NCBI GenBank assembly: GCA_003194525.1
Contig: NBIV01000072.1
Span: 1 to 64,000 of the forward strand
Length of the DNA stretch: 64,000 nucleotides
From: Gracilariopsis chorda
Taxonomy: Eukaryota > Rhodophyta > Florideophyceae > Gracilariales > Gracilariaceae
Direction of reading: 5' to 3'
The first letter of the stretch is position 1; every line of letters begins with the position of its first letter. Both the position numbers and the translations under genes were made by a program. Shown here in pieces: positions 1 through 64,000 of the stretch. The notes beneath the pieces were generated by a model. That model saw nothing but the letters and a program-made list of their open reading frames with translations. It was not told the origin of the DNA and searched no databases.

Positions 1-1118
1 GCAAGGTGCATAAACTTCCGTTTTGGGAAAGTATCAACGAGCCAAAGAGGTTGGACAAAATGTACACTCTGACATCCTTGGACCTTTGCTCCCATCGTTT
101 GCTGATCGGTTTCAATATGCGTCTGCGTTCATGGCTGACCAGTCCCGTTATGTACTGCTCCGATTCATGTTGCATAGATCTGAGATTCGTGATGTATTTG
201 TGGGGATAAGGCAGAAGCTCAAGCAGCTTGGAGAAGCATGTGTGCTTGTTCAGAACTTGCATTCGGACATTGCAGAATAGTTCATTGCACTACAAGAAAA
301 TGCTTCTGATGAACTGCAGGGATCATCGTTCTCACCTCCCTATATCCCTGAACAAAAAGCCATTGCCGAGCGCATCAATCGCACTATGGAAGAAGCGGCT
401 CGAGCCTTGCTGATTCAAGCCAACTTACCAGAATTCTTATGGCCGTATGCATTAAAGTATGTTATATATGTTCACAATGGATTTTACTACTCTACCACTT
501 GCTTGAATCCATTCGTATTAGTGACTGGTAATAAACCATCGTTGAAGTACGCTAGAGTGTTCGCATGCGCAGCGTATGTATTGAAAATGAACCTGGTCAC
601 TACGTTTGAGTCTCGGGCACTTGAGGGAGTGTACTTGCAGACTCTAGAGCATGATTTTTACGAGGTTCGGATCACTGATCAATGTGAGATTCCTTGAATT
701 GTGAGGTCCCTGCATGTCACTTTTGATGAATCCACGTTTCCTTGGGCACCATATCTCACAAATCACATCAATGAAGAAGGTATATCAGACATTGACTATA
801 GTAGCATTCGGTACGACAGCTGTAGGGAAAGCTCAGATGAGTTCCCACTTGATGGTGTCGAAAAAATTGGGTCTGTCCCAGAAATTGGTACAAGAGATGC
901 AACGGATCCATCCCACAGGAACTGTGAACGATGTTGAAATTCCAGTTTTAGACCCTCCTGCTAGTGACACTGGTGGTGGAGAGGACAGCGACAATGATTC
1001 TAGTGATTTTGGTGAGTCGAATGTTCAGCCTGGACTAGGCGTCCGGTATCCTCGTCGCAATCGACGTGCACCACAACGTTGGTGGCATATGGCTGGTGCA
1101 GCTACTTCTCAAGTTTAG
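1..1118 (+). pseudogene. copia A integrase C-terminal part and linker
   Basis: Integrase of copia type: the first catalytic Asp lies in VHSDILGP and the third acidic residue in the INRTMEEAAR region, followed by the usual LPEFLWPYALKY segment. The reading frame has a TAG after HSDIAE (278-280) and a TGA after CEIP (695-697). Near 900-935 the frame changes, and the acidic Ser/Asp-rich linker continues in the new frame to RYPRRNRRAP, a motif typical of the integrase-RT junction. A further TAG at 1116-1118 precedes RT. The first two stops and the frame change also occur in element D. Confidence 0.8.
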
Positions 1119-2706
1119 GTGACCACCAGTAAAGACCCAACACTTCAGGAGGCATTGACCTCAACTCCATCAGAAAAAACGCAATTGGAGAGCGCTATTG
1201 ATGAAGAACTCGCATCACTAAATGACACAGGTCCTTGGGTTGCGGATGAATCACCGCAGTCACAGCCGCTACCTACACATGTCATTCGTAAGGTGAAAGG
1301 TGATGCAAATTCTGCAGTTGACCTATTTCGAGCTCGTTTCGTAGCAGGAGGAAACCACCAGACATATGGTCAGTATTATATGGAGACCTATGCACCAGTT
1401 CTGTCTTTCAACTTGGTTCGCATGTTCCTATACATTATGCTATGCATGCAAATGTATATCGCACAGGTTGAAATTAAGACTACATTCCTGAATGCTGACC
1501 AGAAGAAAGACGTTTGGGTAATGTCTCCAAGTGGTATCCCTGGGCTGAAGTCACGATGCTACAAAATGCTAAAGGCCATATATGGACTCAAGCAGGCCCA
1601 CCTTGCGTGGCACACCAAGTTCAGTACTGCCATTAAAGGCTTAGTATTTGGAGAGCTGCCTATTGCACCATGTGTGTTTCGACGGAAGCTGACCAGTAAC
1701 ATCTATGCGTACATCCTGGTATACGTGGATGACCTGCTCATCTTTACGCCAAGTGCTGAAGAACGGTCCCGAGTCTTGGAGGAGCTCAAGGCATTGTATG
1801 ACCTGAGGATTGGGGATCGTATCAAACTCTACCTCGGGGTTGAGTTTACCTCGAAGATGAACTCCAATGTGCAGCTGCTGGGTGTAAAAATCGCACAAAC
1901 CATATATATTGGAGGAATACTGCGCAGGTTTCGACTGCAGAATTAGAAACCAGCACCAACCCCAATGGTGGAATTGTTCTTTACTTCACTTGATGGGGAG
2001 GAGGACAAATCACCTCTTGTTGTTCAATTGTATCAGCAGATGATCGGGTCTCTGCTGTACTTGGCATTACGTACGGGTTTGGACATTTTGGCTCCGGTTC
2101 TTATACTGGCGCGCTTCCAGAATGCCCCTACTGCATACTGCCATCGAGCAGCCAAACGTGTGTTACGATACCTACGTGGTACTGGTGATCATGGTTTAGT
2201 GTACCGGCATGGACGTCTAGATTTAAATGCTTTTGTAGACTATGATTTCGCGGGTGATACTACAGATCGCAAGTCTTTGTCTGGGTATTTGATTAAACTT
2301 AGATCCCGTTCATGTTTCTTTGGTGCTCGTAAGCAATACTCAGTTGCGCTGTCTACTGGTGAGACCGAGTACTATAAACTGGTAATGGCGGCTCAAGAGA
2401 TACTTTGGATATCACATGTGCTGAGAGTGTGTGGAATAGCAGTTGATAACAGTGTTCCGATCCTCTCGGACAACCAATGTGCTATTGAATGGGCTGTTGG
2501 TGAAAGTTGCTCTTCTGGCCGTAAAAGTCATATATGTTAAGGTGCACGTCATTAGGAAACTGGTCAAGGACACAGTCATATCTGTGAAGTATGTTGCCAG
2601 TGAAGACAATGATGCAGACATTCTCACCCAGCCACTTAGCCCTGTGGCTGCACGATTGATATTGGAACGAGTAGGACTTCACCAGAACGTAGAGCAGGAG
2701 TGTTGA
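1119..2706 (+). pseudogene. copia A reverse transcriptase and RNase H
   Basis: RT of Ty1/copia type with RARFVAGGNHQTYG, KAIYGLKQAHLAWH and the catalytic YVDDLLIF. A single TAG at 1944-1946 interrupts the frame at the RT-RNase H connection. RNase H follows: MIGSLLYLALRT, SLSGYLIKL, ALSTGETEYYKL and a downstream SDNQCAIEWA. A frame change near 2500-2540 precedes the last part, which contains EDNDADILTQPL. The last codons (Cys, then TGA) are the first six bases of the 3' LTR. Catalytic motifs are readable but the protein cannot be made intact. Confidence 0.85.
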
Positions 2707-3483
2707 TGTTGGCACATGGTTGAGTGCCTAGAAGCCTTAGGACATCATGGTAGACTACTTGGAAACAAAGTTGCATATAACGATGGGCATTTTTGAGCAC
2801 CTCCTTTGTAAAAGCGCATTTGCGCGTGTGCTCGAACCCTACGTGAAATGGGCTTATGATTGGCTACTGCATTTGCCCTTTTCCATTACATGGTTTACAA
2901 GTGGTACAAATTGTATGGGTCGTAGGCACAGCATGCGCCACTTGGCAAAATGTGAATGTACATGAGATTCTGTGTTGCTATATCTGGTTTACAGGTACAT
3001 CACGTTGTTGCAGACGTGTGATTGTCTGTGCCAGCACGTACACGGCATGCAAAGGACCTAGGTTATCGATATGGATGCAGTGTCATGTGAACTTGTGCAC
3101 TATGATCGCCATGATGACGAACGTAAGTCATTATACAGGGCTGTGACATGCTGGCACATTGTGATCATGGTTTTTTTACTTACCGTCCTTGGTTGGCATG
3201 TGCTTGAATATTTTTATGCATTTTTGTACTGAACTGTCACCATTTCTTGCAACCCTTATTGTGTTACGTTTGAATATGATTCGTAGTATTCGGTGTCCGC
3301 ACTTAGTGGTTGTGGTTTTTGTTGTAGTTTTAGTGCACCCTAGTGGTGCTATATAAGTTGCAGATGTTGCAGCTCCAAGTACACCACCCCAAGGCTGACG
3401 ACCTTCACTCCTGTTTTTACTTCTTTCTTTGTTTCTAATTTCACTCGAAGCCTAACTTCATCTATCAACTTCATATACTATCA
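2701..3483 (+). repeat. 3' LTR of copia A
   Basis: Starts TGTTGATG directly at the pol stop codon and ends near CTATCA, where B2 gag begins. Length is about 783 bp. A TATA box (TATATAA) lies at 3350-3356 and a T/C-rich stretch follows at 3413-3440. The LTR is homologous to the truncated LTR of element C (17470-17985). Its first 200 bp is distantly related to the LTRs of B and D, sharing the AAAAGCGCAT...GTGCTCGAACCC segment. Confidence 0.75.
3350..3356 (+). promoter_or_regulatory. TATA box in the copia A LTR
   Basis: TATATAA located about 130 bp before the LTR end, the usual place for an LTR promoter TATA box. The homologous LTR of element C keeps it on the minus strand near 17592-17598. Confidence 0.5.
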
Positions 3484-4062
3484 AAATAGTGCAGCAGCCG
3501 TGGATTCCAACGAACTGCTCGGATCAATGGAAGCAAGTAGCATAGGTGCCTTGTGAGACTCTGGTATAGGAGCATCTTTGCCCATACAGTCTAACTGAGC
3601 GAACAGTGTCGTGTATTGATCCACATACCTGGACATGTTCTCACCGCTATACGACATTCGGAACAATCGGGTCTGGACCGCAATCCTAGATATAGTCCTA
3701 TTGGAGGCGTAATATCCATCCAAGAGTTGCAACATACGTGCCGGATCATCATCAACGTCCATGAGTACGGGTAGTGGAGCGTCACAAAGAGCACAGATGG
3801 TGATACCACAAGCCTTTTCTCGTTTCGCAATGATACTGGGAGTCACGATTTCAGTGCCAGTACCTGCCGTAGTTGTGTCTTGAGTGGAACTGTCTGTACT
3901 GGATTGAACACCAGAGATATTTACGACATTCCAGACACCATTAATACGGCAAAAAGCACGAATACGGTGACTTCACACCATATAATCATCACTACGCTTA
4001 CCATCGAGACGAGGAATGTTCATTCCAGACGTGGATTCGTTTTCAACATCTGAGTCCAAAAT
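3484..4062 (-). pseudogene. copia B2 gag N-terminal fragment
   Basis: Minus-strand gag of the UBN2 type, reading towards lower coordinates from about 4062. Recognisable parts are KREKACGITI, PARMLQLLDGYYASNRT, LFRMSYSGE and YVDQYTTLFAQLDCMGKDAPIPESHK, closely matching gag of B at 9257-9928. The start codon appears changed (the homologous Met reads ATTTTG here). A stop lies near the first domain. The fragment ends where element A is inserted, so the rest of B2 should lie beyond A, outside this window. Confidence 0.75.
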
Positions 4063-4822
4063 GGTTCTTACAGGACTAGAGCCAAAAAGAAACAACAAAA
4101 CCAACTATGTAGATGCCAAATGTAGCGATATCCACACAACATGGCGAAGCCGAAGGAGGGATTTCAAGGCTTCTTTTACACAAAGAACCAAAAGAACTGG
4201 AGCGGAGAAGATTCTCAAACAATTAACAGCGAGGAAGTCAGCGGAGACGATGTAACCAAGTCTATAACGCTCGTTGGGACGCGTTTCATACGCAATCACA
4301 GGCAGAGTCCGGGTACGCAACGCCCAACGTATACTCATAGGACGTACGGGTACGACACGAATAAAACTTCTTAAGACGGGCGCACTGGCCGGAGATACTA
4401 TCCCCGCTACCCTAAAGCTCCGAATCCTCTGGTCTCTGCTAACTCTCTCCAGGTGAGAAGTAGTTTTTGCGACCAGTCCTGCTCTGCGCATTTCAGAGCG
4501 AGTGGCTTTACAATCCGTACGAGACGTCCAAGGGAGGCTAATAACTGACGAGATAAGCTTTCACCAGTTAACCCCTTCTAGCCACTTGCCGGAGAATAGC
4601 GCGGTCTTCCTCGTGGGGTGAAGAAACGAAGCAGGGATCGGAACAGATGCAGTTTGGTTTAGCAAAGACGAGTCCCTGAAAATTTTGCCTACTTTAACTA
4701 CTGCCACTCGACTTTCACAAGATTCGCTCGCTCCGAACTAACCGCGAACCAGCCCAGAAACGAAAACCCCAGTCTTTTTAGAATCCAAAGAGATAGAAGT
4801 AGAGCGCAACACCTGCGAAAAG
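4063..4822 (-). other. copia B2 untranslated leader
   Basis: About 760 nt between the primer-binding site and gag with no convincing coding. The same leader is readable in D (13457-14246), in C (16713-17450) and, as a fragment, in H near 46250-46420. The best conserved piece is the region around 4540-4600 (GCTTTCACCAGTTAAC and its surroundings). A long conserved leader suggests packaging or translational control, but that is inference. Confidence 0.6.
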
Positions 4823-4839
4823 TTGACGCTTTGGGCCCA
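4823..4839 (-). other. primer-binding site of copia B2/B
   Basis: Directly inside the LTR, the minus strand reads TGGGCCCAAAGCGTCAA. The same position reads TGGGCCCAGAGCGTCGA in D, a TAG-started variant in C, and TGGGCCCAGAGGGCGA in E. The leading TGG and the constant place fit a site complementary to a tRNA 3' end. I cannot name the tRNA. Confidence 0.55.
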
Positions 4840-4841
4840 TA

Positions 4842-5583
4842 CGCTTACGCAACGCACGCGGGTTATGAAAACAAAAAGGAAGAAAAGGGAGGAGGAAGAA
4901 ATAAGAAAGTAAACCAAGGAACGTTGTCAGCCTTAGCCGACCAGTTTAATACAGAGCAGGCAAAGAAAACGTACAAAGACCCTTCCGCACACACTTCACC
5001 GTCGTTGCAGCAAGCCATTGCAGCGGTTGCATCGTTACACTACACGTTTTTCGTGTGTGCAGGTGTACACGAAAAGCGCGCACAAACTAGACTATCACAA
5101 TTTCAAATCACTAAACAAATCAACAACTAAATCAAATAACACAACAAATCCATTTCCAGTCCCTTGATCTAGAACCAGCTCTAAAACATCGACAATTTCC
5201 ATCATGGCACTCCAAACCCTCAGCGCAGCCCACAAACGCACATGGTCACCAGATCGCACAATACAGCACACATTCGCACATTTGGCAATGCACTACAACT
5301 GCCCACTGCACGCACACTTGGACCAACTACATTGCTCCACTTGTGCATATCCGCAATCCATTTCCATACACTCCATAACACTTGTACGCTATACAATGCA
5401 TATAGCGTTTTGCAGTAGCCAATTGCATTGCCGTTTCACGTTGTGTTTGAGCACAGGTGCATATGCGCTTTTGGAACGGGGGGGTTCAAAAGTGCCCAAA
5501 GTCCCCTGAAGGCTTGGTTTTGAACCAAGTTGAGGCCTCATGGGGGGATTGGCTAGTCACTCGACCACTTCCAGACTTCAACA
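4842..5583 (-). repeat. LTR shared by copia B and B2
   Basis: On the minus strand it starts TGTTGAAGTC at 5583, overlapping the B pol stop codon, and runs about 742 bp to the primer-binding site. It is the 3' LTR of B and at the same time the 5' LTR of B2, because a leader and gag follow it directly. It aligns closely with the B 5' LTR (10104-10705) and the D 5' LTR (14266-15006), for example over the block at 5093-5330. Confidence 0.75.
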
Positions 5584-6441
5584 CTCTTCCTCCAATTTCT
5601 GTCCAAGACCCATCCATTTGAGAATTGCATTAAAACTCACACGTCCTAATGGTTTGGTGAGTATATTGGCATCTTTCAGCCCACTTGGGACGTAGTGAAC
5701 ACTAATCGCAAGGTCTTTTATGAGATCTTGGATAAATTGAACATTTACATTAATGTGCTTAGCACAACTACAAGGACATCTTTCATAACCAGCCCAATCC
5801 AATGCGCACTGGTTGTCAGAGTGTAGAGGAACCAGGGCTTTCACGTCGAAGCCGCAATCCCGTAGCACACGAAAAACCCATACCACTTCCTGTGCAGCCA
5901 ACTTCAAAGCATAGTACTCCGCCTTGCCAGTTGATAGCGCAACTGACGCTTTTTTTCTACCACCATACCAGCAAGTTGCTGAACCAAGTTTAACGATATA
6001 CCCGGACATTGACTTCTGACTCTTAGTGTCTCCACCGTATTCAGAGTCCACAAAACTTTGCAGATCTAGCGATGCAGGGCTGTAGCATAGCCCATGCTGT
6101 CGCGTTCCACACGGGTACCTGAGCACACTGTTCACGGCTTTGTTACACCAAGGGGTAGGAGCACTCTGAAAACGAGCCAGAATGAGAACCCGAGCAAGTA
6201 TATCCACCCTAATACGTAGTACCAAGTACAGCAGAGACCCGATCATCTGCTGGTACAAGTGCCCATCCATTGGTGATTTGTCCTCCTCCGCTGATAGAGA
6301 TGTGAAGACGCACTCCACAGTAGGACTAGGTACTGGTTTAGCGTTCTGGAAACCAAATCGTCGACGTGTACTTCCAATATACAGCGACTGTTTCAGCTTG
6401 ACACCAAGAAGTTGTCGGGCTGTACCTAACTTCCAGGACAA
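5578..6441 (-). pseudogene. copia B RNase H
   Basis: Continuous 287-codon stretch with MIGSLLYLVLRIRVDILARV, the SMSGYIVKLGSATCWYGGRKK segment, ALSTGKAEYYALKLAAQEVVW and HSDNQCALDWA, typical of copia RNase H with its acidic residues. It ends KLEEEC and a TGA that lie in the first bases of the 3' LTR. It is joined to RT out of frame at about 6440-6455, so the polyprotein is broken. Confidence 0.85.
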
Positions 6442-6453
6442 CTCGACGGCAAG

Positions 6454-6972
6454 TTACAGACTGATTTGGTTCTCAATGCGACGCTCATAGAGTGCTTTGA
6501 GCTCCTCCAATACCGTAGTTCGTTGCTCCAGCGTTGGCGTGAAAACCAGAATGTCGTCCACGTATACGAGTATGTAGGCATACATGCCATCTCCAAACTT
6601 TCGCTTGAATACGCACGGTGCGCTGCGTAGTTCCTCAAAACCCAACCTCTTCATGTCTGCTTTGTACTTGGTGTGCCATGCTAGATGGGCCTGTTTCAAA
6701 CCGTACATAGCCTTGAGTAACTTATAGCACTTTGCGGTCAGACCAGGAACACCACGTGGCGGCATCACCCACACGTCTTCTTTAAGCTCACCGTTGAGAA
6801 ATGCAGTGTTAACATCTACTTGAGCCACATTCATCTGAAGACCAAGTGCAATGTACAGGAATATGCTGACCAGACTGAATGGCACCACTGGCGCATATAT
6901 CTCCATGTACTTCTGCCCGTATGTCTGGTGACTGCCTCCAGCCACAACCCTAGCCTTGAATCTATCAACCAA
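6454..6972 (-). pseudogene. copia B reverse transcriptase
   Basis: RT core with RFKARVVAGGSHQTYGQKY, QVDVNTAFLNGELKEDVWV, KAMYGLKQAHLAWHTKY and the catalytic YVDDILVF. The frame closes soon after ERRIENQISL and RNase H continues in another frame. The N-terminal part of the RT domain is interrupted by a stop at about 6973-7023. Confidence 0.85.
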
Positions 6973-7020
6973 TCTTTTGGCATCGCGCTTGACGCTTAAG
7001 ATAACATGAATAGGAAGAGG

Positions 7021-7644
7021 CTAAGAGGCAGGTGATTTATCCTCTTCCCGAGTGTTTTTCTCCACCAGAGATCTTAGTTCTTCATCAATGGCATTCATCC
7101 AAAGGTTCTGCTCAAGCGGTGTGGCAGACAGTGCTTCGCCAAGAGTAGGTTCATCACTGGTAGTAATATCCATTTGTGATGTTGCACTATCGGCCATGTA
7201 CCACCACTTACCTGATGCAAGTCGTGTACGGCGAGGATAGCGTGGTTCCGGTTCAGATTCCGGTAAGACATTGGTGTCTGACGTATGTTGACTAACACTT
7301 GGGGCATGCTCACCACCATTTTCTGGGTCCGAATCGTCATCAGAGGTATGCTTGCTATCATCTGGATGCTCCGTACTGCTTTCCGTACTATGTGCGGTTG
7401 GTATAGGAGTGGGTTCAATAGGATCCGTATCACTCTCAGTGTCGAATGGATTGTCCACAGAAACGATACTACCACTCTCAGTATCAATTTTAGAGTAATC
7501 GGCGCATTCATCAGTATCATCTGATGCACTTTCATCAATCATAACATGTTCCAGAAACGGGGCACCAGGGAACTTGGACTCGTCAAATGTCACATGCCGA
7601 GACTTTACAATGCGTGGAATCTCATCACTATTATTGACTAACAC
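7021..7644 (-). pseudogene. copia B integrase-RT linker
   Basis: 207 codons, very acidic and rich in Ser, Asp, Glu and Pro, beginning near RIVKSRHVTFDESKFPGAP and containing RYPRRTRLASGKWWYMADSA. These two motifs mark the C-terminal edge of copia integrase and the start of the RT domain. The final part (TLGEALSATPLEQNLWMNAIDEE) is the N-terminal RT segment. Confidence 0.75.
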
Positions 7645-8351
7645 ATCTTACACACCATGTTCAAGAGTCTACAAGTACACTCCCTCAAGTGCATGAGACT
7701 CGATCTTGGTATTCGGTTTCATCTCAAGCACGAACGCAGCACAACCAAACACTTGACATGCTTCAAGGATGGTTTTGAACCAGTCATCACACGGTAAGGG
7801 CTTCTTCCAGTTGCAGAGTAACAAACCCTACTGCGAACATTTATGACGTGCTTTAACGCATATGGCCAGAAGAACTCTGGTAGAGTTGCCTGTATGAGCA
7901 AAGCTCGAGCAGTTTCCCCTATAGTTCGATTGATGCGCTCGACTATTGCATTGTGTTACGGAGTATACGAAGGAGAGAACGAAGTGTTTCCAAGGTTGTT
8001 CGCAGGGTTCCGCTGCAAAGCAATATACTATTCGGCATTATCCGACTGCACTCTCGCAATACCCACTCCTCCAAGCTGCTGGAACTTGTTCTCAACTGCA
8101 TCGAAAACAGCAGCAATTTCACTTTTATGGGTCATGAAGCCTAATAGTGCATACCTTTAGTGCTCGTCAAGTAAGTTAGAGGCATATTGAAACCTTTGTG
8201 GGAATGACAGTAAAACGGGTCCTAGTATATTGGAGTGTACCACCTCACCTACTGCTGATACTCGTTCGTATTTGCCAGGAAACGGAAGTTTATGCGCCTT
8301 ACCAAGCATACACGGGCGGCATATCTCCTCCATTTCCGAAATCTTTGGCAC
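7645..8351 (-). pseudogene. copia B integrase
   Basis: Fragmented integrase. The 8157-8351 part holds the zinc-binding end and the first catalytic Asp (ICRPCMLGKAHKLPF, then VVHSNILGPV). The 7719-7901 part holds the C-terminal segment (LPEFFWPYALKHVINVRS). Several frame changes and stops lie between, so this copy is dead. Confidence 0.7.
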
Positions 8352-8438
8352 CCCTTCAGCATGTTTTTAAACTTACTAGAGGTTGCGCGCATTGATTTGG
8401 GCAAGTCCCCGATGTCATAAACTAGCAATAACGGACTC

Positions 8439-9051
8439 CTATGTTTTCATGCAATTATCTCCACCAGATGGTGACGAGGTTGAGTTTGGGTTTGTACCTT
8501 GCAATATCGGATCGGGTAAGGTGTGCAACTCTGAACGTCGATCGCGATGGCTACTGCCAAGCACAAACCTATTGTCCAAGGTGAGACGAACTTCACTTGA
8601 TCCAAAGAAAGATTCAATTCCCTTGTCAGTCATGCATCCTACGGACAGTAAATTGTATTCCAGTTCTGGAACGAACAGGACATCAGTCAATCGTATGGTT
8701 TTCGTACTCAAATGGCAATACTACGTCACCCTGATGCGTTGCACACACTTTAGTGTTGTCTGCGAGCAAGATGGTGCGTGTTTCTACGTGGTGCAGGGAC
8801 TCGGGAATAAACGCAGACACCGAATGGAAGGAGTGTGATGTAGCACCACTATCGGCATAGGTGTCCATATCGCGACTGTTGGGAGGTACGATGGAAGACT
8901 TTTCCAGTGCCATACCACATACTTCAATCTTTGATGAACTACCAGCTGGCTTATTGGAAGACTTGGACCCCCCAGATTTGCTCTTTGATTTGAAGTTAAG
9001 ATTGTCCGGGATGCGTTTGGGTAAGTGATTATCCGGGTTATCGGGTTTCAC
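8439..9051 (-). pseudogene. copia B protease and pre-integrase region
   Basis: Aspartic protease with catalytic DSGATSHSF preceded by DTYA, a run of LADNTKV and GDVVLPF, and then LTDVLFVPELEYNLLSVGC, the usual copia protease C-terminus. A Ser/Lys-rich spacer (KSKSGGSKSSNKPAGSSSK) links it to the gag zinc knuckle. The frame changes near 8690-8710. Confidence 0.8.
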
Positions 9052-9928
9052 ATGACATCTGTTCTTCTATGTGACCATCACGATCACAGAATGCACAGTG
9101 ATAAGTCCTGTTACTGGACACCACGTAAGCTGTACCAGCTGTACTTGGTTGATCATCAGAGCCACTGCCGTCCCTGATGTGCGCGTGACCAGAGTTTTGG
9201 GACACACGCAAAGCATAAGACCCTTTGCTTCTGTTCTTCTTTCGACTTCGCGTACGTCAAAAACTAAAAGAGCTGACCTGACGAGCATTGTACTCATCGA
9301 TCAGAGTGGATGCCACATAGTCCCATGTGATTTCCGATATGTCCTCGGTACGTAGTGCAGCACCCGTGGAGTCTAATGAACTGCTCGGATCAATAAAAGC
9401 AAGTAGCATAGGTGTCCTGTGAGACTCCGGTATAGCAGCATTCTTACCCATACGGTCTAACTGAGCAAACAATGCCGTGTATTGATCCACATAGCTGGAA
9501 ATGTTCTCACCAAGGTACAACATTCAGAACAATCTGGTCTGTACCGAAATCCTAGGTACAGTCCTATTGGAGGCGTAATATCCATCCAAGAGTTGCAACA
9601 TACGTGCAGGATCATCATAAAAGTCCATGATTACGCGTAGTAGAGCTTCACTAAAAGCAAAGATGGTGATTCCACAAGCCTTTTTTCGTTTCGCAATGAT
9701 ACCGGGAGCCAATATTTCAGTGCCAATACCGGCCGTAGTTGTGTCTTGAGTGGAATCATCTGTAGTAGGTTGAACACCAGAGGGAATTGCAACATTCCAG
9801 ACACCATTAATATGGCATGCAGCACGAAGACGGTGACGCCACAGCATATAATCATCACCACGCTTACCATGGAAACGAGGATCATTCATTCCAGAGGTGG
9901 CTTCCGTTTCAACTTCGGAGTCCGACAT
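9052..9928 (-). pseudogene. copia B gag
   Basis: Start chosen at the Met of MSDSEVETEATSGMND (9928), because the same start follows the leader in C and D. UBN2-type gag follows: MLWRHRLRAACHINGVWNV, ARMLQLLDGYYASNRT, then ENISSYVDQYTALFAQLDRMGK. A TGA at about 9524-9526 replaces an Arg codon present in B2 and D (LFRMSY). The zinc knuckle (YHCAFCDRDGH) is readable near 9060-9110 in another frame. Confidence 0.8.
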
Positions 9929-10103
9929 GGTTCCTACGGGACTAGAACCAAAGAAAAACAACAAAAGCAACTATGTACATGCAAAATTTACCGATATTCA
10001 CACATTGTAGTGAAGCAGAAGGAGGGATTTCAAGGCTTCTGTTATACATAGAACCAAAAGAACTGAAGCGGAGAAGAATCTCAAACACTCAATAGCAAGT
10101 ACC

Positions 10104-10705
10104 CTACCGCACACACTTCATCGTCCTCGCAGCAAGCGATTGCGGCGGTTTCACTGTTAGACTACACGTTACTCGTGTGTGCAGTTGTACACGAAAAGTG
10201 CGCACAATCTAGACTGTCACAATTTCAAATCACTAAACAAATCAACAACTAAATCAATCAACACAACAAATCCATTTCCAGTCCCTTGATCTAAAACCAG
10301 CTCTAAAAAGTTGACAATTTCCATTATGGCACTCCAAACCCTCAGCACAGCCCACAAATGCACATTGTCACCAGATCGCACAATACAGCAATTATTCGCA
10401 CCTTTGGCAATGCACTACAACTGCCCACTGCGCGCACACTTGGACCAACTACATTGCTCCACTTGTGCATATCCGCAATCCAATTCCATACACTCCATAA
10501 CACTTGTACGCTATACAATGCATATAGCGTTTTGCAGTAGCCAATCACATTGCCGTTTCACGTTGTGTTCGAGCACAGGCGCATATGCGCTTTGGGAACG
10601 AGGGGGTCGAAAAGTGCGCATCGTCCCATGAGGGTTTGGTTTTGAACGAAGTTGAGGCCTCATGAGGGGATTGGCTAGTCACTGGACCATGTCCAGACTT
10701 CAGCA
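10104..10705 (-). repeat. 5' LTR of copia B, inner end missing
   Basis: Starts TGCTGAAGTC on the minus strand at 10705 (TGTTGA in the other copies) and aligns closely with 4975-5583. It stops at about 10103, where a deletion joins it to the gag-proximal leader. Flanking bases 10706 onwards are pol of element D. Confidence 0.7.
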
Positions 10706-10740
10706 GCATGGAGGACCATGCCTCATTACGTTTTGGGTTG

Positions 10741-12081
10741 TCATTGTTGGTCACCCTCGATTTGAGAAGTAGCAGCACCAGCCATATGCCACCAACGTGT
10801 TGGTGCACGTCGATTGCGACGAGGGTACCTGGAGCCTAGTCCAGGCTGAACATTCGACTCACCAAGATCACTAGAATCATTGTCGCTGTCTTCCCCATCA
10901 CCAGTGTCACTAGCATTAGGGTCTAAAACTGGAATTTCAACATCGTTCACAGTTCCTACGGTATGGATCCGGTGCATCTCTTGTACCAATTACTGGGACA
11001 GACCCAATTTTTTCGACACCATCAAGTGGGAACTCATCTGAGCTTTCCCTACAGCTGTCGTGCCGAATGTTACTATAGTCAATGTCTGATATATCTTCTT
11101 CATTGATGTAATTTGTGAGATATGGTGCCCAAGGAAACGTGGATTCATCAAAAGTGACATGCAGAGACCTCACAATTCAAGGAATCTCACATTGATCAGT
11201 GATCCGAACCTCGTAAAAATCATGCTCTAGAGTCTGCAAGTACACTCCCTCAAGTGCCCGAGACTCAAACGTAGTGACCAGGTTCATTTTCAATACATAC
11301 GCTGCGCATGCGAACACTCTAGCGTACTTCAACGATGGTTTATTACCAGTCACTAATACGAATGGATTCAAGCAAGTGGTAGAGTAGTAAAATCCATTGT
11401 GAACATATATAACATACTTTAATGCATACGGCCATAAGAATTCTGGTAAGTTGGCTTGAATCAGCAAGGCTCGAGCCGCTTCTTCCATAGTGCGATTGAT
11501 GCGCTCGGCAATGGCTTTTTGTTCAGGGATATAGGGAGGTGAGAACGATGATCCCTGCAGTTCATCAGAAGCATTTTCTTGTAGTGCAATGAACTATTCT
11601 GCAATGTCCGAATGCAAGTTCTGAACAAGCACATGCGCTTCTCCAAGCTGCTTGAGCTTCTGCCTTATCCCCACAAATACATCACGACTCTCAGATCTAT
11701 GCAACATGAATCGGAGCAGTACATAACGGGACCGGTCATCCATGAACGCAGAAGCATATTGAAACCGACCAGGAAACGATGGGAGCAATGGTCCAAGGAT
11801 GTCAGAGTGTACATTTTGTCCAACCTCTTTGGCTCGTTGAAACTTTCCCAAAACGGAAGTTTATGCACCTCGCCCAGTTGAAATGGCCGAAATACCTCCT
11901 CCATCTGCTTTAGCTTTCGGACTCCATCGACTTGCCCGTGTACCTTTTGAAGGTCTCGTGTGTTTATATGAGCAATTCGGCTGTGCCACAGCTTTGTGAG
12001 GTCTAAATCTTTGGCAGATAGGAGCGATGTGTGATCGGTATGCTCGATTGGACTTGGCAGCGTGTACAACCTAGAGCTCAT
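10741..12081 (-). pseudogene. copia D integrase and linker
   Basis: Nearly identical to element A 1-1110: the 103-residue integrase segment from MEEAARALL to DQCEIP is the same in both. D carries the same TAG after HSDIAE, the same TGA after CEIP and the same frame change before the RNRRAP linker. Unlike A, it has GAG (Glu) where A has TAG at 1116. The zinc-binding end (12081-11870) includes HSRIAHINTRDLQKVHG and PFQLGEVHKLPFW. Confidence 0.85.
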
Positions 12082-12539
12082 GTCTCGTTGACCACATCAA
12101 TTTCAAATCCTCCTTCGTGTGTAAGGCGAACTTCACTTGCACTGCATATGGATTGAATGCCTTTATCGTCCATACGACCAACAGACACTAAGTTGTATCT
12201 AAGATCGGGTACGATCAGTACATATGTCAATCGCTGGTTAGCCTCGACGAAGGGCAGTAAACCATCTCCTTGTTGAGTGGCGGTGACCTTTATGTTGTCA
12301 GCAAGCTCAATAGACCCCTGAGATACATCAAGCAATGTGTTGGGTACAAACGCAGATGCGGAACAAAAGAAATGGGAGGTGGTTCCGCTGTTTGCATAGG
12401 TTTTCAATCCATTATACGCAAATGGGAGCACCGCAGACTTCTCTAGACCGATTCCGGTGATCCCCATCTTGGATACTGTTCTTGCAGCTTTCTTAGAGGG
12501 TTTAGACTTTTCAGCAGAACTAGCTTTGAGTTGGTCCAA
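12078..12539 (-). pseudogene. copia D protease
   Basis: Protease domain of 153 codons. The catalytic triad reads NSGTTSHFF after KTYA instead of DSGATSH, so the catalytic Asp is changed to Asn (GAC or GAT to AAC). The rest keeps ELADNIKVTATQQGDGLLPF and LIVPDLRYNLVSVGRMDDKGI. The upstream KSKPSKKAARTV spacer joins the gag zinc knuckle. Confidence 0.8.
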
Positions 12540-12559
12540 GATGAATTTTTGGTAAACGC

Positions 12560-13456
12560 TTGTCTGGATTGTCGGGGTTCATTTAGAATCGGTCCTGCGT
12601 ATGACCGTCGTGCTCGCAAAAAGTGCAATGATAACCCTGTTTACTGGCAACAGCATAAGCAAGCTCATTGGACTCGAAAGCGGAGTTGGAATCTGATGTG
12701 TTACCATCATTTTCGTCCCCATTTGACATTCTGTTGCGTCCAAAGTGACAGCCGTTGCCCTTAACTCGGTTCTTTTTGCAGTTACGAGCATGAATGGAAC
12801 TTGCAGAACCAAGTTGACGAGCGTTGTACTCGTCTATCAAAGTAGTTGCCACGTAGTCCCACGTTAGTTCCGAGATCTCCTTAGTACTAAGTGCCGCAGC
12901 AGTTCACTCTAGTGAGCAGTTGGGGTCAACAGAGGCCAACAGCATTGGAGCTTTTTGTGACTCTGGAATGGCAGCGTCTTTCCCCATTCGATCCAATTGT
13001 GAGAATAAATTGGCAAACTGGTCCACATATTCCGACGTTTTTTGGCCATTATACGACATTCGGAACAGTTGAGCCTCTACAGCGATACGAGATACCGTTC
13101 GATTAGAGTCATAACGTGTATCTAATAGTTTCAGCATACGGCCAGGATCATCACCCACATCCATGACTACGCGTAGGGTGGCATCTCTAAGTGCAGAGAT
13201 GATGAATGCACATACCTTTTCTCGTTTTGTCATGAGTCGGGAAGTGCTCGGAGCAGCACTGGAGGTTGAATCTTTAGTCAATGTAGCACTCGATGACTCA
13301 TCCGGAGTTCACGCCACTACATTCCAAACACTTTTAATGCGAAACGCTGCACGGATTCGATGGTGCCATAGTGTATAATTTTCACCACACTTACCATGAA
13401 AGACTTGCATTTTCACACAAGAGTTCGTTTCAGTCCCAACTTTAGAGTCAGACATA
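12560..13456 (-). pseudogene. copia D gag
   Basis: Starts at MSDSKVGTETNS (Met codon at 13454-13456). UBN2-like gag: TKREKVCAFIISALRDATL, RMLKLLDTRYDSNRTVSRI, LFRMSYNGQKTSEYVDQFAN, then WDYVATTLIDEYNARQLGSAS and a zinc knuckle CTFCEHDGHTQDRF near 12583-12610. Stops occur after NVV (about 13310) and after NCSLE (12904). Confidence 0.8.
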
Positions 13457-14246
13457 ATTCTAGAAGGAGCTGAAACACCAAAGAATATATGTTGCGAAGC
13501 ACACTGAGGGACTCAACGATTCTCCAAACCCGATTTCTAAGAGAGGGAAAATGTTGAATAGGAGGGTCAACCAAGAAGTTACATCTGAGATCACACTACG
13601 ATATGAATACTGGAGTGGAGTAATGTCAACACTCAACAATAAGGGTGCCAGCGGAGACTGTGTCACAAAGCCTCAACGCTCGTGCAGACGCATGTGTTAC
13701 CCGATTAACAGGCGGAGTTCGGGTCCTCTGCACCCGTAGTGTCCTCACGAGAAGCTCTGCAGCACACGCGGAAAAGAAAATAAGAGATAAAACTTCATGA
13801 AAGCGGGCGCACTGACTGAAAAAACTACCTTCGCTACCCTAACGGTTGAATTCCTGGACTCTGGATGCTCTCTTCCGGTGCGAGATGCGATTTTCGTCAA
13901 CCTGCTCTACTCTGCGCACTTCAAGAGCACGGTGCTCAATCCGTACGAAAAGTACCAGGGAGGTTACTTACAAGCGCGATATGCTTTCACCAGTTAACTC
14001 CTGCTGGTCTCTTGTGAGACATTAGCTCGGTCTTTGTGCGCTGAGATCAAAGAAACAGGAATTGGAACAGGCACAGGTCGGTTTACACGAGAGAAGTCCT
14101 TGAAAGCTTTGCCTACTTTCACAGCTGCCAATCCGCTTCCACAAGTCTCGCTCGCTCGCAACTCAACGCTTACCTGCGCGGAAAAGGAAAACAATGTATT
14201 CGTAGAATCCACAGAGATGTTAGTAGAGCGTAAAGGTTGCGAAAAC
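13457..14246 (-). other. copia D untranslated leader
   Basis: About 790 nt of non-coding leader between the primer-binding site and gag. It is homologous to 16713-17450 of element C over most of its length, including a block at 13810-14000 that is very similar to 17060-17240. The plus-strand open frame in this stretch is not conserved in C and is not called. Confidence 0.6.
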
Positions 14247-14263
14247 TCGACGCTCTGGGCCCA
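14247..14263 (-). other. primer-binding site of copia D
   Basis: Minus strand reads TGGGCCCAGAGCGTCGA immediately inside the LTR, preceded by TTA. It is the best-preserved example of the motif shared by all copia copies in this window. Confidence 0.6.
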
Positions 14264-14265
14264 TA

Positions 14266-15006
14266 ATCGGTCCCAACGCACGCACGTTAGGAAAAGAAAA
14301 GGAAGAAAAGGGAGGAAGAAGAAACAAGAAAGTAGAACAAGGAAGTTTTTCATCCTTGGTCGAGCATTTTACTTAGGAGCGGGCAGTCCAAACCTAAAAA
14401 TTCCCTGCAGCACACACTTTGCTATTGTCGCAGTACGCAACGTTGGTGGTTGCCTTATTACGCTACACGTTGTTTGTGTGTGCGAGTGTACACGCAAAGC
14501 GTGCGCAAATTAGAGTAGCACAAGTTCAAATAACTAAATCAATCAACAACTAAGTCGATCACCGCAACAAATCCATTGCTATTCCCTTGATCTAGAACCA
14601 GCTCTAAAAAATCAACGATTTCCATCTTGGCACCCCAACCCCTTAGCAAAGCTCACAAACGCACATTGCCCCCAAATCGCCCAATACAGCACACATTCGC
14701 ACCTTTGGCATCGCACTACAACTGCCAACTGCGCGCACACTTGGACTAACCGTGTTGCTTCACTTGTGCATATCTGCAATCCAGTATCATACACTCCATA
14801 ACACTTGTACACTATACAATTCATATAGCGTTTTGCAGTAGCCAATCCCATTGCCGTTTCACGATGGGTTTGAGCATAGGCACATATGCGCTCTTCGAAT
14901 GAGAGGGTCCAAAAGGGCCCATCGTCCCTCGATCGCATGGTTTTGAACCACGTTGAGGCCTCCTGGGAGGGTTGGCCAGTCACTCAACCACTTCTAGACC
15001 TCAACA
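14266..15006 (-). repeat. 5' LTR of copia D
   Basis: Starts TGTTGAGGTC at 15006 on the minus strand and runs about 741 bp to the primer-binding site. It is homologous to the B/B2 LTRs, more diverged than those are from each other. Its outer flank is integrase of element C, which marks D as an insertion in C. Confidence 0.7.
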
Positions 15007-15687
15007 GAATCATCAAAGCTCGGGCAGCTTCTTCCATAATGCGATTGATGCGCTTGGCAATGAGGTTATCTTTTAGGGTATAGGGAGGTGAGAATGACGT
15101 TCCCTGTAGACAATTCGTGATTGGGTTTTGGAGATCAATATACTCTTCGGCATTGTCTACATGCAAGCTTTGAGCATGCCCATGCGCACTTCCAACATTC
15201 TGGTGAAGTGCATGCGCTCCCCCAACATGTGGGTGCTTTTGCCTAACCCCAAGAGAAACTGCATTAACTCCAGACTTATGCCGCACGAAGTCCCTATGCC
15301 TGATTGGACTTGGCAGCGTGTACAAATGAGAGTACATGTCTCGGTGACTACACCCAATCTCCAAGCCATCTTCTTGTATAACGCTAACCTCATTCGCACA
15401 GAAAAAGGACTGAATGCCTTTATCGGCCATTCGACTTACAAACACCAAGGTGTATCCATGATCTGGGACTAGAAGTACATCCGTCAACCTTAGGTTAGCC
15501 TCGAAACACGAATTATTGCATCAAAGTTTTGGGTAGCGGAAACCGTATTGTTGTCAGCGACCTTAATCGTCTTTTGCTCTATGTCAAGCAATGTAATCGG
15601 GATGAAAGCAGAAGCACAACTGAAGAAATGAGATGTGGCACCACTGTCTGCGTAAATTTCTATGGAATTAGACGCAGAGGGGACCAC
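15007..15687 (-). pseudogene. copia C protease to integrase fragment
   Basis: 15490-15687 holds protease with catalytic DSGATSHFF after EIYA, then KVADNNTVSATQNFDAI. 14984-15487 continues with LTDVLLVPDHGYTLVFVSRMADKGI, the protease C-terminus. Much of the integrase zinc end and core is deleted, because a short segment leads directly to INRIMEEAARAL, which is the region around the third catalytic residue. D is inserted just after this. Confidence 0.75.
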
Positions 15688-15693
15688 CGCAGA

Positions 15694-16712
15694 CTATTCA
15701 GCAGACATTACAGCGATCTCAATTTTAGATCCCTTTCGTGATGAACTTCCGGAGTGCTTGGATTTGTGACTGCAATTACTTTTGAGTTTCTCCAAGATGG
15801 CTTTACAAAGATGATTGTATGAATTGTCAGCATTCATTTGACATCGGTCCTGCGTGTGATCATTTTTGTCACAACAGTTGCAATGATAACCATTTTTGCC
15901 TGCAATGGCATAAGCGCGCACCATTGCACTCATTGTTTGAGTTGGAATCTGATATACTTTCATCAGGGTCGTATCCATTTGAAGATGTGGTGTGGCCTTC
16001 TGAACGTCTACTGCTCTTACTTCTGCTCTTCATGCGATTGCGACTATGAGCAGAACTGGCTGAATCAATTTGGTGAGCATCGTATTCGTCCATGAGGGTA
16101 GTCGCCACGTAGTCCCAATTCAATCCGAGATGTCTTTTGTCCGAACTGCCACAGCCATTAAATCCAGTGAGAAGTTGGGATCAGTAGAGGCTAACAGCAT
16201 TGGCGCCTTGTGGGATTCGGGAATGGCAGCATCCTTCCCCATTCGGTCTAGCTGCGAGAATAGGGACGCAAACTGCTCGACATAGTCCGACATATTCTGA
16301 CTATTTTACGACATTCAGAATGGCTTGGTCTGTCTATACAGCAATAAGTGACACTGTTCTATTAGACGCATACCTCGCATCGAGAAGTTGGAGCATACGT
16401 TTATGTTCATCATGGACATCTATAGCCACATGCAAAGGGGCATCTGCAAGTGTGCATATTAAGGTTCTGCATGCCTTTTCTCGTTTGGTAAGTACACGGG
16501 AGATGGTCTGCCAAGCACGTGCGCCCGACGCCTTCGGCTTGGTAGCACAGGATGAGTCAGTCAAGCCTGGCATTACGACATTCCAGACTCTTTTGATGCG
16601 AAATGCAGCCCGTACACGATGTCACCATAACGCATAATCCTCACCAAGTTTACCATAGAAGCATGGGATTTCACACCGGAGGTGGTTTCGGTCTCAACTT
16701 TGGAGTAATACA
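15694..16712 (-). pseudogene. copia C gag
   Basis: Starts at MYYSKVETETTSGVK (16712). It keeps RTLICTLADAPLHVAIDV, KRMLQLLDARYASNRTVS, then WDYVATTLMDEYDAHQIDSAS and a zinc knuckle CNCCDKNDHTQDRC (about 15840-15890). Compared with B and D, the YVDQ segment is disrupted. Several stops and frame changes. Confidence 0.75.
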
Positions 16713-17466
16713 TTGTTCCAGAAGACGTTCCAATACCAAAGTAAATAACACAAATGTGGGAGAGTGAGGGACTCGATGCTTTGAATCTACGATGAGCTGG
16801 GATTAAAAATGGTTGATCGCGGTAAGGCCATTGAATTGTAGCATATGTCACACTAACATTGAAATACTGCAGTGGATGTTTGTTGGCAATCAACAGCGCA
16901 GATGACAGCGGAGACAGTGTATAAAAGTCTCAACGCTAGTCCAAACGCGTCTGGTACGCGTATAACAGGTATAGTTCCGGTCCTCTACGCTCGGACTATA
17001 CTCACGAGCACCTCTTTAGCACACTAATAAAAGAAAACAAGAAACGTCGTAAACGCGAACACACTGACAGGAGAAACTACCTTCGCTACTCTAAGGGTTG
17101 AACCTCTGGACCCTGATTGCTCTGTCAAGGTGCCAGTTGTGATTCTCTTCGACCTGCTTTACTCTGCGTACTTCAAGAGCAGGGTGTTCAATCTGTACGA
17201 AACGTCCCAGGGAGGTTACTAACAAGCGCGATATACTTTCTCCAGTTGATCCCCGCTGGTCCCTTGCCGGTAATTAGGCCTATTTTTGTGCGTTGAAACA
17301 AAGGAGCAGGAATTGGAACAGGCGCAGGTCGGTGTACTAGACATAAGTCCCTGAACGCTTTGCTTACTTTCACCACTGAACCTCGTTTTACACACAATCG
17401 CTCACAACGCAAAAGAAAAAAGATAAGTAGTAGTGACTTCTGCAATATGTCGACGCTCTGGGCCTA
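16713..17466 (-). other. copia C leader and primer-binding site
   Basis: Non-coding leader homologous to D 13457-14263. The primer-binding site at 17451-17466 reads TAGGCCCAGAGCGTCGA, with the first TGG changed to TAG. Confidence 0.55.
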
Positions 17467-17469
17467 TAA

Positions 17470-17985
17470 CCTATTATTGATAAATGAAATTGGGCTTCGA
17501 CAGAAATGAAAAAGAAAGAAAGAAGTGAAACAAGAGTGAAGATTGTCAGCCCTGGGGTGATTTACTTGGAGCTGCAACATTTGCAACTTATATAGCACCA
17601 CTGGATTGCTCTACGGCTATAAGGAAAATTCTAATCACTAAGTGCGGACATCCAATACCACCAATCATAATCAAACATAATACAACAAGGGTTGCACAAA
17701 CTGGTGACAGTTCATTACAACCATGCCTAACATTATTCCAGCACATGCCAAAGATGCACGGTAAGTGAAACAACCATGGCAAAAATTTGCCAACATGCCA
17801 CAGCACTGTTTGATGGCTTACTTTCGTCACCATGACCATGACATTGCACAAGTGCACATGAAACTGCATCCGTATCGATAACCTAAGTTCTTTGCGTACC
17901 CTGCACGTGCTCGCACACACAATCACACGTCTGCAACAACGTGATATGCCTTTAAACCAGATGTATCTATATAGAATCTCATGTA
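17470..17985 (-). repeat. truncated 5' LTR of copia C
   Basis: Aligns with bases of about 2955-3470 of the copia A LTR, including the CACGTTGTTGCAGACGTGTGATTG segment (shown here only in part) and the TATA box near 17592. The outer 250 bp are missing: the match stops at about 17985, where Ty3 RT sequence of G2 starts. Confidence 0.7.
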
Positions 17986-20280
17986 GAAATAACTTTCAGG
18001 CGGTTACAAGCGAATGCTCTACGAGGATAATTAAGCAAATAATCCAATGGTTGGACGATTTTGTGATGTATACCAGGCTGGAAAAGCTGTTATTAGCAGA
18101 CATCGAGGCATTCGTACCCGTCTGTGCGGGAGTAGGATTCAAGGTCAGTCTTACAATATGTTATTTCTTTTGCAAAGAAGTAAAATGTTTTGGAAGGATC
18201 ATATCTAGAGGCGGGATCAGATTTGACCCTCGAAACCTGGATGCGCCGGTTTAGATAAAGAAACCACAAATGGCCGGCGAGCTGCAGCAAATAGTCTGCG
18301 CGGCAGATTGAATGCTGAGCTCGAATCTGAATTTCTCGCAGATCACTACACCCCAACACACCCTTCTCGAAGAAGCACATACGACGGCGGGAAAGTGGAC
18401 GAAAAATGCGGTAGGGAAGATCCATATCGGCAAAAAGTGGACAGAAGCAAACGATGACGCGTGCAACAGCAGAAATTCATATCTTGCCGTCGCCACACAC
18501 TTTTCTCGAGGAAGGGCTACAGAACATGCCTCTTCACCTATCCATCCAACTCCTACTTGTTAGTGAATTTTAAGAAATCACCTTTGGAACAGGAACAGAA
18601 TCCGGTAAAATAAGAAGCCCACGAACCAGTGTGTTTTCTGTCCAGCGCGTTTACAGATTCCTCGGAAAGGTGGAACGTTCCAGGAAAGGAATTATTTGCA
18701 ATCGTCGAAGCGATGAGCAGAATGGATTATCTCAAAACGGGGAAAATCATATAAATATTCACAGACCACGCCAACCTCGTATATATATATAAACCCTACG
18801 AGCGGAACCCTGGAATACCACGTCACACCGCAAACAAGCTGATGCAATGGGCCCTAAAACTGAGCGCTTTTCGCTACTTAATAGAACAAGTCCTGGGGAA
18901 ACAAAAGGTATGGGCTGGCATGCCCAGTCATTGGGCAGTGCTGGCCGAGACCACTACGCAAATACCCAACAAATATAGCTTCAGAGCACTCATGGCCGCA
19001 TATATGAACCCCGAGGGCCATAAAGCCTTCAATTTGCCTTCGATAGAACAAATCACTGAATCGCAGGGGTGCAACCCCAACAATGCCCCAAAGAGAGCAG
19101 GCGAAAAATGAAAACTTATGGAGAATATCGTCAGGTCAGGTGTAGATTCCTGACGAAGACACAAAGCAATGGCTGACAATTTTCATCGCAAGGCACACTG
19201 GGCGAGCAGGTCATAGAGCACGCGCACTGACACGAGCAAAAGTATCCCAGAATTTTTGATAGAGCAACTTGAACAATGATCCCCGCGAGTTTGTGGAGTC
19301 CTGTTTTCAGTACGGAGCGACAGAACAGGGAACTATAGGTCCCAGGCCGCTGGGACATACCCTACACGAATCGAAACCTAATGAAGTTATTCACATCGAT
19401 TATTGCTTCCTTAAGAAAGCGGAAGGTGGTAAGCTGTACGTGTTAATTGTCAAAGATGATCTATCGGGATATTTCTGGTTGAGAGCTACATCCAAAGCCG
19501 ACACAGCGACAACTGCGGCTATACTGCTCCACTGGATACCTGCTTTTGTCATACCATCATACTGGATTTCGGATAAAGGAAGCCATTCTAAGTACCAAAT
19601 TGTCAAGCACATTTCAGACACACTGTACTGCGCCCACCACTTCACGATGCCACACTGCTCTTGGAGGAACTGCTCTGTGGAAATGTTATGCCAAGAGTTA
19701 CTGAGAGTAAAAAAAGCGTGTTACTTTCCGAGTTCCAACGTCACCAGACCGCCTGGCGATCTGTTATCCCTACGATACAGTCCGGTTTGAAGATTTCAAT
19801 TTCAAGGCGACTAAACGGAAAGTGCACCATAACTGTGTTCACAAGACTTGCGCAGGACTCGCCGCTTAAAACAATCATCAGGCCCAACGGCGTGAAGACG
19901 GTCAGATATATCGAAAGAGAAAGAGCAAGAGCATTGATGAACATTGACGAGTTACAAAAATCATTACGTAACCTACACCGAGAGTGCGCAGAACGCAGCC
20001 AAAGCCATAGAAAGGCAGCCGTGTAGTCACATAATCGTCGAACCAGCATACGCAAGATCAACCTTTCAGGAGGTGATCTTGTGCTCAAGAGCATACCACA
20101 GAAGTCTGTAAGCTCCAAGCTGAACCTCAAGTATCACGGGCCTTTTCACTGCACACTCTGTCGTGACAACTACTTGTTCCAGGTAGAAGACCTACTGAAT
20201 GGAAAAAAGATTAGGTTCATGACTGTCGATTTAAGTGCTTTTGTAACAGCGATTTCGAGTTATCTCATGAGCTACAGGAG
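17986..20280 (+). pseudogene. Ty3 G2 RT, RNase H and integrase remnants
   Basis: RT to integrase remnants read in several frames with stops at, for example, 18253, 18309 and 18752. Integrase catalytic residues are partly visible: first Asp in VIHIDYCF, second Asp in WISDKGSH. The third acidic residue is not clear (NCSVEMLCQE near 19680). Non-functional. Confidence 0.7.
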
Positions 20281-20523
20281 CATCTGAGCTATCAAGCGAG
20301 TAAACTACTAACAGTCGAAGAATTTACGGATATGGACCGCAAGGATGGGACCATACACATATTGGTGAAGTGAAAAGGTTTCTCGGACGACGAGAGAGAC
20401 TGGGTAGCAATCGATTCACTACAGCACGACGTTCTCGACCTTCTACGCGAGTATTTAGAAGAACTACAGACGAATCTAACCAAGCGCCAACGACATATTG
20501 CCCGAGCCATAACAGTGCAATAA
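20281..20523 (+). pseudogene. Ty3 G2 chromodomain
   Basis: Chromodomain at the end of pol: DGTIHILVK, stop, KGFSDDERDWVAIDSL, then an amphipathic C-terminal helix (LREYLEELQTNLTKRQRHI). The stop is TGA at 20371-20373, exactly where the family has an aromatic-cage Trp. Apart from this stop the domain frame is open to TAA at 20521. Confidence 0.75.
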
Positions 20524-20552
20524 GCAATCCCACTGGATTGATCATGGGGGGC

Positions 20553-21629
20553 TGTCCATGGCTTGACGATGTACGCATACGGGTTGCGCATCTACGACGT
20601 GGGTATTCTACCGCTTGCGTGTGTTGGTCAACAATATTGTACGATTCGACGTCACAAAGAGCTTTGTTGACCGAAACACGCATGGTGTACCGCAGCCTAC
20701 TCCGGGGGCGCACAAAAGCAGGCAAGAAACCTCAACAGTCCTACTGAGGCTACCTCCTCTCTTCCGAGTTCTTTCTATGAAAGATGGGCTTTTATTGTAG
20801 AATTATGTATCTACATACTCGATTGTTCTGGTTTTCGCTCTGCAGTGTTCCGGAGAGTCTCTCAGAACCATATCCTCCTGAGCTATAACCCTCACGGAGC
20901 TTATTACATGCACGCAGTATCAAACTGGCGGATGGCTTAAACCACGAGGAACTGACGGGTGGTAGTCTGGAAACATGCTACTGAGATCCTTGGAGACTAG
21001 CAGACGCAAGATGGTACTGCATGCGCGGAGCGCGGACGTGAGGAAAGTAATGTAGATGAAAACAGAAGTTAAGCTCTTATTGTATTTCGTAGGAATACTA
21101 TTGCGCTCAGAACAGCTAGTTAAGTAGCGCATAAGCAATGTACGAACACATATGCACTGCTGTAAGCATTAGTAAGATAGGCATACATATGCACGAATCA
21201 CAGCTACGACCTTGTCCGTATCCAGTTTGATCTATCCTACAAAGCAAATTCGTGATGAGTAACAGTTCCATCTTCGCCGGGCCTGTCATGGAAATTCATC
21301 ACGACTACAATATCACCGTACGCGATCACCACTGTCCAGTAGGCCAAGATGGGGTCCCCTTCGAAGCCCAAACTACTCTTGAGTTCCACACCCAGACTGT
21401 GCTGGTTTGCCGCACTTCAAGGGTTTTCTCCGTTTCACTGTTTCCGTTAACATTAAAAAGGGAATTATTCTTCCCGCGCCAAATATATGCGATCCGCATG
21501 CGTACTTCACACAAACATCACCATTTTTAACATGGTGGTGGAGGTACTTGTGTGAGGCAGCGGAGATCTAAACTAGTAGGAGGAGCGGCGAGATGTTGGG
21601 AAGAGAACTATTGAGGCAGTGTCTGGTGA
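20553..21629 (+). other. gene-free stretch, possible G2 LTR
   Basis: Begins TGTCCATGG right after a G-run, so the first few hundred bases may be the 3' LTR of G2. I found no second copy in the window to confirm it. No convincing gene. The final 100 bases (21520-21629) are GT-rich and resemble part of the tandem array at 27886-27932. Confidence 0.3.
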
Positions 21630-21766
21630 CAGAGGCGGGCAATCGTGTCAAAATTTGACAGTGGTGGATCGCGTTTGGAGACCGGTATTGAGACGGGAGG
21701 TGACATAAAGTTGGTTGGCGCCAGATTGTGGGAAATAAATGGTAAGGGACGATTCTTGATGAGAGC
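21630..21766 (+). repeat. flanking direct repeat X, left copy
   Basis: 137 bp directly outside the 5' LTR of G3, starting CAGAGGCGGGCAATC and ending GATGAGAGC. A second copy lies directly outside the 3' LTR (27038-27172). By eye the two are about 90% identical, similar to the divergence between the two LTRs. Confidence 0.75.
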
Positions 21767-21984
21767 TGTAGCCGTTTCCGGCTGCATAGCGCAGGACGGA
21801 ACAGAAAAAGGCTACTTAAACCTTAGTTGTAGGTTACACTAACGTAGATATCTTATCAAATGCCGGCACTTCCTACTTCGAGAACACGGTAGTGGCATTT
21901 AAGCCCCAAGAACATTGCCTCTCAGTAAATCGAGGCATCGAACCTCACCTTTCCATCGACGAACAACTCGCGTAGTTCGCCACA
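21767..21984 (+). repeat. 5' LTR of Ty3 G3
   Basis: 218 bp, TGTAGCCG...CGCCACA. About 91% identical by eye to the 3' LTR. Contains GGCATCGAACC (antisense B-box-like) near 21942. The primer-binding region begins directly after it (GTGATCACTGGATTC). Confidence 0.8.
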
Positions 21985-22040
21985 GTGATCACTGGATTCA
22001 CTACAACAGTTCGACGTTTAATTTCCTACGTTCAGTGGCG

Positions 22041-25000
22041 ATGTCTGAGACGCAGTCAATCCCTGAAAGCAGCCACCACACGGATGAATCTACACCGGAA
22101 ATCACATACCAGGAACCTTCTTTTGTTTCTACTTCTATCGATCATCCACAACTGGTGCGCACAGATTCCGCTTCAATCAGGAAGTTTCTTGGCCTTTATG
22201 ATCAGTATCGCAAGGACATCACCGCTCGCGCTCTACAACTTGCCGTAGTAGACTCTACGACGACAGAACCAGTCCGACCGGTTCATCTCACGTACTGTGT
22301 TGATCTGGAATGGCTAGAGTCTATCATTGACTTCCACCTCATACCGGATCTTTCCTGTCCTGACATGGTTACTGATGATATGCTGCGTATATTTTTGGAA
22401 CAGCGATCGCAAACTAAGTGGACATCTATTTCGCTCTCAGCTCTGAATGTGCTCATTGAGAAAGAACTTCGAATGGACATGTCGGACACGTCCGCACCAA
22501 TGCGGATGGAAAATCTATTCGCGTCCTATTTGCCGTTTCTGAGGCGACATGGACTGAAATGGGTCACGACATCTCGACCCAAAACAGCAATTGGCCACAT
22601 CATTTCCGCCATGAAACCGAAATCTTCACGCACAAAGCTCGAATCAAACATTGAATCCTCTCACATGGAACTAAACAAAGATTTCACCGGTTTCTTCAAA
22701 CACGCCACGGCCGTGTCTCAATCTTTTGACGACATTGATAACGGCCCCACCTCCCGCGGCTCTAGCTCTCACTCTCGTAAAGAACGAAAAAGCTCATCGT
22801 CGGAGAAAACGGCTGGAAACTCCGCATCAAGCACGGCAAACAGTGAGCCGCGCAAATCACGTTCAAACAGCAGGCATCCTCCCGCATGCCCCCACCTACC
22901 GTGCAAGAAGAAGGAAATACGTCACTGGATAGATGACTGTGATTTTTGTAATGATGAGGAGAGGCACGAGTACAAGGTTGAGCTTGCGGCGAAGAAGGCC
23001 GCTGATGGACCTTCCAAATCCACACGCAGCCAGAAAACTAAGCAAACGTCCAGCGAGAATAAGGGCACAGTGAAAAAACTGCAGCCGTCTAAAACCTCCC
23101 ACCCAGGCCCGTGCTGCGTCATCATCGTATCGGACGGCCAAACCTCCTTGGATGGTACTGGACGTTGTGATGACGGCAGTGACGACAGCATCGTGTCACC
23201 AAGTCTCGCTGAGAAGGCAGCACTAAAGGGCATTGGAACAATTGCTGCCATCAAAACCACTCACCTCTCTGTCGCGCTGAAATCTGGTCCCAACCTGCAA
23301 AGCTTCGCATTTTCTAGGACATGTACAGCACCGCGCACAGTCCTGCATCTTTCTTCATGCAGTCTGGCTTTGGTCAATATCACGTACTTGGTCGTGGATA
23401 ATGACCTTGCATGCGAGGAACTACTCATCGGCCGCCCTGTTCTACGCAATCTTCGTGTAGACACGGAAATACAACTGGACAAAAATCTGTTTGCTTTAAA
23501 TGGTGCAGACTGTTCAGATGTAGGAAACCCCGCAGTCTGTCCCGGTGAAAGTTACGTGAGTAGGTTAATGACCGCCAGACTACACAAAGATTCAAGCACC
23601 ACAACTGCAATTCTTATCAAACCACCGCAACCAAACCGTCCGAGAGTCCACTATCACGCAGAGAAGCATTTACAGTACCCATTCCCAGATCCCTTGCTTC
23701 TTGACCCTCTCGAAAGCGACAAACACGACGAAATCAAGTCAGCTGTCAACGAAATGGTGGAGAACACGCAACACTCTGGCATGACCGACGGTCAGGTGAC
23801 TAAACTGCGCAGCGCTCTGGAGGACAACATGGACATCTTCCGAGTCTCTCTCTCAGCAGGACCACCTGCAAAAATCAGACCAGTAAAGATCGAGTTATCT
23901 CCAGAAGCCATCCCACTCCGCGTCAGGCTTCACAACTACTCGCAAGAGCAGCGAAAGTTTCTACATCTCTTTTTCGAGGATCTCGTTCGAACCGGAATGG
24001 CCTACCCAAACCCAACATCTCCATGGGCCACTGCCCCATTGATTGTGTCAAAACCTGGCCCGGCTCATTTCCGATTCACTGTTGACCTACGTCCGGTGAA
24101 CAAGTACACCATCAAGCATCAATTCCCCATGCCAAACATCAAGCAGGAGCTGTTGAAACTCGCACACTCTAAATTCTTCGCCACGTTTGACCTATCTCAC
24201 GGATATTGGCAGTTCCCTCTCCACGAAGACTCTCAGGCGCTACAGTCTTTCATAACACCCGACAGAAGGTCTTTCCCAACACGAGTCCTTCATGGCACAA
24301 CCAATGCCACAACTCACCTTCAATCAGTCCTCGCTGAGATATTTCCGAAGGAACTACGTCAATCCCTCGTGTATTGGCTTGATGATATTCTACTACACAA
24401 CAGAAAAATGGAAGGAATCCTTCAACAAATTCGGAAGCTCTTCCAGGCCTGCAAGGAACACTCAATCCATCTCCACCCAAATAAGTGTATTCTGTTTTCA
24501 ACTTCAATCAGGTGGTGCGGAAGAAATATCTACGAATCAGGAGTACGGTATGCTCCACGAAAACTCAATGGTCTGTTAGCAATAGAAACTCCGACCAATG
24601 GAGGCCACCTCCAGCAATTTCTGTGTGCACTGCAGTGGGTTAAGATGAGCATACACAACTTCTCCAAGATCATACTACCGTTGAAAAACTTTTTGGAAAA
24701 TGTGTAAAAGAAAGCTGGAAAGCGCACAAAGACTTCCGTGGCAAAGGTAGATCTTGCGGGCTTCGGTTGGTCCGGACTAGAAACCCAGGCATTTCGAGCT
24801 TGTAAAGAGGCACTTGCCCACAGCGTTATACTCGCACACAGGAAGGAGAATCAGAGACTCGTTATATACACAGACGCTTCCGACAACCTATGGTCTGGCA
24901 TCATCACTCAAGTTCCGCTCTCCGACCTCACCAAACCACACGAAAAACAGCAGCACAGTTCTCTAGCATTTTGTTCAGGTTTCTTTAACACCACCCAACT

Positions 25001-26807
25001 GGGTTAGTCTGTCTTGGAGAAGGACGCGTTTGCCATACTTTCTACGTTGGAACGGATGCATTGGCTTGTAGCCACCTCAACCGGATTTGATCTCTACACC
25101 GATCATAGCAATCTTATATTCCTTTTCGACCCTCTATCCATCATTTCTGATCTTAGCCTCCCGTCCGTTCGAAAAGTCCTCCGATGGGCAATGAGGCTTA
25201 GCGCCTACAACTACACTTGCTTCCATGTCAAAGGCACCGACAATGTGTGGGCTGATCTTCTCACTCGCTGGGCTGCACCTCCAACGGTCCGCGGATTGGT
25301 GCAAATTCCTGTTCTCCCATCAAGCTCCGCCGAGAATTTCTCATGTCCGAAGCCTCAATAAATAATTGCAGTGCAGTCAGCGAACAAATCACATCGTCCT
25401 GAGGGCCTACAGATGGAAGACGGATTGTGGAAAGTTCAGGACGGCGCTGTATGGATCCCTGACAATGCGGAAGATCTTCAGTTACCACTGTGCATCATCG
25501 CGCACACTGGACGATGCGGACACCGAGGCAGAATCCCAACCACAAACACGCTACGGAAACAATCCACAAGAACCACTCTAACAGTAAACATCCGTGAATT
25601 CATCCGCGCTTGCATTCAATGCATTTCTTTTACCAGTAGAGAGAAGTTACCACGTCCTTTTGGACCGGCAGTACACGGCACGGCACCCAATGATCTCCTA
25701 CAGTTCGAGTTTCTGGAGATTGGACCGGGCAGAGGCGGCGAGAAATACATTCTCATGCTCCGCGATGACCATTCCGACTACAAGTGGTTGTCTGCGTTTT
25801 CAAGTACAGCTGCTGAAAACGCGGCTCAGGCGATCGTCGATTGGTGCACAGCTTTTGTCACACCAAAGGGTCTCATGTCCGACGGACCTGCTCACTTCCG
25901 AAACGAAACTGTACGCCTACTCTGCAAATTTCTACGTATGCCGCATCACTTCACACTTCCATACACTCCGTGGAGCAACGGAGCAGTGGAGCGTTTAGGG
26001 AAGGAAGTTATTCGAACTTTTAGAGCATTGACATCCGAACTACAAATGGATTTCAAGGAAAGGACAGATTTGCTACCCGTGATACAGAGCATCCTCAACA
26101 ACTCTGCCTTTTCGCACTGAATGAACATTGCACCGGTAACCGCTTTTCTTGGCATGGAGCCGCCTCCGCCCATCTCCTCGTTCTTCCGTTCCTCCACTCG
26201 TAAGGCCATGAAAGTTTCGGAGTTCACCCAGGAGCGCTGCGTTAACATCAAGACCTTACAGGAAGCTTGCGTACAGCTTCAACCTCCGGTACAAAACGCA
26301 CTCCAGAAGAACCAAAAGGCATCAAAGGAAAAGGCGTCAAGAGCCACTCTCCTAAAGTTTGTCGAAGGCAATTATGTCTTGGTGGCGCATGGTGATTTTC
26401 ATGCGGTGGAGAAACTCGCACTGCAAAGGCGCGGACCTCGCCGCATCCAAAACGCTCTATCAAGTTACGTCTTTTAGGTGGAAGATCTACGCAGTGGCCT
26501 AACGGAAGACATTCATGGTTGTCGCCTCAAATACTAGCACAACAGCTCGTTGGACACAGAGACCATAATGTCGCACGTCATAGCTTCGGAAACTGGAATG
26601 CCAGTCAAAAGTTTATTGAAACTGGTAAAAACCAAAGAAATGCTCATTGTTAAAGTGCGCTGGAAGTGACTAAGGACAAAGGAAGACACATTGGGACCAC
26701 TGGTGATTATATACGAAGATGTCCCCTTCATGCTACAGCGCTTGATTAAGCGTAACAACGCTGCACGCAACCTGGTTTGCGACGCTCGTTTGCAACCCAC
26801 TCTTTGA
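22041..26807 (+). pseudogene. Ty3 G3 gag-protease-pol polyprotein
   Basis: One frame from MSETQSIPESS (22041) to TGA at 26805. Gag is followed by a Cys/His cluster (CPHLPCKKKEIRHWIDDCDFC spread over 22888-22960). The protease has a weak centre (LDGTGRCDDG). RT spans about 23880-24680: FRFTVDLRPVNKYTIK, ATFDLSHGYWQFPL and a catalytic LDD (YWLDDIL). RNase H: IYTDASDNLWSG and LYTDHSNL. Integrase: a H/C zinc end, first Asp in QFEFLEIG (Asp changed to Glu), SDGPAHFRNE and the third Glu in NGAVERLGKE. A chromodomain-like end lies at 26560-26740. In-frame stops are at 24705, 25005, 25359, 26118, 26475, 26535 and 26667. No frameshift. Confidence 0.85.
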
Positions 26808-26817
26808 AAGAGGGGAT

Positions 26818-27037
26818 TGTAGCCGTCTCCGGCTGCATAGCGCTGGACGGAACCCAAAAAGGCTACTTAAACCCTAGTTGTATAGGTTACACTAGCGTAG
26901 GTATTTTATCAAATGCTTGCAGTTCCCAATTGGAGAACACGGTAGTGGCATTTAAGCCCCAAGAACATCGCCTCTCAATAAATCGAGGCATCGAACCTCA
27001 CCTTTCCATCGACGAACAACTCGCGTATTTCGCCACA
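26818..27037 (+). repeat. 3' LTR of Ty3 G3
   Basis: 220 bp counterpart of 21767-21984, preceded by the polypurine tract GAAAGAGGGGA. It is followed at once by the right copy of repeat X. Confidence 0.8.
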
Positions 27038-27172
27038 CAGAGGCGGGCAATCGTGTCAAATTTTGACAGTGGTGTATCGCGTTTCGAGAACGGTATTGAG
27101 CTGGGAGGTGACATAAAGTTGGTTGGCGCCAGATTGTTGGAAATGCATGGTGGGGTACGATTCCTGATGAGA
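27038..27172 (+). repeat. flanking direct repeat X, right copy
   Basis: 135 bp counterpart of 21630-21766. It continues at 27173 into the GT-rich tandem array (AGTTTGAG...). Confidence 0.75.
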
Positions 27173-29290
27173 GCAGTTTGAGCGCGCGGCGGTTGTGGTG
27201 ACGGCAGTTTGATTTGACGAGGGTTGTGGTGATGGCAGTTGGTGGTGACGACGATTGGTGATGGGCATACTTTGAGGTGACTGGGGTTGTGATGGTGGCA
27301 GTGGGTAGTGGTAGCGGTTGGTGATAAGAACAGTTTGAGATGAGGACGGGGATTGTGGTGAGGGCAGATGATGGACACAGCGGTTGGTAGTGACGACGAT
27401 TAGTGGGAAGGGCAGTTGGCAGTCTGTTGCGGCAGATTGTTGCGGATGCCTGGTGGAGAAAAGTAGAGTAGAGACAGGAGACGAAAGGGGCAGAAGATGA
27501 GGATTGGTGGGTGGTGGTTGAGGGTGGGGCGGTGATGAGGTCATTTGACGTTGTCGGTGGATGATGATGGGGGATAGTGGCATGGTCAGGGTGTTAAATG
27601 GGCGTGGCGTCTATGGTGGGGGTGGTAGATGGCTGTTGGTGTATGGTGGTGAGAGCAAGGTGGTGGTGAAAGAGTAAGGGAGGTATTGGGGCAAAGCTCT
27701 GATCGTGGTTTGGTTTGTGGAGGTTTGCGGTGGTGGTAGATGGTGTTAGGTGCAGTTGGTGGGTGGTTTGGAAAAGGTTGAACGTGCGGCATGGAGTTAA
27801 TGACAGGGAGTTAGAGAAGTGTGTGATGATGAAGGTTGGCTTTGTTGTCAAATGCTCATGGGGACAGATGAGGGAATTCGGGTATGCTGTTGGAAGAGAG
27901 CTGTTGGAGGGGAGATTATGGTCAGGTGGTGACTGAGCGAGGCGGTTTGGAGGTAGTGGTTGGGGACAAGTAGTTGGAGGTAAGGCGGAAGTAAGGTTGG
28001 TTGATGGTGAAGGCGGCTGCTGATGAGGGCATTATTGGGATAACAAGAGAACGATTGTGATTGGTGGTGAAGACGATTGTTGATGAAGGCAGTTTGAGAA
28101 GACGGCGGATGTGGTGACGGTGGTTTGATATGACGAGGGTTGTGGTGATGGTAGTTGGTGTCAACGACGATTGGTGATGAGCATAGTTTGAGGTGACTGG
28201 GGTTGTGATGGCGGCAGTGGGTAGTGGTAGTGGTTGGTGATAAGAACAGTTTGAGATGAGGACGGGGGTTGTGGTGAGGGCAGATGGTGGACACAGCGGT
28301 TGGTGGTGGTGACGATTAGTGGGAAGGGCAGTTGGCAGTCTGTTGCGGCAGATTGTTGCGGATGCTGGTGGGGAAAAGTAGAGTAGAGACAAAAGACGAA
28401 AGGGGCAGAAGATGAGGATTGGTGGTGGTTGAGGGTGGGGCGGTGAGGAGGTCATTTGACGTTGTCGGTGGATGATGGTGGGGGATAGTGGCATGGTCAG
28501 GGTGGTGAATGGGCGTGGCGTCTTTGGTGGGGGTGGTAGATGGCTGTTGGTGTATGGTGGTGGAAACAATGTGGTGATGAAGGCGTTGTGGTGGCTGGGT
28601 GTTCATGCTTATTTGGTTGACGGTTTCTGAAGGTGATGATGGATGATGTTCGGTGCAGTTTACACTTCATGGGAAGAAAGGTGGATTTGTGGCATGTTGG
28701 CAATAGGACAGGGTGGTAGTGCAGAGTGTGGTACTAACGTTTGAAGTTGGTGTCAAATTTGGGTGGTTGCAGGTGGCGTATCAAAATTAAACGTGATGTT
28801 CGGGGCAAGGTTGTGTTCAGTGCGGTTGACGAAGACACCAGATGGTGGCTTAAGGGGAGTCACTTGGGCCAGGTGGGTCGGGACAAATTAGCTGGAGGCA
28901 AGATGATAGTAATATGTGTTGATGGAGTGGACTGATAGTGAAGACGGCATTATGCGTTGGCAAGGTGGTTATGGGGTTGCGCATGGCGGTTGATGGTGAA
29001 GACAGCGATTGATGGTGACGGAGATTGATAGTGAAGGCGATTGGTGATGACGCCGGCTTTGTGATGACGACGATTGGTGATGACGCCGGTTGTGGTACGG
29101 GCGGTTGTTGGTGACGATGGTGACGGTGGTAGCGGTGTTTGGGGAGACGGTGGTTGGGGGTGGTTGGAAACGGGCGTGCGAGCAGTTGGCGGCGCGGAAA
29201 TATGGGAGGGGACAGGATGGAGGAGAAATTTGGTGGTGCAGGCATGAAAGGTCAGAGCAGGGAGCGTGTGGCTGCTGGCGGCCTTAGAAA
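27173..29290 (+). repeat. GT-rich tandem array with a 916 bp duplication
   Basis: Low-complexity sequence of GGTTGTGGTGA, GGCAGTTTGA and GACGATTGGTGATGA words in loose units of about 30 bp. Superimposed is a large direct duplication: 27173-27672 and 28091-28585 match over about 500 bp at an offset of 916-918 bp, about 90% by eye, including a unique internal segment (CAGTCTGTTGCGGCAGATTG). Minus-strand open frames here are Pro/His/Thr/Ser repeats (for example ITNRRHH) and are products of composition, so no gene is called. Confidence 0.75.
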
Positions 29291-30267
29291 AAGAGATTGG
29301 TGCGGCGCCAGAGAGAAGAAGATTGGCGAAGGCGTCTTCAATTACATCGATTTCATGGCGGTACGTGCGTTGATGACGGCCACTTTTCATTCGTACATCA
29401 ATCGCTGATAAGTTCGGTTATTGACGAGTGTTTGCCAAGGCTTTCAATTCAAGTGAGTATGAGGGCAACCCTTGGCGGAGGCTCTCTCCCGGGAGAGTTG
29501 GCGAACGGATCCCGTGGCATAGTTGCGATTCGAAGCGCGCAACTTGAATACCAGTGATAATGCATGACCTGTCAGCCACACACAGTTCTGAGGATTGCAT
29601 GGCGGCATGCCGCGTGACGAAAACATGCTCAGGCTGATGCAAACGCTAGCGGCTAGGTCGGGCGTCGGGAACCGGGAGGGCGCTCTCGATATAAAAGTTG
29701 GACACTGACGAGCATCCAACCTGGAATTTTTTGCCGAGCTCTAACAAATGGGTACAAGTCGTGCCGCAAAAACCCCCCATATTTCCCATGCTTGGATAGG
29801 CTTGCCTTTCAATGTGTACGACAGTTGAGATGGGAGGCAAGATTGACAGCCAGTGATGGTCCGCTGCAGCTGATCGTACTACATTCCAGCGGAAGCCTTC
29901 GCAGTCCTTCGTATGGCGGGACTCTTCGCTATTGTCTTCTCGTGCATTGCTCATTCTCTCTTGGGTCCTTGATTGCCGAGGACCGCACTAGTGCATCATG
30001 TGCCACAGCTGGTCCTTTCTTCTGGCTGTCAAGCTTGCTTCCTCACGAAAGACAAACCGTGTCAGCCTTCTCTGTAACCATGCCAGGCACTTTTCTCACT
30101 CTTACCTTCACGAGGATACCTATCTTTGGCGCTTGAATAGCGCTTTTCGGTGCTCTGGTGGGCCGAGCAATCCAGGCTTTGTTGGTGGGCATGGTTTGAT
30201 CTCCCGTATGCAGCCAGTTATGGATGCCAATCTGATGCACAGACTCTTTAATTGTGTGTTCCGGGTC
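29291..30267. other. gene-poor stretch
   Basis: Short open frames on both strands (for example a 114-codon plus frame at 29792 and a 102-codon minus frame at 29646-29954) show no recognisable domain and overlap each other. Nothing I can call as a gene. Confidence 0.3.
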
Positions 30268-30783
30268 TTACATTGTCACATTCGTCAAGAAAAGAGTCTC
30301 AATCAGCGTTTTGAGTTTGTAGACCACGAGAATTTGCCCAATGGTATATTGTTTGGCGTTCAGATTTTGAACAATGAACGATGAACCAATTGTTTTTAGT
30401 CTACCACCAACACTACCAGTGCCACGCCATACATCGTGCAATGCAAAGTGATCTACGCTACACCCATGCAAACAAAGCCATTTCTTGCGAAGACCATCAG
30501 GACATCTAGATATTCTTATGACGTAAGATGTCATTGTGTGGCGAGGAGTGCCCTGCTTGGGAGGATAATTATTAACCGCCTTCGTCAAGGACTCAATAAC
30601 TCTATCCTGAAAGAATGAAAAATCTACCTCATGCATTGGCATCAATTTGTTTATTGACGTTACGTTGTGAGCAGGTGAGTATTCCAAGATACCGCGAAGA
30701 CGTGCGCGGAAGGTGCAGATGACGAAACACACGCGAATTGTTGAGTTTCCGTCTGAGAGAGCAACTTTTTTCTTGAAACCCAT
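30268..30783 (-). CDS. unrecognised 171-codon ORF
   Basis: Longest open frame of this region. It starts MGFKKKVALSDGNSTIRV and ends LIETLFLTNVTM. Composition looks protein-like (balanced, with several Cys and His), but I recognise no domain, signal peptide or membrane segment. It is followed on the same strand by further open stretches (30240-30043) separated by stops, so it may be the readable piece of a decayed larger gene, perhaps of a transposon. A spurious frame cannot be ruled out. Confidence 0.3.
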   Translation of the reverse strand: MGFKKKVALSDGNSTIRVCFVICTFRARLRGILEYSPAHNVTSINKLMPMHEVDFSFFQDRVIESLTKAVNNYPPKQGTPRHTMTSYVIRISRCPDGLRKKWLCLHGCSVDHFALHDVWRGTGSVGGRLKTIGSSFIVQNLNAKQYTIGQILVVYKLKTLIETLFLTNVTM

Positions 30784-32158
30784 TTATTCGCACACCTTTT
30801 GAAACAAATGTGAAAACATTAAAATATTATGCTCCTCCCCTAAGAACTGTTCAACATCAAATACGTCGGAATTTTTTCAATTCGTCAGTTCATATGTTTT
30901 ACATAAAATCAAAAATTTCGCTTCTCGGCACATGTGTAGACCACATTCGCATCAAACCTGGGCATTGCAACGGCTCAAGGGCCAGTGCATTGTTACCCTC
31001 GCTTGGCGGAACTTGCCCGTCGTTACGTGGGTCTTCGGCACAAGACCCAATGAAAGCTGGCTGGCCCGAACTTTTGCCATCGTGAAGGGCGAAGCAAACC
31101 CTCACCGTAACTCTTGAATTCAACTGCCAGTCTGACCTTCTCACAAGACCAAGATTCCGAGGAACTCTCTTCTGTCGTCAGTCGACGCCCGAGCGCACGC
31201 CTCGACAAAGAACTCGTAGAAAACCCTTGCCTGAGGAATTTTTGACCAGCCCTTTTTGTCGAGCCTGTTCAGTTAAATGGCTCGCCATGATCAACTCTGC
31301 TTCCGTGCATTGATCCGAACGCCCAACAGGTGGCCATCGCTCTATTTCCAACATTTGAACTTTTCCGCTAGCATTGTGCCAGTCTCCACACCAGCCCCTC
31401 ACGACAAGAAGGCGTAACTTCTACCTGCCTCTTCCTCTTCATACAAATCCTTTTCGCCTTGCTGCCTCGCCAACCGTCTTCAACAAGCTGCGGTGTCCAG
31501 AAAATCAGGATCTGCACCTCCTGGACCAGACCCGTCGAAGTTCTCCTCCCCCTTTTTGCTTCTGAACACTCCCCCGACAACGGTTTTGCTCCTTTAACTC
31601 AATTGGAGCTCTCTCGCGAAGTGTCTGTCCTACATAAAAGCTCCATCAAATATAAGTTCGTTTTCGATCAAAATTTGGACGTGTCCTCTTGTGGTGTCTT
31701 CTTCAGTCTTGCTTATTCTGCTTCGCTTCTTTTTGCGAGAAAGTAGCCATTTTTATTTGCAAGCGCAGCTCGATTGGTCGCACATGTCTGCTCCTCTGCG
31801 TTACGTTGTCAGAGATTTGCACCAGGCGTTTTCAGCAGAATCCTATCTTCCCAGTGACCTGGGCCGCATCGTCGCCCATCTTGTCGCTGTTCCAATTGCT
31901 ATGAAGAAGCGCATAACACAGGAAGTGGAATCCCAACACCTTGAACAAATAATCTTTTAAGAAGAAAATGCCGATCGTCTCCAGGCTCAAATAACGCCCT
32001 TTCACTGCATTTTAAACTTCAGCACTGCGGAGGATGAAGCCCCAATATCTTTTGCCTCTTCAGCAATGAAGGAAACTGTAGCTGGTCGAGCTACGCTGCA
32101 TTTGACTACGAGAAGCGTAGATGCCATGGATGCTCATATCGGAGTGCTCGTCACGATT
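30784..32158. other. no supported gene
   Basis: Open frames of 60-96 codons on both strands without recognisable motifs. The plus frame at 31691-31960 (SAPLRYVVRDLHQAFSAES) is the most protein-like. It could be a remnant of a gag, but this is a guess. Confidence 0.25.
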
Positions 32159-32470
32159 ATGAAAACGATTAAGCCGATCAGGCGCTCTTGTGCTGGTTCT
32201 CTGCACAGATCATTCATCTTTTTATGCTCCTCCTCTTTCCTGAAAACTCCGACCCATCTCTAGCTTGGCATATCTGCATGGTTGGAGCACCTCTCACACT
32301 GCATTGTGGTTACAGTGGCTGCGTATAGAAGTCATTTTCTTTAACCAGGCGGGACTTGAACCAGCGACCCTGCATCTGGGCCCAGAACTATGAAAACGAT
32401 TGAGCCAATTCGGCGCTTTGTCTTGGCTCTCTGCACAGATCATTCATCTGTTTATAACGATAGCTATGGT
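32159..32470. repeat. short direct repeat pair
   Basis: 32159-32230 and 32390-32457 share TGAAAACGATT(A/G)AGCC and CTCTGCACAGATCATTCATCT with small differences, an offset of 231 bp. The second copy includes the A-box-like part of the tRNA-like sequence at 32334-32412. The pair may be two heads of a short interspersed element. Confidence 0.45.
32334..32412 (-). ncRNA. tRNA-like sequence with Pol III boxes
   Basis: On the minus strand, TGGCTCAATCG (A-box-like, 32397-32407) is followed 35 nt later by GGTTCAAGTCC (B-box, 32352-32362). The T-arm pairs with one mismatch, but no D- or acceptor stem forms properly, so this is a tRNA-derived relic or SINE head rather than a working tRNA. Confidence 0.35.
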
Positions 32471-33214
32471 TACGCCATCGGCAGGCTACGTCAACATTTT
32501 GCGAATTCTCCACATCTGGATGTTACTTCTCCTTTCTCTATTGCACGAGCAAGCGGATGGCTTATCAGACTTTGGCCTGTTCTACGATTTCCATTTTGTT
32601 TCGTATCTCTATAGCACCTGACGATCCGCTTGGGTATGATATAAAGGACCCCAGGCTGAAGCAAAATTCTCTGATACTTCTGTGCAGATTCTGGATATTT
32701 CCCCGAGGAATAATGCTTGAGACTGTTTTCCTCATCTTCAAGTCTCTCTCATCAGTCGCACTGACGAGCCCTTGTCTGTATCAAGCATCGAACAACAGTC
32801 ATGCACACAACCGGTGCCCTCAGTCATACTGGTGTTCGTCGCCGTGATCGCCAGTACGCATGGTGCACCCCATTATCCGACCTGCCCTCCGTTCACATCC
32901 ATTTACCCTCAGAGGACCTACGAACTCCGTAGTCGGCAGGTACAAGAACTTTGAGCATTGTGGCTCTCCCAAGAACGACTGGCACTACTGTCGAATTATC
33001 TGTACCAAATTTGAATGAAACGATGACACTACCGGTTATACCCAGGTAGAGAACGATACTGTGACTCCGGCCCCCAGTGGAACTGGGCGCAGAAGAGCTA
33101 CACACGTCGACCCCCTAAGAGTTGTATACGGTAGTGAAGAACGTGCGAACCCATCCCTCAAAAAGCTGTTAACGCGGCAGATATAGTAAAGTCGATGATA
33201 CACAATAGTTGATA

Positions 33215-33900
33215 ATATGATGTTGATGGTTGTTTGTTGGTGTTTGTTGTTCTCTACTACTACGGATAGCGTCTGGTCTTTACATATCTATCAAGATACC
33301 ACTCTCTCCAATTCCCAGAGAATAAAAGCGCTGCCAAGGAATTATCTGTGTGTGCGTTTATATGAGCTCGTGTCCCTAATTCCAAGAGTGTGGGTAGGGG
33401 CTACATTGAAAAGAACCCCTCTGTAGTGGATGGCACTCATCCACTTCGGAACACCGGCATGCTACCTACGATGCATGTGGGTAGCAACCCCTTTTAGGTA
33501 GCTTCTAGACTGAGCTGTTCCCCATTTGAGAACAGCTTGAGTGCTCTTAAAGCGCTCATCACAGCCCTCTCAGAAAATCGGAGGCATCGAACTCTGGACG
33601 CTTTCACCCTCCTCCCTGCGTTAGCAGCCGACCAGCGCACACCCTCTCTCTCTAGATAAACCAATAACTATTCTGGCCATGCTCTTACCATTAATTCGGC
33701 GTCAGAAACTTGCCTCTCTCGGAGAGGCGGAAGTTCTCTACGTCGGGACGCCGCTCTTCGGCGGCATCTAAGAACGAAATGGTCTACGCTATTTAGTATG
33801 TTGAGCCCACACCCGAGCGGGCAGACAAATTTCCTGTTGTGGATAACCGTAGAGAGGGTGTAGTGCTGGTACTTGACTGTTAAGTATTGCGCCAAGGCAG
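33215..33900. other. hairpin-rich block of unknown origin
   Basis: Contains several perfect inverted repeats: AGTGGAT/ATCCACT (33426-33446), GCTGTTC/GAACAGC (33514-33535), GCCTCTC/GAGAGGC (33711-33727) and GCCG/CGGC (33749-33761). The style resembles G1 although I see no sequence match with it. A 75-codon minus frame at 33668-33895 with Cys-rich CPLGCGLNILNSVDHFVLRC is unrecognised. It may be the remains of a second hairpin-bearing element. Confidence 0.4.
33575..33650 (-). ncRNA. tRNA-like sequence (weak)
   Basis: Minus strand has GCGCTGGTCGGCTGCTAACG (D-arm-like) followed by AGTTCGATGCC (B-box-like, 33583-33593). No convincing cloverleaf. It overlaps the hairpin-rich block. Confidence 0.25.
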
Positions 33901-33906
33901 TATACT

Positions 33907-34455
33907 TTATGCGAGCCTTTGGTTGCTTGCGCTGTTCAAGGCTGCACGATATTCTTCACCAAACAGATCATAAAAATCAAGCTCCGGGTTGGTGCTGAAT
34001 CGTTTGTCGTTGGCCACAAACCATTCGTATGGGTATAGCTCGAACGATCGTACTCCCCACTGCAAGGCAAAGCTGATGAGCTTGACCATATTGCCCGTGC
34101 TCATGCACCCTTGTGCACCAATATTTCGGGAGCCTTAACATGCAGCTATCGGGTTGCCTGGTCCAGGTGGACCGTACACGCCACTGTGAGTTGGCGTCTG
34201 AAGCTGGAGAGGAATGCCCGAGTCCTTGTTCCGGTTGAAGATAGCACACCAGTTAGCATTGCATCGCGCTCGTTGCGGTTGCTCCCATCTGTCAACGTCC
34301 TTGGTGGTTGCGCCTTGCACACCAAGACCCAACTTGGGGAATCCATTATATTCGCGAGTCGCTTCGTATGCAACCATGTTCGGAAACTTGTTGGGTCCTT
34401 GATCAAACGTCTTGGATCGGAAGTCATTCAGTGTGACAATTGTGGGCGCCATCAC
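33907..34455 (-). pseudogene. glycosidase-like gene, C-terminal half
   Basis: 183 codons in one frame, starting at MAPTIVTLNDF (34455) and interrupted only by a TAA at 34135-34137 after NPIAAC. The second part (GNMVKLISFALQWGVRSFELYPYEWFVAN) has the look of the last strand and helix of a (beta/alpha)8 glycosidase barrel, with ELYPYEW as a candidate active-site loop. It fits as the missing end of the N-terminal half at 47024-47866 (same strand, right order). The two are separated by element G1 and copia LTR/leader H. Family assignment is by eye only. Confidence 0.55.
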
Positions 34456-34667
34456 GGGACGGGGACGCAGGGGGCCAAAAAGTTGTAATAATAAAAGCCA
34501 AAAGGGTGCTCTTCGTAGCTAAAAGCCCCAAAACAAATTGAAAACAGTGGGATCAAAAGAACTAAACCCACTCGATGAAATAAAACAACACTAGGGAGAG
34601 CAAGAGGCTCAATCCCCAAATAAAACTTCTTAACTTCTTGCTGAAACGGCGCGCAACCCAAGAATTA
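34456..34667 (-). other. short flank between host gene and G1
   Basis: 212 bp with the target-site copy AATTA at 34663-34667. It probably belongs to copia H or to the host gene. The plus strand has AT-rich AAAAGTTGTAATAATAAAAG. No gene seen. Confidence 0.3.
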
Positions 34668-35494
34668 TGAAGTGCAACGCCCTCAGGGAGGGATTCTTGG
34701 TACTTGAACGCTTTCCCGATATTATCGGTTGTGTAGTGTGTATATGAACTACGCCCCAGTAAGGTGGATATGGACACGTGGGACACGGTTTTGGGTCAAT
34801 TGGCGGTTGGCCAAAGTAGTGGATGTTGCCACGAAATGTGGAGTATTTTAGTTAATAATATTTATTATTTTCACACCCATTTCTGGGAAGCTAGTACTTA
34901 GTGCGACGGCGCACTGCCGTCGCACCAGTAAACCTTCCCCAACAAGGGACCCCAACCTGGGGAATTGGTTCTAGTTGTTGCCGCTTGCGCGCGTACTCTA
35001 CTCCTCCTTGGAGGGAAACGCCGTAAACCACGGGAAATCTAACCCCCTTGCACATCTAAAGAAACCCATCACTGGGAGTATAATTGTTCCAATCATATTG
35101 GTGTTTCGCCCTGTATAGGGAGTCCTGTCCACCGGCATTGCCGTATCTGCTCGTCGCTCTCGCGACTCACATCGTCCTCTCTTCCTCCTCTTCGCCCTTA
35201 CTTCTTCCCCTTTTTAGGGTAGCACCTCCCGCTATCCGCGGCCCTCGTGTGCGCATCCGCTCACACACCCCCACTCACGTGGAAAAATACCTCTACTGAG
35301 GATCACACCCCGCTCACGCGGATACCGATTCATCACCTTCACCTCCCTGCGCGAGTCGCGACAGGTGTCCCTGGTCTTACAAACCGGCTTCGCTGTGACA
35401 CCTCTGGGAGGGCTCTACCCAACTGGGTTCACCTCGTGAGAGGAAGATCCCGAACATCTTTCGGTGTTTTTCCCCTTTGGGGCATTGCACCACA
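34668..35494 (+). repeat. 5' LTR of Ty3 G1
   Basis: 827 bp, TGAAGTGCAACG...GCACCACA. Densely packed with small perfect hairpins, including a 10 bp stem at 34901-34925 (GTGCGACGGC / GCCGTCGCAC, 5 nt loop). No obvious TATA box. The closest AT-rich block is TTAATAATATTTATTATTTT at about 34852-34871. Confidence 0.95.
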
Positions 35495-35497
35495 AAG

Positions 35498-35515
35498 TGG
35501 TCTCCGGACCTAGAA
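35498..35515 (+). other. primer-binding site of Ty3 G1
   Basis: TGGTCTCCGGACCTAGAA, three bases after the LTR end. The leading TGG fits a tRNA 3' end. The tRNA is not identified. Confidence 0.5.
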
Positions 35516-35600
35516 TCGGCTTTTGGTTTTCCCTCTTACGAGGTTTGTTTTTATTCACCGGAAGTTCCGTGATCGTTTCCCGTCGTAACGGTATTTTTTC

Positions 35601-37775
35601 ATGTCGAGAAATCCCTCCGACGTGGAGCCAGTGGTTACGCGTAGTCGCTCCCGCGACAACGCGGACACTTCCGAAGTTCGGTTCGTACCCCATATCCCTA
35701 TACGGACAAGTTCCAGCCGTGCTGGCGCCGCTTCATCGAGGAATGATACCCCCGACCGGGAACCCTGGAACCTCCTTTTGCCCTCGTTATCACCCCCGCA
35801 GGGGAATGCAGCATCGACTCCGGCTGTTGCCGCAGTGTCCCAGGCACCCCGGCCTGCCCCCGCTGTCGCGGCTTCAAGTCCCCGTGGAACGGGCGATAAC
35901 ACCCCCCAGGGGACTTCCCTGGAATCCCAGGTCCACGCTCTGTGGACCGCCCATGACAACCTTGTAGGGGAACTAAAATCCCTCCAAGAGGTGGTCTCGG
36001 CAACCCCCGTAAAGGCGGTCGCCGAGGAACTCCGTATTTTACGGTCTGACGTCAACTCCGTGTTGGAGAGTTTGGGACAACCCGCCACCTTCATCGAAGG
36101 AGTTGAAGCCCGATTTGATCGGATTGGTGCCCGCCTGGAGACGCTGGAGCAGTTCGTCCTCATGGACAAACCATCCCCGGGTGATCCGGTAAACGAGGCA
36201 TCGCACAACGACCAGCTTGCTGGGAAGAAGAAACGCCGTCATCGACGGAAACACCACCGAAAATATTCGGACTCCGATTCTTCGACATCGTCGGAATCAT
36301 CCCGAAACCATTCGGTTAGCTCGAGCTCCTCGGACTCCGACTCGGAGGACGAGAAGCGGGGCTACTCCTCCCGCTCGAAGCGGTCATCGGCCACTGAAGG
36401 TGTGGTCCGAACCCGCCAGAAGGGGAGAACACACCCCGGTCTCCGGGAATTGAAATCGACAAACCCGGATTACCGGAAGCTTTTATCATACCGGTACTAC
36501 CGGCTCGAAGATTCGTCACTTGGACGCACGCCCCGTGGTACGGGAAAGGTGCGAGAATGCATTAAGCGAATGCAGCTCTCGCTCCGCAACCAGTATTTTA
36601 CTGGAGAGGACCCAGTCTTAGTACTGGATTTCCTATCCCGCTTTGTAGCGGAGGCCGATATCCTCGGTATGAATGAGGGACAAGCCTATTTGGCTTTACC
36701 GTATTTCTTACGGGGAGTGGCCGAGGACCAATACACCTCTGTCCGAGGATCTTCTCGCGCCTCCGAGGGAGGAATTACTTGCTGGCCGGAGGCTGTGCAG
36801 TATCTTCTGCGCTCCTACGCCACAAACACCGCTATTCAGCAGGCTATCCTCGCTTTGCGAGATACACGCCAGCGTGCTGGAGAGACCGAGACCGATTACT
36901 CGGTGCGCCTTAACAAGGCTTTCCACAGATGTGGTAACGTATACCCCGCTGGGGAGCGCAGTACCATGTTCATTGATGGTCTTGACCCGGCAATCCGGAG
37001 TTTAGTTACCCGTTATCGGGAGGACAAGCGGAGGATCACCTACCTCGAGCTGGTCCAACACGCCCGAGCGGAAGGGGATGCACTTCGTGCAAGAACTCCG
37101 AACAATCGGTCTAAATCCGCCAAGGCGTTGTTGCTGGAAAGCGAAGCTTCCTCTCTCCCGCTCACCGCGGATGGGAACCCTGGACAGGGATTTGATACCG
37201 TGTATTTAGTGCAGGGGGATGGTGTGTCGATACCCACCAGTGATTTGCCGTCAACGACGGAGATGACCCATGATACGGGAACAGAAGATCCCGTCCTATA
37301 CGGTGGTAACAGTCGGGTTCAACCCCAACGACTCCCGTTTTCAAACGGTCAATCCCGTTATCAACGTCCTGGATGGACTGACACCCGCCCTGCGGTTCGC
37401 TTCTCCGATACTCGGAATAATAATCCGCGTGTCGCGGTGCTGGCTCTCATTTGCCACCTGTGTTATGCCCATGGCCATACCTCTCCTCAGTGTATTTGTT
37501 CACTGAAGGATATGGCCAAGGTGGTGGCAAATTATGAGGCCCTCACTCCAGAGGAGAAACGTTCCGTCCCGACGGCTTCCTACCTCCGTGCTAAAACGGA
37601 CTTTTCTCACGCCCTACCACAGACCCCGCGTGCGCGGCAAGATTCATACACCCCGATTCGGGAGATCACGGAACCATCCGTTGCAACCCCCGCTTATGCG
37701 GATAGAAGCCCCCGTCAACGGGATGAAGCACTCGTTGTCGAGGAAACAAACCCACCGCCGAAGGCGGAAAACTAA
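35601..37775 (+). CDS. Ty3 G1 gag
   Basis: 724 codons from MSRNPSDVEP, uninterrupted. The N-terminus (1-150) is a Ser/Pro/Ala-rich disordered part. A predicted helix lies around residues 110-190. A basic/Ser stretch follows (KKKRRHRRKHHRKYSDSDSS, near residues 210-230). The capsid-like core is about 300-500 (RECIKRMQLSLRNQYFTGED, QYLLRSYATNTAIQQAIL, ETETDYSVRLNKAFHRCGN). A zinc knuckle C-X2-C-X4-H-X4-C (CHLCYAHGHTSPQC) lies near 617-630. The ORF ends at TAA 37773, and the protease frame (-1) is already open upstream of this point. Confidence 0.9.
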   Translation: MSRNPSDVEPVVTRSRSRDNADTSEVRFVPHIPIRTSSSRAGAASSRNDTPDREPWNLLLPSLSPPQGNAASTPAVAAVSQAPRPAPAVAASSPRGTGDNTPQGTSLESQVHALWTAHDNLVGELKSLQEVVSATPVKAVAEELRILRSDVNSVLESLGQPATFIEGVEARFDRIGARLETLEQFVLMDKPSPGDPVNEASHNDQLAGKKKRRHRRKHHRKYSDSDSSTSSESSRNHSVSSSSSDSDSEDEKRGYSSRSKRSSATEGVVRTRQKGRTHPGLRELKSTNPDYRKLLSYRYYRLEDSSLGRTPRGTGKVRECIKRMQLSLRNQYFTGEDPVLVLDFLSRFVAEADILGMNEGQAYLALPYFLRGVAEDQYTSVRGSSRASEGGITCWPEAVQYLLRSYATNTAIQQAILALRDTRQRAGETETDYSVRLNKAFHRCGNVYPAGERSTMFIDGLDPAIRSLVTRYREDKRRITYLELVQHARAEGDALRARTPNNRSKSAKALLLESEASSLPLTADGNPGQGFDTVYLVQGDGVSIPTSDLPSTTEMTHDTGTEDPVLYGGNSRVQPQRLPFSNGQSRYQRPGWTDTRPAVRFSDTRNNNPRVAVLALICHLCYAHGHTSPQCICSLKDMAKVVANYEALTPEEKRSVPTASYLRAKTDFSHALPQTPRARQDSYTPIREITEPSVATPAYADRSPRQRDEALVVEETNPPPKAEN

Positions 37776-38494
37776 CTGAGGGAGTCTCTCCTTTGGGAGA
37801 GGCGTCCTCAAGAACGAGGCTGTTGGCGCCCGAGGCGTCCTCGCCTCGCTCCCCGGTGAAAGTCCTCTCGAGGAAAGACACCGCTGACGCGGTCTCTGCG
37901 CACCTCGGTGTGTTGCGTCGCCCGTGGATACGGAGTAAAAATCCCCGGATTCCCGGTAGAGTCTTGGTCTTGGCCAAGCGCAATTATAAGGTCTATGCCG
38001 ACCTTGGCCTTGACCCCCAGTTTATGGTGAGGTTTCTCACCGTCCTGGATACAGGTGCAGGCCCCAACTTCGTTGTGGAATCATCGTTACCCCCGCTTTT
38101 GCGGTCTCGTATCCGCTCTGACGCGGTCCCCGACATTTCGGATGCGAACAACAATCCGTTACAAACGGTGGGCACAGTGGACCTCGTCGTGAGACTTGGT
38201 ACCTCTGTGGTGAAGTTGTACTTCATCGTTTGCCGTTCATTGGCAGCACCAGTCATACTGGGATGTGATTACTGCGACAGATTTGTCGACGCAATCAGGC
38301 CCCGCCTCAGGCGTGTAGAACTTGACGACGGTTCGTCGGTTCCGATTGTTCGCCGCCCGCTAAAGCGGTCCTCTCGGAAACAAGTTCCGCTCCCTGCTGC
38401 GCAGGAACCACCGCCCGCGTCCCGCGAGTCCACCAAGCTCCGCGTCGCTGCCTCGGTTTCTATACCGGCTGAGTCCCAAGTCTGGGTGCAGTAA
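37740..38494 (+). CDS. Ty3 G1 protease
   Basis: Open in the -1 frame relative to gag, overlapping its end, and normally expected to be reached by a -1 shift near 37766-37772 (GGAAAAC before the TAA). A hairpin with arms CTCTCC/GGAGAG begins about ten bases later. The domain has the catalytic LDTGAGPNFV and the downstream VILGCDYCD, a standard retropepsin. The region ends at TAA 38492-38494 right before pol opens in the next -1 frame. The TAA may be a one-base deletion or a second shift site. Confidence 0.8.
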
Positions 38495-41400
38495 ATTCCC
38501 GTCAACACGGTCTTTGGGTTATACAACCCCTCGCCTCGTTGTACGAGAAATCCCAGCTGGCGCTGGCTAATGGAATTGTCTCCATTTCCCCGGATGTTCC
38601 TTTCCGGATATTGGTTGCCAACCTTGGCAAACACCCCCAGTATCTGGTCAAACACCAAGTAATTGGGAGTGTAACCCCCCATCCTATGGGAATGCTGCCA
38701 ACAAAGATGACAGCCGCCGATGTACTCGGAGTAACCACCTCTTCTGAGGAGTTCGCCCCGCCGTCCGAAGACGTCAAGTCTAAGGAGGGGGAGGAAACCG
38801 CTACTTCAGCGTTGAACATACCGAGTAACTCGGAATTGCGAACCACACCTGTTCCACAGGACAATGCTCCATCGAGCAACGACCGGGTTGATCCGGAAAA
38901 AGCACTTGAAGCGCTGGACTTCAGCCACGTGCCAGAGTCGCACCGCGACAAACTCCGTACTATGTTACGGGAATTCACCACAATGTGGGATGGCTCGCTT
39001 GGCGAGATTAATGCAACGGAACACCGGATCGATTTAATCCCCGGTGCGCGACCGGTTGCACAACCCCCTTACAGGGCAGGTCCGAAAGCTCGGGAAGAGG
39101 AGCAGTCCCAAGTGGACAAGATGCTCCACGCAGGTGTGATTGAGCCCGCTCAATCACCCTGGGCATCCCCAGTTTTACTGGCTTTAAAGGCCGACGGAAC
39201 CTGGAGGTTCTGTGTCGACTACCGCCGGCTCAATGCCGTGACTGTTAGGGACACGTACCCCATCCCTCGTATGGACGAGTGCATTGACTCCCTTGGAGAC
39301 GCCACCGTGTTCACGGCCCTTGATGCCAATTGGGGATATTGGGAAGTACCTGTCAGACAGGAGGATCGCGACAAAACCGCATTCACCTGCCACGCAGGAA
39401 CGTACCGCTTCAAGCGGATTCCATTTGGGTTAACCAACGCCCCCGCCACCTTTCAGCGTGCAGTAGATATTCTACTCAACCGCTTTAAGTGGCGGAGTTG
39501 TCTGGTCTACCTTGATGATATTATCATCTTCTCCAACTCGTTGGACGACCATCTCACTCACGTCCGAGACGTGCTGACCGTACTCCGCGATGCGGGAATT
39601 ACCCTCAAGTTGAGGAAATGCGAGTTTTTCACAGATACTGTGAAGTATCTGGGTCACATTATCCGTCCTGGACGGTTAGCGATCGAGAAAGCTCGAGTCA
39701 AATCCCTCGTTGAGGGGAAAGAACCCCGTACTCAAACGGAACTGCGCTCCTTTTTGGGGCTGGTCAACGTCTATCGACGGTTTATCCCGAACTTTTCGGA
39801 TACTGCAGTGCCCCTAAACGCGTTGTTGCGAAAGGGGAACCCCCCAAAACTGGGAACATTTACGCCCGAGCAATCGGAAGCCTTCAACTCCTTAAAGGAG
39901 GCTGTCACATCAGCACCAATCCTACATCTCCCAAAACTTGGGTTGCCATACTCCGTAGATACGGACTCGAACGACTACCAAGTCGGGTGTGCTCTTTTTC
40001 AAACCACCCCCGAAGGGGAACGACATCCAATTGGTTATTGGTCGCGCTCGCTCAATGTTCATGAGCGGAACTACTCCGTATCGGAGAAAGAGTGCCTCGC
40101 CGTCGTATGGGCGATGACCACTCTGCGCCCCTACCTTATGGGAATTCATTTCACCGTGTACACGGATCATTCCTCATTGAGTTGGTTGATGAATATCTCC
40201 GACCCGTCGGGACGCCTCATGCGCTGGAGACTCCGCCTCGCGGAATATGACTTTCAAGTCATTTATAAAAAGGGCGCGCAGAACACCCAAGCCGACGCTC
40301 TGTCGCGGTTACCCACAAGTGGGGAAGCACTCCCAACGGAGGATGATGAAGTCCCATGTTTCATGGCTATAGACCCGGATGATCCGGAATATGCCGTCGA
40401 GGCTAGGCCAGAAAACTGGGACGAGGATGCCGATTTTGACGAACTACTCGCATCGCGAGATAAATCTGAGAACCCGTTACCGGGTAACTTTGTACCGGTA
40501 TCACCGGAAGAAAGGATCCGAGAACAATTCGGCGACCCATTCTGTACGAGAATTCGTGCCCGTATCAACGGTGGTGAAGATCTCCCTTTCGGGGTAAACG
40601 ACAAAGTCTACCTCGTAAGAAAGGTCGAAGCCCGCCCACAGATTGTGGTACCACATTCCCTGCAATCGCGGGTGTTACACCTATCACACTACGCCCCCAT
40701 TGGAGGTCACCCAGGTGGGAGGAAACTCTACCTAACCCTGCGAAGGGATTTCTATTGGCCCGCAATGGCGGTGGATTGCTACGCAACCGTGCGGTTTTGT
40801 AGCGAATGCGCGAAGAATCGCGTCAAACTCCGCAAAAATGCGAAGAAGATGAAACTATTCCCCGCAAGGGCGCCACTCGAGTTTATCGCAATTGATCTTC
40901 TCGGACCACTACTTACCACAAAACGTGGAAACAAGTTCCTACTTGTCATCACCGACCGCTTTTCTAAGCTGGTACGGACTGTCCCTCTTCGGAGGATAAC
41001 CGCTCTCACGGTGGCCCAGGCTCCAGTGACGCAATGGATTTTTGTCTACGGTCCCCCTGTGGAGGTGCTCTCTGACAACGGGAAGCAGTTCGTGAGCAAG
41101 TTCTTCCAGGATGTTTGTCGCATCCTGGATGTCAAGAACTTGTTCACGACTACCTACCACCCCCAGTGTAATGGGCAAGTTGAACGGTTTAACTGGACGT
41201 TACTCGCGGCGTTACGTTCCTACGTCGCTGACCACCCAACGAATTGGGATCTCTACGCTGATGCGGTAACCTACGCGTACAATACGCAGGTACACCGGAC
41301 TACCGGAGTTTCGCCATTCGAGTTGGTTCTATCTAGAACACCCCCGCCTGTGGCGCTGGAACCCCAAGCTACCTTGGACAATTTCCCATCTGTGGGTATC

Positions 41401-43353
41401 TACCGGCAGCAATGGAAGCAATGGCTTTCCAAGCTGGTCCCCGCTGCGCGGAAGTCTATGGCACGGGCCCAAGCCACTTACAAGCGGGATTTTGATGCTC
41501 GCTTGCGAGGGAAACCGTCCCCGATTCGGGCAAATAAGTACGTCTTCATCAGGAAGAAATACTACAACCCGGAACGGGAGAAGCGTCACAAACTCTCGCC
41601 TGTGGCGGATGGACCCTTCAAGGTCATCTCTGTTAACACCGACACTGTCGTGGTAGAGATGGGGGACACGCACGAACGGATTTCCCGTGATCGTGTTGTC
41701 CTTGTCCCTCCTCCCTCGTCAGAGGTAGTCCTGGATCCAGGCAACCCCATTTCTACGGACTCTGGAACACCGGAACCATCCGGGAGTACTAGACCTACGG
41801 TACTACCAAACCCCAGCCGGGGACTCTCAGACCTACCGACTCTGTCGGACTCACCGGCTCAGCCGGGTAATTTGGGCCCCTCAGCGCCCGCCCCTACCAC
41901 GTCCGCCCCACTGGCGCGCATCTATACCCGCCAGGCGGGGAATGTTATCCCTTATCCCGCCGCTCCGTCTAAGGAGGGGGAGGAGAACACTCGTCTTCGA
42001 GGACCAATATCGCCGTCGCAACGGGAAACACACCGTAACATACGGAACACTGACCGTGAAGCACGGAGTATGTCACGCGACACTAATCCCACGTTCCCGG
42101 GCAGTGTTGTGCAACAGGAACCAGACGCGCAGGCCCCGCAAAAGCCGCAAATACACCGTTTGTCACGGGAAAACGAGAAGCCTCACACCAATACCGCAGC
42201 AGCGGAAAGGCAATCGCCCGATGCCTCGAAGCCGCCGTTCGCGGAAGTCCCCGCGGAAGCGGTTCAATCAGGTCGATCAGACCTGCGCCTTGCGGAGAAG
42301 GGGCGCCCAGATACGCCGGCCTCACAGGGAAATACCCACACCCCTCTTGGGGAAAAAGGCAGCCAAGCTGCATTTGAAGCTTTAAGCCCTGGCTCGCAAG
42401 CACCGGAAACGCCTCCCGTCGTTGACGGAATCGACGCCCCCGCTAAGGGGAATAATTTGCGTTAACCCCCGCATCGCTGCGGCGAAGAACCGAGGAACTC
42501 GGGAAAAACGCGCGCCATCGCACGCTCGAAACCGGTCGTACCTGACGCTGCTCCTCCTCATGGAGATGGTGCACCGCGCTTAGCGGCAATTCCCCTGAAA
42601 AGGGTATCATCGGCACCTGCCCGGCACCCCCCAAAGGGGAATTTTGACCAAAATACCGGTGTACCGGAGTTAGCCCCAGGCAACCCGTCAGTAGCCGGGG
42701 ACACCACGGCATCGCCGGAACGTATGGTGCAGAGCGCTCGTGCGCCTGGCAGGGAGGCGGTTTGCCACCCAATCACCCTGTCGCACGGGACCCCCCAGGG
42801 GATTGTGGAAATGCCGACCCCGCAGAAGCGGTCATCTTCCCGCAAACTCGCGGTTCGTGAGCTCAACCGTGAAGGTCGAGCCCAAGTCCCCCGCCGACTG
42901 GCGGTTCGCCCGCAATACTGCGAAAGCAGAAATGAACCTGCCCCAATGGGGAATGACTTGCTGGTGAAAACCGTGGCACCACACACCCTCTTGAGGGATA
43001 TCTTCCCGCATGAGCAGCGGCCGCTATCACAGCGCACGGCAACGCCGGAGTTATCGCCGAACACCCTGCTAAGGGACATTGTACCGCACAGCGGGCAGCT
43101 TCCGCAGGGAAGTACAACCACCACCCGGCACGGCCGGCAGGTCTACGAACGAGAGTTCGTAGTAGACCGACTTGTCGGACACACCTGGGACCAGGATGGT
43201 ATTCTACAATACCGCGTCCGCTGATACGGGTACGACCCCAGTGGGGATACGTGGGAGCCAATCGAACACCTCCCACGGTCGCAGGTCGTGCGATACCACC
43301 GTCAAACGGGAACTGCAGCTCCAGCCACGCTGGTAAATGCCCAAGTTGGGTAA
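38473..43353 (+). CDS. Ty3 G1 pol: RT, RNase H, integrase, chromodomain
   Basis: One frame with two in-frame stops (TAA 42463-42465, TGA 43222-43224). RT about 39060-39680: VDYRRLNAVTVRDTYPIP, FTALDANWGYWEVPV, GLTNAPATFQRAVD and catalytic YLDDIIIF. RNase H 39900-40300: VDTDSNDYQVGC, SVSEKECLAVVW, YTDHSSLSWL. Integrase: zinc end (HLSHYAPIGGHPGGRKL, then CSECAKN), first Asp in FIAIDLLGPL, second in LSDNGKQFVS, third Glu in NGQVERFNW. A long Pro/Thr/Arg-rich linker follows. The chromodomain (43140-43310) reads DGILQYRVR, stop, YGYDPSGDTWEPIEHL, with TGA in place of the cage Trp. Either the copy is damaged at these two codons or the chromodomain needs readthrough. Confidence 0.9.
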
Positions 43354-43544
43354 CGTTGCCGCGCGAGCGGAGAGCGAAAGGAAAGGATAACAAGACAAGG
43401 TCCGTCGAAGACGGGGAACTCAACCGAGAAGCACCGTTCTAAACGGGAAAGTTTATTCAAGGGAGCAGCTAGCTCCCCACAATACTACACTACACTAACT
43501 GGCATAGCCAGGGAAAGAAGAACCAGGAAACTGGACTAGAGGTT

Positions 43545-45353
43545 TCACTCACCCCCATCGTCCGGGGCGTAACCCCCAGCAAGGCGGTAGGCCAACGCGT
43601 CCGCCATGGTGGTGGCATCCCCCGATACCTCTGCAGCGCTAAGACCGGCACCCCGGAGGAAACCTGCGATGATTTCGTTTTCATTCGCCGTCACCCCGCT
43701 GGGGATAGAAAGTCCGGCACTTGCCGCCGAAGGGCCAGCAGTCGGCTCGGCCGGAGATACCCCCTCTGGGAAAGCTTCCGCGCTAGCGCCGGTCTCCTCT
43801 ACGTCCATCTCCCCGGGTTCTTCCGGTTCGTTATCGACCATTGGGTCATCCCCGCCGTATGCGCGGTAGTAGTCGTCAGAATCGACGTACCCCACCGTCT
43901 GGTCTTCCGGCACATGCCGGGGCGTATCGCGAAGCTCGCGCCCCTCCTCGGAGGAAATTTCCCGGAACTCCCAGGGGTCGAAGTAGATAAAATCCCCCGC
44001 AAGGGCGGTGTTTCTACCGAGTCCCGGACCACCAGTGTTACCGCTGCCGCCATCCAGACGACCGCTTTGCTCCAGCGGGACCTCACTCCAGCTAACGCTG
44101 TCGATGTACCCAAGTAATTGGAGGACCTCTTCATTGTTGGCCTGGCCCGCAAGGGGGATGCGAAGATCCAGGTTTCGGATCGCTGCCCGCACACGCGGTT
44201 GAAGGAACCAGAGACGATACTGGTCGTATGCTTCGTTGAGGATATAAGCCGCAGTGCGGGCCGCCCACTCCGTAACCACTACGGACCACAACCCCGACCG
44301 GGGATCCTGCATGAGCAGCGAACCGAGGTACCTAAGTACCGGCGGGAGTTCTATGTAGCACCCCCGGCAGGCTTCATGGAAGCGCCACCACTCGGGGAGT
44401 GCTACATACCGACCTAGTCGGTGAGGCGGCGCAATCCGCTCTATCTCCACGTTCTGATACGGGATAAAATACCCGAATCGGGATCGCCAACGCAGCTCGT
44501 AGCGGATGAAGTTTTGGAGAAAGTTGGACCGGTATTGCCGGGGAAGGTACCTGAACTCCGCCCGAATAGTCGGTCGCTCTCAGCAAAGGGCTTCTTGCCG
44601 CGCTGCGGGGAGATTCCTCCAAGAGAGGGTCTCGAGGCGGAACAGGTTCTCGCCGTATCCAATCTCCCCGCGAGTGCGGAAGTAGCTAACGTCAAAGCCA
44701 AACTCCGGTGGGACCGGTACATCGAATGGAGCCTGGCTCTGCCGTTGGTACGCCATCCGCGTCAACGCGGTCTGCGCCGCAGCGACGGTCTCGCCCGAAT
44801 TTCTTCGGAAGTGGTGACGCGGAATCGCAATCCGGTGACGCCAATCCCACGACGTGGTGACTGCTCTGGGCAGATCCCCCGGAAGGGTGTCTGAGCCATC
44901 CGCATAAGCGGTGACCAATCCCTCATTGAGGACAGCGACCGGGTGAAACCACGGGGCAAGGCGCAGGCGCGACGCGTGATTCCGATTCATCGGGTTGAGC
45001 AACACAAGGGTGTTGTAGGTTGGCCAGTTGGACACCGGAGTGGTTCCGGAGGACACCACCGAAGGTGGTAATGCGAAGGGATGGTCGGCTGCGGCAGCCA
45101 TATTCCCCGGTTGTACCGGATTTCGATCGCCCCGAGGCAGGGGAACTGACCGGAAACCGGTGGTGTATCGCCCGAGAAGTCTCGGAGGTTGGCTGTGGTT
45201 GTTGATGTTGTTGTCGTCGTTCATTTTTCCCTTTTGGAGGGTGGCTGTTGTTGTCGTTTGTGTGCTTGATGACTCTGGTGCAGAGGGATTTACCGGAGAA
45301 CCGGAGACAGAGCACGCGCTTTTATCACCCATTTTCGTCTGGGAATCCTCCAC
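43545..45353 (-). CDS. antisense ORF of Ty3 G1, unknown function
   Basis: Runs opposite to gag-pol, starting 36 bp inside the 3' LTR (45353) and ending at 43545, in one frame of 602 codons with a single TGA at 44580-44582 (after QEALC). The N-terminal 70 residues are low complexity (Thr run, Asn run, basic patch). The middle is globular and Trp/Tyr/Arg-rich (FGFDVSYFRTRGEIGYGENL, then PEWWRFHEACRGCYIELPP). The C-terminal 100 residues are acidic (EPEEPGEMDVEETGAS). No zinc finger, transmembrane segment or catalytic motif is evident, and I recognise no family. Plant Tat/Ogre-type Ty3 elements carry antisense ORFs in the same place, but I cannot show homology. Confidence 0.7.
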
Positions 45354-45376
45354 GTCCGCGGTCGTTTTCCCGTCTT

Positions 45377-45388
45377 AAGGGGGGGATA
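45377..45388 (+). other. polypurine tract of Ty3 G1
   Basis: AAGGGGGGGATA directly before the 3' LTR, the plus-strand priming site. Confidence 0.7.
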
Positions 45389-46214
45389 TGAAGTGCAACG
45401 CCCTCAGGGACGGATTCTTGGTACTTGAACGCTTTCCCGATATTATCGGTTGTGTAGTGTGTATATGAACTACGCCCCACTAAGGTGGATATGGACACGT
45501 GGGACACGGTTTTGGGTCAATTGGCGGTTGGCCACAGTAGTGGGTGTTGCCACGAAATGTGGAGTATTTTAGTTAATAATATTTATTATTTTCACACCCA
45601 TTTCTGGGAAGCTAGTACTTAGTGCGACGGCGCACTGCCGTCGCACCAGTAAACCTTCCCCAACAAGGGACCCCAACCTGGGGAATTGGCTCTAGTTGTT
45701 GCCGCTTGCGCGCGTACTCTACTCCTCCTTGGAGGGAAACGCCGTAAACCACGGGACATCTAACCCCCTTGCACATCTAAAGAAACCCATCACTGGGAGT
45801 ATAATTGTTCCAATCATATTGGTGTTTCGCCCTGTATAGGGAGTCCTGTCCACCGGCATTGCCGTATCTGCTCGTCGCTCTCGCGACTCACATCGTCCTC
45901 TCTTCCTCCTCTTCGCCCTTCCTTTTCCCCTTTTTAGGGTAGCAGCTCCCGCTATCTGCGGCCCTCGTGTGCGCATCCGCTCACACTTCCCCACTTACGT
46001 GGAAACATACCTCTACTGAGGATAACACCCCGCTCACGCGGATACCGATTCTTCACCTTCACCTCCCTGCGCGAGTCGCGACAGGTGTCCCTGGTCTTAC
46101 AAACCGGCTCCGCCGTGACACCTCTGGGAGGGCTCTACCCAACTGGGTTCACCTCGTGAGAGGATGATCCCGAACGTCTCTCGGTGTTTTTCCCCTTTGG
46201 GGCATTGCACCACA
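45389..46214 (+). repeat. 3' LTR of Ty3 G1
   Basis: 826 bp counterpart of 34668-35494, followed by the target duplication AATTA (46215-46219). Confidence 0.95.
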
Positions 46215-46764
46215 AATTATGTCAAGGATCACTAAGGGTCAGACCCTCGGCTTCCGGTTAGACACTCCGGATGTGAAGTGGATTCTGCAGCCTACCTACC
46301 TCTGCACTAACCAGAAGCAGGCGCATACAATCCTTACAGGGCTTCCCGAGGAGAGCTACTAACAGCGGGATATGCTTTCACTCTATACCCAAGCTGGCCC
46401 TTTGCAGGAAAGGTTGCACGGCACGTCGCCTGCGGACAGCTTCCCGTCAACCACCTCCATCCGGGAACCACCAGGTCTTTCGACCGTCACCGTTATCCGA
46501 GCAAAGCTCTGGTGGGGGCTCACAGACGACATAAACGCCTTTGGTACACACTACCCGTCTCCCATCCACGCCAAGGGCGCTTCAACCGGTCTCAGCGACG
46601 GTAATGCCCCACCCCAAGTATGCACAAAGCGGCAAGCGCCTCACTAAGTGCGGTTGAGAGTTGATGGTTGATAGTAATAGTTGAGACAGTTGTGGGGGTG
46701 AGGACTTGAGATGTTGGTCGGTTGTTGAGGTCAGTTCAGACCGAAGTCCGAAGCTCAGAACCTC

Positions 46765-46773
46765 TTTTTATAG
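46765..46773 (-). promoter_or_regulatory. TATA box in the copia H LTR
   Basis: Minus strand CTATAAAAAGAGG, a textbook TATA box about 250 bp from the LTR start. Confidence 0.45.
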
Positions 46774-46959
46774 TGTTTAGAGGCACTACAAACGAGCCAA
46801 ATACGCATTTCTACTTGCTAGTTACTCATGTGTGCGTCTAGGTTACTCCATTGGCTTCTAGAGACCTCTGGAGCTGCACACTAACCAATAATAAAGCGAC
46901 AATTTGCGCCAGCATCACTAAAATACTGTAGTCTTTGCTGGGCCAACAAAGCGTGCAAT

Positions 46960-47012
46960 GTGGTAGACACTACTGGAACATTCTACACGTGTGTTCCAGC
47001 AATGTCTGGCAC
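46960..47012. repeat. inverted repeat at the start of LTR H
   Basis: Arms 46960-46980 and 46992-47012 (GTGGTAGACACTACTGGAACA against TGTTCCAGCAATGTCTGGCAC, shown as 21-base arms) pair with only three mismatches around an 11 nt loop. It lies just inside the LTR start. Confidence 0.7.
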
Positions 47013-47023
47013 ATTCCGCAACA

Positions 47024-47866
47024 TTTGCGAATGACAAAAATGATGGGCTTTCTGGAATTGAATCGTCGAAAGGCTCGAATCCGCGCAGCAACGTACTTGC
47101 TCCACTTGCTGAAAGCAGTATTGGCTTTTGCGTCATTGGAGGGCCCAGGAAACAGTTGAATAAAGGTGTTCATGCAGAAGTTGTTCGGCGTAGTGGCGCC
47201 ATTTGCAGGGTATGACTCGGCTCCAACGCCAATCCCAAAGCGTAAGTAGTTGACATTCGTATTATCTTCAAAGCGAGCAACAAACTGTCGAAGAGCCTGA
47301 GCGTATTTGGTGTACACTTCAGCCCGCCAGAACTTGGGAAGTGGCAACGCGCCCAGTGAAGTGGTGCCTTGCGTCGTGCCATCCGGGCACTGGAATATCA
47401 AGTCCGGTTGGTCGAGAATATACTGTGGCGTTGCGGACTGTCCAGCAGGGAAACTCTGGTCTTCCTTCTGAACGGCGGGCCATACCAGCAGATTTACCTT
47501 TTGGCCTCTCGCCACCCACGGTGCCATCTGCTGCTCCACGAATCCCCAATCGAAGGATCCCCTGCCGTTGGCATCACGTTTGTCGAAGGCAGCCCAAGGA
47601 ATAACAACGGTTCCACCAGACGTGAGGCGGTCTTCGTGAGCACACACAATGTTCCGATTGGCTAGCTTGCCGTCTTTCCTGATTGTAGCCTCAGGAAGAT
47701 TGGAGAAAACTACGTACAAGCCTGGGGCAAAGCCATTTCTTGCGGTGGTGGAGTGGGCGCCTTTTAGTTGATCGCAAGGAGCAAAGACAGCGTCTAACGG
47801 ATCAGGGTTGCAGAGCGCAAACCGCACAAGCGTGAGCAACAGAGCTGAGTACAGATGCGCGGCCAT
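47024..47866 (-). pseudogene. glycosidase-like secreted protein, N-terminal half
   Basis: Start chosen at MAAHLYSALLLTLVRFALC (47866), because this is a clear signal peptide. An in-frame Met at 47980 would put 38 non-hydrophobic residues before it. The mature part reads like the first strands of a (beta/alpha)8 glycosidase: GLYVVFSNLPE, GGTVVIPWAAFDKRD, WVARGQKVNLLVWPAVQ, KYAQALRQFVARFED and YLRFGIGVGAESYPA, with the Glu of GAES as candidate general acid. It ends after KPIIFVI where LTR H begins. The C-terminal half is at 33907-34455. Uninterrupted up to the insertion, so the break may be recent. Confidence 0.6.
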
Positions 47867-48102
47867 TATATCACCCACGAACAGCATGTATCCGGTACGC
47901 GGCTTGACACTCGAGAGTCGGGCGGATCGAAAGCGCGGGTCGTTCTTCTGTATGGTAGGGCACGAGGGCCGCAGTTTCACGTTCCAACGCAGTCCGCGAG
48001 CTTTTGAGGATTGCAGATATTAATTTTTAAACGTGCGCTTTTGGGGGATGCCAGCACCGCTCACGAATAATTACGTCCAACAATTAAAACGAACCGTACT
48101 GT
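47867..48102. other. upstream region of the glycosidase-like gene
   Basis: Short region between the gene start and copia E. It carries the E target duplication ACTGT (48098-48102). The gene's original promoter probably extended into what is now the far flank of E (from 53940). Confidence 0.35.
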
Positions 48103-48378
48103 TGTTTTGTGGTAGTCCGACATCGGACTGATGGTCATTGTCGTTGGTGCAGTGGGAGGACGCCCGGTGTAACAACAAAACATACGACACAAGTCTGCCG
48201 GGAGCTTCTGGTTGCTCCGAGAGATTTGGGGCGGTTTAAGTAGGGATACTACGCGACCACTCGGTTACCAGAGAGACTATCGTTGTGATTTTGTGCACGT
48301 ACATGTTGGCTAGCTTGGTATCAAGTTGTACGTGTTCCTCACCCCACCGTGAGCTTCTCGTACGTCACCCAATCCACA
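48103..48378 (-). repeat. 3' LTR of copia E
   Basis: Minus-strand TGTGGATTGGGTGACG...CCACAAAACA. The last pol codons (VDWVTYEKLTVG and stop at 48339) lie inside it. Confidence 0.85.
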
Positions 48379-50018
48379 TACCCCCCCGCCGCGTTAGTAT
48401 CTTTCTTTGACAATCGATACTGACAAGGTGCAAAAAGGCAAAATAATGTTGCGTTATCGGCTTCCTGCCATTTGTTGGCGATTTGTGTGACACCTTTCGC
48501 AGTTTCAATGTTCCAGTAGCCTTGCGCAAACATTTTGTTCAGATTAGCTGTGAAGTGCAATGCTCTCAGAAAGAGATTCTTGGTACTTGGTTGATTTCCC
48601 GAATGTTTCGGTAATGTCGTCATTGCATGAACTACGAACACTAACGGTAGATTTGACACGTGGGATACGGAAAAGTCAATTGACGGTTGGCCACAGTAGT
48701 GGGCATGAACCACCAAAGTGGAGTAATTTAGTTAATTTTATTTATTATTTTTGTACCCATTTTTGGGATGGTTAGTACTTACGGCGCCGGAAGGTTGCCT
48801 TCGCACCACTAAACCTTCCTGAATAAGGGAACCCAACCTGGGGAATTGGGTCTACACCTCACCGCCTTTGCGTGTTCTCTACTCCTCTTTGGAGGGAAGC
48901 ACCGTCACATACGGGAAGTCTAACTCCCTTGCCTACCTAAAGGACCCGAGTATTCGGATTTTTATTTCAGCATTCTTGGTTTTCGCCTTATATAAGGTTT
49001 ATTTACCGCCACTGCCGTTAGTCTTCGTCACGACACTCGTGACTCAGCTCCCCCTCTCGTTTCCTTTCACAGGGTGGCTTTCCCTTTACCCACGGCCCAT
49101 GCTCGCGCGTGTAACTTACGTGGAAACCTCACCTCTCTAGAGGACAACCAACCCCATACATCGCTCCTGCGGATACGCGATTCTTGCCTCAGCCTCCCTG
49201 CGCAGGTCGCAATGGGTGGTCTCGGCATTACAGCCAGACATAATCGTGCCACTCCTGGAAGGGCTCCACCCCACTGGGCTCACATCTAACGAGAAAATAT
49301 CCCGAACGTCTTTCGGTGCGCTCCCGCTTCCGGGCATTGCACTACAAGCTGCCTGTCTCCGACTTCGCTTTGTTAATGCGTCCGCACGATTGAAGGTTCC
49401 TGGGATCCAAGTGATCTGGTCAACATCTCCTAATTCGAACGCATCTCTTATCATCATTACCGTTTTTTTCAGCCCGTATTCCTTGTTCTCTTGCAACGTC
49501 GTGATCATGTCGAATTGTGATTTTGAGTCTACAAATATGCGATGCGGTATCTTTGTGCTCAGAAATTTGCTCTGTAGTGAGAGTTACATGTCGAAGCCGC
49601 GATCTTCCGCCTCCGAACAGGCTAACATCTCCGCACCGAACGAAGAGTATGTTATTCTTTGGTTTTTAATGCTATTCCAGTATAGAGGGTGGATTATGGG
49701 TTCATCGTCGAACATAGTTCTTATTTTGAGCATGCTTATGATACCGGTTTGGCCGTAAAGATTCTCATTTCTGCTGTATGAGGCATATCAGAGACTAATC
49801 AGTGATGCATGTTGTATTCTGACGGGTCTGATGTATCGGATCTCCGGCTCCAACGACTGTATCTCTAACAGCATCGCATTTGCGTCTCTGAGGTGCTTCA
49901 ATCTAAGATTCCCTAACGTTTGTTGCATGAAGGAGGTGACTAACGAGGCTTGAAGTAAGACAGCTGATCCCATGTATATCAGTGTTCCTGCCATGGGTCG
50001 ATATTGCTGAATTGCCTA
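48339..50018 (-). pseudogene. copia E RNase H and pol C-terminus
   Basis: Same frame as the upstream pol ORF. The TAG at 50016 separates it from RT. RNase H reads YMGSAVLLQASLVTSF, then YSSFGAEMLACSEAEDRGFD, FVDSKSQFDMITTLQ, and TWIPGTFNRADALTKR. Other in-frame stops are a TGA at 49788 and one near 49590. The frame is interrupted by the solo LTR (48551-49346) and resumes at NLNKMFAQGYWNIETAKG, ending at 48339 within the 3' LTR. No frameshift outside the insertion. Confidence 0.8.
48551..49346 (+). repeat. solo LTR of the G1 family
   Basis: 796 bp, TGAAGTGCAATG...GCACTACA, with a perfect 5 bp duplication AGCTG (48546-48550 and 49347-49351), inserted in copia E. It is clearly homologous to the G1 LTR but diverged. 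Many of the small hairpins are kept with both arms changed. It remains after recombination between the two LTRs of a former full element. Confidence 0.9.
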
Positions 50019-52580
50019 TTCTGTTGGTTTCTCGTTTCTTACGCGTTTGCGTGCTCTAAAGAGAGGGTTTGGGTGTATTCTTGTCATGGTTGGGTATATG
50101 GAGAGTGTAAGATTCGTGTCATCGTCTTGTAGGATATCGCACCCTGCAAATGATATTTTGTCTCCTATGCGAATCTTTCCTACCTCGAATTCTTTCTGCA
50201 AATCCGCGATAAACTTCTCGATTCGTGTGATGGATCCTGCTACCAGTAGATCATCTACAAGCTTGGCAATTATGAGCATGATTCTTCCTGTGGTGTCTGT
50301 TTTCAAGAATAACTGATTCACGCCGAAGACGCGCTCCAATCCTGCTTGACCGAGCATCCATGTCTCAATGCGCTTCGCCCACTTTCGGCCGGCTTCTACT
50401 ATTCCGTACGGAAGCTTGGTGAGTTTCCATAATATGCCTTTCCTTTTCGAGAACTCTGGTGGCGGTCTCACAAAGATTTCTCGTGTAATGAGTCCACTTT
50501 GCAGATACGCACCTTTGACGTCTGCCACACCGAATACGAAGCCAAGGCATAGTGCGATACTCAGAAGCATTCGAACTACCAACATGTCCGCGTTCGAGCA
50601 ATCTTTCCGGATCTCGTCTTTCAGCTCGTCCCTATTACCATGTGTAACGAGCCTGGCTTTCAATTTGAGTTGGTGTTCTTCGTCTTCTTTGACCTTGTAC
50701 ACTGTGTGAGAGGATATGATGTTTGCGGTTTTGGGTACGTCTCTTTCCTCGACTTCCGTGTATGCGTGTACCCAGTTGTCATCATGCTCCTTCTCGATAT
50801 CTTTCTTCAGAATCCATGGTGGTGCAAATTGCATCTCCCGTCTAGTGACTTGTCTCCAGCTGATGACCCCTTGTAACTGTTTGAGTACGTTCTGCTCGTC
50901 GGATTCTAGAGAGCATTGCATGTCTATATTCGGGTTGTTTTGTAGTGGTGATGCATAGCTCCCTATCTCCTTCTGTGCTCGCTCTGCTTGTAGAAGTTCT
51001 GCCTTTTCTTGGGAAATCATCATGGCATCAGCAACTGCATCTTTTCCAGGATCGGTAGTGTCACGTGGAGAGAGTGTGAGATGGAAATAATCCTCCATGA
51101 GGCCTTCAGATAACTCCCGTGCTAGTTCGGAATTAGGTCGTAGTCTGATATCATTGTATCCAATCTTCGATATCGGTGCTTTGTCGCTGGTCCGTACTTC
51201 CACCAGGTGTTGATGGGGTTGTACGACCTTCCTTGGTTTCCAGACGTCGGGCTGGTTCTGTGCAGTTGTGCGGAAGAAGAACAAGATGTCGTCACCTGGT
51301 TTTATAGCCGATTGCGGGATTTTGGAATGGTCGTTTGATTTCAATAACCGATGAATCGCTCTTGTTGCTGATTGCTCTTTGTAAGCAGTCAGCAGCTCTT
51401 CTGTCACGACTTTTCTTGGTGCCCCTAAGATGGCGGGGGCGTACCCTTTCGCTAGCTCAATGCTGCTCATGGCCTTTGACCCGCTGAAGCAATTAGAAAA
51501 GAATATGGCTCTAAACAACAGAAGGCGGTCACTTCCACTGGTGTTTTCGAATTGGAGTTTCTCTAATATCCGCTTCACGACGCCTTTCTTCCTTTCGACG
51601 ATCCCTGTCTTATTATGTCTCCTAACTGGTCGAGCCTTGTAAGATACTCCCTGGTTGTGCAAGAATTCTTTCACAGCTTTAGAGTTCATTTCGTCATCAG
51701 CCGACAGTGCATCTGGTCTGCCATGTCGGTGCAACCATTCACTCTCGAGGACCTGTATTATAGTCTTCGCTTCTCTGTCTTGTGTGATCACGGCTTCCGA
51801 GTAGCCTGTACCTGCATCTATCATGTGGAGTAAAATATACTTAGTATTCCGGATGGAACAGAACACGAAGTCAATTTGTATCTCTACGTTGAATGCTTCG
51901 TTGACGTGTGTGATAGATATTTTCTTTGACGGAACGGGCATTCTTGATCGTGCACATACTGAACAGTTCTCCGATATGCGCTTGACTTCATTCTGTAGTT
52001 CTGCGGAATCGTATCCTGCCCTTTGACATAATTCGACAATCTCGTCCGGGTGCCCGTGAGTTAATCGATGTAACCGTTTAGCTAACGTCTTTGGCCTACA
52101 TTTCCCTACTCTTGTGTTCAAGAGGGCCTTCACCGATGGCACGATCGCGATTCTGGACCGTTGATTGAGCGTTCCTTCTTCGGTGATATAAATTTCAAAC
52201 TCACGTGGTTCGGTGTCTGTGGGTCTCTTCACACTCAAGACGGGTGGTTGTTGTTGATAGTTGGTTACCCTATATTTCTTCACATCCAGTCCAATCGTCA
52301 AGGGCGAGTCGTCGTCTACAAGATCAAACGTGAGATCTACGGTCTTATCGTTCATGTCTTCAATCGATAGCGTCCATGAGAAGATGACGGGTTTGGGGTC
52401 AATGCCCTCGTGTTCCCAACCTCGATTATAGACCTTCCTAGGCTTGTCTGGCTCAAACGGAATCTGTAGCACTTCACATAGCAACAATGCAGCTTCTATA
52501 CCACCAGATGACACTGGATTGCCTTTATCCATTATGGGGTTCGGATTTTTAGTGAAATCCGGACCCCTTACTGAAAACAC
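50016..52580 (-). pseudogene. copia E pol: protease, integrase, RT
   Basis: 854 uninterrupted codons. The N-terminus is protease-like, with the catalytic triad apparently DKG (PIMDKGNPVSSGG) and a C-terminal LTIGLDVKKY. Pre-integrase zinc residues: HRLTHGH and CSVCARS. Integrase core: first Asp in EIQIDFVF, second in ALSADDEMNS, third Glu in KTGIVERKKG. RT: KLKARLVTHGNRD, FGVADVKGAYLQSG, TKLPYGIVEAGRKW and LVDDLLVAG (LVDD in place of YVDD). The ORF is long and open, but the DKG triad and the downstream stops suggest it is no longer active. Confidence 0.85.
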
Positions 52581-53770
52581 GGTTTGGCATCTCCTTTCCT
52601 GTCCTTCTGATCATTCGGGTAACGTGGTTTCTTAGACTGTAGAAATCTCGTTTTCTTTGAGTATTGTTCATTGCTATTACGATCGTTAGGGTATGTTCCG
52701 GGCGTCTCGTTTCCCATCTCTAGTTGATTCCTATCGCGTTCTTCTGTGGCATACCTTTTGAACCGACGGCGTTTCTTGGGATTGCGGTTTGTGTTCATCA
52801 TTGCCTAAGCAGATTCGGCACGTTGATCGGACACTTTTTCTTCTTCAAGATCCTTTCCTTCGAGTTCAGCCTCACCAAGCACGTTGACAACGTCTTCGAG
52901 TCCTATCCATACAAAGCTTCCATCTTCGTCATGGTTACGATGGAATTGCTGGGTCGCGTTTTCTAGTACTTCTAGAAAAGATTCGATGTCGTGGTCGGAA
53001 GATTGTTCTGGGTACTTTGCGTGTAGTTTTTTGAGGAATCCTACGATCTTTTCGAGACGGTGTAGATTGATGGAAACTACAGCTTCGACCTCTCGTTTTT
53101 TTGTCTTGCAGACGTTCACGACATTGTTCATCATGTTTGAGAATGTCTGAGAGGTCAATCCGGCGTTTGAGAGACATGCTATGGCTAGGTTTTGGCTCTC
53201 GCTTGAGTCTTGATCGGATTTTGTGAGGTCGAGATAGGACATGGCAGGTCCCGTACAGCGGTCTAAATAGTCTGCGATAGACTCTGAACTTTTTCGTTCG
53301 CAGGAATGCGCCTTGTTGTGTAGCCTTGCCATTCTGCGCAGACGATCTGTCGTAGAATTTTTTGCAACAAGGTTTACAATCTTCTTGATTATTTCAAGTT
53401 GGCAAATATTGTGTTCTTTCTTAACTCTTAGTCTGAGCTCTCCCTTGCGTACCGCTTTCTTCACAATTCCCTTCTTTCCAAATTATAAAGACCGGTAAAG
53501 AGTCATCGAAAGCGTTCCAGCTTCTGCTTTAGCCCGATTGTCGCCGTAGGTCGCACGAGCTTCTAGATTCTCTGCCAATTCGAATACGGCTTCGCGCCAT
53601 ATCAACTTGTCTGTCCCATGCCTAAGCTTGGGTGGCGTCATTATGTTGTTAGTATCGAAGTCGCCCTCTGGGCCCATAACTGTTTTGTGGTAGTCCGACA
53701 TCTGACTGATGTTCATTGTCGTTGGTGCAGTGGGAGGACGCTCGGTGTAACAACGAAACATACGGCACAA
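52568..53770 (-). pseudogene. copia E gag
   Basis: One frame with in-frame stops at 53483 and 52805. Gag-like helical region: RLRRMARLHNKAHSCERKSS, SIADYLDRCTGPAMSYLDL, NLAIACLSNAGLTSQTFSNM, then a C-terminal basic tail (NRNPKKRRRFKRYATEERDR). No CCHC knuckle is visible; the basic tail may replace it. The first part overlaps the LTR and the primer-binding site (MNISQMSDYHKTVMGPEGD). Its end overlaps pol: TGTTTTCAGTAA, where a -1 slip on TTTT would enter the pol frame. Confidence 0.7.
53661..53676 (-). other. primer-binding site of copia E
   Basis: TGGGCCCAGAGGGCGA, four bases inside the 5' LTR. It shares its first eleven bases with the motif of copia D and nearly so with B2 and C. Confidence 0.6.
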
Positions 53771-53939
53771 GTCTGCCGGGAGCTTCTGGTTGCTCCGAGA
53801 GATTTGGGGCGGTTTAAGTAGGGATACTACGCGACCACTATCGTTGTACGTATGTGTACGTACATGTTGGCTAACTTCGTGTCAAGTTGTACGTGTTCCT
53901 CACCTCGCCGTGAGCTTCTCGTACGTCACCCAATCCACA
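53681..53939 (-). repeat. 5' LTR of copia E
   Basis: 259 bp, near-identical to 48103-48378 except for a 17 bp indel and a few substitutions. The outer flank has the ACTGT duplication. Confidence 0.85.
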
Positions 53940-53944
53940 ACTGT

Positions 53945-54373
53945 AAGTGCAGAGGCTCCACAACATACCGCTGTGAGCATCCAAGCTACGAAATGCTCCT
54001 CTCCAGCGCACTACCCCCCATGACTGCTTACCTCTTCAATCAAACTATTCTATGGGTGAAGTGCGCAGACAACGTCTTCTATCTGCCCTCTAATCACCTC
54101 AAGACCACCGGTATTGCAGCCCTACACACCCACGTGTTCAATCTTGGATTTCTTCTTCACATTTCTCGGCTTAAATGATCCCCCAGCTCCGGAAGGAAGG
54201 TTGCTGGTATCCGTAAGAGACCCAAACGCCCGTCCATTGCGCTTTCCTCGTTAGTGGACGGAATATGGGTACATCTCTTGAAGGCGGGTCGGTTTGCCTC
54301 AGCTCCCTCTATTGAAGACAATAAAACGGTGTTCAATCATTATTTTCCAATCTATCAGTGAAGTAATCAGTGG
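53945..54373. other. flank of copia E, no supported gene
   Basis: Minus-strand open frame across the E end (VAWMLTAVCCGASALTV, hydrophobic) and a 53-codon plus frame (from ATG at 54018) are both unrecognised. This stretch was contiguous with 48097 before E inserted. Confidence 0.3.
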
Positions 54374-54462
54374 GTATTGGCAGCGCTAGGACTCGCACCC
54401 GGTGTCACGGTGTTCCGGAAACATGGCCCCACGGCGGTTACCAGCTCAGCTGTGGCCACTCA
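54374..54462 (-). ncRNA. tRNA-like sequence with Pol III boxes (weak)
   Basis: Minus strand GCTGAGCTGG (A-box-like, 54441-54450) and GGTGCGAGTCC (B-box-like, 54389-54399), with weak acceptor pairing GTGGC/GCTGC. The T-stem has one mismatch. Probably a tRNA-derived repeat. Confidence 0.3.
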
Positions 54463-55470
54463 TGTGCTTGCCCAAGTCATATGGCTGGAGATATTGAAGT
54501 ACTGATAGTGTCTTCGATCTGCAGCTCTCTGGCACTACAGTGCCCTCCATGATACATCGACGTCCCGAAAGATCAGTCATTACAAGGATTACCTTTGCGA
54601 TCCCAAGAATGGAGCATGAATCCGATCTGTTCAGCTCGTGGTCGGCGGGGGATATTGAACGTGGATATTTGAAACCCTATGACAGGTTCCCGTCTCGGCA
54701 GAGCGAGCTGACGTGGTGCTAATCTCGGGGTTGGGAGATCCGACAAGTTCATCAGACACGATGGATCCTCACATCTTGTGCTTATGCGAGAATTCCAATT
54801 TGGGGAGGATCATAGCATACCCCTATTGGGGGATAGTTTTGGAGGGCGGTCTTTGAATGGGGCCTTTCACGCGGATGCCAGTGGGCAGCAGTTCATGAGC
54901 GGTTTTGTGGAAGGCCATCTTCGACAATATTCGAAGCCTGGTTTCAAGTTTGAGATGAGCGGGCACTACGATATGGTGGTGTGCTGGTGTTTGGTGCTGC
55001 TTCTGGCCAGAGCGACGGCTATGGTTTGGATCCCAGCACAAACGGAAGAGCGTTATGAATCCGCAGACAGGAGCGGGCCCTTTGAAGAAGGAAGACAATA
55101 CACTTGCACCAGTTCATGGAGACTGTAAAATGACACAATCTCGTGTGCTCATGATTAACGCTCGCTAAGTAGCGCGAATTTGAATCACAAGCTGCTAATG
55201 TTGTTACCTTGTGCTAGTAACAAGAACACTTTTTAGTATCTTAATGGTGTAAACGTGAGCTTTCGTAGACAGCTAGTATATCGAGCCGTGGCCATTTGCC
55301 AAGGGTGATAAGAGAATGTAGCGAAAGCAGAGGACGCTAAAGGGCGGTGGTGTAGGTCATCAGCCTGCAGAATGTAGACACTCAAGTACTTTCGTAATCC
55401 TTTTTTGACCATAATGGGCTAGATCAATACTTTCGTTATTTCTGCAATATAAAAGGTATGGATGTAATCG
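54463..55470. other. unrecognised open frames
   Basis: Two plus-strand frames, 54540-54722 and 54778-55128 (116 codons, FGEDHSIPLLGDSFGGRSL..., with a hydrophobic stretch MVVCWCLVLLLARATAMVW). I recognise neither. They may be parts of one decayed gene or chance frames. A TATA-like TATAAAAG lies at 55449-55456. Confidence 0.25.
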
Positions 55471-55735
55471 AGACAAGGAACGAGAGCCTTGATCTCATTT
55501 CAATTTTCCAAACGGGCATCATGGCCAAAAGGAAAAAAAGAAAAGTAATGTCGATTCATAAGACGAGATTTTGTGGAAAAAACCCCTAAACTTCATTTTA
55601 GAGGGCACTGGCACAGATGTGAATCAAGTTGACGTAAGGAAAGAGAGCCTTGATTTCTTTTCAAATTTTGAAACGCGCATCACGGTCGCGATTTATAAAG
55701 AAAAAAGAACGCCGATTCATAAACAGAGATTCTGG
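55471..55735. repeat. tandem direct repeat upstream of the zinc-finger gene
   Basis: 55471-55572 and 55634-55735 share GAGAGCCTTGAT, TTTCAA(A/T)TTT, GCATCA and CGATTCATAA words in the same order, period 163 bp, strongly diverged. It may be a duplicated promoter or leader segment. Confidence 0.5.
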
Positions 55736-55771
55736 CGATGCGTCTAGACATCACTAACAGGCCCTGTTTCT

Positions 55772-56029
55772 ATGAGTTTTGTACTGAATATTCAGAAAAC
55801 CCCTAAGTTTTATATCAACGGCATACATATATCCTGGCTAGTCGACGAAATAGAAATTGCACCTGTAATGCAATGCATCGAAAGAATTACTCATGTACAG
55901 ACTGGAATCGGTACTTCGGAATGGAGCCTTCTTCTACAGCATTCCAATTTCTTCTATAAATACATTGAACGCAACAGCGGATGTGACCTTCCTATAACAA
56001 TCAGAATAGTCAACAAACTATCACAATAA
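55772..56029 (+). CDS. 85-codon ORF upstream of the zinc-finger gene
   Basis: MSFVLNIQKTPKFYING...IRIVNKLSQ. Unrecognised, no signal peptide. It stops 35 bp before the zinc-finger ATG, in a different frame. Composition is protein-like. It may be a small gene or an upstream ORF on the same transcript. Confidence 0.4.
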   Translation: MSFVLNIQKTPKFYINGIHISWLVDEIEIAPVMQCIERITHVQTGIGTSEWSLLLQHSNFFYKYIERNSGCDLPITIRIVNKLSQ

Positions 56030-56064
56030 CTATCACCAAAAACAAACCAAAACATAAAACGATA

Positions 56065-56895
56065 ATGTCGTCCCAAGACAAGTCCAGTAGGCCCCCCTCG
56101 ACAAACACCACAGAACGAAGAAGAAAGGAAGAGCAAGACAAGTATGAAGCTGCCGAAGCCTTGGTACAGCTCAGTAATCAAAGAAGCTCGGGCACTGCGC
56201 CAGCTGCTGCACCTGAAATACCAAAGGCAGTATACAGAATACCAGATCCCGTTCAGGGCGAGGGACCTTCGAGTGTTGCAGGTCCATCCAAAGCAGAGAT
56301 CGCACCACACGCACTCTCCCGCAAGCGACCAGCCTCAGAGGTTGGGGACATAGAAGAAAGTCAACTTAAGAAACGGCGGTACGATATATGTCGGAAGTGC
56401 ACGAGAACATTTAATACGAAAAGGGAGGCTAAAGAACACCTGCAGTCCTGTGATAAACGGTATAAGTGCGATTACTGTGACTACGAAACACCCTACCACT
56501 CATACAACGAGCGCCATAAAGAAAGACATGCGGAAACACAATGTTCTGCATGTGTCAGGAATTTTAGCACAAGACAGGCTCTGCAAATGCACATTCAATC
56601 CCAACACACGAGTCAGTCTCAATCACAAAGTTTTACCTGCGACAAATGTCAAAAGAGCTATTCTTCGATTCGCAATTTGCAAAGGCATATTCGGGAAAAG
56701 CACACACCAGCCACGGAGCAATTTGTCTGTGTGCATTGTTCTCTTATCTTTAGCAGCAAAAAGGGTTTGGAGATCCACCAAGCCAGAAAGCACCCCGGGA
56801 GGGCACGAGAAACTTTTAGATGTGAAATATGTGGAAAAGAGTTTTCAAGAAACACAAACCGGCTGAGGCATATGCGTGAGGTGCACCATATGTAG
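56065..56895 (+). CDS. C2H2 zinc-finger protein, intact
   Basis: 276 codons without interruption. The start follows an A-rich leader (AAACATAAAACGATA). Residues 1-105 are disordered, with EAAEALVQLS at 28-37, a short motif that could act as a protein-interaction or repression motif (inference). A basic nuclear-localisation-like cluster lies around 86-105 (RKRP, KKRR). Six finger units follow at about 109-129, 135-155, 160-181, 192-213, 222-243 and 253-274. The first has C as its last ligand (HLQSC), and the second has wide spacing. The last four are near-canonical C-X2-C-X12-H-X3/4-H. Likely a nuclear DNA- or RNA-binding regulator. It is the only clearly undamaged, non-transposon gene in the window. 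Confidence 0.8.
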   Translation: MSSQDKSSRPPSTNTTERRRKEEQDKYEAAEALVQLSNQRSSGTAPAAAPEIPKAVYRIPDPVQGEGPSSVAGPSKAEIAPHALSRKRPASEVGDIEESQLKKRRYDICRKCTRTFNTKREAKEHLQSCDKRYKCDYCDYETPYHSYNERHKERHAETQCSACVRNFSTRQALQMHIQSQHTSQSQSQSFTCDKCQKSYSSIRNLQRHIREKHTPATEQFVCVHCSLIFSSKKGLEIHQARKHPGRARETFRCEICGKEFSRNTNRLRHMREVHHM

Positions 56896-57888
56896 TTGTT
56901 ATGTCAAAATGAGATAGATGGGCACGAGACCGACAAAATCCATTTCGAGTTGCAAACCAGGTTTCAGGGTTGAGCGGAATGGTATGAGAACGTCTACCTA
57001 CGTGGAGCATGAAGTCAGTCGTCCTAGTCAAGTCTCCAACACGACATTCTGGTCTTCCTTACTATGTCTAGCTACATCGGCTAATCCGTGGAGAAGCATA
57101 CATATCTTTGTCTTTACCCTCCGCTAAAAGCGGTACGTACAACATCTTAATGTTAGGGAGGAAACGTATCTACCGTTAGTCAGTAGATAAGAGCAGACAC
57201 CATATATAATTCCCTCAGTAAAGTCCACTGCTTGGCAGAGAAATGTATCGAACCATCGACTCGACGCGTTTTGCAAACCATGCCACAATGATCACTGGGT
57301 TTTCTTTGCTGGTTTTGTTGGATCTACACATACACCACCTACCGCTGTAGAATGTCAACTTTGAGCATAAAGCTGAAGCCTGCGTTTGCAAAGAACCCAC
57401 AAATCACAACACTGGGTCCTGAAAACACAAAACAGCTCTTTTGATACGCACAAAGGTCACGATTTGTGCGGCTACGTGACTTTGCGCGTCGATTCTGTCC
57501 GACGTTGTCGCCCCATGGAAGCACGCCGCGAGCAATCGCATTCTTCAATTACATTACCCGTATAACAATAAAACTGTAAAGCCGTGAAAAGAATTTTGAG
57601 GAAGCAATGTGAGGCTGCCGAGCCTGTCAGTCTCACCTTTCGAGTAGACTCAGAGTACATCCAATTGGCGGTAGCACTTGGCACAGAGTGGTGTGGATAC
57701 TCTGTTCTTTTACATCAACAAAATCAGTTTACAATTTCAGACAACGAGACTGCTCCATCTCCTTCTGTCATATGCAAATTAGAGGTGTTCTTATATAGAC
57801 AATCTACGGTTGCAGTTTGAATTCATAATTCACACTGAGGTATGGTCGTAATCGCTATGCGTCCGTTTTCGAAGTCATTATGTTACAT
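56896..57888. other. no supported gene
   Basis: Downstream of the zinc-finger gene. Open frames of 60-78 codons only. Nothing recognisable. Confidence 0.4.
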
Positions 57889-58390
57889 TCACGTCCCTTT
57901 TGAACTTGTTGTCCACGACAAGTTCTCAAAGTCTTTTATGCGCTCCTTACAATTGTTAAGGTCCGTTTTCTTAATCCAGATGACATCATCCACGCTATGT
58001 TCTTCGAATTGGACAAGATAGTGAACTCCTCGATTCTCTCTTTTCTTGTTCAAAAGAACCACAACCTCCCGTTCGACATGCCCCTCTGGATCAATAACTA
58101 CCAATAGAGAAATGTTATTTTCTTCTCGTCTGTGAAACTGTTTTAACTTGGACACATGAAAAACATTATGAGCCTTCTTCATCGCCAGTGCTAGTTTCAT
58201 CTTATACGTAACCGGCCCCATTACTTCCAAAATTGCGAGAAGACCCATGAACTTTTGCTGCCACTTTTTGGACGTGCCTGAGCGTTCCAAAGCTCTTGTT
58301 CGTTCTGTTTTTAACAGTACCAGATAACTTACAACAAATGATTCATTTCATCTTTTCTTACTTGCATTGAAGTTTTGTCTTGCTACTGGG
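57889..58390 (-). pseudogene. Ty3 G4 integrase C-terminus and chromodomain
   Basis: 58290-57889 reads SGTSKKWQQKFMGLLAILEV, VFHVSKLKQF and then the chromodomain EREVVVLLNKKRENRGVHYL, VQFEEHSVDDVIWIKKTDL. The cage position after VHYLV has Gln-Phe in place of Lys-Trp. The preceding piece (58390-58300, QDKTSMQVRKDEM then YLVLLKTERTRA) is the GDLVLL-type module of integrase, out of frame. Confidence 0.75.
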
Positions 58391-58736
58391 TGACATCTAA
58401 AATCTTAAATCGCAAAAAGCGCACATTCAAATTCATTAATTTAGAGCTCAAGCATGCACGCAAAATGCGAAAGTCGGAGATGCCTCTGCACCCTACAAGA
58501 TGTTCTCCAAAATGCGGCATTCGCTCTTTTGGACCCGAATAGTTTACCAAACCCCAAATGCTGCCAAACCAGAGCCCAACACCGCCTACTGGGTTTGACA
58601 TAACCCAACCACAGAAACCACTCTGAGCCATCAGAATGTCTTCTGCCTTAACCAAACTTTCGTAGCTTCTAAACACCCACCCAGCCCGGCTGAGCCGTCC
58701 TTCCTTCCACCATCCCCCACGGTTGCCACTTTTATC

Positions 58737-59429
58737 ATGACTCCGCATCTTCCTCTCGACACTCCGTTTTTCTCTGCTGGCAATCCGGCTGACTCTGTTT
58801 TACAACAGCCTCTTAAATCTGGTGCCACAACAATGAAAAAGAAATCCGGTACGGCTGCACGGTGATTTGGGCTTTATCAAAGGGTGCTGGATTTATTATT
58901 GGATTTTATAGATAAGCATCTTTCTATTGGACGTGAACAATGGGCTGCGTTGCTCAGAAAACACAAAAAGACGTTTCGTGAGCAAGAACGAAGTGTTGAA
59001 TCAATCAAACGCAAGTTTGCTTCTTTTAACCGTCGTCGCATGCCGACAGGAGATCCGCTGATTCCTGATGATGTCCGTCTTGCAAAATCAATTCGCGATA
59101 TGATCACCGAGCGCGCCAAAATCGCTGCGGATGAGGATCTTGAAGATGCGGTAGAAGTTTCGTGTAGCAGAACACAGTTATTAACATTAGTTGAGACTGA
59201 AAAGGAGGGTGCACACGAAACGAATGAAACGAAAGATGTGAATGCGGAAAAGACTTTGGTCCAACCCCCGTTAAGGATTGCACGCACTTTACTTCTTCCG
59301 CACCCCATAATGCGTGGGACGGATAATGGAAACGATATTATGGAATTATTTAGGTTGTCGATGTTAAATGACCAGAAGCGGAGATCAGAGAACTTAAAAC
59401 GCCGCAAAGAACAGCAAGAGGAGAACTGA
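58737..59429 (+). pseudogene. Harbinger DNA-binding partner, SANT/DUF6818-like
   Basis: Start at ATG 58737 (MTPHLPLDTPFFSAGNP) in the same frame as the conserved part, with one TGA at 58863-58865 between GTAAR and FGLYQ. The conserved part reads IGREQWAALLRKHKKTF, then SIKRKFASFNRRRMPTGDP and PDDVRLAKSIRDMI, matching from memory the DUF6818-like proteins that accompany oomycete Harbinger elements. A C-terminal coiled, basic helix follows (LNDQKRRSENLKRRKEQQEE). It should bind transposon ends together with the transposase. Confidence 0.6.
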
Positions 59430-59509
59430 CTGCAACGACTTGACGATAATCATCGTGAGGAGAAATTGATGGATATGATGCTCATGTTGGTCGCGAAGTC
59501 ATCGAATTC

Positions 59510-60514
59510 TCAGTAGAGGTTTAAAGTATCCTGCAGATAATAATTCACATCTTCATTTATGTGAAGCAAATGGGTTGACAGAATCTGGCTTATGCTAACT
59601 TTGTGTGTTCGTATATTAAAAAGATACGCGGTGCAAAGCAGCATTATCCTCCTTTCCCCATTTTCTTCATACATGAAGCGGTCTTCCATTCGCGGAAACA
59701 TTCCTTGAAATGCGCGCATGCCCAATTCGGAGGCTTGGCGAACTGAGTTTGCTTGACTGAGGCGTATAAAGTCGTCTGGATCGGTCACATTCGTCTCATT
59801 CTGGGCAGATTTTAAAAGAAACGGGTGATACCTCTTGCAGAACGCTGAATCTAGCTCACAAAGGCCGCCATGTTCGGCATATTGAGCGCCAAATTTGTTA
59901 TAAAGCTTTCCAAGATCTGCTATAACAGAATCGTGCATGCTGCCAGGAGCATTAGGCACGCATGCTATGATCGTTCCATTTGGAGCAAACACAAAAACGT
60001 TTCCAACATAATGGTCGTGAGTCCATCCATTGTAGAACATGTTCTGTATAACACAATCACCAGAATGTTTTAACAACAGTTTGAGACCGTCTGCAACTGC
60101 ATAGAAGCTGTCTAGTTTGTGATACTTCTCAGAAATAGCTTCTTTAAAATCTTGTACTTGAAGTAGATTTGGCATTCTTATAGTAGCATGCTTGTCGCGG
60201 GACAAGACACGCAATAGCAAACGCCTCCCAAACCGAAAAAACATAGATCACACAGAGTTTTTAACTCCGAATAAAAGGCACAAATTCCACATCACCCCTC
60301 TTGTGCGATGCCAAGAAAGCACAACACCAAGGCACATTTCGGCTGTCATCGAGCGAGGATGACCACTTTTGCTGAATCGTAGTCCTATATCCCCATTGCG
60401 GGCGTGTGGAGTGTATCGGTAGTGAAATGGTTCGAATAGTTTCAGAAGATACACGAATGTAACGTGATCAATTTCTGTTGGAGTGATCATAGACTGATCA
60501 GACATTGAATTCAA
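59510..60514 (-). pseudogene. Harbinger transposase (DDE_4 type)
   Basis: One frame of 335 codons with a single TGA at 60248-60250 (FGVKNSV, stop, SMFFRFGRR). The N-terminal helical part has FEPFHYRYTPHARNGDIGLR and SWHRTRGVMWNLCLLFGV. In the catalytic domain, the first Asp is in YAVADGLKLLL, the second in PGSMHDSVIADLGKLY, and a distal EENGERRIMLL region could supply the final acidic residue. A complete C-terminus is not evident. The stop makes it inactive unless read through. Confidence 0.75.
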
Positions 60515-60828
60515 AACGTATATAAACGGGGACTATGATGGGAATAGCAAAGCAGGAAGAGTAATTCGACGATCGCGACGTCGTCTTCCTTCGGAGTTAA
60601 GCCTTTGTTTGAATGTTTCAGTCTTCAACAGCTCTCGGGTAAGCAGGGCAATCAATAGGACTGAAGTAGGCGTCATGTTTTGGGACGGAGATTGAAAAAA
60701 ATGGAGACAATGCTAAGCTGAACATCTTGGCCTATCGCATTTTGCGCGATAATATCAGTGACCGTTCTGACACTCAAAATTTGTGTTTGTACTCATTTTG
60801 ATATATGCAAATTGCTCGCATTTTGAGT

Positions 60829-61627
60829 TTTAGGAGTCGCCCACTGCATTGACGAGTCTATCTTTTGCCAGTTGTCGTAATGCTCTTCTTTGGTCCAAAA
60901 TATCTCCAGAAGCTTTACACTTCACGTGCTTTCTCTCTATACTCCGTGTGAGTTCCGAGTGAGGTATTCTTCTCATGTCCACTTCGAAGGGGGGGAGACC
61001 GGTGCTTGCATTCGGCGTAGAGTTGTTTTGGTATTCTATTTCGCATAGTACGGTATCCCACTGCTTCAGATCCTTCTGAACTGTACTTTTTATGCTTGAT
61101 GACAGCGTCCAGATAATTTTCTCAGTTTACCCATCCATTTCCGGATGATGCTTTGTAGCCGTGGTCAAGTCCACTTTTAGCAAACTAGAAACTTCTTTAA
61201 AGTATTCAGCTTTGAATAACTTTTCTCTGTCAAGCGCAATAGTCTGCGGCATTCCGTGCTTCGAGAAAACGTATTAAAACAACAGTTGCACAACTTCTCT
61301 TGAAGTGATCGATTTGATTGTGGCAATGAACAGCGCTAGTTTCAAGAGGTTTTCTACTACTACCAGAATAGCATCTTTCTTACTCTCTATAGGTGGAAGT
61401 TCTATGAGGAAGTCCATACATATTGTATCTCAACATTGTTCGGGGATATTGTGAGGTTGAAGCTTTCGCTTTTTCAATGCTTTTTCCTCTTTGTTCGTTT
61501 GACACTCTTGACATGATAGTAAAAACCTCTGTACGTCACCATACATTCTCTTCCAATAAAAATGTCTCGAACAAATGTAGTCAGTCTTCTCTGAGCCTAC
61601 ATGTCCTGGCATATGTGACTCTTCCAT
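60829..61627 (-). pseudogene. Ty3 G4 integrase zinc end and core
   Basis: 61627-61430 holds HMPGHVGSEKT and FLLSCQECQ (zinc end). At 61417 MDFLIELPPIESKKDAILVV starts the core with the first Asp. Next come MPQTIALDREKLF (second Asp) and KHHPEMDG, stop, TEKI (third Glu). TAA stops lie near 61274 and 61134. The frame then stays open to TAA at about 60829 (DRLVNAVGDS). Confidence 0.75.
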
Positions 61628-61964
61628 TATTATTTTACGTAATTCTTACTTCTTTGGGACATAAATCCGTTTGGCATTGCTCCCTTTCCAGTATATCACG
61701 CTATCGTGAAAAAATAATTGCGAATATACATCGCTGTCTTCTTATTCAGCGGCATTTGTTTGTCTCATAGCACATGTAATACATGCTTTGCCCACAAGTC
61801 TTCAGAATACAACTATGTAAATTCCAAAAGAAGTCCTGGATCACGGAGACGAAGACCATTAAGTTGCATTGGTGTAGTCATGACTCTACCAAGCCGTCAG
61901 CGGCGGTGTTCTTAGAACCAGAAAAATGTTCGAACTCGAAACTGTAACACTGAAGTTCATCAAA

Positions 61965-63740
61965 TCATCTGTACTGCCTTCCTGACAATTTACTCTTGGA
62001 CTGGAGGTACTTAATTGGTTCATGATCAGTTCTGACTAGAAACGATCTGTCGCGTAGGCGCACGGTCCATTCGCGTGAGGCAATTATTATGGCCACAGGC
62101 TTTTGATCCCTAGTGTCCCATCTCGACTCGGTGTCTGAAAGTTGATGAGAAAGATATGCTAATGGATGCCCATTTTGCTCCAATATAGCTTAAATTCCGT
62201 ACTTAGAAACATCTGTCATTAACCCAACTTTTTGTTCCGATGATGGATGTCGTAATAGTGGGGCTGTCGTGAGAAGCTTCTTCAGAGCTTCGAATGCTTC
62301 TTCCTCTCCCCATTCCATTCGAAACGTTTGTATCGCAATATATATGTAATTGGGCGTGCCACGGCTGCATAATTCTTCACAAACCTTCTGTAAGAATTTG
62401 AGAGTCCCAAGAATCTCTGAACATTCTAGACCGAAGACAGCGTTGGCCAAGTAACTGCCACATCAACTAAGCGTTGTTGTGTGTGATTTCCCTTCAAATT
62501 CATCTTATATCCAGGGTAGTATATTTCATCAGCACCAAAACTGGACTTGCTTGGTCTGATGTAAAGCTTATTCTCTTTCAAAAGTTTGAATAATTTCCTC
62601 AAATGCTTCTTGTGATCGTCTACCGATTTGCTGTAGATCAAATGTCATCCAAGTACAGCACCATGCACTCCCCATGTAGTTCTCTCAACAGATGTGCTAG
62701 TAGACGCGAAAAAGCGGCAGGGGAATTTGTCCGAAGCAAAGGACTCGCCATTCAAAAGACTCATATCGTGGGCGAATAGCAGTCTTGTAACAGTCGCCGT
62801 CTTTAAGTCGCATTTGATGGTATCCCTAAATAGGATCGATTTGTGAGGAAACCTTTGCTCTCGCAACTTGATCTATGGCCTCATTAATGAACCGAATAGG
62901 GTTCGCATCATGTATTTTGATCTTGTTCTGGGCCCTGTAATCACATATCACTTGAGGATCACCACTCTTCTTCTTGATAAAAAATACAGGGGCTCCAAAT
63001 TGGGACGAGGAAGGACGTACTAAGCCTCTATCCAGATACTTTTGTAGCTGACGTTCCAACTCCTCCAGCTCTTGAGGTGAGAGTCTGATGACTGGTCTGA
63101 CGGGGGGCTTTGGACCAGGAACAAGCTTGATTTCAAATTCCATACCGCGTGGCGGTGGTAAATCGTCTGGTACCTCTTCTTTGGAAATGTAATTAAACTC
63201 CCTCAACAGTTCTGTGCACTCAGGAGCGCATTTAGCGTTTGGAAGTTGTTCATTGTCGCTCTTTTCTAGACTTAATCGGACGGAGTACGATTCACAATTT
63301 CCCTTCTTTACTTTTTTGGCCATTTGCTTCAACGAAATCTTTTGGAACTGTATCTTCCTGTATTCATTACTCCTCGACCGTCTCGGGTGAGCTCGGACGA
63401 CGGACCCATCCGATCTTCGGAGTGTGAAAGACCTTGTTTCCCAATCGATATTTGGATAATGCTTTTCTAACCATCCGCGTCCCAAAATTAATAGTGGGCG
63501 CGAGTCTGGTTCTTTAACGTCAGTGAGATACATTTCTTCGTCACTGACGTGGCCATTGATGTCCAGGAGGCCTGTTTCTATGCCTCTTACTTCTGTCTTA
63601 GAAACGTCTCAAAGTTGCACTTGCAGGTCCTTCACGTCCTTGATTTCTAATCCAAGCTTCTTTACCTCCTCGGTGGAGATAAAGTTACGAGAGGCAAAAG
63701 AATCTATCACTGTTTGAACTGGTTTTCTATTGATTATTCT
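61965..63740 (-). pseudogene. Ty3 G4 protease, RT and RNase H
   Basis: Protease at about 63720-63620 reads VIDSFASRNFIS, so the catalytic DSG is now DSF. RT: VRPVIRLSPQELEELERQL, SSSQFGAPVFFIKKKSG and DYRAQNKI, then fragments (62645-62866, 62426-62641). The LDD region is lost between frames near 62640. RNase H: VGLMTDVSKYGI, LAYLSHQLSDTE, RDQKPVAIIIASREW, VRTDHEPIKYL. Four or more frame changes. Confidence 0.75.
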
Positions 63741-64000
63741 GTCATACTTCAAGTTCTCATCATCTGCAAAACTGATTGCAGGCAACTATGGCACAATTTC
63801 ATCTGGTACGCCGGTAGATGCCGCCCTTCTGAGCAGCATACTTAGTTTTTCAAAGGACGAGAATCCAGTCCCCTACCCTTCCTACAAGCATGATTTGGGT
63901 CGCTGCATCCTTTCAAACCGCATTCGAAGCATCTATCGTGTTTCCTGTAAAGGCCATGTTCTCCACATTTAACATTTCCACATGAAACGGAGTCTGGGTC

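Follow-up and report, generated by a model that had tools for sequence, protein, structure and literature searches.

Sireviruses, which are copia elements of plants, have short repeated motifs, and Simmonds and colleagues are said to have found genome-scale ordered RNA structure in some positive-strand RNA viruses. The available part of a report on Sireviruses places their conserved motifs in non-coding regions (PMC2829016). In the accessible text on yeast Ty3, the genomic RNA is an A-rich mosaic of stable and dynamic regions, in which pairing is highly probable for approximately 24% of nucleotides (PMC11381356). Dispersed packaging signals, as outlined in the available portions of work on MS2, STNV, parechovirus and hepatitis B virus, consist of many short, degenerate stem-loops that are distributed genome-wide and contact the coat protein (PMC6281560, PMC4751978, PMC3593212, PMC5431903, PMC7612645). 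Here, a retrotransposon carrying short hairpins from end to end was analyzed within a 64,000-nucleotide stretch of DNA from the red alga Gracilariopsis chorda (the window; contig NBIV01000072.1).

The element, G1 (34668-46214), whose ends coincide exactly with the limits given in the original prediction, is a young Ty3-type LTR retrotransposon. As in Ty3/gypsy elements (Metaviridae), its LTRs have TG...CA ends, the target duplication is 5 bp long, and gag with a CCHC knuckle is followed by protease, reverse transcriptase (RT), RNase H and integrase (Table 1). The termini read TGAAG...CCACA with AATTA on each side, and the LTR pair aligns with 807 matches in 828 columns, 20 mismatches and 1 gap. 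Pfam placed RVT_1 at 217-375 of the pol ORF, RNase H at 441-570, H2C2 at 704-761 and rve at 779-875, such that an RVT_1-type RT and RNase H precede the integrase. We take the DTGA motif to mark the aspartic protease; in the present copy its frame differs from those of gag and the RT ORF. The gag ORF product had no match of its own in the Pfam search; its named homologues are Agarophyton chilense proteins, and the closest species-named rhodophyte proteins to G1 are from the same species. The CCHC pattern is present in Gag of both G1 and a second family, G2. The G+C content of G1 is above that of most of its surroundings. Scans of the window returned no Rfam match at gathering threshold and no tRNA.

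Table 1. Positions of G1 features and related sequences in the window, with density of CC-footed hairpins
Feature	Position	Strand	Basis	CC-hairpins per kb
Target-site duplication AATTA	left 34663..34667, right 46215-46219	.	sequence	
5' LTR (TG...CA)	34668..35494	+	LTR pair alignment, ends	9.1 (first 330 nt), 20.1 (remainder)
Hairpin, 10-bp arms and 5-nt loop, longest of the cited examples	34901..34925	.	sequence	
gag ORF, 724 aa	35601..37775	+	ORF list, named homologues	12.0
Presumed zinc knuckle (CCHC) of Gag, which may bind the hairpins	37452..37493	+	pattern match, CHLCYAHGHTSPQC	
Protease region	37776..38538	+	DTGA at 38048	11.8
pol ORF, 1308 aa: RT, RNase H, integrase	38539..42465	+	Pfam RVT_1, RT_RNaseH, Integrase_H2C2, rve	10.2
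Hairpin CCGC...GCGG, in G2 CCGA...TCGG	39405..39417	.	G1-G2 comparison	
Hairpin CCGTC ctg GACGG, identical in G2	39663..39675	.	G1-G2 comparison	
Hairpin CTCCG tat CGGAG	40074..40086	.	sequence	
3' region, containing two antisense ORFs	42466..45388	+	ORF list	11.6
Antisense ORF, 301 aa, without Pfam match	43545..44450	-	ORF list, Pfam search	
Antisense ORF, 257 aa, without Pfam match	44580..45353	-	ORF list, Pfam search	
3' LTR	45389..46214	+	LTR alignment, ends	17.0
Solo LTR (70% identical) from a family related to G1, flanked by the repeats of a copia element	48551..49361	+	sequence comparison	11.1

The original prediction described inverted repeats with 4-10 bp arms and 1-6 nt loops throughout G1, and its six examples were all found there; the stems are 6 bp long with a 1-nt center at 39663, 39888 and 41927, and 5 bp long at 40074 and 41498. 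When arms of 5 bp or more and loops of 1-6 nt were required, G1 had 20.3 perfect inverted repeats per kb and the remainder of the window 5.4. Hairpin density per kb, scored against 20 dinucleotide shuffles, was above the shuffles in all 12 bins between 34001 and 46000 (z 2.2 to 7.8), and the remaining 52 bins of the window ranged from -1.8 to 2.7. Repeats with arms of 4 bp or more were dense, as had been claimed (49.1 per kb), but about two-fifths of these are attributable to chance (20.0 per kb outside G1), and the real unit is narrower than first described, being mostly a 12-13-nt hairpin, usually with CC and GG feet. Hairpins of the form CC-N2-loop(3-4)-N2-GG numbered 125 in the 10.7 kb counted, versus 11 in shuffles, and a further 68 hairpins of 5 bp have the same CC..GG foot. 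In the 11 bins that lie entirely inside G1 the strict form reached 10-19 per kb, as against 0-1 per kb in most other bins of the window, the exceptions being two solo-LTR bins (7 and 2) and one other bin (2). The excess stops at the borders of G1, and within them LTRs, gag, protease, pol and 3' region carry hairpins alike, as anticipated. Neighboring elements, of which the copia elements had been said to read normally, are without hairpin excess, except that the related solo LTR has one.

Permutation of synonymous codons predicted 6.2 hairpins (5 bp, loop 3-4) in gag, where 29 were observed (z 9.4), and 9.9 in pol, where 55 were observed (z 15.6). For 5-bp hairpins the antisense ORFs gave z scores of 2.4 (the 301-aa ORF) and 6.2 (the 257-aa ORF) under synonymous permutation, and four control ORFs of the window gave -1.2 to 0.1 (-1.7 to 0.1 for the 4-bp set). 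With the codon-preserving null so far exceeded, the earlier proposal that codon choice is shaped by the stems while coding constraint is respected holds. Hairpin first bases were spread almost evenly over the three frames (18/13/18 in gag, 25/26/30 in pol), indicating no reading-frame phasing.

The hairpin unit spans 11-14 nt, mostly 12-13 nt; its stem has 4-5 bp, its loop 3-5 nt, and its 5' and 3' feet are usually CC and GG, respectively. The excess is found mainly where the outer span is 11-16 nt; counts for loop 0 and for loops of 9-12 nt were near expectation, with a largest departure of 22 versus 13.0 (5 bp, loop 10). CC..GG pairs of span 12 were zipped to a 4-nt loop in 140 of 308 cases versus 16 of 128 in control stretches of the window, and those of span 13 to a 3-nt loop in 83 of 327 versus 3 of 121. 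The CC foot was carried by 46% of 171 5-bp hairpins in G1 and by 45% of 105 in L026, one of the loci surveyed elsewhere in the genome, and the commonest hairpin start in 18 other loci accounted for 9% of 676. Outward extension of 5-bp stems was rare (13%, 19% and 25% for loops of 3, 4 and 5 nt). In G1, hairpin pairs 18-22 nt apart numbered 70 versus 41.3 expected, and those 27-33 nt apart 36 versus 55.7, in bins picked once the spacing curve had been seen. The preference for about 20 nt, clear in G1, is weak in G2 (z 2.1), and in the fragments the favored distance moves up to 23-26 nt. Loops were lower in G and C than elsewhere and shared no common motif, and inspection of the loop lists by eye revealed no evident enrichment of GNRA or UNCG tetraloops or DNA GNA triloops.

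Acceptance of G.U wobble is expected of RNA-type pairing. Pairing in the hairpins was Watson-Crick only, with 308 perfect hairpins versus 81 expected, and G.U was not tolerated, hairpins with a G.T mismatch numbering 121 versus 110.6 expected and those with A.C 143 versus 119.4. RNA folding, the check originally suggested, placed the + strand of G1 below shuffled sequence (mean z -1.74, 57 folding windows of 200 nt), with a mean z of -1.19 for the + strand of G2 (42 windows, per 200 nt) and of -0.13 (85 windows) and -0.07 (102 windows) in controls. The thermodynamic gain of the hairpin arrays was modest. Folding of the + and - strands was about equal, with no significant difference, and neither this nor the lack of G.U tolerance is predicted by a purely sense-RNA role. 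On the + strand, the GG foot was followed by A in 43% of cases and other GG dinucleotides in 35%, which hints weakly at sense RNA.

Across five sequences of five families, 56 of 243 strict 5-bp hairpins were kept fully paired versus 24 of 496 long-loop controls, 30 and 6 of these, respectively, by compensatory change. When both sides had changed, the probability of pairing was 0.617 for hairpins and 0.377 for controls, and in the non-coding LTRs 20 of 60 hairpins were fully kept versus 8 of 110 controls. The hairpin at 40074 recurs in G2 as 4-bp forms with compensatory change (CTCT...AGAG, TCTG...CAGA). A total of 117 of the 243 were broken at the homologous place and uncompensated; thus, the majority of individual hairpins turn over. 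Among G1 copies, with stems defined by leave-one-out, shared variants were found at 5 of 1023 stem positions versus 84 of 3443 elsewhere (p 1.7e-5), and singletons at 33 of 1023 versus 124 of 3443 (p 0.63). Propagated variants avoid stems and private ones do not, indicating purifying selection on stems among G1 copies. The shared variants of G2 copies, too few to give the comparison power, leaned in the opposite direction, not significantly, with 8 of 10 reference rows (e.g., 3/644 versus 8/3689, p 0.22), and with the other two rows stems had none. Synonymous difference in pol was not reduced in G1 stems between G1 and G2 (0.612 versus 0.600), whereas it was reduced in three other comparisons (0.489 versus 0.603, 0.409 versus 0.648 and 0.526 versus 0.614). 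Amino-acid identity of stem codons in pol was not consistently lower (0.686 versus 0.629; 0.588 versus 0.648).

A search of the source genome, also proposed at the outset, found relatives with the same hairpins in several families: G2 (pol 64% identical to G1), further families and the diverged solo LTR share the array. In two decayed relatives there is little of it. The solo LTR has 9 CC-hairpins, and some of its hairpins are compensated against G1. In a random survey of 20 genomic loci of 10 kb each, bins with at least 5 CC-hairpins per kb were confined to L025, L026 and L027, at G-family sequence. L015, a decayed locus whose best piece is 53% identical to G1 in amino acids, showed a slight increase at most, with 1 to 3 per kb in several bins, and no clear CC-hairpin excess was seen at L010 (25-45%) or L019 (27-35%). 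Two scans of viral contigs revealed no relatives.

Collectively, these data leave us confident that the hairpins of G1 and its sister families are a selected array, which replicating lineages maintain even though it constrains their codon choice, and the array very probably acts as a folded single strand. Since hairpins are maintained even inside coding parts, G1 seems to work through an RNA or DNA fold besides its code. The narrow size, polar foot, preferred spacing and positional freedom of the units point to a repeated ligand site. The hairpins would act while the element is single-stranded, as genomic RNA and perhaps as minus-strand cDNA, and each unit, one hairpin with a short single-stranded spacer, may be the site for one copy of Gag through its CCHC knuckle; Gag is our tentative choice of ligand, at somewhat less than even odds. 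The array might then serve as a dispersed packaging and condensation signal, making the entire transcript a preferred Gag substrate. To this whole reading, a selected array in a single-stranded stage, most likely of dispersed and predicted Gag-binding packaging units, we give a probability of roughly 0.45. It is a more doubtful proposal that, in this red algal clade, the single-stranded genome forms a quasi-regular lattice of a ~12-nt hairpin and a ~8-nt spacer with one coat protomer per unit, so that one and the same sequence would specify both the proteins and particle assembly along the entire element. Among the roles suggested originally, packaging is favored over silencing evasion or pacing, a choice that sequence does not decide; ordered RNA structure of the ordinary kind fits badly, because G.U pairs are not tolerated, the two strands fold about equally well, 5-bp stems seldom extend, the size is narrow and the foot is polar.

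Local hairpins on both strands could instead block annealing of sense RNA to putative antisense RNA or to cDNA, so that less long duplex forms, whether as a target of host silencing or as a dead end, with stems too short to be duplex targets themselves. Watson-Crick-only pairing serves both strands, each strand folds better than shuffled sequence, stems seldom extend outward, loops are relatively poor in G and C, G1 contains antisense ORFs, and the principle has been described, under the name of the fewer unpaired GC rule, for templates of Q-beta replicase, according to the available text (PMC6913131). We nonetheless hold this unlikely, since it leaves unexplained both the narrow hairpin size and the choice of CC rather than GG at the 5' foot, and unpaired G+C per 200 nt of predicted fold in G1 drops little, to 33.2 from 36.4 (+ strand) and to 29.0 from 33.9 (- strand).

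The hairpins might also be functionless products of template switching in short quasi-palindromes during reverse transcription. Such a process would yield perfect Watson-Crick pairs, would need a folded strand and a loop of at least 3 nt, and would operate throughout and disappear from dead copies. It is already weakened, and we judge it improbable: amino-acid identity is not consistently reduced in stem codons, G1 stems are depleted of propagated variants, and foot polarity, narrow size and spacing are unexpected under it. The RT ORFs elsewhere in the window, copia ones included, sit at their null, and the trait is not clearly seen in three Ty3 relatives of the same genome that are more distant. 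A dimeric protein bound to dyad-symmetric sites in duplex DNA, with one site every two helical turns or so, would account for the palindromic outer CC/GG and the spacing near 20 nt, but the inner arms vary in sequence and yet must be complementary. A 4-bp stem gained an inner pair in 27-28% of cases, the chance level, if a 1- or 2-nt loop was left and in 46% if 3 nt were left; pairing that stops at a 3-nt loop indicates the steric limit of a folded strand, a limit that a duplex reader does not have, and this candidate was rejected as very improbable. Least credible, to the point of being negligible, is that low complexity, codon usage or base composition gives rise to the hairpins: G1 is more G+C-rich than most of its surroundings, but its direct repeats are not raised, no tandem repeats were reported at 34000-54000, and the dinucleotide and synonymous-codon nulls were exceeded several-fold.

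In G1, selection on nucleic-acid fold clearly extends over the full length of a retrotransposon, in coding as well as non-coding parts, and the trait is legible directly from sequence and common to several families. It offers a natural system for asking how packaging, silencing or reverse transcription dictates codon choice, and CC-N2-3-loop-N2-3-GG is a simple search signature for other genomes.

The original prediction knew of no described element with this property, and none was found in the literature as far as its texts were available. A uniform short-hairpin array such as that of G1 is not reported in the accessible text on yeast Ty3 RNA (PMC11381356). Like dispersed packaging signals, G1 has multiple degenerate stem-loops with a common motif (the CC foot) along the whole element, 125 4-bp CC-type hairpins in 10.7 kb versus 60 such regions in the available account of parechovirus; it differs in that the motif lies at the stem foot rather than in the loop and that Gag binding is only predicted. 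As with genome-scale ordered RNA structure, G1 folds beyond shuffled controls along its length, but its unit is uniform, 11-14 nt long, without G.U, polar at the foot and in a retrotransposon; the available parts of that literature hold no retrotransposon of this kind. In Q-beta replicase templates strong local structure averts duplex formation, according to the accessible text (PMC6913131), a parallel to the double-strand avoidance considered for G1; that is an in vitro RNA replicase system, and unpaired G+C in G1 is only slightly lower. Finally, G1 shares with Sireviruses the presence of short repeated motifs within an LTR retrotransposon, but its hairpin arms vary in sequence and occupy coding sequence as well.

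The original prediction held that G1, a Ty3-type LTR retrotransposon, is studded from end to end with short perfect hairpins that shape its codon choice. All six hairpins cited as examples were present in the sequence, and perfect inverted repeats (arms of at least 5, loops of 1-6) were denser in G1 than in the rest of the window (20.3 versus 5.4 per kb). Compared with 20 dinucleotide shuffles, z scores ran from 2.2 to 7.8 in the twelve 1-kb bins of 34001-46000 and from -1.8 to 2.7 in the remaining 52 bins of the window; the same comparison revealed no rise of direct repeats in G1. When synonymous codons were permuted inside each ORF as the null, hairpins of 5 bp with loops of 3-4 numbered 29 in gag and 55 in pol, versus permuted means of 6.2 and 9.9. 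No excess was found by this permutation in four control ORFs of the window (z -1.2 to 0.1). Hairpins of the strictest type (CC-hairpins; CC-N2, a loop of 3 or 4, N2-GG, 11-12 nt) occurred in all parts of G1 at 9-20 per kb, with peaks in the later part of the LTR (20.1) and the leader (18.9 per kb). Excluding the 3' LTR, 125 CC-hairpins were counted, versus 11 in shuffles, and G1 held 68 additional 5-bp CC-foot hairpins with loops of 3-4, some overlapping CC-hairpins. Thus, given the excess over both shuffled and codon-permuted sequence, the observation holds under the comparison proposed with it.

The anatomy of the unit was narrow. Pooled over G1, its sister family G2 and three fragments, perfect 5-bp hairpins with loops of 3-5 numbered 308, versus 81 in shuffles. 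Hairpins with one inner mismatch were close to expectation in this pool, with G.T at 121 versus 111 and A.C slightly higher at 143 versus 119. This lack of wobble tolerance suggests either that pairing is needed on both strands or that a stability threshold applies strictly. Most of the excess sat at outer spans of 11-16 nt, with 13 nt the most frequent (76 of 227 non-overlapping hairpins with arms of at least 5). The foot was polar: C occupied the first two positions in 64-71% of 500 hairpins spanning 12 or 13 nt, and at span 12 there were 308 CC..GG pairs, versus 145 expected, and 200 GG..CC pairs. CC..GG pairs were zipped to a 4-nt loop in 140 of 308 cases at span 12 and to a 3-nt loop in 83 of 327 at span 13, compared with 16 of 128 and 3 of 121 in control stretches of the window. 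Inner pairing ended once the loop would drop below 3 nt, and 5-bp stems were extended outward in 13%, 19% and 25% of cases at loops of 3, 4 and 5, respectively. In bins chosen only after the spacing curve had been inspected, hairpin centres in G1 favoured spacings of 18-22 nt (70 versus 41.3 expected) and avoided 27-33 nt (36 versus 55.7); the 18-22 nt peak was weak in G2 (30 versus 21.6), five fragments peaked at 23-26 nt instead (15 versus 6.5), and for the 4-bp set the controls had no such peak (z -1.5 to 1.6).

The gag ORF of G1 carries a CCHC knuckle, a protease motif is present, and the pol ORF encodes RT, RNase H and integrase. The window's copy uses three different frames for gag, protease and RT-integrase, and its LTRs are identical in 807 of 828 aligned columns. 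Most homologues bore no name; the named gag homologues were all from Agarophyton chilense, as were two named pol homologues. The host Mediator-13 protein was 63% identical to its Gracilaria domingensis counterpart. These matches place the host among red algae close to Gracilariaceae. The antisense ORFs of the G1 3' region gave no Pfam match and no tblastn match in L009-L028, including the G2 locus L026. A 1.5-kb query of the genome (91.3 Mb, 1081 contigs) indicated at least 40 G1 copies; among the matches listed, 39 copies beyond the window's were each 98% identical to the query.

Among 20 random 10-kb loci, only L025, L026 and L027 had kilobases with at least five CC-hairpins, and these lay at G-family sequence. 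G2, located in L026 and L029, has 583-bp LTR stretches that are 99.5% identical and a pol that is 64% identical to that of G1 in alignment (62% by tblastn); its hairpins stopped at its LTR end. Eight RT fragments (L040 to L047) were 72-78% identical to G2. L045 and L046 had the two lowest z scores, and the other six carried 3.6-6.5 CC-hairpins per kb, compared with 0.3 in the control set. The more distant Ty3 relatives L015, L010 and L019 displayed no clear hairpin trait.

Features of the window and of the other loci (L numbers) compared with G1
Feature	Position	Description
G1 element	34668-46214	LTRs with TG...CA ends; AATTA target duplication
Two antisense ORFs, G1 3' region	42466-45388	301 and 257 aa
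Solo LTR, G1-related family	48551-49361	70% identical to G1 LTR; 9 CC-hairpins; sits between the copia element repeats
Copia element repeats	48103-48378, 53681-53939
Inverted repeat, left part of window	1-1119 and 10755-11873	1119 nt; 97% complementary; 9.6 kb apart
G-skewed stretch	26001-30000	Strong excess of G over C (skew 0.30 and 0.43)
Direct repeats	near 27157-28586	Inside the G-skewed stretch
G1-type LTR with inverted piece	L026:469-1465	LTR stretch (469-1294), then part of that LTR in inverted orientation (1325-1465); directly precede the G2 element
Inverted-repeat clusters	L018:5099-5543, L022:8143-8719	No CC foot; no G1 match at either locus
L040 RT fragment		5-bp hairpin z 6.2
L041 RT fragment		z 5.8 despite 6 stops in best frame; 98% identical to L040
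L042 RT fragment		5-bp hairpin z 2.2
L043 RT fragment		5-bp hairpin z 2.3
L044 RT fragment		5-bp hairpin z 3.1
L045 RT fragment		z 1.3; 7 stops; 0 CC-hairpins per kb
L046 RT fragment		z 1.1; 7 stops; 3.0 CC-hairpins per kb
L047 RT fragment		5-bp hairpin z 5.3

Such hairpins could be made by a mutational generator or kept by selection on the fold. The comparison ran in both directions between five sequences (G1, G2, L040, L043 and L047) out of the ten in the RT alignment; L041 and L044, near duplicates (98% and 93%), were omitted, as were the weak or decayed L042, L045 and L046. At homologous places, the other family had 56 of 243 strict hairpins in fully paired form, 30 through compensatory changes, and 117 broken without compensation, a sign that single hairpins continue to turn over. 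Of 496 long-loop controls (loops 9-30), 24 were fully paired and 6 compensated. The counts for hairpins and controls are non-independent because every family pair enters in both directions. Where both sides had changed, pairing was regained in 61.7% of strict hairpins versus 37.7% of controls, and in 47.1% versus 36.2% with a looser hairpin set. Of 149 mapped hairpins of 4 bp in pol, 19 were shared in place by G1 and G2, compared with a mean of 1.3 at 30 offsets. In a non-coding LTR pair, 20 of 60 hairpins were fully kept, 7 with compensation (controls, 8 of 110 and 3).

Variation among copies was compared within G1, with L001 as the reference for eight copies and variants counted in the other seven. 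Shared variants fell at 5 of 1023 stem sites and 84 of 3443 other sites, with odds ratios of 0.09-0.38 over all eight reference choices. Singletons fell at 33 of 1023 and 124 of 3443, with odds ratios of 0.68-0.89 over the same choices, none significant, and neither loops nor long-loop controls were depleted of variants in these copies. Shared variants were few among ten G2 copies: 3 of 644 in stems and 8 of 3689 elsewhere with L030 as the reference, and 0 in stems with two other references. Amino-acid identity did not fall consistently in stem codons of pol (0.686 versus 0.629 for G1 stems, 0.588 versus 0.648 for G2 stems) or gag (0.638 versus 0.518 and 0.514 versus 0.538). Of these four comparisons, three gave a lower synonymous difference in stems, the exception being G1 pol stems (0.612 versus 0.600). 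Collectively, the compensation, the depletion of shared variants and the stem-codon data favour selection on the fold, as judged from sequence, over a mutational generator, which we consider unlikely.

In RNA folding, G1 and G2 had lower energies than shuffled sequence on both strands ( z -1.74 and -1.57 for G1, -1.19 and -0.98 for G2; controls, -0.07 to -0.25). As computed, the hairpins show the pattern of a folded single strand; which strand acts and which ligand binds it are inferences. A repeated site for a clade-specific protein would fit the narrow size, the polar foot and the preferred spacing of the hairpins, as well as their restriction to one clade among the sampled loci. Gag would be the natural candidate ligand of the hairpin units, with a probability of about 0.4. 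Avoidance of double strands by the hairpins, known in principle from Q-beta templates (excerpt of PMC6913131), accounts for the limit on stem length and the symmetry between strands but leaves the foot polarity unexplained, and we regard it as rather unlikely.

Among the literature matches listed (titles and abstract starts, with preprints and most subscription papers outside this scope), no description of such an element was found. The element class of G1 is already known, and its genome-wide structural design is apparently undescribed. The published yeast Ty3 RNA structure, as outlined in the excerpted report (PMC11381356), is described as a mosaic in which some regions are stable and others dynamic, not as a uniform hairpin array. 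In a selected array of putative Gag-binding units, the repeated hairpin site of G1 resembles the dispersed packaging signals of RNA viruses, as these are described in excerpt.
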